NCBI GenBank assembly: GCA_947479085.1 | Contig: CANJYB010000013.1 | Location: 1-36,631 of the forward strand | Length of the DNA stretch: 36,631 nt | From: Bacteroidota bacterium | Lineage (GTDB): Bacteria; Bacteroidota; Bacteroidia; 2-12-FULL-35-15 | Reading direction: 5' to 3' | In this document: in pieces, positions 1 to 36,631 of the stretch | Position numbering within the stretch: the first letter of the stretch is position 1 | Layout of the letters: each line of letters starts with the position of its first letter | Position numbers and translations under genes: made by a program | Notes under the pieces: model-generated | Database searches by the model: none | Told to the model about the DNA's origin: nothing | Seen by the model: only the letters and a program-made list of their open reading frames with translations

Positions 1-2
1 AG

Positions 3-74
3 TTTGTATCTTTTGGCATGGGCACCGAAAGAGAAATAGTGTACAGCGAAGTGATTTTGGTGAAAGCGCTGTAA
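3..74 (+). CDS. C-terminal end of an unidentified protein (partial, cut by window start)
   Basis: This frame is open from the first bases of the window and ends at the TAA at 72-74, giving about 23 residues that include GMGTEREIVYSEVILVKAL. It would be the tail of a gene lying mostly outside the window. Too little is visible to name a family. A second in-frame stop lies at 99-101, so it is not continuous with the phosphatase fragment that follows in the same frame. Confidence 0.25.
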   Translation, partial: FVSFGMGTEREIVYSEVILVKAL

Positions 75-134
75 CTAAGTTTCAGGTATCTGTTCTAGTA
101 AAAGCAAATTATACTGCAAAAAATAGGCAAGCGG

Positions 135-473
135 ATGTTAAAACGTATTCGCATAAGCAATGGCGAACTGGTGGAATTAGAAGCCAATAAAATGCCAGTG
201 GGCAAAGGAGAAAAAATGGATTCGTTTATTTCTTATCAAATAGAATTAAACAAAGAGGATTCCATTTATTTGTTTACAGATGGCTTTGCTGACCAGTTTG
301 GCGGAGAGAGCGGGGGCAAAAAACTGACTAAAAGGAAATTCAAGGAACTGCTGCTATCCTTAAAAGATAAACCAATGCAGCAGCAGGGAATAGCATTGGA
401 TACTTTTATTACTGATTACCGCAAAGATGTTGAGCAGATAGACGACATATTGGTGATGGGGATAAAGATGTAG
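135..473 (+). CDS. C-terminal fragment of a SpoIIE-type serine phosphatase (likely remnant)
   Basis: The 112 residues match the C-terminal half of the SpoIIE/RsbU PP2C-like phosphatase domain common in Bacteroidota two-component proteins. Visible features are RISNGELVELEANKMPVG, then IYLFTDGFADQFGG with the conserved DG that helps bind metal, then a closing QIDDILVMGIKM strand. A complete domain has about 200 residues and normally sits behind sensor, TPR or membrane segments. All of that is absent, and stops lie 34-60 bases upstream in the same frame. It is most likely a decayed remnant, not a working enzyme, because the N-terminal metal-binding aspartate region is missing. The family call is firm; expression is doubtful. 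Confidence 0.6.
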   Translation: MLKRIRISNGELVELEANKMPVGKGEKMDSFISYQIELNKEDSIYLFTDGFADQFGGESGGKKLTKRKFKELLLSLKDKPMQQQGIALDTFITDYRKDVEQIDDILVMGIKM

Positions 474-491
474 GATTTCAAATTTGAAATC
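474..491. repeat. 18-bp perfect palindrome after the phosphatase fragment
   Basis: GATTTCAAATTTGAAATC is a perfect inverted repeat starting one base after the stop codon of the phosphatase fragment. It is followed by a related imperfect copy (ctgtaatctgaaatt). It has no long T-run, so it is a weak terminator candidate at best; it resembles low-complexity intergenic repeats of AT-rich Bacteroidota. Confidence 0.35.
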
Positions 492-503
492 TGTAATCTG
501 AAA

Positions 504-722
504 TTATTTCTTTTTTAAAGGAACAAGCAAATGTTCCAGCCCGTTCAGTTTTATTTCATAAATGGTTTGAAGCAGCATTCCTAATTTACCTTCGGGGAAA
601 CCTTTGCGGTTAAACCATTCCAGATAAGAAACAGGCAAGTCGCAAAGCAGGCGGCCTTTGTATTTTCCGAAAGGCATTTGCATTTCTACCAGTTGTAATA
701 ATAGTTTTGAGTCGGGAAGCAC
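504..722 (-). CDS. DUF3820 family protein
   Basis: This 72-residue protein has the hallmark MPFGKYKGRLLCDLPVSYLEW block, followed by GKLGMLLQTIYEIKLNGL. This is characteristic of the DUF3820 family of small soluble proteins, sometimes labelled quorum-sensing-regulated virulence factor, with no established biochemical role. The start is a GTG at 722: an in-frame stop lies shortly upstream and no ATG is available before Met14, and about a dozen residues before MPFGKYKG is usual for the family. It stands alone. A MITE-like repeat and the 3' end of the hydrolase gene lie upstream. Confidence 0.75.
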   Translation of the reverse strand: MLPDSKLLLQLVEMQMPFGKYKGRLLCDLPVSYLEWFNRKGFPEGKLGMLLQTIYEIKLNGLEHLLVPLKKK

Positions 723-773
723 TTTTTGGGAATTATAAGTTATGAATTATGAGTTATGAGTTGGTTTTTGATT

Positions 774-866
774 AAAATGGAACACAGATAACGCAGATTG
801 TCCGGATAAAATAAGATTTTTTTTATCTTTTTAAATCATGAAAATCAGCGTCATCTGCGTACCAAT
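774..866. repeat. MITE-like imperfect palindromic repeat, copy A (short form)
   Basis: The left arm (aaatggaacacagataacgc) and the reverse complement of the right arm (aattggtacgcagatgacgc) match closely over about 27 bases, enclosing an AT-rich middle. The ends are shared with longer copies at 2862-3056 and 6905-7097. The element ends six bases from the stop codon of the hydrolase gene on the minus strand, so its stem could act as that gene's transcription terminator. Confidence 0.6.
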
Positions 867-871
867 TCTTT

Positions 872-2809
872 TTATTGTTTAACAAATTTACTTGTAAATG
901 TATTTCCGTTTTCTATTACTTTAATAAAATAAATTCCCTTTGGTAATTGGCTGATGTCAATTGTTGATGCTTGGGTTGCTGAGCCTGTCGAAGCAGCAAG
1001 TGTTGACCTGTAAAGAGTCTCTCCCAACACATTTTCTATGGTTATTTCTTTTACTGTTACCTGTTCACTATACACTGTTAACTGGTTTGTTGCCGGATTA
1101 GGATAAATTTTAACCGGATTGTTTTTAAAACCAAGCTCATTTACACCCATGCTAAAACCAACCAGCGGAAGGGTAATGTAGGAGTAATTGGTATGATTAA
1201 CATAGACTGTATTGATTGCAGTAACTGGGTTTACCAATGAATCAAGGCTGTTTCCGGGATACATGGGTCCTCCTGTATTCATATTCCTGTTAAAGCGGGG
1301 ATAATTGGAAGAAGTAACATCCACCCTTATTTTATGTCCTGCAAGGAAAGTAAGGGAAGTTGCAGGAAGCGAAAAACTGCAATCGTAAATTAAATCGGGA
1401 GTCAACAAGGAAGTGTCGGCAGCCGTGTTCCCGTTTCTGAATCGCATCCGCATCACTCCGTCATTCACCAGCATGGAGCGTCCGTCAGGATAAACATCTG
1501 TCAGGCGAACATCAAAATCAGTATCCGTTTTGTTGGAAGCTACTTTCATGTGTACCGTGGCACTGCCTTTCATCACTGCATTTTGAGTAAGCGTATTGGT
1601 GGTAAAAATTAAAATATCATTCCTGCTTTCTACAGAGTCCACCTGGTCGTAAGGCCCCTGTTGCAAATCTGACCGCAGGGTAGGGCCGCCAATAGTAGGG
1701 GAGGGGTCGAGCGGGTTGTAAAAAAGCCCGACACTATCTCCGTTTAAAATTGGAAGGGTATTGTTCATCATTCCGCCAAGGTAAAAATAAAAATCAGTAT
1801 TTACAGGCCCTGCAGGAGGATAAGCCGTACTGTTCTGCCAGGCATTTTCGCCCATCTGGTAATAGGTTACAAATGGCGAAGTATCCCAGTTGTTAGCCAG
1901 GTTTCGTAACTGATAATCAAAAAAGCGAAGCGCCAGCGAATCGTCCCAGTCCACCGCATTAGGATACGAAAGCTGCCCCTGCAAGGCACTTCCTACCTGC
2001 GCTGTTCCATGGCCTCCATGCACCCATGGTCCCATCAATAGCCGGTGCTGGTCTCTTACATTTAAAGGTGAGTTGGTGCGGATGGCTGCAAAGAAAGGCA
2101 GCATAAATTCAATAGTATGGTCGTACCAGCCGCCAATCATAAAGCAGGGAACACGAATGCTGTCGGGATAATAATTTGCATTCTCCACAAAGGTCCATGT
2201 ATTGTCGTGAACGGTATGCGCCATTAACAGTGGAGACATTCCAAATCCCAAACCATCCAGTTGTTCCAAATATTCGGTACGTAAACATCCATGCGGAAAG
2301 TATTCGGTATAGTCGTATTGCGGAGCAGCCACCAGAGGACATATACAAACCAGGTGCGGGGGATTTTTCTGAGCAGTCTGAAACTGAACCCTTCCTAAAG
2401 CAGAAGGCCCCCAGGTTCCTACCTTTCCATTGCTCCAGGCCTGCTGTGCTATCCATTCCACAGAACTGTAACCATCTGCTCCCAACGAAGGAGCACCCAC
2501 ATGAGCAGCAGCAACCGAACCATAAAACCCTCTCCAGTCCACCACCACAATGATGTAATTACTTGTGTTAACATTTAGGCCTATTCCCAAAGGCAACCCG
2601 AAACGATACAAAGTTCGGTTATAAGGGGTTTGAATTAATATTGTTGGACCTTGAGTAATACCGGTTGGTATGTATATGTCAGCAGCCAGTTTTCTTCCAT
2701 CGCTCATGGGTATGGAATCTACAATTGGATTCAGAATTGCAAACGAAGAAATGGAATGGATAAATAAAAAAAAGAACAGAATAGGGAAGGAGTAAAGAGT
2801 TTTTTTCAT
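872..2809 (-). CDS. secreted CocE/NonD-family (peptidase S15-like) hydrolase with T9SS type A sorting domain
   Basis: This 645-aa alpha/beta-hydrolase resembles the X-Pro dipeptidyl-peptidase/cocaine esterase group. A signal peptide (about 1-24) is followed by the hydrolase fold. The nucleophile elbow is GTWGPSALG, with Ser136 the likely nucleophile; GGWYD supplies Asp230 and GPWVHGG supplies His264, in the order and spacing of the CocE triad. The PepX_C-type jelly-roll follows at about 330-560. The last 79 residues (from KIYPNPATN, about 567) are a T9SS type A sorting domain, so the protein should be exported and attached to or released from the cell surface. Substrate cannot be predicted beyond ester or N-terminal Xaa-Pro-type amide bonds. 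The sorting domain carries a small repeat-derived insert (residues 605-611). Confidence 0.85.
   Translation of the reverse strand: MKKTLYSFPILFFFLFIHSISSFAILNPIVDSIPMSDGRKLAADIYIPTGITQGPTILIQTPYNRTLYRFGLPLGIGLNVNTSNYIIVVVDWRGFYGSVAAAHVGAPSLGADGYSSVEWIAQQAWSNGKVGTWGPSALGRVQFQTAQKNPPHLVCICPLVAAPQYDYTEYFPHGCLRTEYLEQLDGLGFGMSPLLMAHTVHDNTWTFVENANYYPDSIRVPCFMIGGWYDHTIEFMLPFFAAIRTNSPLNVRDQHRLLMGPWVHGGHGTAQVGSALQGQLSYPNAVDWDDSLALRFFDYQLRNLANNWDTSPFVTYYQMGENAWQNSTAYPPAGPVNTDFYFYLGGMMNNTLPILNGDSVGLFYNPLDPSPTIGGPTLRSDLQQGPYDQVDSVESRNDILIFTTNTLTQNAVMKGSATVHMKVASNKTDTDFDVRLTDVYPDGRSMLVNDGVMRMRFRNGNTAADTSLLTPDLIYDCSFSLPATSLTFLAGHKIRVDVTSSNYPRFNRNMNTGGPMYPGNSLDSLVNPVTAINTVYVNHTNYSYITLPLVGFSMGVNELGFKNNPVKIYPNPATNQLTVYSEQVTVKEITIENVLGETLYRSTLAASTGSATQASTIDISQLPKGIYFIKVIENGNTFTSKFVKQ
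977..995. repeat. dispersed short repeat (gcctgtcgaag type) inside a coding sequence
   Basis: TGCTGAGCCTGTCGAAGCA forms an imperfect stem with complementary ends (tgct/agca). A related sequence containing cttgtcgaag lies intergenically at 31713-31735. Here it is read in frame and encodes AASTGSA within the T9SS tail of the hydrolase, between two beta strands where sorting domains tolerate loops. Confidence 0.5.
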
Positions 2810-2861
2810 AGTTTGTAAATTAGTTTATTTTGCTTTCTCCCGATTACATCGGGGTTTAATT

Positions 2862-3056
2862 AAAAATGGTACGCAGATAAAAATGATTAGTAACGATAAA
2901 AAATGATATAGGATTTGAGTTATGATAAATTCGTTCTTACCTGATGTTACTCATTGAACGTAATATCCATTTTAATCATAACTCAAATCATCAAAGAAAA
3001 AAAATCATTTTTCATCATTATTCAAAACATATTAATCAGTGTACTAAATTTTTTTC
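2862..3056. repeat. MITE-like imperfect palindromic repeat, copy B
   Basis: About 195 bp of intergenic sequence begins with atggtacgcagataaaaatg and ends with the inverted counterpart (attaatcagtgtactaaatt). An inner arm pair, gatttgagttatgat and atcataactcaaatc, gives a second nested stem. Its right end, reverse-complemented, matches the left end of copy C at 6905 (acagattaatatgtttt type). It fills most of the gap between the hydrolase start and the CotH-like gene's stop. A separate 15-bp palindrome (cccgattacatcggg, 2839-2853) lies in the hydrolase leader. No gene is seen in this gap. Confidence 0.6.
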
Positions 3057-3122
3057 TGACAATTTCATTATGGGATTACAGAATTACTTTTGTTTGACGG
3101 TGATTTTCTTTAGAAGTTTAAT

Positions 3123-4742
3123 TTATTCAATCACCAGTTTCCCGCTCGCTATGGTTCTTCCTTTCTTTTTCAAATGATAAAAATACATGCCGGCATTCAC
3201 ACCATTTTTTTCAATCACTGTTTTGTTTTCACCGCCAGCAATATTTTTTAATACCACTTCCTTACCTAATAAATCATAAATTACCAATGTTTTTTCTGAG
3301 TTATCGGCATGGTTAAATGAAAAGGTTGCAGCAGTTGAAAAAGGATTAGGGTAGACTAATACAGTTGTTTTTTCTGTTTCGTTTTCAGGAACGGCAACGG
3401 TTACCATCGGGCAGGTTCCAGGCAGGTTTGCGTCCATCCATTCGCTTCTTGACTTGAACCACCATTTTAAATAATCCACTTCTTCCTGGTAAGTATTGCC
3501 TACAAACCAGTTCCAGTTAACATAAACTCCCAGTATAGGCCATTCGGTAAAGTTACGTTGCTGCGATTCGTTTAATCGCAGCGCAACAGAATCTATCCAG
3601 GCATTAACATTATTGGTGCTTAATATATTTTGTCGCAAATCATTCCATCGGCATTTCAGGTCGTGTGTATAAATGGTATCCTGCAGTAATCGGGCCCACC
3701 AATGAGGAGGTTCAGACGTAAATGAAGGGCAGACAGTTGCAAAGTTATATTGCCACCCGGTGGTGTCGTAAGCCAGGCAATAATCTGCATTGCCATACGA
3801 AAGATTAAAATCCCACATAGGTCCGCAACTCAGCTTGCCTCCTTTACTGTCCTTATCTTTGTACATAAAACTACTCGACCGGTAACCATCAACAGTTCTT
3901 CCTAATTCCTCCATCAAAAAGAAATCAATAAAAGTACCTGTATTGATGTAACGCCTGAAACCGCCACCACCTGCTGTATCCGAAAAGTTGGGGCCATAAA
4001 CTGTATCTTCAAAAGCAGTAACATAATCCTGGATGTATTGAGCCTGTTGAGGCAGTATTTCGTAATCTTTCGGGTCATGAAACAGGAACTTTACTTTCAC
4101 CTGATAAGGCGAAGTCCATGAGGTACTGCTGCTTCCGGTTGGTTTGTCAATTTTAATTATATAACCTCCGGTAAGCGAATCGCCCGCCAAATCATTCGAA
4201 TCAAGTTTTGCTATGTTTACTCTGTTATGGTCTATCTTTACTCTTTCTAATAGAGAATAAACGCCCATGTATTGTCCGTCAATCACCAGTTCGCAATACA
4301 CATAGCGCGGAGAGTAAGGATCCATTGATGAAAAAAGATGGTAGGTTATTTCATTTCTCATCAATGATTTATCAGGATAAGCACCATAAAGTATCCAGTC
4401 GTTTTCGGCAGGCATACCCAGCAATGGCACATCTAAAGCAATACCAGCAGGGGTTCTGGTTTCAAAGCCATACGACTTTTTAGGATATTGCTGAGAAGTA
4501 GAACCTCTTATTTCTATTCCTATTTGGCCCACAAAATTATTAAAAGGGTCGGTCATATAATTCCGCATTCCTATTCCGTTGGATATAATACCCATATCGC
4601 AGGTTATTTTTGCAGAATCAATAATCGTTTGACTATTTGTAGTAATCACTACTATAGGCAGATTGGAATCGGTAAAGGTTACCTGTGAGGTTCCTGTTTT
4701 AAAAATAAACAGGAAAATAGTGAGTAGCAGGAGTTTTTGCAT
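3123..4742 (-). CDS. CotH-kinase-family secreted protein with T9SS type A sorting domain
   Basis: This 539-aa protein has an N-terminal signal peptide (MQKLLLLTIFLFIFKTGTSQ) and a CotH-type domain at about 65-400. Recognisable blocks are IEIRGSTSQQYPKKSYGFET, NDWILYGAYPDKSLMRNE, YMGVYSLLERVKI and SCGPMWDFNLSYGNADY; the last corresponds to the metal-binding D-x-N/D-containing block of CotH kinases. CotH of Bacillus spores phosphorylates coat proteins. Bacteroidota homologs are secreted and largely uncharacterised. Residues 462-539 (from LVYPNPFS) are a T9SS type A sorting domain ending in ASGKLVIE, so the protein should pass the outer membrane. It is a single-gene unit, with a MITE-like repeat just past the stop that may serve as terminator. 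Confidence 0.85.
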   Translation of the reverse strand: MQKLLLLTIFLFIFKTGTSQVTFTDSNLPIVVITTNSQTIIDSAKITCDMGIISNGIGMRNYMTDPFNNFVGQIGIEIRGSTSQQYPKKSYGFETRTPAGIALDVPLLGMPAENDWILYGAYPDKSLMRNEITYHLFSSMDPYSPRYVYCELVIDGQYMGVYSLLERVKIDHNRVNIAKLDSNDLAGDSLTGGYIIKIDKPTGSSSTSWTSPYQVKVKFLFHDPKDYEILPQQAQYIQDYVTAFEDTVYGPNFSDTAGGGGFRRYINTGTFIDFFLMEELGRTVDGYRSSSFMYKDKDSKGGKLSCGPMWDFNLSYGNADYCLAYDTTGWQYNFATVCPSFTSEPPHWWARLLQDTIYTHDLKCRWNDLRQNILSTNNVNAWIDSVALRLNESQQRNFTEWPILGVYVNWNWFVGNTYQEEVDYLKWWFKSRSEWMDANLPGTCPMVTVAVPENETEKTTVLVYPNPFSTAATFSFNHADNSEKTLVIYDLLGKEVVLKNIAGGENKTVIEKNGVNAGMYFYHLKKKGRTIASGKLVIE

Positions 4743-4895
4743 TTACTTGTTTGTTAAGAAATGATTAATAAGAAATAAACTTTGGTAAAGTTATTCTAAA
4801 TTTTTATTTCAACAAGTATGTTGGTATTATTTCAACCTTATTTTTTGGGAGGTATGTCATTTCATTTTTAATAGAATGTGTTACAAACAGAAGTG

Positions 4896-5417
4896 TTATT
4901 TCAAAAAATATTTATAACATGCCAGGTAAATAATTTCGCCAATAACAAATGTGGCAATTAAACCAAAAAACACCCAATTCCAGATGGTGTATTTCTTAAG
5001 ATTTGTTTTCACATTAATGTGCTCAGCAATGTTCTGAACAATCTGGTTAATTCTTACAAAAGAACTGTCGTTTTTAATCACATAATCTCGTGCACCGTAT
5101 TTTATACATTCCACTGCTATTTCCAGTTTATCTTCTCCCGATAGCATCACTACCTCAATGTTTTTATCCACCTGTTTAATTTTTTTCAATACACTGATGC
5201 CATCCATTCCAAGAATATTAGTTGTTAAATGATAATCCAGGATAATAACATCAGGAATTACGTCATTCAGCCTGCTCAGGCATTCTTCTCCCGTTTCGAA
5301 TCTGGATATAGAAGTTTCATATTCATCAAAAGTTTCTTTAAACATGTTTTCTAAAGCCAATGATATTATTTTATTATCGTCAACTATAAACAGGGTAATG
5401 GATTTTTCTTTTTTCAT
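4896..5417 (-). CDS. single-domain response regulator with C-terminal transmembrane helix
   Basis: Residues 6-130 form a CheY-like receiver domain: acidic pair Asp13-Asp14, phosphoacceptor Asp61 in VIILDYHL, Ser93 in MLSGED, and Lys115 in DYVIKND. Instead of a DNA-binding or enzymatic output, the protein continues through a short basic linker (KKY) into a hydrophobic stretch at about 146-168 (WNWVFFGLIATFVIGEIIYLA) and stops at 173 residues. It is thus a tail-anchored receiver, unlike most response regulators. It may tether a phosphorelay partner or act as a phosphate sink at the membrane. No histidine kinase is adjacent. The start (MKKEKSITLFIVDD) is the usual length before the first receiver strand. 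Confidence 0.8.
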   Translation of the reverse strand: MKKEKSITLFIVDDNKIISLALENMFKETFDEYETSISRFETGEECLSRLNDVIPDVIILDYHLTTNILGMDGISVLKKIKQVDKNIEVVMLSGEDKLEIAVECIKYGARDYVIKNDSSFVRINQIVQNIAEHINVKTNLKKYTIWNWVFFGLIATFVIGEIIYLACYKYFLK

Positions 5418-5596
5418 TTAATTTGTCTGTAAAGAGAGTTTTGTTATTTGTTCACAAAGATTCAACCTTTAAAAGAAAGGGGTATTACATTACTTTTTAA
5501 TAAACTTGCAAGATTCACAGGTGGGTAGGGAATCACTATCTCATTTTCAATAAGTATTTTTAATGAAAAGCGGAAACAATGCTAAATGGGATAAAA
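5418..5596. other. intergenic stretch, no gene seen
   Basis: This AT-rich sequence lies upstream of the receiver-TM gene. It contains TTTG-like motifs (for example at the reverse complement of cacaaagattc) that could belong to that gene's promoter, but no clean TAnnTTTG box at proper spacing. No ORF, RNA gene or repeat stands out. Confidence 0.4.
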
Positions 5597-5623
5597 AAAA
5601 TCCCTGCCAATTGGCAGGGATTT
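5597..5623 (-). terminator. Rho-independent terminator
   Basis: AAATCCCTGCC-aatt-GGCAGGGATTT forms an 11-bp GC-cored hairpin. On the minus strand it is followed by a run of T (complement of the A-run at 5593-5600). It would end transcription coming from the uncharacterised-family gene and the repeat array to its right. Confidence 0.8.
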
Positions 5624-5740
5624 ATTATTTTAAAGGAAAAGTGATTTTTTGTGACTTTTACATTTTCTACAATTACCTGAAGATTCACTACTTAAATCAT
5701 ACCATTTAATACTTAATTCATCAGATTTAACTAGTGGTAG

Positions 5741-5977
5741 CTACCTACCGCTACCTAAATTCTCAGGTTTACGTATTAAATCCTCAGGTTTAGGTATTAA
5801 ATCCTTAGGTTTACGTATTAAATCCTTAGGTTTACGTATTAAATCCTTAGGTTTACGTATTAAATCCTTAGGTTTAGGTATTAAATCCTCAGGTTTACGT
5901 ATTAAACCCTTAGGTTTACGTATTAAACCCTCAGGTTTACGTATTAAATCCTCAGGTTTACGTATTAAATGTAACAT
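5741..5977 (-). CDS. possible basic heptapeptide-repeat protein (ORF over a 21-bp tandem array)
   Basis: This 78-residue ORF starts at ATG 26 bases after the stop of the preceding minus-strand gene. It consists almost entirely of the heptad (R/P)KP(E/K)(D/G)LI repeated ten times and ends in NLGSGR. Because the DNA repeat is 21 bp, a frame without a stop stays open automatically, so openness is weak evidence for coding. In favour are the proper ATG, operon-like spacing, downstream terminator, and the fact that most unit-to-unit changes keep or swap similar residues (E/K, R/P). It resembles no family I know. It could equally be a non-coding minisatellite in the 3' untranslated region. Confidence 0.3.
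   Translation of the reverse strand: MLHLIRKPEDLIRKPEGLIRKPKGLIRKPEDLIPKPKDLIRKPKDLIRKPKDLIRKPKDLIPKPEDLIRKPENLGSGR
5757..5966. repeat. 21-bp tandem repeat array, ten units
   Basis: Ten head-to-tail units of aaatcctcaggtttacgtatt type run without spacers. Variation is limited to a few positions (tcctca/tcctta/cccttag, and c or g in tacgtatt/taggtatt). The period is exactly 21 bp, a multiple of three. The flanks (ctaccgctacctaaat and aaatgtaacat) look like partial or decayed units. Length polymorphism by slippage is expected. Confidence 0.95.
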
Positions 5978-6003
5978 ACACGGTATTTCTACTTGATAAT
6001 CAA

Positions 6004-6692
6004 TTAGTAAACAAGTATTTCGATAACATTATCAAACCCTTCCGGACCATTTTTGCTGATAATCTGGTGTTTAAAATACACTGTTGTTAGCCTTGTTAAA
6101 CCACTTTTGGTAGTATATCCTGCCATGGTAGGCACCATTCTTTCCCATGTTTCGTTGTCTGGGGAAAACATCCAATCGTGGCAGGTATGTTCTCCACCAC
6201 CTTCTGCAAATATTTCCACAGTACCGGAAACAGCAGTGTTTTCAGCATGAAAATACTGATTTTGGCGAGGATTCACATTTTTAATTCCAAATTTTCCGGA
6301 ACGGAGAATTTCAATGGCATTGGCAGGGTCCGAGTTTGCCTTGGTTTGAAATCTTCCCATCAGGTCTTCCAGGTCATTTTTCACTGCCCTCCATCTTGCC
6401 TTGCGGTTGCTGGTGTTGGCACTGTTGTATAGCGCCCACCGTCCCTGCATGGCTGTCATTTCCGGACCAGCAACGGTTACATAAGCATTGCTTGTGCAGC
6501 CGGTTAAAATTTCCTTTGCCCGCACACCTCTGTCGGCATTGCCTCTTGGCAGGTCAAGAGTACCGGTAACACTGTGAATTGGGGTAGGCATTGTCATCAA
6601 TACCATCATTTTACTAACATGACGCTTTACCGCCAGTTTTTCCTGCAAAGCCCTTGAGGCTTTTGTTTCAGGAATGAACGATTTTTTTTCAT
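6004..6692 (-). CDS. uncharacterised Bacteroidota family protein with FN3-like C-terminus; apparent frameshift in the A8 run after ATG
   Basis: The intact reading frame spans 6004-6648 (214 codons, beginning TTG), but sequence similar to a normal N-terminus continues upstream. An ATG at 6692-6690 is followed by eight A, then codons for SFIPETKASRALQEKL. With nine A the ATG joins the main frame and gives 229 residues starting MKKKSFIPE. The N-terminal half is probably helical and basic (NTSNRKARWRAVKNDLEDLMGR). The C-terminal part (DWMFSPDNETWERMVPT...TKSGLTRLTTVYFKHQ...VIEILVY) resembles the fibronectin-III-like end of small uncharacterised proteins common in environmental Bacteroidota. No signal peptide is seen, and I know of no established function. 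It is followed by the 21-bp repeat array and a terminator. Confidence 0.6.
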
Positions 6693-6904
6693 CTTGATTT
6701 TAGTTTTAATTAAATGAATAAATTATTTTTTATTTACTCCCGTAAAGTTAGGTCAGCGGAAAAATCAGAAGAGAAAAATTTTGTGAAATCGGTGTTTTTG
6801 TAAGTGAACACCCCATTTTGGTAAATGAAATAAATTATAAAGTGATAAAATGGAGTAAAAAAGGGGGAAGGGATACTGAATTTATTTACCTGTTTCTGAG
6901 CAAT

Positions 6905-7097
6905 AAAAAAATTGGTACACAGATTAATATGTTTTTGAGTTAGGATAAAAAATGATTGATAGTTTAAAGAATCGGATTTAAGATAAAAATAGATATTACG
7001 TTAGATAAGCAACGCATAAGTTCAAACGTTTTTATAACAACTCCAATCAAAAATCATTTTTATCTTTACTAATCATCAGTATCAGCGTACCGTTTTT
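6905..7097. repeat. MITE-like imperfect palindromic repeat, copy C
   Basis: The left arm (ttggtacacagattaatatg, then gataaaaaatgattg) pairs imperfectly with the right arm (caaaaatcatttttatcttt, then atcagtatcagcgtacc). The element is about 193 bp with an AT-rich centre and shares both ends with copies A and B. It lies 36 bases past the LytTR regulator's stop on the minus strand. The rest of the interval 6693-7133 shows no gene; 6693-6760 is the leader of the frameshifted gene at 6004-6692. Confidence 0.6.
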
Positions 7098-7133
7098 CTA
7101 TTTCACATTTTTAAAAGAGGGTGATACCAAAGC

Positions 7134-7880
7134 CTATTTCTTAAATCTTTCCAAAAAAGATTGCCTTTTTAATTCAGAAATAGCGAGTACCGCTTTATGG
7201 CACATAGTTATCGATTCTGCACCATTACTAAAAGAAATGAATTTATGTATATTAATTAAATTAGACCGGTGAATACGAAGAAAGTCTTCAGGAGGCAACA
7301 TGTCTGCAAATTCATTAAGCGTTTTAATAATAACAAGTGGCTTTTCCTCATTAATTAAATAAATTTCAATATAACTTCCTTCGGCTTTTACATAGATTAT
7401 GGTATCGCTGTTAATCATTCTATACGCATCATTTACTTTAATAGCTAATTCTCTTGAATGGTTGGTAAGGTTATTATAGTTCTGTTGCAGTATATCAATG
7501 CGCTCGCGCAAAAAGTGGTTTTCTTTTTTTTCTATATGCCTGCCAATGGCTTCCACCAGCAACTCTATGGCAATAGGTTTTAAAATATAATCTAAAGCCG
7601 CCACTCTGAAAGCCTGCATGGCATAATGGGCATGAGCAGTGGTAAAAATGACATCAAATGTTGGTGTTTTTATTTTATCAAACAATGTCAATCCGTTCCC
7701 GGTAGGCATTTCCACATCCAGAAATACTATATCGGGATGTTCCAGGTGAATGAGTTTAACAGCTTCATCCAAACTATTGTCAGTGCCAACTATGTTAATG
7801 TCCTTGCAGTTTTGTTGAATTAAATTATTCAGGAAATTACAGGCATGCGCTTCATCATCTACAATAATAGCTTTTATCAT
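7134..7880 (-). CDS. LytTR-family response regulator
   Basis: This 248-aa regulator has an N-terminal receiver (1-120): VDDE at 7-10, phosphoacceptor Asp55 in IVFLDVEMP, Thr80/Thr81 and Lys101 in DYILKP. A LytTR DNA-binding domain follows (about 148-245; SDTIIYVKAEGSYIEI, then LRIHRSNLINIHKF). Such proteins normally pair with a membrane LytS/YpdA-type (7TM or TPR-linked) histidine kinase, but none is next to it, so it is an orphan here. LytTR proteins bind paired direct repeats near promoters; its targets cannot be read from this window. A consensus promoter precedes it (7972-8002), and it is divergent from the large adhesin gene. Confidence 0.9.
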   Translation of the reverse strand: MIKAIIVDDEAHACNFLNNLIQQNCKDINIVGTDNSLDEAVKLIHLEHPDIVFLDVEMPTGNGLTLFDKIKTPTFDVIFTTAHAHYAMQAFRVAALDYILKPIAIELLVEAIGRHIEKKENHFLRERIDILQQNYNNLTNHSRELAIKVNDAYRMINSDTIIYVKAEGSYIEIYLINEEKPLVIIKTLNEFADMLPPEDFLRIHRSNLINIHKFISFSNGAESITMCHKAVLAISELKRQSFLERFKK

Positions 7881-7971
7881 GATAAAAATGAATTAAAAAA
7901 TTACAGGGGATTAATTTTCGATTAAGCATAAATTCAAGACTTGATTTTTATTCATTCATCTAAATGCAAAA

Positions 7972-8002
7972 CAAATATAAGGAAAGGGGATGGGATGGCA
8001 AA
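7972..8002 (-). promoter_or_regulatory. Bacteroidota-type promoter for the LytTR regulator
   Basis: On the minus strand TTTG (complement of 7999-8002) is followed after 19 bases by TATATTTG (7979-7972). This is an exact match to the Bacteroidota -33 TTTG / -7 TAnnTTTG pattern at a normal spacing. It would give a leader of roughly 80-90 bases before the ATG at 7880. The plus-strand adhesin gene has only a -7-like TATTTTTG (8025-8032) in the same short divergent region. Confidence 0.5.
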
Positions 8003-8048
8003 ATGTTATTTTGAAAATTTATTGTATTTTTGAACAAAATTCAGCTTG

Positions 8049-10973
8049 ATGAAAATCAAATTAGTGTTATTCGTATTGTTTTTTACCTCAATTGCCTTTG
8101 GGCAGTTGCAGAATAATATTTGGTGTTTTGGAGACCATGCCGGTTTAGATTTTAATTCGGGAACTCCTGTTGTATTAGCTTCTACAGGGATTTATACTTC
8201 TGAAGGTTGTTCTTCAATTGCAGATAATACCGGAAATCTTTTATTTTATTCTGACGGAGTATTTGTGTATAACAGAAATCATATTCAGATGCCAAATGGA
8301 TTTGGATTGCTTGGTCATCCTTCCACCACTCAATCTGCTTTGATTGTGCCAAAACCTGGAAGTGCTACTTTGTTTTATATTTTCTGCATTGACGATTTGG
8401 CTGGAGCCATGGTCTATTCTATGGTGGATATGACTCTTGCAGGAGGATTCGGTGATGTTGTTGTTGCAGGAAAAAACACTCCTTTTCATCCAATTGTAGC
8501 AGAAAAACAACAAGCAATATTACGTTGTGATAGTAATATCTGGATAATTTCACATGAATACAATTCCAATAATTTTTTTGCTGATTTAATAACCCCGGCA
8601 GGTATTAATGCAACTGTTATTAGCGGCATAGGTTCTATAAATCAAGGAGGCGGTAATCCTACTTGGAATTCGGTTGGATATATGAAAGTATCTCAGCAGG
8701 GTAATCGAATAGCAATGGCTATCAGAGATGCTCAAATGTTTGAGCTTTTTGATTTTGACGTAAATACAGGAATTGTTTCTAATCCTGTTGCTATTACCTC
8801 AAGTCATGCAGCGCTTTATGGGGTTGAATTTTCTCCAAATGGAAATGTTCTTTATGGAAGTTCTATTACCTCACAACAGGTTTATCAGTTTAATTTATTA
8901 GCCGGAAATGCAGCTGCTATTGCAGCATCCTCTGTCACAATTCCTCTTGCTGCTTGGGGATGTGCTCTTCAGTTAGCTACAAATGGAAAAATATATGTAG
9001 CAGAACCATATGCCCAGGCTTCTGGAAATGCATTTATGGGAGTAATTAATTCACCCAATACATTAGGCGCAAGCTGTAATTATTTGAACAATGCAGTAAA
9101 TGTAGGTCCCAACACCTGCTTATTAGGTTTACCCAATATGATGATAAGAAGTACAATCCCCGGAAATTTGAGTATTACAGGCAATACGTCTATTTGTTCA
9201 GGGCAAAGTACTACATTAACAGCAACAGGTGGAGTTAATTATCAATGGAGCGGAGGTAGTAATGCAACTACTGCAGCTATTACAGTAAGCCCTTTAGCAA
9301 CTACCACTTATTATCTTGAATCTTCAAATGGAGGAGTTTGTATCGTTTACGACACTGTAATAGTACAGATTAACCCTGCTCCGGTTGCTTTAATAGCAGG
9401 CAATACCACTATCTGTGCGGGTCAAAGTACAACACTGACTGCAAGTGGCGCAGCCTCTTATCAATGGAGTGGTGGGAGTGCAGCAACTAAGCCATCAATC
9501 ACCGTTTCGCCATTAACCACCACTACTTATTCAGTAACTCCAAGCAATGGAGGATGTGTTGGAAGTCCAGTAAATATAACGGTAAATGTTACACCGCTGC
9601 CGGTAGCAGTAATATCATCAACAGTCACTTCCGTTTGTTCCGGACAAACAGCAACTCTTACAGGTTCAGGGGGAACCACCTATCAATGGAGTGGGGGAAG
9701 TAATGCCGTAACCCCTGCTATTACTGTTACCCCTGCTGCTACCACCACTTATTCTTTGCAGGTAACAAGTGGAGGATGTAGCAACGATACCACTTTAACT
9801 ATTCAAGTAAATACGATTCCTGTTGGAGCCATTAGCGGAAACCAAAACATTTGTTCCGGTCAAACTACTTTGCTTACAGCTTCCGGTGCAACTTCCTATC
9901 AATGGAGTGGAGGAAGTACCGCCACTACAGCCACTATAACCGTTTCTCCATTGGTTACTACCACTTATACAGTTACTCCAAGCAACGGAGGATGTGTTGG
10001 CAATTCAGTAAGTGTAACAGTTACAGTAACCCCAACCCCAAATGGTGCTATTTCTGCAAGCAGCACTTCAATATGCACCGGTCAATCAGTTACACTGACT
10101 GCTTCGGGAGGAGGAACTTATCAATGGAGTGGTGGAGCAAGTTCCATTTTATCAACTGTAAATTCAAGCCCTGTTTCCACTACTACTTATTATTTACAAA
10201 CTTCAAATGGTACATGTATCGATAATGACTCAATAGTAATACAGGTAATGGGTTTAAGTTTAATTACAGGCAACCAGGTAATTTGTGCAGGACAAACCAC
10301 AATACTTTCTGCTTCAGGGGCAACTTCCTATCAATGGAGCGGTGGAAGTAATGCAAACACGGCCAACATAACTGTTGCTCCATTAAATACTACCAGCTAT
10401 TATGTAACAGGAACCAGTGCATGTGGAAGTTCAATGGATACTGCAATTGTTGTTGTTAACCCGGGTCCGGCTATAGATATTACGAATACATATACTACTA
10501 TTTTTACAGGAGGTTCAGTTCAATTGAATGCTACCGGAGGTGTCAGCTATATTTGGACAGCAGGCAGTTCTTTAAGCTGTAACAACTGTCCTGATCCAAT
10601 AGCATATCCTACCGTACCTGTTACTTATATAGTTACCGGTACTGACGCTTTTGGTTGTACAGGGAGCGATACAGTAACTATTAACCCGATAGTTATTGAC
10701 CATCAGTTATATATGCCAAATTGTATTACCCCAAACGAAGATGGAACGAATGATATTTTCTTTGGTTACGGAATAAACATTAAAAAATTAACCATGCGTG
10801 TATTCGACAGATGGGGAGAATTGATATTTGAAAGCGATGAAAAAACAAAAGGCTGGGATGGCACTATGAATGGCAATTATGTTCAATTAGGAGTGTATGT
10901 TTACACCGTTCATTGCGAATGGATAGACGGTGTAAGCGATGACAGAAAAGGGATTGTAACGGTTTTTTATTAA
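8049..10973 (+). CDS. large T9SS type B (CHU_C) surface protein with tandem Ig-like repeats
   Basis: The protein has about 974 residues. The ATG at 8049 is chosen over the TTG just before it, because it starts a normal signal peptide (MKIKLVLFVLFFTSIAFG). Residues about 20-370 form a domain beginning NIWCFGDHAGLDFNSG that resembles the beta-propeller-like N-terminal region of many secreted Bacteroidota proteins. Then come six near-identical Ig-like repeats of about 70-74 residues (core SxxICxGQxxTLTASG...YQWSGG), one diverged seventh, and a CHU_C gliding-motility-associated tail (MPNCITPNEDGTNDIFFGYG... ending RKGIVTVFY) that directs type IX secretion and surface display. It is probably an adhesin or extracellular-matrix component. 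It converges on the glycan cluster, with only 13 bases between the two stop codons. Confidence 0.9.
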   Translation: MKIKLVLFVLFFTSIAFGQLQNNIWCFGDHAGLDFNSGTPVVLASTGIYTSEGCSSIADNTGNLLFYSDGVFVYNRNHIQMPNGFGLLGHPSTTQSALIVPKPGSATLFYIFCIDDLAGAMVYSMVDMTLAGGFGDVVVAGKNTPFHPIVAEKQQAILRCDSNIWIISHEYNSNNFFADLITPAGINATVISGIGSINQGGGNPTWNSVGYMKVSQQGNRIAMAIRDAQMFELFDFDVNTGIVSNPVAITSSHAALYGVEFSPNGNVLYGSSITSQQVYQFNLLAGNAAAIAASSVTIPLAAWGCALQLATNGKIYVAEPYAQASGNAFMGVINSPNTLGASCNYLNNAVNVGPNTCLLGLPNMMIRSTIPGNLSITGNTSICSGQSTTLTATGGVNYQWSGGSNATTAAITVSPLATTTYYLESSNGGVCIVYDTVIVQINPAPVALIAGNTTICAGQSTTLTASGAASYQWSGGSAATKPSITVSPLTTTTYSVTPSNGGCVGSPVNITVNVTPLPVAVISSTVTSVCSGQTATLTGSGGTTYQWSGGSNAVTPAITVTPAATTTYSLQVTSGGCSNDTTLTIQVNTIPVGAISGNQNICSGQTTLLTASGATSYQWSGGSTATTATITVSPLVTTTYTVTPSNGGCVGNSVSVTVTVTPTPNGAISASSTSICTGQSVTLTASGGGTYQWSGGASSILSTVNSSPVSTTTYYLQTSNGTCIDNDSIVIQVMGLSLITGNQVICAGQTTILSASGATSYQWSGGSNANTANITVAPLNTTSYYVTGTSACGSSMDTAIVVVNPGPAIDITNTYTTIFTGGSVQLNATGGVSYIWTAGSSLSCNNCPDPIAYPTVPVTYIVTGTDAFGCTGSDTVTINPIVIDHQLYMPNCITPNEDGTNDIFFGYGINIKKLTMRVFDRWGELIFESDEKTKGWDGTMNGNYVQLGVYVYTVHCEWIDGVSDDRKGIVTVFY
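9174..10470 (+). repeat. six tandem approx. 210-222-bp repeats within the adhesin gene
   Basis: The sequence tatcaatggag recurs at about 9240, 9459, 9681, 9897, 10119 and 10329, once per Ig-like domain, with spacings of 219, 222, 216, 222 and 210 bases. High identity at DNA level suggests recent duplication or gene conversion between domains. Confidence 0.85.
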
Positions 10974-10986
10974 AATAATATTTCTC

Positions 10987-12462
10987 TTACTTAATATACA
11001 TCTTAATATTCTTTCTGATTTTTTTATTCAATTCGGGAGTTGCTTCTGTTTTGAGAATAAGAAAAAGGAATAATCCTCCGGCAATGCTGCTTCTTATAAC
11101 AATATCTATATAAAAATTGCTGAAAGCAGGAATAAAAAATACAGAGAAATAGGAGAGAAGGCCAATGCCAATAAGCTTTAAGGAATTGAAAGTATAGGGT
11201 TGCATTTTATATACTTTCATCAAAAAGAATAAGCGGACACAGTTGGCAAATATCACTGTAATGGCTGTAGCCATAGCCGAACCACTGATGCCATAGATGG
11301 GGATAAGAAAATAATTAGCCCCTACAGTAACAGCCACTGTAATAAATACAAAATAAGCTTCCCAGCGAAAATGCCTGCTATTGCTTATTATTACCTGGTT
11401 GATGCCCGTAGCCATTTCGGTAAGATAACCAATACTTAAAATTAAAATCACATTTTTGCCTTCAGCATAAGCCGAAGGAAGCAGGTGCATGATATTATCA
11501 ATATTCATCCAAATGCCTATAAATAGAAGTATTCCAATAGCAAGTTGCGAATTGCAACTCTGAATATATAATTTATAAATTTCTTCTATCTTATTATGCT
11601 TATAGTGTTCTGCCACTATGCCTGAAATAATGCGGTAAATACTGCGGGCAGGGATTAAAATAATCGTTCCGAACTGAAATGCAATCCGGTAAACACCTGT
11701 CTTTTCCTGTCCCAATATCTGGTTCACCATTATCATATCTACATATAATATGATAGCGCCAGCACCCACTGATAATAAAGAATAAAAGGCAAGGCTCATC
11801 ATTTCTTTTCGTAGTTCCTTACTCATAAAACCTCTTATGGGCTTCACATGCCATTCCTTTTGCCTGAAAATAAAAGCAACCAGCATAAGCGTGGGCAGGC
11901 AGGTAACAGTGATGTAAAGAAAAATGAAAACAGGGAAGGAAAAGAGGTTGAAAAAATAAAGTGTAAGAATGATTAAAATAAATATGCGTTGCAGAAAATC
12001 TTTGGTAAACGAACCAATAACCGAACTAAACCCTGCCCTGAGATAACTATCAAAAATATTGAAGAAAACTGTGAACAGTGTAAGTGGCATAAGGTAAAAT
12101 ATATAATCCACAAATAGTTTGGACTTAGCCATATTACTCTCAATCAGCCAAGGCTTCATAAAGGCGTACACTATCCAACAGAGAATAAAACCAGCCATTG
12201 TAATAATAATGGCATAAAATAAAAAGCCATGATGGCCTTTTTCTTTATTTCGGAAATAAGGGAAAAATCGAATGGTAACAGCAGTAAATCCAAGATTGGC
12301 AAACTGAGCAAACAAAGCAGAAAAGGAAATAAGAATTCCAATTACACCATTTTCGGCCGGGCTTAGTTGGTGAGCCAGCCATATAGTGGTCAGAAATCCA
12401 AGTCCTGCTCCCATATAGGAGTAGATAGCATTTCGAGTGGCTTGTCTTTCTATTATTCCCAA
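10987..12462 (-). CDS. Wzx-type polysaccharide flippase (MATE/MOP superfamily)
   Basis: This is a polytopic inner-membrane protein with about a dozen hydrophobic segments, a MOP-superfamily N-terminus (IERQATRNAIYSYMGAGLGFLTTIWLA) and the GAGAIILYVDMIMVNQILGQEKTGVYRIA region typical of RfbX/Wzx O-unit flippases. It would move a lipid-linked glycan across the inner membrane. The frame extends upstream to 12531, but those 23 residues (GCIREKSHKRPG...) overlap the PseI gene and look unlike a flippase start. The TTG at 12462 gives the usual (L/M)GIIERQ start with a 10-base overlap, implying translational coupling. It is the last gene of the glycan operon. Confidence 0.85.
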   Translation of the reverse strand: MGIIERQATRNAIYSYMGAGLGFLTTIWLAHQLSPAENGVIGILISFSALFAQFANLGFTAVTIRFFPYFRNKEKGHHGFLFYAIIITMAGFILCWIVYAFMKPWLIESNMAKSKLFVDYIFYLMPLTLFTVFFNIFDSYLRAGFSSVIGSFTKDFLQRIFILIILTLYFFNLFSFPVFIFLYITVTCLPTLMLVAFIFRQKEWHVKPIRGFMSKELRKEMMSLAFYSLLSVGAGAIILYVDMIMVNQILGQEKTGVYRIAFQFGTIILIPARSIYRIISGIVAEHYKHNKIEEIYKLYIQSCNSQLAIGILLFIGIWMNIDNIMHLLPSAYAEGKNVILILSIGYLTEMATGINQVIISNSRHFRWEAYFVFITVAVTVGANYFLIPIYGISGSAMATAITVIFANCVRLFFLMKVYKMQPYTFNSLKLIGIGLLSYFSVFFIPAFSNFYIDIVIRSSIAGGLFLFLILKTEATPELNKKIRKNIKMYIK

Positions 12463-13496
12463 TTGCCTTCTGTTAATGGAGTCCCTGTTTCCAGGTCTTT
12501 TGTGGCTTTTTTCCCTAATACATCCTCCCAATATTTAGGTGCTAATCCCAATGCCGGACGAATAATTCTTAAATTGTTCTCTGTAAAAGTTTCTCCCTTT
12601 TTTATATCAGCCGAAACATAGATAGAACGCTTGTAAAGCACAGATTTTTCTTCTGCCTTTTGTATTCCATAAAACACTTTTCCTAAAGCTAAAAAAGCCC
12701 GTTCTGATTCAACCACCAAGTCTTTCAATTCTTCCGGCTCTAATGAAAATGCGCTATCCACGCCTCCGTCAGCCCTTCTTAGTGTAAAATGTTTTTCAAT
12801 TACTCTTGCTCCTAAAGCAACTGCTGCAACAGAAACTCCTGTTCCCATAGTATGATCCGATAATCCAATCAGGCATTTATGTTTGGTATACATGTCAGGA
12901 ATAGTCAATAAGTTAGTGTTTTCTGGAGAAGAAGGATAAGTACTTGTACATTTTAAAAGTATAATATCCTTACAGCCTGCTTTACGTAAAACTTCCACAC
13001 TTTCTACAATATCTTCCAGATTACTTACTCCTGTGGAAACAATTACTGGTTTGCCTGTTTTAGCCACCTTGCGAAGTAGAGGATGATGAGTATTTTCAAA
13101 AGACGCTATTTTATAGGCAGGCACATTTAATGTTTCAAGGAAATCAACAGCCGTTTCATCAAAGGGAGAACTAAAGGCTTCCATTCCTTTTTCTTTTGCT
13201 CTGTCAAATATTGCTTTATGCCATTCCCATGGTGTGTAAGCCATTTTGTATAAGTTATGAAGTTCCTGTCCGTTCCATAATGAGTTTTTATCATCAATGG
13301 TATGAACTCCCTTCATTGTTATAGTATCTGCTGTGTAGGTCTGTAGTTTTAAAGCGTGTGCACCGGCTGCTGCAGCGGCATCTACTAATGCCAAAGCTCT
13401 GTCTAACGAATGATTATGATTACCACTCATTTCTGCAATGATAAAAGGTTTATGGTCACTGCCAATAATACTTTTTCCTATTTTTATATCTTCCAT
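12453..13496 (-). CDS. pseI: PseI/NeuB-family nonulosonic acid synthase (probable pseudaminic acid synthase)
   Basis: This enzyme condenses phosphoenolpyruvate with a 6-carbon amino sugar to form a nine-carbon nonulosonic acid. Its 347 residues show the NeuB barrel: AEMSGNHNHS at 21-30 (PseI-like), KLQTYTAD, LKCTSTYPSSPEN, LSDHTMG with His215 and EKHFTL with His236. Both histidines fall at the metal-ligand positions of NeuB. The C-terminal antifreeze-like SAF domain lies at about 285-347 (RSIYVSADIKKGE...LGLAPKYW). The AEMSGNHN and QTYTADT blocks are more like PseI than sialic or legionaminic synthases, but the exact substrate is inferred. It overlaps the HAD gene by 13 bases and the flippase by 10. 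Confidence 0.85.
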   Translation of the reverse strand: MEDIKIGKSIIGSDHKPFIIAEMSGNHNHSLDRALALVDAAAAAGAHALKLQTYTADTITMKGVHTIDDKNSLWNGQELHNLYKMAYTPWEWHKAIFDRAKEKGMEAFSSPFDETAVDFLETLNVPAYKIASFENTHHPLLRKVAKTGKPVIVSTGVSNLEDIVESVEVLRKAGCKDIILLKCTSTYPSSPENTNLLTIPDMYTKHKCLIGLSDHTMGTGVSVAAVALGARVIEKHFTLRRADGGVDSAFSLEPEELKDLVVESERAFLALGKVFYGIQKAEEKSVLYKRSIYVSADIKKGETFTENNLRIIRPALGLAPKYWEDVLGKKATKDLETGTPLTEGNWE

Positions 13497-14161
13497 AATT
13501 TATTTAATAATTCAGTCGTTAATTCGTCAAGGCTATTTATAATAAGATGAGCTTCATGAGCATCATCAATAAAAATATCTTTAAACATTCCTGTTTTTAC
13601 CCTTATTGTTTTATATCCTTTTTTCTTAAGATTCACGAAATCTTTTCTTGCATTATCAGCAATGTATACAATATTTCCAGGTTTTTCTTTACAAAGTTGA
13701 GAAATTTTATCAAAACAATAAGTAGATGGTTTTGCATTCTTTATTCCGTACCTGTGGGTTATAAAATACTTATCTACCGAGTTTATAAGCCCTAAAGCTT
13801 TAATTTTATTGTATTGAACATTTTTATTGCCATCGGTTACAATAAACTTTTTGATGGATTTAAATCTTTTCAGACATCTTTCACCTGTTTTCGAAACAGA
13901 AATAATTGGCTTATGAAGTCTGTAAATAGTCAAACATTTTTTTACTTCCTTAAGCGAATAAATATTGAAATTTTCAAGAACTGTGTTGAAAATTTTTCCT
14001 CTTCCGTTTTTCTCCAGTTCACCCAACATTATAGCATACGCTTTTTTGGGATTAATGGAATGATTTTTACCAAGATAATCCGACACCGCCCTGAATCCGC
14101 TTTTTACGAATTCAATTTCTTCATAAAGAGTATCATCTAAATCAAATACCAGAATCATCAA
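13484..14161 (-). CDS. HAD-superfamily hydrolase
   Basis: The 225 residues carry all haloacid-dehalogenase motifs: DLDDT at 7-11 (nucleophile Asp7, acid/base Asp9), FIVTDGNKN (motif II Thr), a motif III lysine (NAKPSTYCF), and IADNARKDF (motif IV). The subgroup usually dephosphorylates small phosphorylated substrates. Placed between the epimerase/ATP-grasp gene and pseI, it could dephosphorylate a nonulosonic acid 9-phosphate or a sugar phosphate precursor; this is inference from position. The start overlaps the upstream gene by about 20 bases. Met1 and Met2 are both possible. Confidence 0.75.
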   Translation of the reverse strand: MMILVFDLDDTLYEEIEFVKSGFRAVSDYLGKNHSINPKKAYAIMLGELEKNGRGKIFNTVLENFNIYSLKEVKKCLTIYRLHKPIISVSKTGERCLKRFKSIKKFIVTDGNKNVQYNKIKALGLINSVDKYFITHRYGIKNAKPSTYCFDKISQLCKEKPGNIVYIADNARKDFVNLKKKGYKTIRVKTGMFKDIFIDDAHEAHLIINSLDELTTELLNKLWKI

Positions 14162-16055
14162 TAATATAATCGTTAGGGTACCTGATTTGTTTTACTTCTG
14201 TTTCCGAACGGAAATAGGAATATTCACTTATGTCTTCTCCTGATGATTCAAGAATTGCCCAGTAAAAGCTGTCAAGCCCGGCAGCAATGCTTAGAGTGGA
14301 TGCTCCGCCAAATCGGGAATTACATTCAATCAAATGAACATTATTTTTATCATCTATTATAGCCTGCAAAACAATGTGCCCTCTTAAATTTAATTTAAAT
14401 ATGATATCTGAAAATAATTTCTCTAATTCATCTGACTTAAAGGAAGTGGTAATTTGAGACTCGCCATTTACCACCATGTCTCTTCTTCTCAATAATACTC
14501 CTTTCACATTCCCCTTTTTGTCTATATAAGCATCTACACTTATTTCGTTTCCCTTAATGAATGGTTGATAAATTGGGTTACTCAGGTTTTTCGAATGTTG
14601 TATAGCTTCTTCTTTTGTTAAATCTATCCCGATACTGATTGAACCGGCACCAAATCTTTCTTTTACTACGAATTTTTCTGATTGAATATCTTCGATTTTT
14701 AAGGAAGTTTTAATCGCATTAATGCTCTTGCCATTACAAAATTCATAAAAAAGATTTTTATCAAGGCAAACTTCAATCTGTTCCGGATTTGAAATAAGAA
14801 CATAAATACCACTTTTTTCTAAGTCATTGCTTATAGAACTAAAGAAAGTCAATTCCCCATCGCGGGTAGGAATGATTAATTTAATGTTGTTGGTTTTACA
14901 ATACTCAATTACTTTTTCTGTATTCAAATCTTTTATGAAAGGCATTAACCAAAAGTCGTCAACAAAAAATTTAGCGATACAATTTTCATTAACGTCACCA
15001 CCAATAATTTTAATTGAATCAGTAACTTTTTTTGCCGCCATCTTTACCGCCTTTACAAGAGGGACTTTTCTTGAAACACTTGTAATTAATATATTTCCCG
15101 GTTTTGGTTTGTCTTTTTGCTGACTTTTGTTTTTCTCAAATTCAATGATTTTTGGAATAGTATCTTCCAACTGGTGTGGAGGTTTCCAGCCAATTGTTTT
15201 CACATAATAGTCCATGTTGGCTTGAGATGCTTCGAAAGGAATATCAAGGTCCGATTCCTTGGTTTTCATTTCAGGGAAGTGTTTTTTCAATATGTCAACA
15301 ACTTCCTCCACTCTCCTGGCATTATCATTTCCAAGGTTTATTAATCCCTTCACTTCATAGTTTAATGCGAGTTTGATTAACCCCTCCGCAGTATCTTCGC
15401 AATAGATATAATCAAACATACCTTCTTTTTTGTAAACAGTAATTTCCTCACCATTTAACAAACTCCTTACCCAACGGGAAATAACGTCTTTTGAATTCTT
15501 TCCGTACCCACGGAAAATTCGTGCACACACTGAGGTAAATGGAACTTCAATAAAGCCATTTAAAAATCTCAATTCAATTTCGTGAAGCAACTTGGCAACA
15601 CCGGTTAAATTACGAGGATAAATAGGATCTCCCTCTGATAGTCTTTTTGCGGACTTTTGCGGAGTAGGGAAATTATAAAGTTCAGGATTGTATATCAGGT
15701 AACTACTTGCAAAAACAACCCTTCGCAAAGAAGTGATGTTTTTCATAACTGTCATTAAGTGGTTACTTAAGTTAATATTATGTTGGAAATTTTCTTTCCA
15801 GAATTCATAAGATTCAGTTGACCTTTCAAATGTTGCTGCCAGATGAAAAAAGATTTCAGGTTTGAAAGAATTTATTTCTCTTTCCGTAAGGCAATTCAAA
15901 TCGCCCTGTCGGTATAAAATATCTTTTGGCCAATGAGTAGGTCTTGGTTTTAAATCACCAACAAATACTTTTGCACCCATTTGGTGCAATTTTAAGACCA
16001 TTTCATTTCCTATCACTCCTGCACCACCACTAATAAAAACTCTTTTATCCTTCAT
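14142..16055 (-). CDS. fusion: NAD-dependent epimerase/dehydratase (SDR) + ATP-grasp ligase
   Basis: The N-terminal 300 or so residues form an extended short-chain dehydrogenase (KRVFISGGAGVIGNEM Rossmann loop, EIFFHLAATFE, VVFASSYLIY, then RIFRGYGKN and DYIYCEDTAEGLIKLA). The C-terminal 320 residues form a pre-ATP-grasp Rossmann part (NILITSVSRKVPLVKAVK) and an ATP-grasp fold (KFVVKERFGAGSIS, then HLIECNSRFGGAS) of the PylC/carbamoyl-phosphate-synthase type. The YxxxK catalytic tyrosine appears replaced by threonine (TGVAK, Thr151/Lys155 from this start). The ATG at 16055 begins right at the Rossmann strand; an earlier ATG at 16085 would overlap the acetyltransferase. The protein probably modifies a nucleotide sugar and couples it to an amino acid or similar acid; substrate unknown. 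Confidence 0.8.
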   Translation of the reverse strand: MKDKRVFISGGAGVIGNEMVLKLHQMGAKVFVGDLKPRPTHWPKDILYRQGDLNCLTEREINSFKPEIFFHLAATFERSTESYEFWKENFQHNINLSNHLMTVMKNITSLRRVVFASSYLIYNPELYNFPTPQKSAKRLSEGDPIYPRNLTGVAKLLHEIELRFLNGFIEVPFTSVCARIFRGYGKNSKDVISRWVRSLLNGEEITVYKKEGMFDYIYCEDTAEGLIKLALNYEVKGLINLGNDNARRVEEVVDILKKHFPEMKTKESDLDIPFEASQANMDYYVKTIGWKPPHQLEDTIPKIIEFEKNKSQQKDKPKPGNILITSVSRKVPLVKAVKMAAKKVTDSIKIIGGDVNENCIAKFFVDDFWLMPFIKDLNTEKVIEYCKTNNIKLIIPTRDGELTFFSSISNDLEKSGIYVLISNPEQIEVCLDKNLFYEFCNGKSINAIKTSLKIEDIQSEKFVVKERFGAGSISIGIDLTKEEAIQHSKNLSNPIYQPFIKGNEISVDAYIDKKGNVKGVLLRRRDMVVNGESQITTSFKSDELEKLFSDIIFKLNLRGHIVLQAIIDDKNNVHLIECNSRFGGASTLSIAAGLDSFYWAILESSGEDISEYSYFRSETEVKQIRYPNDYIIDDSGI

Positions 16056-16063
16056 ATTATTAT

Positions 16064-16633
16064 CTATTTCACCGTATTTAAACAACCGTGTATCAATGAA
16101 TCTATGTATTTATTATCTATAAATGTATGTTCTTTCATCCTTCCTTCCAAAACAAAACCTGACTTTTCTAAAATAGAAATGTGCAAGGGTCGTATATCAT
16201 ATGTTTCAGTAAATAACCTGTTAAATTTCAGATTCCCAAAAGCAACTTTTTTTATAAGAGATAGGTAATTAGTCATATCAGACTCATAAATGGTATTGTC
16301 CTTTAACCTTTCAGTATTTACAAGGAAGGAAACTTCCGCCCGGTTGTCCATCCATGAAATATGAACCAAACCGCCATAGCCTACAAATTCATTTTTATAA
16401 TACAAACCGAATAAAATCTGGTTAGGCCTGTTTTGTAACATCGTAGGCCAAATAGACTTTTCGTAATACGCAATTTGCTTTTCTTTTGTTAGCAGTTCGT
16501 TCTGCCTGAGTATGTTCATTTGCTCATTTCTCCATTTCATAATGGATGATATATTTTCATCGCAAATGGGAGATAATTTATAATCGTTATACAAATACTC
16601 TTGAACAGACAGGCAATTATACGATCTAATCAT
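16064..16633 (-). CDS. GNAT-family N-acetyltransferase (PseH-like position)
   Basis: This 189-aa protein resembles the RimJ/PseH branch of GNAT enzymes. It has MKWRNEQMNI near the start (KWRN as in PseH-like proteins), FGLYYKNEFVGYGGLVHISW in the central sheet, AEVSFLV, and a C-terminal RPLHISILEKSGFVLEGRMKEH block corresponding to the second half of the acetyl-CoA fold. In pseudaminic acid synthesis such an enzyme acetylates the C4 amino group of the sugar. That role is inferred from its PseI neighbour. Its start shares one base with the preceding methyltransferase's stop codon. Confidence 0.75.
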   Translation of the reverse strand: MIRSYNCLSVQEYLYNDYKLSPICDENISSIMKWRNEQMNILRQNELLTKEKQIAYYEKSIWPTMLQNRPNQILFGLYYKNEFVGYGGLVHISWMDNRAEVSFLVNTERLKDNTIYESDMTNYLSLIKKVAFGNLKFNRLFTETYDIRPLHISILEKSGFVLEGRMKEHTFIDNKYIDSLIHGCLNTVK

Positions 16634-17538
16634 TATATTTTCATTTTGTAGAAGCCTGTAATCTGTCTTCCTAATCCAACAGATGCCATACTTTCATAAA
16701 CATCGTTTATTTTTTTGCCGGCTTGTTCGTGAAACAAGTTTTCGAATTCAATTCTTGCATTGTTTGCATTTTTCCCGGTCGATTTATCTTTAATATAATT
16801 AGATGAATCGTTCATTAAAAACAAATCTATTGGAAAATCAGTAATCATTTTATGGTTCCCCCAATTAACATGAGAGCATAAGTTATTTAATCCTTCTGCA
16901 TTAAAGTAGGAAAGATGATCAGGTAACGCAACCCAGAACTCAGATTCTACTTTTTTAGTTTCAAGTAGATTGTTTTGAATAATGGAAAAATCATTTGGCA
17001 CCTGAATAACCAAAACAGTGTTTTCATTGGATAAACTCTTACAGTCTTCAAGTAATTTCTTTGGGTCAATGACATGTTCCAAAATATTACTCAACCAAAT
17101 CACATCAAATTTTTCTTTGTCTTTTATTAGTTGCAATATGGTTTGGTAAATATCGCCTGTTTTTAAATTTGGTAACACTTGAGGGTTAATATTTCCGCAA
17201 CCAAAATTTGAATAGTCTAAACCCAATACCTCCCAATTCCTTTCTGAAAAATATTTTAATGTAAATCCTTCTCCACAACCAATATCAAGAAGTTTTTTAC
17301 CATCATGATTTTTAGTTTTAAATAAGTCTTCTATTATCCAGAACTTTTGCTCTATTTTATTGCTAAAATATTTCAAGTCGTTTTCATTATAAAAATGAGA
17401 ATAATTTCCCTTTTCATCCTGGTAATATTTTTTTGAATAATATTCATTCAACTCAGATTCCCGTGGCTTATTTCTAACCTCGTAATAACCATAATTGTTC
17501 TTAATAATACTCTGATTAATAACAGTCTCTGAATTCAA
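16633..17538 (-). CDS. class I SAM-dependent methyltransferase
   Basis: This 301-aa protein has the glycine-rich SAM loop LLDIGCGEGFTLKYFSER, acidic loop VLGLDYSN and post-motif FDVIWLSNILEHVIDPKKLL, typical of family 11/12-type methyltransferases in glycan clusters. The N-terminus (NYGYYEVRNKP..YYSKKYYQDEKGNYSHF) is like sugar-modifying methyltransferases, which add O-methyl caps or decorations. No zinc-cluster cysteines at the N-terminus argue against the C-methyltransferase (NovU/TylC3) subgroup. It is two bases from the dioxygenase gene and one base overlapped with the acetyltransferase gene. Confidence 0.8.
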   Translation of the reverse strand: MNSETVINQSIIKNNYGYYEVRNKPRESELNEYYSKKYYQDEKGNYSHFYNENDLKYFSNKIEQKFWIIEDLFKTKNHDGKKLLDIGCGEGFTLKYFSERNWEVLGLDYSNFGCGNINPQVLPNLKTGDIYQTILQLIKDKEKFDVIWLSNILEHVIDPKKLLEDCKSLSNENTVLVIQVPNDFSIIQNNLLETKKVESEFWVALPDHLSYFNAEGLNNLCSHVNWGNHKMITDFPIDLFLMNDSSNYIKDKSTGKNANNARIEFENLFHEQAGKKINDVYESMASVGLGRQITGFYKMKI

Positions 17539-17540
17539 AA

Positions 17541-18365
17541 TTACAATGGATTTATTAATTCAATATTATTTTTCTTTAACAGGCTTATTGCCTGCTCATT
17601 GTAAATTGACGCCCTCGCATGTGCCAGAGTATCCTCCCTTTTCAAAGTATATTCATTTATATACCTGTCCAGGTGAGAAGATTTTAATGCGAAGGTCATA
17701 AATAAGGAAATACGTTCCTGTTGTTCTTCTTTTTTAAGAAAAGAAGGAATAAGATTTTCCTTTCCGGAAGTATTAATAGAATATTTAGGAAACATTTTTA
17801 ATCGCACCGCATTTCCACTATGAATCGTTTTCAGGCTCCATACACCAACATCACCCACTTCACTATCCACAAATATAGGTTTTCCATCTGCTTTTTTATG
17901 TGTACCTACTTTTATTTTTAGTCCTCCGCTATAGTTTTTATGGTCCTGTAAATAAATTCCCAAACGAATAAGAGTATAATCTCCTTTCCAATCAGGGCCG
18001 GTTAAGTCTGTTCGGTCAATATTATCCCTGTGAAATCCCCTTAAACCGGTGCCTATCTGGTATGAACTATCACCAAAATAAATAAGATCATTACTTCCCA
18101 AAATGGTACGGGCTATTTTCAAAATTCTATCATCCAATAAAGCATGACGTAATAATTCCTTGCTTAGTAAGTCGCCTTTTGAATATTTGGCTTTAGTAGG
18201 AAGGTGAGGTAACTGAAAATCTAATTTCTTCTGTTTATCAATCTCGTATTGTTTATAAGCTTCTTCCCGCATTTGTTTTATTTCCCCGGGAGTAAAAACA
18301 CTTTTCACTACTAGGTAGCCGTCTCTTTCAAAACTTGCTTTATCTATTATTAATTCTTTCGACAT
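17541..18365 (-). CDS. phytanoyl-CoA dioxygenase (PhyH)-family Fe(II)/2-oxoglutarate oxygenase
   Basis: The protein has 274 residues from the ATG at 18365 (MSKELIIDKASFERDGYLVV). The frame stays open to 18422, but that start would overlap the cytidylyltransferase by 29 bases. PhyH hallmarks are present: FERDGYLVVKSVFTPGEI near the start, GFHRDNIDRTD with the HxD metal motif (His112, Asp114), SGGLKIKVGTHK in the jelly-roll, and the distal IHSGNAVRLK (His182) with Arg for 2-oxoglutarate. It would hydroxylate a glycan or sugar substrate. Such enzymes are occasional members of surface-glycan islands, but no substrate can be assigned. Confidence 0.8.
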   Translation of the reverse strand: MSKELIIDKASFERDGYLVVKSVFTPGEIKQMREEAYKQYEIDKQKKLDFQLPHLPTKAKYSKGDLLSKELLRHALLDDRILKIARTILGSNDLIYFGDSSYQIGTGLRGFHRDNIDRTDLTGPDWKGDYTLIRLGIYLQDHKNYSGGLKIKVGTHKKADGKPIFVDSEVGDVGVWSLKTIHSGNAVRLKMFPKYSINTSGKENLIPSFLKKEEQQERISLFMTFALKSSHLDRYINEYTLKREDTLAHARASIYNEQAISLLKKNNIELINPL

Positions 18366-18393
18366 TGTATTTGTTTTACTAAAATCAGGGTAA

Positions 18394-19128
18394 TTATACT
18401 TTCTTTTGCTCAATATGAGCATTTATTGACACTAATTCCGGATGTTGTAACAAAATGCTTTCAATTTCATTGTATGACAAGGCATCCGCATTATACTTTT
18501 CAATCAGTATTTTTATTAATTCAAAATCATCTTTTGTATCAACAGTAATTCTTAATCCACTATGGTCTTCAGTTTGTTTTACAGGGTACAATTCTACTTT
18601 CCCAGAACGATTTTTCCAAATATACGGTGTTACATGTTCCAGGTCGCTCTCATCTGTTGCTTTTTTAAATGCTTCTTGCAGCAATTGAAAACTGAAAATT
18701 TCAAAATCAAAACCTCTCGCAAAGGTACGCTCCAATCCGTTTGCCATATATAAATTTTGATTATTTAACTTAAAGTATTTCTCCATACTGTTTCTGATTA
18801 AATGTGGGTCAATCAGAGGGCAATCAGAGGTAACCCTAACAATCGTCTGGAAATTAAATTTGCTAGCGGTTTCAAAATACCTACTTAAAACATTATCCTC
18901 ACTTCCCCGATGATATTTAATATTGTTTCGCTCTGCATATTCGCAAATAATATCGTCTGTAGCATTTGTTGTTGTGGCTATTGCAATATCAAATCCGGTA
19001 GCTTGCAATCGTTCAATATGATACTGAAGAAGTGATTTATTTTTTACTTCTTTAAATACTTTACCCGGCAGGCGGGTGCTGGTCATTCTTGCCTGGGTAA
19101 TAATACCTATAGTTAAAGCTGGAGACAT
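18394..19128 (-). CDS. SpsF-type cytidylyltransferase
   Basis: This 244-aa nucleotidyltransferase of the SpsF (COG1861) group has QARMTSTRLPGKVF at 12-25 (nucleotide-binding signature), LLQYHIERL, AIATTTNATDD, HRGSEDNVLSRY and VRVTSDCPLIDP with the metal-binding aspartate. It most likely activates the nonulosonic acid as its CMP derivative, standing in for PseF/NeuA, which is absent. In Bacillus, spsF occurs with the NeuB-like spsE, supporting this pairing. It is separated by three bases from the upstream methyltransferase. Confidence 0.8.
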   Translation of the reverse strand: MSPALTIGIITQARMTSTRLPGKVFKEVKNKSLLQYHIERLQATGFDIAIATTTNATDDIICEYAERNNIKYHRGSEDNVLSRYFETASKFNFQTIVRVTSDCPLIDPHLIRNSMEKYFKLNNQNLYMANGLERTFARGFDFEIFSFQLLQEAFKKATDESDLEHVTPYIWKNRSGKVELYPVKQTEDHSGLRITVDTKDDFELIKILIEKYNADALSYNEIESILLQHPELVSINAHIEQKKV

Positions 19129-19131
19129 CTT

Positions 19132-19935
19132 TTAGTTCTTAAATTTCCAGACAATAAGGTTAGTGGTATTTAACGGAACCAGTCCAAAAATATCAGTTTC
19201 CAGTTCCAATATTTCTATATCCGGCCTGCTTTTCAAAACAGAAATTAAATTTCTGTTATAATCATTCAATTCAAGGTACTTATTTCTTAGTAAGCCGAGC
19301 ATTGTCGAACGTTCGTTAACTATTGTAGGTTCAAAATGAACTATATAATTTATCTTGTTCTTTTGTTTTTCGAGGTTATTTATAATTACAGTCGCATCGG
19401 GAATTTGTTCAATACTATGAGTGGTAAAAATGGTTGAATTTGGTTTAATAAATTCATAATCATTTTCGGTATAATAATTAAACTCACGAACATCTAAACC
19501 GATTTTTTGGCCAATTTTTACAGCATTTGAGGAATAGTCTCCGCCATAAAAGTTCTTTCCCAATGCTTCTATATTATATCCATAACCGCAACCTAATTCG
19601 CAAATGTTTTCGGAAGCATATTTATTTAATTTAGATTGAATTAAATCGTAATAAATGGTTCGTGCCTTTTCCACCGAAGTTTTAAATATTTCATCTCCTT
19701 TCGAAATAAACACCAATCCTTCAGTTGGATGCATACCTGCCTGCTCAAATTCCTTTGCTTTATACTCTGCTGCGGTTTTAAAATCGAATTCTAAAAGGCG
19801 GGCATATTTATCTAAATTATATTCATTTTCCACCTGTTGTATATCCCTCTTTTTTTGAAAAGGAGTAAGTCCAAGCAGTCGCGAAGTCCATGGGTTTTCT
19901 TTGTTTAAGTAATCATTAATCGAAACAGGAGTCAT
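19132..19935 (-). CDS. SAM-dependent methyltransferase (second of the cluster)
   Basis: This 267-aa protein contains a SAM-binding core in its middle: NICELGCGYGYNIEALGKNF, acidic GGDYSSNAVKIG, and STIFTTHSIEQIPD as post-motif. The N-terminal 100 residues (NPWTSRLLGLTPFQKKRDIQQVENEY) form an accessory region not recognised further. Its place at the head of the tight operon suggests action on the same sugar or its lipid-linked form. It is distinct in sequence from the other methyltransferase at 16633-17538, so the cluster may place two methyl groups. The start codon is the first ATG after the 156-base gap to the membrane-protein gene. Confidence 0.75.
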   Translation of the reverse strand: MTPVSINDYLNKENPWTSRLLGLTPFQKKRDIQQVENEYNLDKYARLLEFDFKTAAEYKAKEFEQAGMHPTEGLVFISKGDEIFKTSVEKARTIYYDLIQSKLNKYASENICELGCGYGYNIEALGKNFYGGDYSSNAVKIGQKIGLDVREFNYYTENDYEFIKPNSTIFTTHSIEQIPDATVIINNLEKQKNKINYIVHFEPTIVNERSTMLGLLRNKYLELNDYNRNLISVLKSRPDIEILELETDIFGLVPLNTTNLIVWKFKN

Positions 19936-20091
19936 AAATAGCTTTAATTTTCAGCAAATGTAATATTATTATCAATAAAATGGTCTTTGATGGTTTTAAA
20001 AACTATTAAACAATAAGGGTGAAGTAATAGTAAAAATAAAACTATTTTTAATTACTTACTTAAATTAGAAGGAATATTTAAAACACTTTAT

Positions 20092-21510
20092 TTATTTGTT
20101 TAATATTCTTTGTAAAAAAGGCAATCTTTTTACCAATTTTTCTTTATCCAGTAAAAACAAGAATGAGATAAGTAAAAACGGTAAAGCCGGAACTTTATAT
20201 CTGGCAATAGCTCCAAGAATTGGAGTGGTTTCTCCAATAATTAAAAACTGAATGAAAGTAAATGAAATACAGAATAAGAAATATTCCCAGCGAATGGAAG
20301 AAAGTGGTTTAATAAAAAAGACACAAAACATAATAATAAGAATAATTAGCAGATTCTCAGCGCCTGCCATCAGTATCATTGGTGATTTTACTTCCCATAA
20401 ATAAGGTCTTAAAACCGTATTTACTAAAGCCTGGGGGGCATTATGAATTAATGATAAAAGTGTTGGTTCTAAAGGTTGAATATTAATCACACTTCCCGCA
20501 ACAGGTATTGGTTGACTATAGGCATCGGTTAATTTACCGTAAGCAAGCTGATTAAACTCTAATTGCTTTTGAGATAAAGTAACCAATGGATTTTGAATAG
20601 ATGTAAAACGGTCAATATTTAAACCAACCAGGCCTAAAAAAATGGTGATTAATAGAAATTTAATAAACAGTTTTGAATTGCTTGTTTTGTTTATCCATAT
20701 AATAAAAATGAGCCCGGGAACAATGGCAAGCCAGACATAAAACTTTGAAAACGCCAATAATAAACCTACCGAAAGGCATATTAAAATTGATTTAAGAGTA
20801 AATAAACGAGTGGTATAATAAATCAAAAGACCAAGAGCAAAAAAGATTAAACCTTCCTTTAATACACCTGATCCCCAAAAAAGAACAGAAGGCAACAGAA
20901 AGACTGCAAATACCAATTCATGTTTTTTCTCTTGTAAAAATGGAATGAAGGTTTTGTAAATGCCTGTAAGTCCCACAAGAGAAAGAAAACATATAAAAAC
21001 GGTATGTACATTATAATAACCAAATGAAAAGAATCGAACCAGGCTATTAAAACGAATGATTGTATGGCTGTCGTTATAAATGCTACTGTCAATTTTTCTG
21101 GCCCAGTAGTGCATTTGTGCGTAATAGGTATCGAATTCGGGACTGGAATTGCCAATCCCAAGAAGGATTCTGAAAAAATGAGAAGGTCGGGTTTTTAAAA
21201 TATCAAAAAGAATTTTGCTGTCATCAAAATACTTGTAAATATCAGCCGTGGAACGGTCAGTATAATAGAATGTATATATAGCCCATAAAAGTAATCCGAA
21301 AAATATTTTTAAAATAAAAATAAATGAAAGATTTCGTTTAGACAAGCCGGGCAATTCAAAAAACTTCATCCTGTAAATGATGAAAATAAAAAGAAAGGTG
21401 TAAGTAATGGTTAAAAGGACTTCCAATGGATGAATTGCTTTAAATTTGGGCAAATATAACAATAAGAGAACTGTTGAAAACTCAAAATAAAATATTTTGG
21501 GCTCATTCAT
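20092..21510 (-). CDS. polytopic membrane protein, candidate Wzy-like glycan polymerase
   Basis: This 472-aa protein is mostly hydrophobic, with about ten or more likely transmembrane segments and a longer external loop around residues 320-380 (IDRFTSIQNPLVTLSQKQLEFNQ...). It has no motif I can assign with certainty. The arrangement (many helices, one large loop, glycan cluster) fits O-antigen polymerases or related membrane glycosyltransferases, which are poorly conserved in sequence. It is separated from the tight operon by 156 bases and may have its own promoter in the divergent region shared with purL. Confidence 0.6.
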   Translation of the reverse strand: MNEPKIFYFEFSTVLLLLYLPKFKAIHPLEVLLTITYTFLFIFIIYRMKFFELPGLSKRNLSFIFILKIFFGLLLWAIYTFYYTDRSTADIYKYFDDSKILFDILKTRPSHFFRILLGIGNSSPEFDTYYAQMHYWARKIDSSIYNDSHTIIRFNSLVRFFSFGYYNVHTVFICFLSLVGLTGIYKTFIPFLQEKKHELVFAVFLLPSVLFWGSGVLKEGLIFFALGLLIYYTTRLFTLKSILICLSVGLLLAFSKFYVWLAIVPGLIFIIWINKTSNSKLFIKFLLITIFLGLVGLNIDRFTSIQNPLVTLSQKQLEFNQLAYGKLTDAYSQPIPVAGSVINIQPLEPTLLSLIHNAPQALVNTVLRPYLWEVKSPMILMAGAENLLIILIIMFCVFFIKPLSSIRWEYFLFCISFTFIQFLIIGETTPILGAIARYKVPALPFLLISFLFLLDKEKLVKRLPFLQRILNK

Positions 21511-21529
21511 TGGTTTTTATGTAAATTTG
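21496..21529 (+). promoter_or_regulatory. probable purL promoter (Bacteroidota -33/-7)
   Basis: TTTG at 21496-21499 and TAAATTTG at 21522-21529 match the Bacteroidota -33 and -7 (TAnnTTTG) elements, with a 22-base spacer at the long end of the known range. It would give a leader of about 60 bases before the purL ATG. The -33 element overlaps the first codons of the divergent membrane-protein gene. Confidence 0.4.
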
Positions 21530-21594
21530 AAATCTTTAAAAAAAGAAAATCGAGCAAGAAACAACTTTGGTATAAATTACTTTAAAAATTAAAA

Positions 21595-23823
21595 ATGTCG
21601 GAAACAATACAAGGAGAATTAACAACGGTTGAAACAGCACAAAAATTGGGTTTGTTACCTGACGAATACGAAAAAATAAAAATTATTCTGGGTCGTACTC
21701 CTAACTTTACAGAACTTAGTATTTTCTCCGTTATGTGGAGTGAACATTGTTCTTATAAAAATTCAATAGTTTGGTTAAAAAAACTTCCTAAAAAAGGGCC
21801 TCATATGCTCGCAGAAGCAGGGGAAGAAAATGCTGGACTAGTTGATATTGGAGATGGTTTAGGGTGTGCATTTAAAATAGAGTCTCATAACCATCCATCA
21901 GCTTTAGAACCTTATCAAGGAGCTGCAACAGGGGTTGGAGGAATTAACAGAGATATATTTACTATGGGAGCCCGCCCGATTGCTCAAATGAATTCTTTAC
22001 GTTTCGGTGATATTAAACTGGAGAAAACAAAATGGCTGGTAAAAGGAGTGGTGAAGGGAATTGGTGATTACGGAAATGCGTTCGGTATTCCTACTGTTGG
22101 TGGAGAAGTTTTTTTTGATGATTGTTACAGTACTAATCCTTTGGTAAATGCATTCAGTGCAGGTATTGTGAAAGCGGGAGAAACAGTTTCCGCTACTTCT
22201 TATGGTGTAGGAAACCCAGTTTTCATTGTTGGTTCTGCTACCGGCAAGGATGGAATTCACGGAGCAACATTTGCATCCGCTGATATTACAGAAGATTCTG
22301 CAAAGGATTTACCCGCAGTTCAGGTAGGAGATCCGTTTCAGGAAAAATTATTACTTGAAGCAACCTTAGAGGTAATCAAAACAGGAGCTGTTATTGGTAT
22401 GCAGGATATGGGTGCTGCCGGGATTACTTGTTCAACTTCTGAAATGAGTGCTAAAGGGGAACATGGTATGGAGATATGGCTGGATAGGGTACCTACCAGA
22501 CAAGCAAACATGCAACCATTTGAAATTTTACTTTCTGAGTCTCAGGAGCGAATGCTGATAGTGGTGAAGAAAGGAAGAGAAAAAGAAGTACAAAAGGTAT
22601 TTGATAAATGGGATTTGAACTGTGCTATGATTGGAACGGTGACAGATACCAAACGGATTAAATTTTTTGTAGGAGATGAATGTGTAGCTGATGTTCCTGC
22701 TCATGATTTAGTTCTAGGTGGTGGGGCGCCTGTTTATCACCGTGATTATAAAGAACCTGCTTATTATAAAGAATCAAAAAAGTTTAAAATTGAAAGTGTT
22801 GAAGAGCCTGCAGATTTAAAAGCGGTTTCCAGATTTTTGATTGCCCATCCTAATATCGCTTCCAAACAATGGGTGTATAATCAATACGACTCCATGGTGG
22901 GGACTGCGAATATGAGCACCAATGCTCCTTCTGATGCTGCCATTGTAAATATTAAAGGAACTAACAAAGCAATTGCGTTAAAGGTGGATTGTAATGCCCG
23001 TTATGTAAATGCTGACCCTGAAGTGGGTTGTGCCATTGCTGTTTCGGAAGCGGCAAGAAATATTGTTTGTAGTGGAGGGGAACCATCTGCAATTACTAAT
23101 TGTTTAAATTTTGGTAATCCTTATAACCCTGAAGTATATTGGCAATTTGTAGGAGCAATAAAAGGGATGGGAAGTGCCTGTATTAAATTTGAAACACCTG
23201 TTACGGGTGGTAACGTAAGCTTTTATAATCAATCCTCTTTTGAAGGACCTGTATTTCCAACTCCTACTATTGGTATGTTGGGTGTATTAAAGGACAAAAC
23301 GAACCGCATGACGTTGAATTTCAAGAACGAAGGTGACTCGATTTATTTGATTGGAATTTCAAAAAACTGTATCGCTTCTTCTGAATATTTATATTCATAT
23401 CACAAGGTTAAAAATACTCCTGCGCCTATGTTTAATTTAGATGAAGAGTTTGAAGTACAAAAAGCAGTAAAGACATTAATAAAGGAAAAAGCAATTCAAT
23501 CCGCGCATGATTGTTCAGATGGAGGTTTGTTTATTACTCTATTGGAATGTGCTATGCCAAATGGACTTGGATTCAATATTAATTCGGACGATGAAATAAG
23601 AAAAGATGCATTTTTGTTTGGTGAATCACAAAGTCGTATTATTGTATCCGTAAAAAAATCAGATGAGGATAAATTTATCGATTTGATGATGGAGTCAAGA
23701 GCAGAATTTGAGTATCTTGGAGATGTAAAAGGTAAGGAAATGATTATTGATGATGAATCGTTTGGAAATGTTGCCGATGCAAAAGCATTATTTGATAATG
23801 CTCTTGGAGATTTATTAAAATAG
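21595..23823 (+). CDS. purL: phosphoribosylformylglycinamidine synthase subunit PurL
   Basis: This enzyme catalyses the ATP-dependent conversion of FGAR to FGAM in de novo purine synthesis. At 742 residues it is the small, three-component PurL type that works with separate PurS and PurQ, neither of which is in the window. Diagnostic stretches are [11 protein letters not shown] with His51, [67 protein letters not shown], and in the second half [21 protein letters not shown] and SAHDCSDGG. It is transcribed away from the glycan cluster from its own promoter, and a TPR gene follows 15 bases after its stop. Confidence 0.95.
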
Positions 23824-23838
23824 TTGATCAGCATAAGA

Positions 23839-24552
23839 ATGAAAAAAGTAGTTTTATTTTTTATTTTATCAGTAGTAACCATTGGTTTTTCTTTTTCGCA
23901 AATTTCTGCATCTGAATATTACAGCAGTGCATTAATTAACGATTCTCTGAAAGACGATGTGGCAGCCATGCACGACATTGATAATGCATTGCGTTTGAAA
24001 CCTGATTTTGACAGTGCGCTTTGTTTATTGGCAACTATCAATTTAAGAAGTGATAATTATAAGGATGCGATTAAACTCTATGATAAAGTAATAAAACTAA
24101 ACGATGCTTATTTTGATGCTTTTTATGGAAGAGGGAGTGCAAAAGCTCAAATAAAAGATTATCCAGGAGCAATAAAAGATTACAATAAAGCAATAGTTTT
24201 GAACTTTAAACATACAAGATCTTATTATAATCGGGCTTTGGCAAAAGGATTTTTGGAAGATTATTCATCAGCCATTGATGATTTGGATAAAGCCATTGTT
24301 TTGGATAATACTTATGCCAGCGCTTATTATAGTAGAGGATACTGGAAAGATATTTCAGGAGATTTTAAAGGGGCTATTGCTGATTATAAAAGAGTAATTG
24401 TACTTGATCCGACTTACAAAGAAGCTTACATTTCAATGGCAACTGCAATGTATGAGCATGGAGATAAAATAGAAGCATGCGATGTACTGAGATTGGCAGC
24501 ATTTAAAGGAAGTATAATGGCTGATGAATTAGTTGATAAATTATGTAACTAA
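23839..24552 (+). CDS. secreted TPR-repeat protein
   Basis: The ATG at 23839 starts a clean signal peptide (MKKVVLFFILSVVTIGFSFSQ); an in-frame TTG five codons earlier is less likely. About 216 residues of tetratricopeptide repeats follow, for example DYPGAIKDYNKAIVLN and DFKGAIADYKRVIVLDPTYKEAY, roughly five or six helical pairs. The protein is probably periplasmic and a protein-protein adaptor. TPR proteins frequently sit beside PorP/SprF genes in Bacteroidota (PorE is a different, larger type), and this one directly precedes the small CHU_C protein gene with no gap, suggesting joint expression. Confidence 0.85.
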   Translation: MKKVVLFFILSVVTIGFSFSQISASEYYSSALINDSLKDDVAAMHDIDNALRLKPDFDSALCLLATINLRSDNYKDAIKLYDKVIKLNDAYFDAFYGRGSAKAQIKDYPGAIKDYNKAIVLNFKHTRSYYNRALAKGFLEDYSSAIDDLDKAIVLDNTYASAYYSRGYWKDISGDFKGAIADYKRVIVLDPTYKEAYISMATAMYEHGDKIEACDVLRLAAFKGSIMADELVDKLCN

Positions 24553-25146
24553 ATGAAAAAACGAATTTCAATTTATCTTATTTGTTTCTGTATTCAGGTG
24601 TTTTCCACCTTGTCTGCTCAATTGATTCACGTAAGAATTGACAATGTTATAAATGTTGAGTGTAACCGGGCCTCATTGGGTTCAGCAAAAGTAACTGTAA
24701 CAAACCCAAACCATACTCCATATACTTTTCAATGGAGTAATGGCCAAAACACAACAGGTGTAATTACTTCCACAGCAACAAATCTTGAAGCGGGCACTTA
24801 TACAGTTACAATAACTGATAGCCAGGATGGAGATTTTGGTTCTGCAGAAGTTACTATTACTGAAAGTGAATGTGAAGTAATTCCTGAACCGGTTTTTACT
24901 CCTAATGGTGATGGGTATAATGACTCCTGGTTTATTGATAAAGCTCAGTATTTTGATGATATGTGGGTATTGGTTTATAATAGGCTCGGGCAAAAGGTAT
25001 TTGACAGCCGTGGGGTGTATACGGCCTGGGAAGGAAAAGATTTATTTGGCGGCTCTTTACCTGATGCTTCTTATTATTATGTTATTTACCCAAACCGGAC
25101 TGATAAAAGTAGGATTGTTAAAGGATCTGTTTCCATAGTTAGATAA
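24553..25146 (+). CDS. small SprB-repeat protein with T9SS type B (CHU_C) tail
   Basis: This 197-aa protein has a signal peptide (to about 22, STLSAQ). A single SprB-type repeat follows (HVRIDNVINVECNRASLGSA, then YTFQWSNGQ...LEAGTYTVTITDSQ). Then comes the CHU_C domain starting PVFTPNGDGYNDSWFIDKAQ and containing VLVYNRLGQKVFDSRG and a C-terminal SRIVKGSVSIVR. It is a miniature relative of the giant adhesin SprB. Its position directly before the PorP/SprF gene repeats the known sprB-sprF pairing, where SprF-type proteins attach type B cargo to the surface. Confidence 0.9.
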   Translation: MKKRISIYLICFCIQVFSTLSAQLIHVRIDNVINVECNRASLGSAKVTVTNPNHTPYTFQWSNGQNTTGVITSTATNLEAGTYTVTITDSQDGDFGSAEVTITESECEVIPEPVFTPNGDGYNDSWFIDKAQYFDDMWVLVYNRLGQKVFDSRGVYTAWEGKDLFGGSLPDASYYYVIYPNRTDKSRIVKGSVSIVR

Positions 25147-25147
25147 A

Positions 25148-26101
25148 ATGAATAGAATTGTATTAATAGCATTAACTTTTTTTCTTGTTGCTAAGGTAAA
25201 AGCTCAACAGGAAGAACAGTTTACACAATTTACCCTGAACGATTATGGTTTAAATCCTGCTGTTGCCGGTAGTTCTAATAAATTAACTTTTTTAGCCGGT
25301 AAACGAACACAATGGAGAGGTTTTCAGAACAATCCTGAAACCGAATTCGCAAACGTTACTAAAGCTTTAGGGAAAAAGGGTTATCGACATTTCTGGCATG
25401 GAGTAGGAGTGTCTGTAGAACAGGATAGGTTTGGTGTTTTTACAAAAAAAATGGCTTATGCTTCCTATGCAATTCATTTAAAAGTTTCTCCAAAGTACCG
25501 TGCAGGATTTGGAGTTGCGGTTGGTATGAAAAGTGTAGCGTTATCAAATATTGTGTATGATATGAACGACCCTGTTTTTGCTGAAAGCAACAGAGCTGTT
25601 GTGGTTCCTGATATCATTCCTGGAATATATCTTTATTCTCAAAAATTTTCTCTAGGTGTTTCTTTGCATAATATGTACAAGAATAAGTTATCTATGGGAA
25701 GCAAACAAATCGGTTCCGGTGATAAACTTCTTCCAACAGCTTATATTAGTATTTCTAAGAAAATAATTTCAGGGGGCTACAGTTTTATTACTATTCCTGC
25801 TATAAATATTCAAACTAATTTCAGAGGCATTCCTTCCCTGAATCTTAATGTAATTACATATTATAAAAAACGTGTTGGGCTTGGTGTAAGCTACAGAATG
25901 CATGATGCAGTATCAGGAATTCTGCAGGTACGTATTTATAAAAACCTTGTTGTTGGTATTGCATACGACTTAACCATTTCCCGCTTTCGTTACGGTAAGG
26001 CTAATTCGGATGAAATAATGATTGGTTATTCTCCAATAATGAGTACCGAAGATTTAGAAAAGAAAGGCACTACCAACTGTCCTAAGTTTGAAATATTTTG
26101 A
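25148..26101 (+). CDS. PorP/SprF-family outer-membrane protein
   Basis: This 317-aa protein has a signal peptide (to about 20, KVKAQQ). The family's QFTQFTLNDYGLNPAVAGSS start is followed by a series of beta strands with aromatic ends (HFWHGVGVSVEQDRFGVF, AIHLKVSPKYRAGFGVAVG), KRTQWRGFQNNPE, VPDIIPGIYLYSQKFSLGVS, and a C-terminal ISRFRYGKANSDEIMIGYSP strand. PorP/SprF proteins are beta-barrels associated with T9SS-dependent delivery of type B cargo such as SprB. One base separates it from the CHU_C protein gene, making a cargo-partner pair. Confidence 0.93.
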   Translation: MNRIVLIALTFFLVAKVKAQQEEQFTQFTLNDYGLNPAVAGSSNKLTFLAGKRTQWRGFQNNPETEFANVTKALGKKGYRHFWHGVGVSVEQDRFGVFTKKMAYASYAIHLKVSPKYRAGFGVAVGMKSVALSNIVYDMNDPVFAESNRAVVVPDIIPGIYLYSQKFSLGVSLHNMYKNKLSMGSKQIGSGDKLLPTAYISISKKIISGGYSFITIPAINIQTNFRGIPSLNLNVITYYKKRVGLGVSYRMHDAVSGILQVRIYKNLVVGIAYDLTISRFRYGKANSDEIMIGYSPIMSTEDLEKKGTTNCPKFEIF

Positions 26102-26111
26102 TTTTTAATTC

Positions 26112-26825
26112 TTGAAGGAATTTTTTAAAAAACTTTGGAGAATTTTATGGAAAACAGCCCTCTGTTTTTTCGTTATTAGTATTTCTTCTGTTATTCTATT
26201 TCGGTGGATTCCTATACCGTTTACCCCGCTAATGCTTATCCGATGTGTGGAACAAAAGATGGATGGCAAGGAAATGAAGCTCAAAAAAGATTGGGTTCCC
26301 CTAGAAGAAATTTCACCCAATCTGCAATTAGCTGTTGTTTGTTCGGAAGATCAGAATTTTATTAACCATTCAGGATTTGATTTTGAAGCCATTGACAAGG
26401 CGATGGAGTACAATAAAAAACATAAAAAAACCAGGGGAGCGAGTACCATCAGTCAGCAGACTGCTAAAAATGTTTTTTTATGGAGCGGCAGAAGCTGGAT
26501 AAGAAAAGGATTTGAGGTGTATTTTACCTTTTTGATTGAGACTTTCTGGAGCAAACAGCGCATAATGGAAGTTTACCTGAATGTAATTGAAATGGGTAAC
26601 GGAGTATACGGGGCTCAGGCTGCATCCACTATTTTTTTTCATAAGGATGCCAGAAAACTAAGTCAGGGCGAGGCTGCGTCAATTGCGGCTGTTCTTCCTA
26701 ATCCAAGAGTGTTTTCTGCAGCTAAACCAAGCGCTTATGTTTCTAACCGACAAGCATGGATTATACATCAAATGGCACTTTGGGGTGGGGTACTAAATTA
26801 CGAAGAGAAAGAAGAGAAGAAATAA
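26112..26825 (+). CDS. mtgA: monofunctional biosynthetic peptidoglycan transglycosylase
   Basis: This GT51 enzyme polymerises lipid II into glycan strands. The start is TTG at 26112, since an in-frame stop lies just upstream and no earlier ATG exists. The N-terminus has one membrane anchor (about 12-32), then the GT51 catalytic region: AVVCSEDQNFINHSGFDFEAI (catalytic Glu79), TRGASTISQQTAKNVFLW, KRIMEVYLNVIEMGNGVYG-type motif and a PNP motif (AAVLPNPRVFSA). At 237 residues it is the MtgA size, with no transpeptidase domain. It is transcribed just after the SprF-type gene, probably read through, and converges on the thioredoxin-like gene. Confidence 0.92.
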   Translation: MKEFFKKLWRILWKTALCFFVISISSVILFRWIPIPFTPLMLIRCVEQKMDGKEMKLKKDWVPLEEISPNLQLAVVCSEDQNFINHSGFDFEAIDKAMEYNKKHKKTRGASTISQQTAKNVFLWSGRSWIRKGFEVYFTFLIETFWSKQRIMEVYLNVIEMGNGVYGAQAASTIFFHKDARKLSQGEAASIAAVLPNPRVFSAAKPSAYVSNRQAWIIHQMALWGGVLNYEEKEEKK

Positions 26826-26846
26826 TTTGTTATAGAAAGGAGGAAT

Positions 26847-27413
26847 CTAATTTTCCTCAATGATGTCTAATATCTTTTCCATCTTTTTCTCATCATAACT
26901 TCCGTAAGTAGCGTACTTAATTTTTCCTGTTTTATCTAAAACAAAAAAGTAAGGAACATCTTTTTTCTGAAAATCCAATTCTTCCTTATAAGTCTTTTCT
27001 CCTTCGTAAAACAACAAATAATCATATAATTCCTTATCGGTCATTGTTTTTATTTTTTCCTTTGATTGTTTGCTTGTCATTTGATTTAAGCCTGTAAACA
27101 TTGGAACAAAGTATAAATTAATGTCGTATTCCATTTGCACATCAAATACATCTGCATCCTTAGCGTCCTTTTTTGCAATAAATTTGTTATACATAGGGTT
27201 TATCCAGGTCTTCAGGTTGGTTTCTGCATCCTTACTAAATGCCATGCCAAGAAGAGTATACTTACCCTTTGTATCATCCGGCAGGTTTATTTTTTTACCT
27301 GCATAATTTTCGCATTGCATGGCCGGAAACATTTTGCCTTCCACCCCGGCAAAAGGTTTAAAAGCAAGAAAAGCAATTGAAATAACTAGTATTGATAGGA
27401 TTACTTTTTTCAT
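26847..27413 (-). CDS. exported thioredoxin-fold-like protein of unknown function
   Basis: This 188-aa protein has a signal peptide (about 1-23). LLGMAFSKDAETNLKTWINP is followed by an interior helix-rich part and then VPYFFVLDKTGKIKYATYGSYDEKKMEKIL, which looks like the C-terminal strand-strand-helix of thioredoxin/redoxin proteins, including a cis-Pro-like VPYF. There is no CxxC motif in the expected place, so redox activity is doubtful; the layout resembles ATP10-like redoxin relatives. It begins a minus-strand group with the YkoF-like gene and the cyclophilin gene, separated by 5-13 bases. Confidence 0.55.
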   Translation of the reverse strand: MKKVILSILVISIAFLAFKPFAGVEGKMFPAMQCENYAGKKINLPDDTKGKYTLLGMAFSKDAETNLKTWINPMYNKFIAKKDAKDADVFDVQMEYDINLYFVPMFTGLNQMTSKQSKEKIKTMTDKELYDYLLFYEGEKTYKEELDFQKKDVPYFFVLDKTGKIKYATYGSYDEKKMEKILDIIEEN

Positions 27414-27418
27414 AGGTA

Positions 27419-27688
27419 TTACTTTAATATATCAGGTAATTTTTCTTTTGTCAATTCGCTGCCACCAATTTTTAAAAGGAATACTGCTTTGCCGGTTTCA
27501 AAATCGTGCTGCATTTCTTTCTTTAAAACATCCATCAGCATACTGTATTCTCCGAATAATTGTGTACTCAATCCATTTACTTCTACACGAATATCTTTAT
27601 GCATTTTAACCCGTTGAATAAAGTCAATTACTTTTTGTTCGTAATTATCAGTAAGGGCATACATACTTATTTCAACTGTTGCAATCAT
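27419..27688 (-). CDS. YkoF-like thiamine/HMP-binding-related protein
   Basis: The 89 residues start with IATVEISMYALTDNYEQKVIDFI and contain EVNGLSTQLFGEYSMLMDVLKKEM. This is the pattern of the YkoF/MTH1187 small ferredoxin-like family, where YkoF of Bacillus binds thiamine-type pyrimidines. The Bacteroidota members are single-domain and uncharacterised. The protein is probably cytoplasmic. It lies five bases from the thioredoxin-like gene and 13 bases after the cyclophilin gene, so it may belong to one transcript. Confidence 0.75.
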   Translation of the reverse strand: MIATVEISMYALTDNYEQKVIDFIQRVKMHKDIRVEVNGLSTQLFGEYSMLMDVLKKEMQHDFETGKAVFLLKIGGSELTKEKLPDILK

Positions 27689-27701
27689 TTGTTTTTTTGT
27701 A

Positions 27702-28307
27702 TTATTTATTTAATTCAGCAAATACTTTATCTGCCTTAAATTTTTTCGCTGCTTTTCCTTTGCGGATAATTTTAACATGTACTATGGTATCGTTTTGAGC
27801 AATGGCGTTTACTATATCCTGCCCGGTGATAACGTGCCCGAAAATAGTATGATGATTATCTAACCAGGGTGTGGCCACATGAGTTATAAAAAACTGGCTG
27901 GAGTTGGTTTTAGGTCCGGAGTTAGCCATAGCAAGTATACCAGGCCCGGAAAATTTCAATTCAGGTACAAACTCATCTTTAAAATAATATCCCGCACCGC
28001 CCATTCCACTTCCTTGCGGGTCTCCACCCTGGATCATAAAATTGGCAATTACTCTATGGAATTTTAATCCATCGAAAAAGGGAACACCTTCTGCTTTGGC
28101 AGTGTTTTTTATTTTCCCTTCGGCCAGGCCAACAAAATTGGCTACCGTTAGCGGAGCTTTTTCAAATTCGAGTTGCAACAGAATTTTACCTTTACTGGTT
28201 TCAATTTCAGCATATAGTCCTTTTTCTAATTTTGGGCCTTTGTCTTTTGCAGATATGCTACCCAAGGCAATTAATAGAACAGCAAGCGATAAGATGATTT
28301 TTTTCAT
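27702..28307 (-). CDS. periplasmic peptidyl-prolyl cis-trans isomerase (cyclophilin type)
   Basis: The 201 residues comprise a signal peptide (1-20, SISAKD) and a cyclophilin fold. Motifs are [34 protein letters not shown] with the catalytic arginine (FHRV), [31 protein letters not shown] and [14 protein letters not shown]. It would help fold exported proteins. The C-terminal basic tail ([18 protein letters not shown]) is an extension often seen in Bacteroidota forms. It heads the small operon with the YkoF-like and thioredoxin-like genes. Confidence 0.92.
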
Positions 28308-28333
28308 TTTGATTTTTGATTTTTTTAGTTAGA

Positions 28334-28341
28334 CAAATGTA
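28334..28341 (-). promoter_or_regulatory. -7 box (TACATTTG) for the cyclophilin gene
   Basis: TACATTTG on the minus strand is an exact TAnnTTTG match 26 bases upstream of the ATG. No good -33 TTTG is seen at the usual spacing, so the call rests on the -7 element and position only. Confidence 0.35.
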
Positions 28342-28373
28342 AAGTTATTTTAATGAATTATCAGTTTGAATAG

Positions 28374-28658
28374 TTATAGTTTATCATCCATCCAGTTCCA
28401 CCAAAGAAGCTTTTCCTTTTTGTGATTTGTTTGGGTGGCATAGTACACCGCACATCTGAAAACATAAAGCAAACATCGGTCCTGAATTACGCCTGCAAAT
28501 TTATTTGATTGATTGTACAGGTCTTCAGGATTTTTATTTTTCAAATCATTAACAGAAGTTATGCCAATATTAATTAAATCTTCTGCAATGGATGCCCCAA
28601 CTCCGGGTATCTGGCGAAGTTCTTTGATCTGTAAGTCTTTTGGAGTTTTGGTTTTCAT
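28374..28658 (-). CDS. helix-hairpin-helix protein of the Cdd1 (pathogenicity locus) family
   Basis: The 94 residues hold a HhH motif near the start (LRQIPGVGASIAEDLINIG, then ITSVNDLKNKNPEDLYNQS). The Cdd1-type C-terminal half follows: GVIQDRCLLYVFRCAVYYA and LLWWNWMD. Family members are small, probably nucleic-acid-binding proteins with no firm role. The gene begins only nine bases after the terminator hairpin of the upstream minus-strand gene, so it must start with a very short leader or depend on read-through. Confidence 0.8.
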   Translation of the reverse strand: MKTKTPKDLQIKELRQIPGVGASIAEDLINIGITSVNDLKNKNPEDLYNQSNKFAGVIQDRCLLYVFRCAVYYATQTNHKKEKLLWWNWMDDKL

Positions 28659-28667
28659 TTCAAAAAC

Positions 28668-28702
28668 AAAACCTTTAAAGCCCGAAAGGCCTTAAAGGTT
28701 TT
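28668..28702 (-). terminator. hairpin terminator of the DUF3078 gene
   Basis: AAAACCTTTAA...TTAAAGGTTTT with an inner GCC/GGC pairing forms a long stem flanked by A and T runs on both sides, able to act in either direction. It lies 18 bases beyond the DUF3078 gene's stop and just before the Cdd1-type gene's start. Confidence 0.75.
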
Positions 28703-28720
28703 CTTCTTATCAATTGGTTG

Positions 28721-29662
28721 TTAAAATTTATAAGACAAACCAATGGCCAGTACTTCTTTAAATTGTACACGGGGCCCAGTACCTAATACTTCCACACCAT
28801 TTTCCACCCGCTTTACAGGAACAGGAATATTGTCATCATATATTAGGTTGGTAGTAATACTTGCCGAAAGCCATTTGTTTACTTTCATACCCAAAATGTT
28901 TTCCCAGTTAACCACAATATTTTCAGGGTTTTTAAGGTAGTTGCTGAATAGTTCAAGTTTGGTGGAAAAGTTTACATTTTTAAAAATATCTTTTTTGAAA
29001 GTAAATTTCAAGTAAGCTCCAAACTGATCCAACAGCATGTCTCCGTGTTCAACTATTCCGTAAACACCATTTACTGTATCATACTTGGCTGCTCTTACTC
29101 CATAAGCACCTGCATCGGCCAGTTTCTGGTCGTTCACAAAAGTAATTTTTGAAGTTACAGGTGAAATAAACAAGGAAAGTGAATTGTTTTTGGTTTTGTA
29201 GTCCATACCAATGGAACCCAATAAATAGCCTGGAGCCATGAAATGAGAAATAACATTGGAGTCGTCAGGATAATTATATCCGTCAGCAAACTGACTTTTG
29301 AAATTGACTAATGCTGAATAATACCAATGGTCGTTAAACGCTTTGCGACCATATTTGCTGGAGAAATCTATTTTATCTTCGTTTTTGCGAAGTGGAGCCA
29401 CACCGCTTTGAAGCATACCATAAGCCAGGTCCAAAGAGTTGTCCCATGAATCATTTCCATGTTTATAGTTGGCAAACACATTTAATAATGCGCCTATGGA
29501 TATAGAGTTTTCACCTCCCGCAGCCCAGTTAGTAAAGCTGGCCTGGCCAAAGTTTAATGTTCCTAAGCCTCCTTTTGTCCAACGTTTGGTGGTATCTGCT
29601 GTTTGTGCCATTGCGGATGATACTATAAAAAGGGTAGCAATAAATAATGTAATTTTTTTCAT
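28721..29662 (-). CDS. DUF3078 outer-membrane-associated protein
   Basis: This 313-aa protein has a signal peptide (to about 19, SSAMAQT). The DUF3078 signature WTKGGLGTLNFGQASFTNWAAGGENSIS is followed by DLAYGMLQSG, alternating strands typical of a beta-barrel, and a C-terminal VLAIGLSYKF ending in phenylalanine as outer-membrane barrels do. The family is widespread in Bacteroidota with unknown function. It forms a single-gene unit between two strong hairpin terminators. Confidence 0.88.
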   Translation of the reverse strand: MKKITLFIATLFIVSSAMAQTADTTKRWTKGGLGTLNFGQASFTNWAAGGENSISIGALLNVFANYKHGNDSWDNSLDLAYGMLQSGVAPLRKNEDKIDFSSKYGRKAFNDHWYYSALVNFKSQFADGYNYPDDSNVISHFMAPGYLLGSIGMDYKTKNNSLSLFISPVTSKITFVNDQKLADAGAYGVRAAKYDTVNGVYGIVEHGDMLLDQFGAYLKFTFKKDIFKNVNFSTKLELFSNYLKNPENIVVNWENILGMKVNKWLSASITTNLIYDDNIPVPVKRVENGVEVLGTGPRVQFKEVLAIGLSYKF

Positions 29663-29697
29663 TTCTTTTAGATTTTAATTTTTAATAACAAGTAAAA

Positions 29698-29730
29698 CCC
29701 CCTGTCAGTGTATTTAACCCTGACAGGGGG
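29698..29730 (-). terminator. terminator of mscL
   Basis: CCCCCTGTCAG and CTGACAGGGGG form a perfect 11-bp GC-rich stem with an 11-base loop, 19 bases beyond the mscL stop. On the minus strand it is followed by a short T-containing run (complement of gtaaaa). Confidence 0.85.
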
Positions 29731-29748
29731 ATAAGTATTTTTTAGTTT

Positions 29749-30132
29749 TTATTTTTTTAGTAAATCACGAATTTCTGCAAGTAATTGTTCCTGTGTAGGA
29801 CCTGCCGGTGGAGCAGGAGGTGCTGCTGCCTCTTCTTTTTTCTTTGATGCATTTATTCCTTTTATTATCATGAATAAAATAAATGCCACAATAACAAAAT
29901 TGATAACTGCTGAAAGGAAAACACCGTATTTGACAGAGCCAAACATAGTTAGTTCTTGAAGGTTGGACAAGTGTGCTGCATCCAATGCCGGTTTTAATAA
30001 TAATGGTGTAATTACATCATCAATTAATGATGATACGATTTTACCAAATGCTCCACCGATGATAACCCCGATGGCTAAATCTACCACATTTCCTTTCATT
30101 GCAAAGGATTTGAATTCTTTTAACATTCCCAT
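29749..30132 (-). CDS. mscL: large-conductance mechanosensitive channel MscL
   Basis: This inner-membrane safety valve opens under membrane tension during osmotic downshock. The 127 residues show the amphipathic N-terminal helix and first transmembrane helix (KEFKSFAMKGNVVDLAIGVIIG, GAFGKIVSSLIDDVITPLL), a short periplasmic loop, the second helix (YGVFLSAVINFVIVAFILFMIIK) and the C-terminal bundle after an alanine/proline-rich linker (EEAAAPPAPPAGPTQEQLLAEIRDLLKK type). ATG at the first or third codon is possible. It stands between icd and the DUF3078 gene, each with its own terminator. Confidence 0.96.
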   Translation of the reverse strand: MGMLKEFKSFAMKGNVVDLAIGVIIGGAFGKIVSSLIDDVITPLLLKPALDAAHLSNLQELTMFGSVKYGVFLSAVINFVIVAFILFMIIKGINASKKKEEAAAPPAPPAGPTQEQLLAEIRDLLKK

Positions 30133-30190
30133 AGTTTTTTAAATTTGAGTTTTAATTAATTGATTAATAAAATTGATAATTTTTGAAAAA

Positions 30191-30220
30191 AAAACTCTGA
30201 TAATCCCTTATCAGAGTTTT
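30191..30220 (-). terminator. terminator of icd
   Basis: AAAACTCTGATA-atccct-TATCAGAGTTTT is a 12-bp stem whose minus-strand 3' side runs into a T-run (complement of the A-run at 30186-30194). It lies 19 bases beyond the icd stop. Confidence 0.85.
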
Positions 30221-30238
30221 GTATTATAAAGAGAAAAA

Positions 30239-31471
30239 CTATTTACCCAGTTTTGCTTTTAAGTTTGTATCCAATGCGGTAAGGAATTCTTCAGTATATA
30301 AATAATGCTCACTGTGGTTTACTTTATTTCCATAAATACAAACTGCCAAATCTTTGGTCATTTTACCTGATTCCACTGTTTCCACACATACTTCTTCCAA
30401 AGCAGTACAAAAGTTAATCAATTCCTGATTGTTATCCAGTTTACCTCTGAAAGCCAAACCTCTTGTCCATGCAAAGATGGAAGCAATCGGGTTGGTAGAT
30501 GTAGGTTTTCCGTTCTGGTGGTCACGGAAGTGACGGGTAACTGTTCCATGCGCTGCTTCTGCTTCCATTGTTTTTCCATCCGGAGTAACCAATACAGAAG
30601 TCATCAAACCAAGAGAACCAAATCCTTGAGCTACCGTATCCGACTGAACATCTCCATCATAATTTTTACAAGCCCAAACAAAGTTTCCGTTCCATTTTAA
30701 TGCCGAAGCTACCATGTCGTCAATTAAACGGTGTTCGTAAACGATGCCTGCAGCATCAAATTTTGCTTTGTAGTCGGCCTGGAATATTTCTTCGAAGATG
30801 TCTTTAAAACGACCATCGTATTTTTTAAGAATGGTATTTTTGGTTGACAGGTATAAAGGCCATTTTTTAGACAAAGCCATATTGAAACAGCTATGTGCAA
30901 ATCCTTTGATAGATTCATCGGTATTGTACATGGTTAATGCTACTCCGTCTCCTTTAAAGTTAAACACTTCGAAAGATTGAGCAGGGCTGCCATCCTCAGG
31001 GGTAAACATTACAGTCAGTTTTCCTTTTCCTTTGGTAACAAAATCGGTAGCACGGTACTGGTCTCCAAAAGCATGACGGCCAATGCAGATAGGCGCTGTC
31101 CAGTTCGGAACCAAACGAGGTACATTTTTACAAACAATTGGTTCGCGAAACACAGTACCATCAAGTATATTACGGATGGTTCCGTTTGGCGATTTCCACA
31201 TTTGTTTTAACTTAAATTCTTCCACACGGGCTTCGTCCGGGGTAATGGTGGCACATTTAATCCCTACGTTATATTTTTTTATCGCTTCTGCCGAGTCTAT
31301 GGTTACCTGGTCGTTTGTCTGGTCGCGGTATTCCACTCCAAGGTCGTAATACTTGATATCCAGTTCAAGGTATGGGAGAATCAGTTTGTCTTTGATAAAT
31401 TTCCAGATAATACGGGTCATTTCGTCACCGTCTAACTCCACTACAGGATTTGCTACTTTAATTTTGCTCAT
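30239..31471 (-). CDS. icd: NADP-dependent isocitrate dehydrogenase
   Basis: This enzyme oxidatively decarboxylates isocitrate to 2-oxoglutarate in the TCA cycle. Its 410 residues are of the homodimeric type similar to the eukaryotic-like (type II) enzymes: [100 protein letters not shown]-type metal site, and [29 protein letters not shown] for cofactor binding. 2-Oxoglutarate would also feed the PhyH-type oxygenase. It is a single-gene unit with a -7 box upstream and a terminator downstream. Confidence 0.95.
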
Positions 31472-31509
31472 GGTTTGGTATATAATTGTTTTTTTAATTT
31501 TTCAGGGTG

Positions 31510-31517
31510 CAAATATA
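31510..31517 (-). promoter_or_regulatory. -7 box (TATATTTG) of icd
   Basis: An exact TAnnTTTG match lies on the minus strand 38 bases before the icd ATG. The region 17-23 bases further upstream has no perfect TTTG (only TTTT), so the call rests on the -7 element. Confidence 0.4.
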
Positions 31518-31712
31518 GGATTTTGATTGAATAAAAGGGAGGAAGGACTTTGAAAATAATCAGTCTAAATAATGAATGTTTTTTATGGCGGTCTTTCATT
31601 TCAGCTTTTCCAGTTTCTCTTTCAAAAACAGGATACTAACAATATGTAAAATAAAAATAACTTGGAAAGGTAATTTACCTCTTTGTATCAAATGCCTTTC
31701 CGCTTGGAGCCT

Positions 31713-31735
31713 GTACAGAGCTTGTCGAAGTGTAC
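31713..31735. repeat. short dispersed palindromic repeat (cttgtcgaag type)
   Basis: GTACAGAGCTTGTCGAAGTGTAC has complementary ends (gtaca/tgtac) and a core (gcttgtcgaag) related to the element inside the hydrolase gene at 977-995 (gcctgtcgaag). It looks like a member of the widely scattered TTCGACA(A/G)GCTC palindromes. Confidence 0.5.
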
Positions 31736-31954
31736 AATCTTTTTCTTTTTGAAGAAAAAAGAAAAAGGATTTCCACTGCAATCGGGTTTAGTTTGAAAGT
31801 TTAGCGCTTTGTCGGACGTTTAAGTTTGCTCTTAAATATTTAGCCTTTTTAGCCTTTGTTGATGTTTTTACTTTTTTTCACCAACAAACGCTGAAAAGAA
31901 AGTTAAATTCGTTTTATAAATGAAAAACACCCGCAATGTCATTAATAACCTTAG

Positions 31955-31996
31955 AAAAAAAAATCCTGCTCCTCAAAAAGAACAGGATTTTTTTTT
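31955..31996 (-). terminator. terminator of the uncharacterised-family gene at 32041
   Basis: AAAAAAAATCCTG and CAGGATTTTTTTT flank a 14-base loop. The stem is A/T-rich with a CCTG/CAGG core and a long T-run on the minus strand, 45 bases beyond that gene's stop. The plus-strand end is also T-rich, so it could work both ways. Confidence 0.8.
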
Positions 31997-32040
31997 CATC
32001 GGTCATTCGTCATCCAACATCGGTCGTCCGATTGTTTAGC

Positions 32041-32718
32041 TTACCCGATAGTAACCACCACAGGTATTCCGTCAGGACCTGCTTCGTTTCTGGAATTGAT
32101 ATAATAAGGAATAATATAAAGCGTTTTGCCTATCTGGTCGGCAGTAAACACCATTTCAAATTCTGTTTCAGTCACTGGTTCCTGTGTTTCATAATCAGCC
32201 GCAGTGGGTGGGGGAGCGCCTGCATCGGTAATAGCAGTGCGGTAACCTATAAAGTCCACTCCTTTTGGTTTTGCTTTTTTGAAAAGAAGAAGCGGATTAA
32301 TAATCACAAATTTTATCATCAGGTAGGATATCGCAACGCAGGCAAGTGAAGGCGCTATTCTTGGTATCCGGGCCGGAGTGCGGGTGGTATCTGCTGGTTT
32401 AATATTACAAATTTCCATTTCCTGGCTGGTAAGCGTTATGGTGGTATCTGTTTTTATTTTTATACGGATGGACTGGGTAAGCGTGAATCCATACTTATAA
32501 GCCATGTGAATGGCATTGATGGTTACCCGCCCATAAGTAAGCGGATTGATGTAAGCGGCATATTTCAAATTCCAGTCCGTAAGGAAAGCATTGAGCGCTG
32601 CTAATTGTGTGGCAGAAATTCCAAAACGAGTTACGTTTGCCGGTAATACTACCAAGGGAATAAATACATTTACAAAAATGTGGTAAATGAGGATGCGAAG
32701 TGATAATAGTTGATACAT
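32041..32718 (-). CDS. uncharacterised Bacteroidota family protein with FN3-like C-terminus
   Basis: The 225 residues contain an N-terminal helical half (FVNVFIPLVVLPANVTRFGI, SATQLAALNAFLTDWNLKYAA, INPLTYG) and a C-terminal beta-rich half. The latter starts KKAKPKGVDFIGYRTAI and ends QIGKTLYIIPYYINSRNEAG PDGIPVVVTIG, which looks like one fibronectin-III-type domain (GKTLYIIPYYINSRNEAGP is the typical F/G strand pattern). It resembles a family of roughly 200-220-aa proteins common in environmental Bacteroidota with no known function; I have not verified this by search. There is no signal peptide; the N-terminal hydrophobic stretch is probably a buried helix. The repeat-array ORF lies 47 bases upstream and a terminator follows. 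Confidence 0.65.
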   Translation of the reverse strand: MYQLLSLRILIYHIFVNVFIPLVVLPANVTRFGISATQLAALNAFLTDWNLKYAAYINPLTYGRVTINAIHMAYKYGFTLTQSIRIKIKTDTTITLTSQEMEICNIKPADTTRTPARIPRIAPSLACVAISYLMIKFVIINPLLLFKKAKPKGVDFIGYRTAITDAGAPPPTAADYETQEPVTETEFEMVFTADQIGKTLYIIPYYINSRNEAGPDGIPVVVTIG

Positions 32719-32765
32719 AGTTTTTAGGTTTTAAAGGTTAATTATTGATTTGTTAATTATTGGTT

Positions 32766-33257
32766 TTATTGCTTTATGTTGATAGTGAGTGCTTTACTTT
32801 TTTTTTTTTTGATATTTCCATTTCCGCTTAAATTCACTCCATTTCTCCTTTTTATCTCTTTGTGAGTGCTCACTCTTTCTTTGTGAGTGCTTTCTTTCTC
32901 TTTGCGAGTGCTTTCAATGACATGTAAAACACTTTTTCTTTCTTTGTGAGTGCTTTCAATGACATGTAAAACACTTTTTCTTTCTTTGTTAGTGCTTTCA
33001 ATGACATGTAAAACACTTTTTCTTTCTTTGTTTGCTCTCCCAATGAAACATAAAACACTTTTTCTTTCTTTGCGACCTCTTACAAAGAGATAAAAAGTAC
33101 TTTCAGTGAGAAACTTAAAGCTAATGGAGTTTTTCATCCTCCAACAGTTCCCGGAAGCACTTCTTTTGTTTTTTCTTTTTTGTTTTTTCAGTGAACTAAA
33201 ACTTGTAATGCTCTTAAACTTATTGCAAAGGAAAATAATATTTCTAAAAAAAAACAA
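32766..33257 (-). CDS. possible basic repeat protein (ORF over the 21/42-bp array)
   Basis: This 163-residue ORF begins MFFFRNIIFLCNKF. It has four copies of a 14-residue unit (KERKSVLHVIESTH type), then short seven-residue forms (KEKESTH, KERVSTH), and ends in a lysine-rich tail. It is extremely basic and matches no family I know. A second frame on the same strand is also open through the repeats, which weakens the coding claim. It lies between the HTH gene's terminator and the uncharacterised-family gene, a position matching the repeat ORF at 5741-5977. Confidence 0.3.
   Translation of the reverse strand: MFFFRNIIFLCNKFKSITSFSSLKKQKRKNKRSASGNCWRMKNSISFKFLTESTFYLFVRGRKERKSVLCFIGRANKERKSVLHVIESTNKERKSVLHVIESTHKERKSVLHVIESTRKEKESTHKERVSTHKEIKRRNGVNLSGNGNIKKKKSKALTINIKQ
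32859..33068. repeat. tandem array: four 42-bp units plus two 21-bp units
   Basis: Units at 32901, 32943, 32985 and 33027 are 42 bp each (tttgtgagtgctttcaatga, then catgtaaaacactttttctt and tc). The first three differ at one or two bases and the fourth is more diverged. At 32859 and 32880 the units are only 21 bp (tttgtgagtgctttctttctc), which equals half a unit, and a decayed unit follows at 33069. The basic period is therefore 21 bp, as in the array at 5757-5966. Confidence 0.92.
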
Positions 33258-33264
33258 CGAACAA

Positions 33265-33309
33265 AAAATAATCGTCCCATAAAACTGATTTTATGAGACG
33301 ATTATTTTT
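33265..33309 (-). terminator. terminator of the small HTH gene
   Basis: AAAAATAATCGTC(C)CATAAAA and TTTTATGAGACGATTATTTTT form a stem of about 20 bp with a four-base loop and flanking A/T runs. It begins four bases beyond the HTH gene's stop codon on the minus strand and separates it from the repeat ORF. Confidence 0.85.
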
Positions 33310-33312
33310 CTT

Positions 33313-33583
33313 TTATTTACTTTTCCAAATTATATACTGTTTATACCAGCGCTGGATGGTAGGCTTTGGAATATTAAATTTATTAGCAGTACGCTGAAAA
33401 CTTTTGCAACCTTCATAATGATTGGCTATTACTTCCATATTCAATAGCCATAACATGGCCTTGGCATCCACAGGCACATCAGGAAGTTCAGCTGCAAGTT
33501 TTTCTAGAATAGATGTTTTAACCAGCTCATTTGTTTTGTCAAACTGTTGCCTGGTAATGCTTTCAAAATAGTTTTTTTTTCAT
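33313..33583 (-). pseudogene. small helix-turn-helix protein, frameshifted in the A9 run after ATG
   Basis: From ATG 33583 the sequence reads nine A (33580-33572), then codons for NYFESITRQQFDKTNELVKTS and on to a TAA at 33315-33313. With nine A the ATG frame stops after seven codons. With eight A it runs through as an 89-aa protein, MKKNYFESITRQ... ending YKQYIIWKSK. The C-terminal part (CKSFQRTANKFNIPKPTIQRWYKQ) is a homeodomain-like HTH of the type seen in transposase subunits and small regulators. The coding quality beyond the A-run is good and a strong terminator follows directly. It could be a real gene switched off by slippage, rescued by transcriptional slippage, or a sequencing error. 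No transposase catalytic domain is nearby. Confidence 0.6.
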
Positions 33584-33687
33584 AATTTAATTTTTTAAGA
33601 TGAATAAATAATTTATATCCTATAAAAATAAAAAAAAGAAATGAGGGAATGTTTTGAAATAAAAAGGAAGGATATAATTTCATTCAA

Positions 33688-33725
33688 AAAAAAGCGTTCA
33701 GGGTTTTTAAACCCTGAACGCTTTT
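33688..33725 (-). terminator. terminator of the S74/T9SS protein gene
   Basis: AAAAGCGTTCAGGGTTT and AAACCCTGAACGCTTTT pair over about 17 bp with a very small loop. On the minus strand the stem is followed by a T-run (complement of 33686-33693). It lies 21 bases past the stop. Confidence 0.9.
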
Positions 33726-33746
33726 GTCTTAGTACTTTTTACTCTC

Positions 33747-36236
33747 TTACTGTTTTACCATTCTTTTAGTTTCAAATATTTTTCCATCTACCACTAAAGT
33801 ATAAGTATAAAGCCCGTTTGTTAAATCCTGTGCAAACACATTCAACTGCCCTTTTCCTTTTTGGGTAAGTTCAACCGATTGAATTAATTTACCACCTGCA
33901 TTGTAAAACAACATTTGTGCTTTGCTTACATCATCCGGTAAAAAATAACCAATGGTAGTTTGCTCTGCAAAAGGGTTAGGAGAATTCTGATCCAAAATAA
34001 TGCTTTGCCCATCAGTTAGTTTTACATCTGTTTGCGAAGTAGTATTGTTTTTGTTTCCATCGTTATTATTTCCATTACCTCCGTTATTGTTGTTATTCAT
34101 TTGCTGAGGAGAATGATTTCTGTTACAGCATTCGTTTATCAAATCGCTTAAAGTATTGATTTGACTTTGCATAGATGTATTGTTTGCTTTTAAGCTATCC
34201 ACCTGATTTTGTAAGGACGTGTTGATAGAATCTTGTTTGGTGTTTTCTGATTTTAAGGAATCGTTTTTTGAACTTAATTCCTGAAGTCCTCGAGTCAGCA
34301 AAGGAATGAATTCTTCGTATTTCAGAGCTTTATAGTCAACAGAAGGAGTAACAATAGTACCTGATGAATCCACAGTTTCAGGTTTATGCCCATTCTGAAC
34401 TACCAAAGGAAAAACTGCTTCAACCTCTTCAGCTATAAATCCTATTTGTTTTTGGTTAGAAAAATTCATCCCATAAATATTGGCCGTATCTAAGAAGTAA
34501 GTTTTAGGTTTCAAACTTTTTATGATGTCTAATGCCCCGGTTAATGAGTCTATTTGAGTTTTAAATATTTGATCAGAAATTGTAGCTACGAAATTAGCTG
34601 CTCCACTTCGAGGCCCATTAATCCATACATCTCCATCAAAAAAACCTGCATAACTTAAAGCTACCGGAAAAGAAAAAGGGGATGGTTTAGCATTACCATA
34701 AATTGCAATGTTAGAAGGCATAGGATATGTAAGAGGATTACCGGGGGATGTAACAATAGAATAAACACCATAATTGGATGCTCCGTCTTTAACTTCAGCC
34801 AAAACCCCATTGTTTATACCTGTATTGGTTCCCTGTGATAAAAACACCCCTCCATTATTATATTTACCCGTTGAGCTGGAGGCATCGCCCCATACAGCAG
34901 AATTAATATGATTAGCATTTTTTGAAAGAGCCAATACTCCGTATGCGTCATTTGATGTGGGTTGAGTAGTTTCACTATAAACTCCAATGTTGTTAATTCC
35001 TCTATGAGCAAAAAACTGACCTCCGTAATTTGTATTTGCGCTTCCCGCATCATTTAAGCCCAAAACAGCTGTGGTAGAATATAAAGATGTGGTGCCAGTA
35101 TTGGTGAATAAACCCGCTACAGGTTGAGCTGTTGCAATAGTAAAATCATTTTTAACATCCAGTTTGGCTTGTGGGCCTGCCGCATTGCCTGACAGGCCTA
35201 TGCCTACATTTATATCATTATCTCCTAAAATCATATTATAGCTATTGGTAACAATAGCATTATAACCAACTGCTGTTGAGTAAAGAATTCCTCCCATCGA
35301 AGAATTTGTTTGAGCACCAAGCAAGGTAGTATACCTGCCTGTAAATGCATTACCCGACTGATAACCTACAGCTACATTATCATTACCAGCCACATTTCCA
35401 TAACCGCTTTGATTACCAAAAAATGAATTGTTATCAGCACCTAGTATTTGATAACCGGAATGATCTCCAACGCAGGTATTACTACTTCCCGGAATATTAA
35501 GATAAGCGGCTTGAGACCCAACAAAAACATTATTTGTAGATTTTGCGCTCAAGTATCCTGCAGCATAACCGACAATTGTATTATTTTCTCCATCATTAAA
35601 TTTGCCCGCATCCTTACCAATATTAACATTTTCACTACCAAGAGTTATACCCTCACCAGCATTGGAACCAACAGAAGTGTTTTCGATTCCGGTGTTGTCA
35701 TTGGTGCCTGCTTTGTATCCCACAGATGTATTAAACTGGGGTAAAAGGGCCGCATTACCTGCATCAATTCCTACATAAAGATTGTCAGAATTGTTATTAT
35801 TCCATAATATATATTTACTTGTTGACGAATACTGGTCATACATTCTATAACCATAAGCATTGTTATTGATGTTAATGTCTCCATTATCAACATCAAGTCT
35901 AAAATTAGGGAAAGTCGCGAAATTAGTAGGTGTAGAGGGGAAACCAGAGTTGCCTATGCCCACAAAACCATCTGTCAATGGGTTGGTACTCGAAGTAATA
36001 ATCATCTTTTGATTTAAAAATGTTCCAGCACCCGCATTAGTGTAAAAATTAATAGGGTAATTAGCTTCATGTTTTATTTCCAAAGGAAATAATGTTGATG
36101 CATCCCAACCACAATACTGGGTGGCTGCAGTACCAATATGTCCAAACAAACCGGAAACATCCGATTGTGAAACGCCTTGTTTAATGATAAGCACAAATAA
36201 AATAGTGCATGCAATTTTGTAAATTAATTTTTTCAT
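33747..36236 (-). CDS. T9SS-secreted protein with trimer-head-like repeats and S74 (tail-spike chaperone) domain
   Basis: The 829 residues comprise a signal peptide (to about 23, IKQGVSQS) and an N-terminal domain. A stretch at about 155-345 follows with repeated (N/S)T(S)VG..AG units (TSVGSNAGEGITLGSENVNIG-like), as in YadA-type head beta-rolls. An S74 domain lies at about 548-655 (ATISDQIFKTQIDSLTGA, SLKPKTYFLDT, KQIGFIAEEVEAVFP, DYKALKYEEFIPLLT), followed by a coiled coil (LKSENTKQDSINTSLQNQVDS) and an asparagine/glycine-rich linker. A T9SS type A tail occupies 748-829 (LDQNSPNPFAEQTTIGYF). S74 domains help phage tail spikes trimerise and usually cleave themselves before the SD motif. Here the part after the cleavage site carries the export tail. 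It is probably a surface fibre. Confidence 0.85.
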   Translation of the reverse strand: MKKLIYKIACTILFVLIIKQGVSQSDVSGLFGHIGTAATQYCGWDASTLFPLEIKHEANYPINFYTNAGAGTFLNQKMIITSSTNPLTDGFVGIGNSGFPSTPTNFATFPNFRLDVDNGDININNNAYGYRMYDQYSSTSKYILWNNNNSDNLYVGIDAGNAALLPQFNTSVGYKAGTNDNTGIENTSVGSNAGEGITLGSENVNIGKDAGKFNDGENNTIVGYAAGYLSAKSTNNVFVGSQAAYLNIPGSSNTCVGDHSGYQILGADNNSFFGNQSGYGNVAGNDNVAVGYQSGNAFTGRYTTLLGAQTNSSMGGILYSTAVGYNAIVTNSYNMILGDNDINVGIGLSGNAAGPQAKLDVKNDFTIATAQPVAGLFTNTGTTSLYSTTAVLGLNDAGSANTNYGGQFFAHRGINNIGVYSETTQPTSNDAYGVLALSKNANHINSAVWGDASSSTGKYNNGGVFLSQGTNTGINNGVLAEVKDGASNYGVYSIVTSPGNPLTYPMPSNIAIYGNAKPSPFSFPVALSYAGFFDGDVWINGPRSGAANFVATISDQIFKTQIDSLTGALDIIKSLKPKTYFLDTANIYGMNFSNQKQIGFIAEEVEAVFPLVVQNGHKPETVDSSGTIVTPSVDYKALKYEEFIPLLTRGLQELSSKNDSLKSENTKQDSINTSLQNQVDSLKANNTSMQSQINTLSDLINECCNRNHSPQQMNNNNNGGNGNNNDGNKNNTTSQTDVKLTDGQSIILDQNSPNPFAEQTTIGYFLPDDVSKAQMLFYNAGGKLIQSVELTQKGKGQLNVFAQDLTNGLYTYTLVVDGKIFETKRMVKQ

Positions 36237-36237
36237 A

Positions 36238-36631
36238 TTAATTAGATTTTATTAGTTTATAATTAAGTTGTTGATTTTTGTATAAAATTTTTATGAATAA
36301 AACACCTTCCTCAATATTCGAAATGTCAAGGATGGTATGCAAAGTATTTATTTTGGGTTTAAATAAAACTTCACGTCCCAATACATTGTAAATTTTTAAT
36401 TCGTAAGAATCGTTCAAATCAGGGAAGTGAATGTTTATAAAATTAGTCGCAGGATTTGGATAAATAAAAACGTTAAACTCATTCATGGCTTCTTTTATGC
36501 TTACAGTAGATGAATATAAATAATTAGAAGTATAAGTAGAATCTGTTGAAACACATATATCATCCAAATAATAATATGCCGCATCAAACATATTACTTGT
36601 TAATTTTACTGTATCTGTATTGTTATCATCA
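36238..36631 (-). CDS. T9SS cargo protein, C-terminal part (5' end outside window)
   Basis: The frame is open to the window edge (DDNNTDTVKLTSNMFDAAYYYL...), so the internal Met at 36591 is not the start. Visible are the end of a beta-sandwich domain (AAYYYLDDICVSTDS, typical of lectin-like or jelly-roll modules in secreted Bacteroidota proteins) and a complete T9SS type A tail (NVFIYPNPATNFINIHFPDLN, LKIYNVLGREVLF, EGVLFIKILYKNQQLNYKLI). Its stop is one base from the ATG of the S74 protein gene, so the two are probably co-transcribed. Confidence 0.8.
   Translation of the reverse strand, partial: DDNNTDTVKLTSNMFDAAYYYLDDICVSTDSTYTSNYLYSSTVSIKEAMNEFNVFIYPNPATNFINIHFPDLNDSYELKIYNVLGREVLFKPKINTLHTILDISNIEEGVLFIKILYKNQQLNYKLIKSN

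Follow-up and report, generated by a model that had tools for sequence, protein, structure and literature searches.

A four-gene cassette in the place of a PseG-PseH fusion in a predicted pseudaminic-acid-type operon of a Bacteroidota bacterium

Nonulosonic acids are sugars of bacterial surface coats, where they can act as mimics of the sialic acids of a host, and the N-acyl variety of these sugars is genetically poorly known. The canonical CMP-pseudaminic acid (CMP-Pse) pathway of C. jejuni and H. pylori, PseB-C-H-G-I-F, which also occurs in a form with fused PseG and PseH, has PseB, PseC, PseI and a CMP-activating enzyme in common with the system described here, in which the gene order matches that of the congener locus L130. 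In our locus, however, a methyltransferase (MT2), a GNAT-fold protein (GNAT-A), an SDR/ATP-grasp fusion and a HAD phosphatase replace PseG and PseH, and an SpsF-type enzyme replaces PseF. In the Neisseria PglB2 route to the GATDH sugar, an ATP-grasp domain acylates a UDP-4-amino sugar with glycerate, although this sugar is of the bacillosamine type and the domain is fused to a phosphoglycosyltransferase, unlike here. The sps legionaminic acid (Leg) pathway of B. subtilis, like our locus, pairs an SpsF-type cytidylyltransferase with an SpsE-type synthase, but SpsG and SpsD are required and an ATP-grasp protein is not mentioned in the cited part of the report; SpsF is a proposed CMP-Leg step, and that study did not complement its spsF mutant (PMC7439481). 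As described in the cited part of its report, the sfmABCDE operon of Shewanella oneidensis also resembles ours in combining NeuB-domain, methyltransferase and ATP-grasp genes, in the presence of PseB/PseC homologues and the absence of clear PseH, PseG, PseI and PseF orthologues, and in a methylated substituent on the likely nonulosonic acid (NulO); it differs in its TPP enzyme and SDR, and in that neither a HAD nor a GNAT is part of it (PMC3765264). Some Aeromonas islands are without PseG: in flagellar island subgroup ID, likened to our locus by description, the gene for a class III aminotransferase is separated from pseI by those for a hypothetical protein, a methyltransferase and a HAD-IA hydrolase, and for the variability of pseG and pseH the cited passages suggest chimeric proteins (PMC7874193). 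Within Bacteroidota, the Pse5Am7Gra of Tannerella forsythia bears at C7 the N-glyceroyl group proposed here, but its cluster is reported with pseG and pseH (PMC6388019, PMC6120980), and the candidate gene for the C7 glyceroyl group, as the source puts it, "remains elusive" (PMC6120980).

The stretch of DNA analysed (the window, 36,631 nucleotides) carries the following genes, the four cassette genes being numbered.

20092..21510, minus strand: polytopic membrane protein, 472 aa, 10 hydrophobic segments; Wzy-like by position, a predicted role
19132..19935, minus strand: MT1, SAM methyltransferase-like, 267 aa (PF13489, 17 bits, below the cut-off of 27)
18394..19128, minus strand: SpsF-type cytidylyltransferase, predicted CMP-NulO synthetase (PF02348, 82.8 bits)
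17541..18422, minus strand: PhyH-type Fe/2-oxoglutarate oxygenase (PF05721, 40.3 bits)
16633..17538, minus strand: cassette gene 1, MT2, Methyltransf_23 methyltransferase (PF13489, 70.3 bits)
16064..16633, minus strand: cassette gene 2, GNAT-A, GNAT-fold, predicted PseG substitute (PF13420, 73.2 bits; cut-off 24.3)
14142..16085, minus strand: cassette gene 3, fusion of an SDR (about aa 1-328) and a PylC-like ATP-grasp (about aa 329-647) (PF01370, 66.7 bits; PF21360, 50.1 bits; PF02655, 46.0 bits)
13484..14161, minus strand: cassette gene 4, HAD phosphatase, predicted ATP-grasp partner (PF13419, 37.1 bits)
12453..13496, minus strand: PseI, pseudaminic acid synthase with NeuB and SAF domains (TIGR03586, 490 bits; cut-off 340)
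10987..12531, minus strand: Wzx-type flippase (PF01943, 39.4 bits), the true start probably lying downstream of the listed TTG

The genes named in a preliminary description of this DNA are real, intact open reading frames, and its view of a dedicated nonulosonic-acid operon is supported. The best PDB match of PseI is the pseudaminic acid synthase 8h2c, and the genes from MT1 to PseI overlap or have gaps of 2-3 bases between them. Neighbourhood comparison shows that the base gene set is shared with congeners and that the order GNAT, SDR/ATP-grasp, HAD, PseI recurs in G072, G523, G549 and a Falkowbacteria contig; G279 has the same order, but with the GNAT fused to the ATP-grasp and the SDR part absent. 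Gene order is therefore kept beyond chance. The protein at 20092..21510 matches no Pfam or NCBIfam profile and has no counterpart in the congener loci L130 and L131.

The same description saw only PseI- and PseH-like steps, which proves incorrect for the genome. Profile searches find PseB (TIGR03589, 504 bits; cut-off 408) and PseC (TIGR03588, 479 bits; cut-off 423.5). Both are on contig C15 at a syntenic site, close to a HisS gene and a 656-aa gene that L130 also has nearby, and from the opposite flank of the L130-type locus the window retains the LytTR gene. The two halves of the pathway lie on separate contigs of the draft genome. In the congener G451 a single locus (L130) reads PseB-PseC-MT1-SpsF-PhyH-[PseG-PseH fusion]-PseI-Wzx, with identities to our genes of 91% (PseB), 85% (PseC), 84% (MT1), 79% (SpsF), 65% (PhyH), 86% (PseI) and 67% (Wzx, the gene after PseI), and its 501-aa fusion scores 199 bits as PseG (cut-off 153.6). 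The G536 locus (L131) resembles it, with a different methyltransferase and two inserted genes before SpsF. Between MT1 and Wzx, the one fusion gene of L130 corresponds to four in our locus: MT2, GNAT-A, SDR/ATP-grasp and HAD. Of the genes that might have lain elsewhere, PseB and PseC were found and PseG (TIGR03590) was not, the sole match in our genome (24.3 bits) being MurG instead (302.8 bits as MurG). At E<=0.001, PseG likewise has no match in G072, G279 or the L032 genome (1 Mb, partial). PseB and PseC are within the same cluster in G072, G523 and G549, the PseB search in G279 covering 20 kb. On this comparison, one gene is swapped for four, PseB and PseC hold their congener position, and the genome has no recognisable PseG because of the cassette swap.

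The gene previously called PseH-like does belong to the GNAT family, but it scores only 29.9 bits as PseH (TIGR03585, cut-off 93.1) and has lost a glycine of the acetyl-CoA loop. Since the PseG-linked PseH domain of a congener also falls below the cut-off (27.6-30.5 bits, against 29.5-29.9 for GNAT-A), the PseH score alone is uninformative for GNAT-A, whereas the lost loop does tell; of five PseH-like proteins in GNAT-A or PseG clusters, one passes the model (155.7 bits) and the rest score 24-62 bits. The first glycine of the loop (Q/RxxGxG/A) occurs in 0 of 24 GNAT-A proteins versus 22 of 23 PseH-like domains, and where 22 of the 23 PseH-like domains have an Asn ahead of the last helix, 22 of the 24 GNAT-A proteins have an Arg. 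Moreover, of 103 genomes of the phylum with PseI, the 79 that also have PseG all lack GNAT-A, whereas 23 of the remaining 24 carry it (0/48 and 9/9 in a first batch, 0/31 and 14/15 in a second), these tallies using E<=1e-15 or 1e-10, at which a highly divergent PseG could escape. The single genome with neither, G429, has a PseI that starts at a contig end, and no PseG match lies within 7 kb of PseI in the 24 GNAT-A clusters. On a PseI tree (34 of the 79 PseG-bearing rows plus 24 with GNAT-A), PseG and GNAT-A change places 12 times, at least 9 of them on supported branches, and there are 9 independent pairs (p 0.004). By comparison, the two genes exclude one another and GNAT-A has lost the CoA loop. 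GNAT-A clusters always hold an N-acylating candidate (a PseH-like GNAT in 13, a formyltransferase in 5, ATP-grasp and HAD in 6; n=24), and GNAT-A is fused to the PseH-like GNAT in 7 clusters and to the ATP-grasp in 1. Two structure predictions gave mean pLDDT values of 41 and 34, too low for an active-site model.

In the third cassette gene, the YxxxK pair, catalytic in extended SDR epimerases/dehydratases, has its Tyr changed to Thr (TxxxK) in 5 of 5 fusions. The ATP-grasp metal motif ExN is retained in 6 of 6 (ECNSR in our protein, whose 170 bits against 390 leave it under the NCBIfam equivalog cut-offs), and the HAD motif DLD(D/N)TLY is found in 6 of 6. The ATP-grasp is probably an N-acyl ligase in the PseH slot, which agrees with the amide-forming activity suggested earlier. 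MT2 is present in 5 of the 6 ATP-grasp-type clusters, the sixth contig beginning past its place. L064, a NeuB/NeuC cluster with a dehydratase and aminotransferase, combines the ATP-grasp with a 104-aa HAD-like ORF, and none of its 8 profiled ORFs is an acetyltransferase. Evidence against the favoured explanation comes from L112, a PseG-bearing cluster where the ATP-grasp has as neighbours a YfcE-type phosphoesterase and an acetyltransferase-like ORF of NeuD type, and from L062, the one locus among 12 wide ATP-grasp/HAD loci in which PglD is encoded within 8 kb. The best PseH-like scores in G072, G279, G523 and G549 are 42, 40, 32 and 33 bits. Our genome encodes other PseH-like GNATs at C6:33355-33759 (79.6 bits) and on C19 (52.3 bits), both under 93.1, and the acylation step is less certain because of the former; acetylation may be performed by such a gene outside the cluster.

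The operon product is very probably a pseudaminic-acid-type surface sugar made by a variant route. PseB and PseC would give UDP-4-amino-4,6-dideoxy-L-AltNAc, the 4-amine of which (N7 of the final sugar) the ATP-grasp, with the HAD, would acylate with a non-acetyl acid, our favoured guess being glyceric acid, with a phosphorylated compound, for example 3-phosphoglycerate, as the donor. MT2 would methylate this acyl group, GNAT-A would release UDP in place of PseG, PseI would condense the free sugar with PEP, SpsF would activate it with CMP, MT1 and PhyH would decorate it further, and Wzx would export the glycan. We infer all of the catalytic roles within the cassette, and most of all that GNAT-A releases UDP and which acyl group is added. 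On balance, we think it somewhat probable that the operon, with PseB and PseC, makes and exports a CMP-Pse-type sugar in just this way. The cassette points to a candidate new enzyme, GNAT-A, for the missing PseG step, and to an unusual decoration by a candidate gene pair for non-acetyl N-acylation, and we offer it as a rule for reading seemingly incomplete clusters. A wider proposal, which we advance tentatively as falling a little short of an even chance, is twofold: that GNAT-A represents a novel UDP-sugar hydrolase class, its PseH-like fold no longer binding acetyl-CoA but retaining the pocket for UDP-amino sugars, with at least 9 exchanges between it and PseG on the PseI tree, and that the ATP-grasp and phosphatase form a general N-acylation module in Pse, Leg and bacillosamine-type pathways, replacing PseH, LegH and PglD and making N-glyceroyl-type sugars.

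GNAT-A might instead be an ordinary, additional acetyltransferase acting on N or O, whose CoA loop has degenerated, UDP being removed by an unrelated housekeeping hydrolase and the exclusion reflecting two inherited cluster types rather than a swap of function. The protein is clearly GNAT-related, its profile finding N-acetyltransferases as best PDB matches (including PseH 4ri1 at E 2e-4), the PseG/GNAT-A label clusters along the PseI tree (with equally low values in 1-3 of 500 shuffles), and we know of no precedent for UDP hydrolysis by a GNAT fold. The near-complete exclusion with its repeated supported switches argues the other way, as do the glycine missing from all 24 proteins, minimal clusters, among them L107 and the five-gene L102, in which GNAT-A is the only unassigned gene, and G464, where GNAT-A accompanies a PseH above its cut-off (155.7 bits) with no PseG; we therefore judge this explanation unlikely, although it deserves weight.

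That the HAD supplies the missing step, whether by dephosphorylating a NulO-9-phosphate in a KDN/Neu-like route that starts from hexose 6-phosphate or by releasing UDP itself, seems very improbable. KDN-type routes do employ a HAD phosphatase, and the HAD adjoins PseI in the window, G072, G279, G523, G549 and L032. However, it follows the ATP-grasp and not NeuB: a related HAD is present in 17 of the best 29 ATP-grasp loci, 15 of these 17 without a NeuB match in the flanks compared, and a PglC-type sugar transferase, which requires UDP left on the sugar, is encoded in 10 of the 12 wide loci. In addition, 18 of the 24 GNAT-A clusters lack a window-type HAD within 7 kb of PseI, and the congener counterpart of our PseI, itself above the PseI cut-off, adjoins PseG. 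The original view of a sugar unlike Pse or Leg, made without PseB and PseC, reflects the fact that PseB, PseC and PseG are not seen in the window; with both former genes at the syntenic site, and in the same cluster in three related genomes, its probability is slight. Rather less than even, yet substantial, is the chance that the ATP-grasp and HAD add an amino acid or other acid in place of glycerate, given that ATP-grasp ligases commonly couple carboxylates to amines. The NulO would then resemble the Leg5GluNMe7Ac of C. botulinum, described with a PtmH-type methyltransferase (PMC13317340), or the Shewanella sugar, whose operon pairs ATP-grasp and methyltransferase (PMC3765264); for glycerate speaks the N-glyceroyl group known at Pse C7 in T. 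forsythia (PMC6388019), and the phosphatase beside the ATP-grasp would be more easily explained by a phosphorylated donor.

SpsF, PhyH and MT1, on gene comparison, are part of the ordinary version of the pathway in this genus. PhyH and MT1 had been counted among the unusual traits, but PhyH is present in both congener loci with a PseG-PseH fusion and MT1 in one of the two, and they are thus not the unusual part. CMP activation by an SpsF-type enzyme, as first suggested, is supported by the PF02348 match, by SpsF in both congener loci (79% identical in L130, 74% in L131) and by the B. subtilis proposal (PMC7439481); the cluster enzyme, the one tested, scores 19.6 bits as PseF (TIGR03584, cut-off 205.7). 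PhyH is 71% identical in L131, and its metal site (HxD...H), read by eye, keeps HRD and the distal His in 3 of 3 proteins (ours, L130 and L131). GNAT-A itself extends to the Falkowbacteria contig, and a distant relative (29%) occurs in a viral contig.

The window covers bases 1-36,631 of a contig of 120 kb, part of a draft genome of 4.28 Mb, and contains the following feature.

21510 down to 10987, minus strand: ten-gene cluster encoding a 472-aa membrane protein, methyltransferase MT1, SpsF, PhyH, methyltransferase MT2, a GNAT protein (GNAT-A), an SDR/ATP-grasp fusion, a HAD protein, PseI and a Wzx-like protein

Neighbouring genes from MT1 through PseI overlap or are separated by gaps of 2-3 bases. 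The PseI protein scores 490 bits against a cut-off of 340 in profile searches, and the solved structure nearest to it by sequence is a pseudaminic acid synthase (8h2c). We regard the operon as a real, functional-looking variant of a pseudaminic acid operon, the unusual portion of which is the cassette of MT2, GNAT-A, SDR/ATP-grasp and HAD that swaps out PseG and PseH. This portion takes up less of the operon than the preliminary description supposed, and is of greater interest. The statement there that only PseI- and PseH-like steps are present does not survive inspection of the rest of the genome, because the start of the pathway lies on another contig (C15), where PseC (479 bits) and PseB (504 bits) are adjacent and above their cut-offs. 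The proposed search of the genome for PseB, PseC and PseG therefore recovered the first two enzymes and not the third; a PseG hidden in this genome was rejected, the sole match being MurG.

Comparison with congeners shows how this arrangement is related to a more conventional one. In genome G451, a single locus (L130) encodes HisS, a 666-aa protein, PseB, PseC, MT1, SpsF, PhyH, a 501-aa PseG-PseH fusion, PseI, Wzx, a CHU_C-like protein and a LytTR regulator. The left half of this locus is found on C15 (HisS, 67% identical over the 135 aa compared; a 656-aa protein, 58%; PseB, 91%; PseC, 85%), and the right half in the window (MT1, 84%; SpsF, 79%; PhyH, 65%; PseI, 86%; Wzx, 67%; LytTR, 58%). 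In a second congener locus (L131, genome G536), SpsF, PhyH, the PseG-PseH fusion, PseI and Wzx keep the order seen in L130; the methyltransferase preceding SpsF is a different one, and two further genes have been inserted. Given the shared gene order and the division of L130 between C15 and the window, we conclude that the window carries a related, rearranged version of this locus. Between MT1 and Wzx, one gene of L130, the PseG-PseH fusion, is exchanged for the four genes of the cassette. PhyH and MT1, which had been counted among the unusual modifications, are rejected as such since PhyH is present in both of the fetched PseG-bearing congener loci and MT1 in one of the two.

The same exchange recurs in other genomes. 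Among 395 genomes sampled from the phylum, 57 encode PseI (E<=1e-100) and 48 of these encode PseG (E<=1e-15); GNAT-A (E<=1e-35) is found in nine genomes, which are exactly the nine PseI genomes lacking PseG. A repeat on 305 genomes sampled from the class detected PseI in 54, of which 46 were new. PseG (E<=1e-10) is present in 31 of the 46, none of which has GNAT-A (E<=1e-10), and GNAT-A is present in 14 of the 15 without PseG. In the exception, G429, the start of a 3.3-kb contig cuts into the PseI gene. Over both samples GNAT-A occurs in 0/79 PseG-positive and 23/24 PseG-negative PseI genomes (Fisher p ~4e-22, ignoring kinship), a set that includes one genome (G336) with a partial PseI match of 339 bits, just below the cut-off. 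Weak GNAT-A matches in G051, G124 and G326 (27-31%, E 1e-11 to 1e-15) fall outside the PseI-positive set and were not counted. Kinship was addressed with a PseI tree of 58 rows, representing 34 of the 79 genomes that have PseG, the 23 that have GNAT-A, and a Falkowbacteria contig (L032) from a partial genome bin, labelled GNAT-A; eight of 66 rows were left out, seven as duplicates together with G429, which has neither gene. The PseG/GNAT-A label changes 12 times on this tree, at least nine times on supported branches, and nine independent pairs are opposite in 9/9 cases (p 0.004), a control for kinship that adds no new data because its labels and the tally share one set of searches. Both types occur within six genera (g1, g6, g15, g205, g239 and g250).

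Individual loci illustrate the swap. G072 has the order PseB-PseC-MT-SpsF-MT2-TylF-like MT-GNAT-A-SDR/ATP-grasp-HAD-PseI, followed by a GT-like gene, DUF7033 and Wzx, and in G166, from the same genus, PseB-PseC-SpsF-PseG-GNAT-PseI precedes the same GT-like gene (72%), DUF7033 (56%) and a Wzx. Similarly, G523 and G549 carry the cassette, and G497 of the same genus has a PseG-PseH-like fusion instead. The order in G279 is PseC-SpsF-MT2-[GNAT-A fused to ATP-grasp]-HAD-PseI. Searching genome contigs for exact peptide patterns drawn from a single protein returned one relative, L032 (TylF-like MT-GNAT-A-fusion-HAD-PseI), and a plasmid scan one weak match, in Persicobacter. Scanning viral contigs gave one distant relative, the 52-kb IMG/VR contig L148, in which positions 1936-7694 hold SpsF-like, PseC-like (163 of 423 bits), PseB-like (345 of 408 bits), GNAT-A-like (29%) and formyltransferase-like ORFs and a weakly NeuB-like ORF of 197 aa (23 bits). 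No PseG match was present within the 13.6 kb read, and L148 apparently encodes a GNAT-A-type pathway carried by a virus; a phage scan using the L148 ORF as query gave no match.

GNAT-A (GNAT superfamily, PF13420) scores only 29.9 bits as PseH against a cut-off of 93.1. This score is not decisive, given that the PseG-fused PseH domain of L130 reaches 27.6 bits and only one of five PseH-like proteins tested passes. Judged from the alignment, what decides that GNAT-A differs from PseH is the first glycine of the CoA pyrophosphate loop, present in 0/24 GNAT-A sequences and 22/23 PseH-like domains when scored by alignment column (a plain CoA-motif regular expression missed several PseH-like controls and matched elsewhere in two GNAT-A proteins). 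In addition, the column before the last helix holds Asn in 22/23 PseH-like domains and Arg in 22/24 GNAT-A proteins, in which R35, N36, Q38, R43, Q44, H91, W94 and E100 are invariant. We infer that the glycine and Asn columns are equivalent to Gly103 and Asn131, through which H. pylori PseH contacts CoA according to the available text of PMC4363471. Moreover, G464 has GNAT-A beside a passing PseH (155.7 bits) without PseG, so GNAT-A cannot simply be equated with PseH. Minimal clusters, among them L102 (PseB, PseC, a cytidylyltransferase, a GNAT-A/GNAT-B fusion and PseI), have no further unassigned gene. Because PseI requires the free sugar, something must remove UDP, and GNAT-A is the constant candidate for this step.

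The other acylating gene in GNAT-A clusters is a PseH-like GNAT in 13/24, a formyltransferase (PF00551 in the reference) in 5/24 and ATP-grasp with HAD in 6/24. PseH-like GNATs and formyltransferases are known kinds of 4-amino-sugar N-acylating enzyme, and the ATP-grasp, occupying the slot that they otherwise fill, is by position a third kind. The PglB2 ATP-grasp offers an analogy; an open-literature search for PglB2 with ATP-grasp found no paper. We moderately favor a pathway to a Pse-type nonulosonic acid (NulO) in which GNAT-A releases UDP and ATP-grasp with HAD acylates N7. Acetylation may come from a PseH-like GNAT encoded elsewhere, since this genome has others (best 79.6 bits). In G072, G279, G523 and G549, the best PseH-like matches reach 42, 40, 32 and 33 bits. 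The additional GNATs of this genome lower our confidence both in the favored pathway and in the more general, tentative proposal that GNAT-A may represent a new UDP-sugar hydrolase class and ATP-grasp/phosphatase a general N-acylation module.

A HAD related to that of the window occurs in 17 of the best 29 ATP-grasp loci, and on sequence criteria the pair is also found outside NulO clusters. The HAD is accordingly rejected as a NulO-9-phosphate phosphatase, since it accompanies ATP-grasp into loci with no NeuB match in the flanks fetched. Twelve such wide loci contain a PglC-type sugar transferase (10), a DegT aminotransferase (7), a PglF-like dehydratase (5) and a PglD gene within 8 kb (1), as counted by BLAST against a few references, with misses possible. 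L064 (6689-14014) looks like a Leg cluster, with NeuB and NeuC above cut-offs, a dehydratase, a DegT aminotransferase, a CBS-nucleotidyltransferase, a cytidylyltransferase, ATP-grasp and a 104-aa HAD-like ORF (36.7 of 165 bits); its eight profiled ORFs include no acetyltransferase. In the PseG-bearing locus L112 of G363 (6010-11048), ATP-grasp lies upstream of PseI beside a NeuD-type acetyltransferase-like ORF and a YfcE-type phosphoesterase, possibly another phosphatase partner.

A phosphatase partner would suggest a phosphorylated acyl donor, and glycerate, although a guess, is attractive as the acyl group because T. forsythia Pse carries N-glyceroyl at C7 (PMC6388019) through a gene described as elusive (PMC6120980), and C. 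jejuni has a Pse derivative with di-O-methylglyceric acid (PMC3958885), as far as the available portions of these papers go. A methylated glyceric group would give MT2 and TylF a job. In the SDR half of the fusion, which is absent from G279, the NAD-binding GGAGVIG is kept and the catalytic Tyr is replaced by Thr in 5/5 fusions.

In the accessible text of the literature, clusters lacking PseG are described for Shewanella sfm, with ATP-grasp and methyltransferase (PMC3765264), and Aeromonas subgroup ID, with methyltransferase and HAD (PMC7874193), no PseG substitute being named there for either; an ATP-grasp gene is needed for the C. difficile flagellin glycan in the part available of PMC5207246. 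Among the matches listed, the open literature, as excerpted, names neither a PseG substitute nor a glyceroyl ligase for nonulosonic acids. CMP activation by an SpsF-type enzyme, as suggested in the preliminary description, agrees with its proposed role in B. subtilis (PMC7439481) and with the identification of Clostridium PseF via sps homology (PMC13317340), again from partial texts, and is therefore not new.

Elsewhere in the window, type IX secretion domains are consistent with Bacteroidota. A type IX secretion pair, made up of a CHU_C/SprB-repeat protein and, after it, a PorP/SprF-type protein, lies at 24553-26101. An 829-aa protein at 33747-36236 contains a Peptidase_S74 (endosialidase chaperone) domain.
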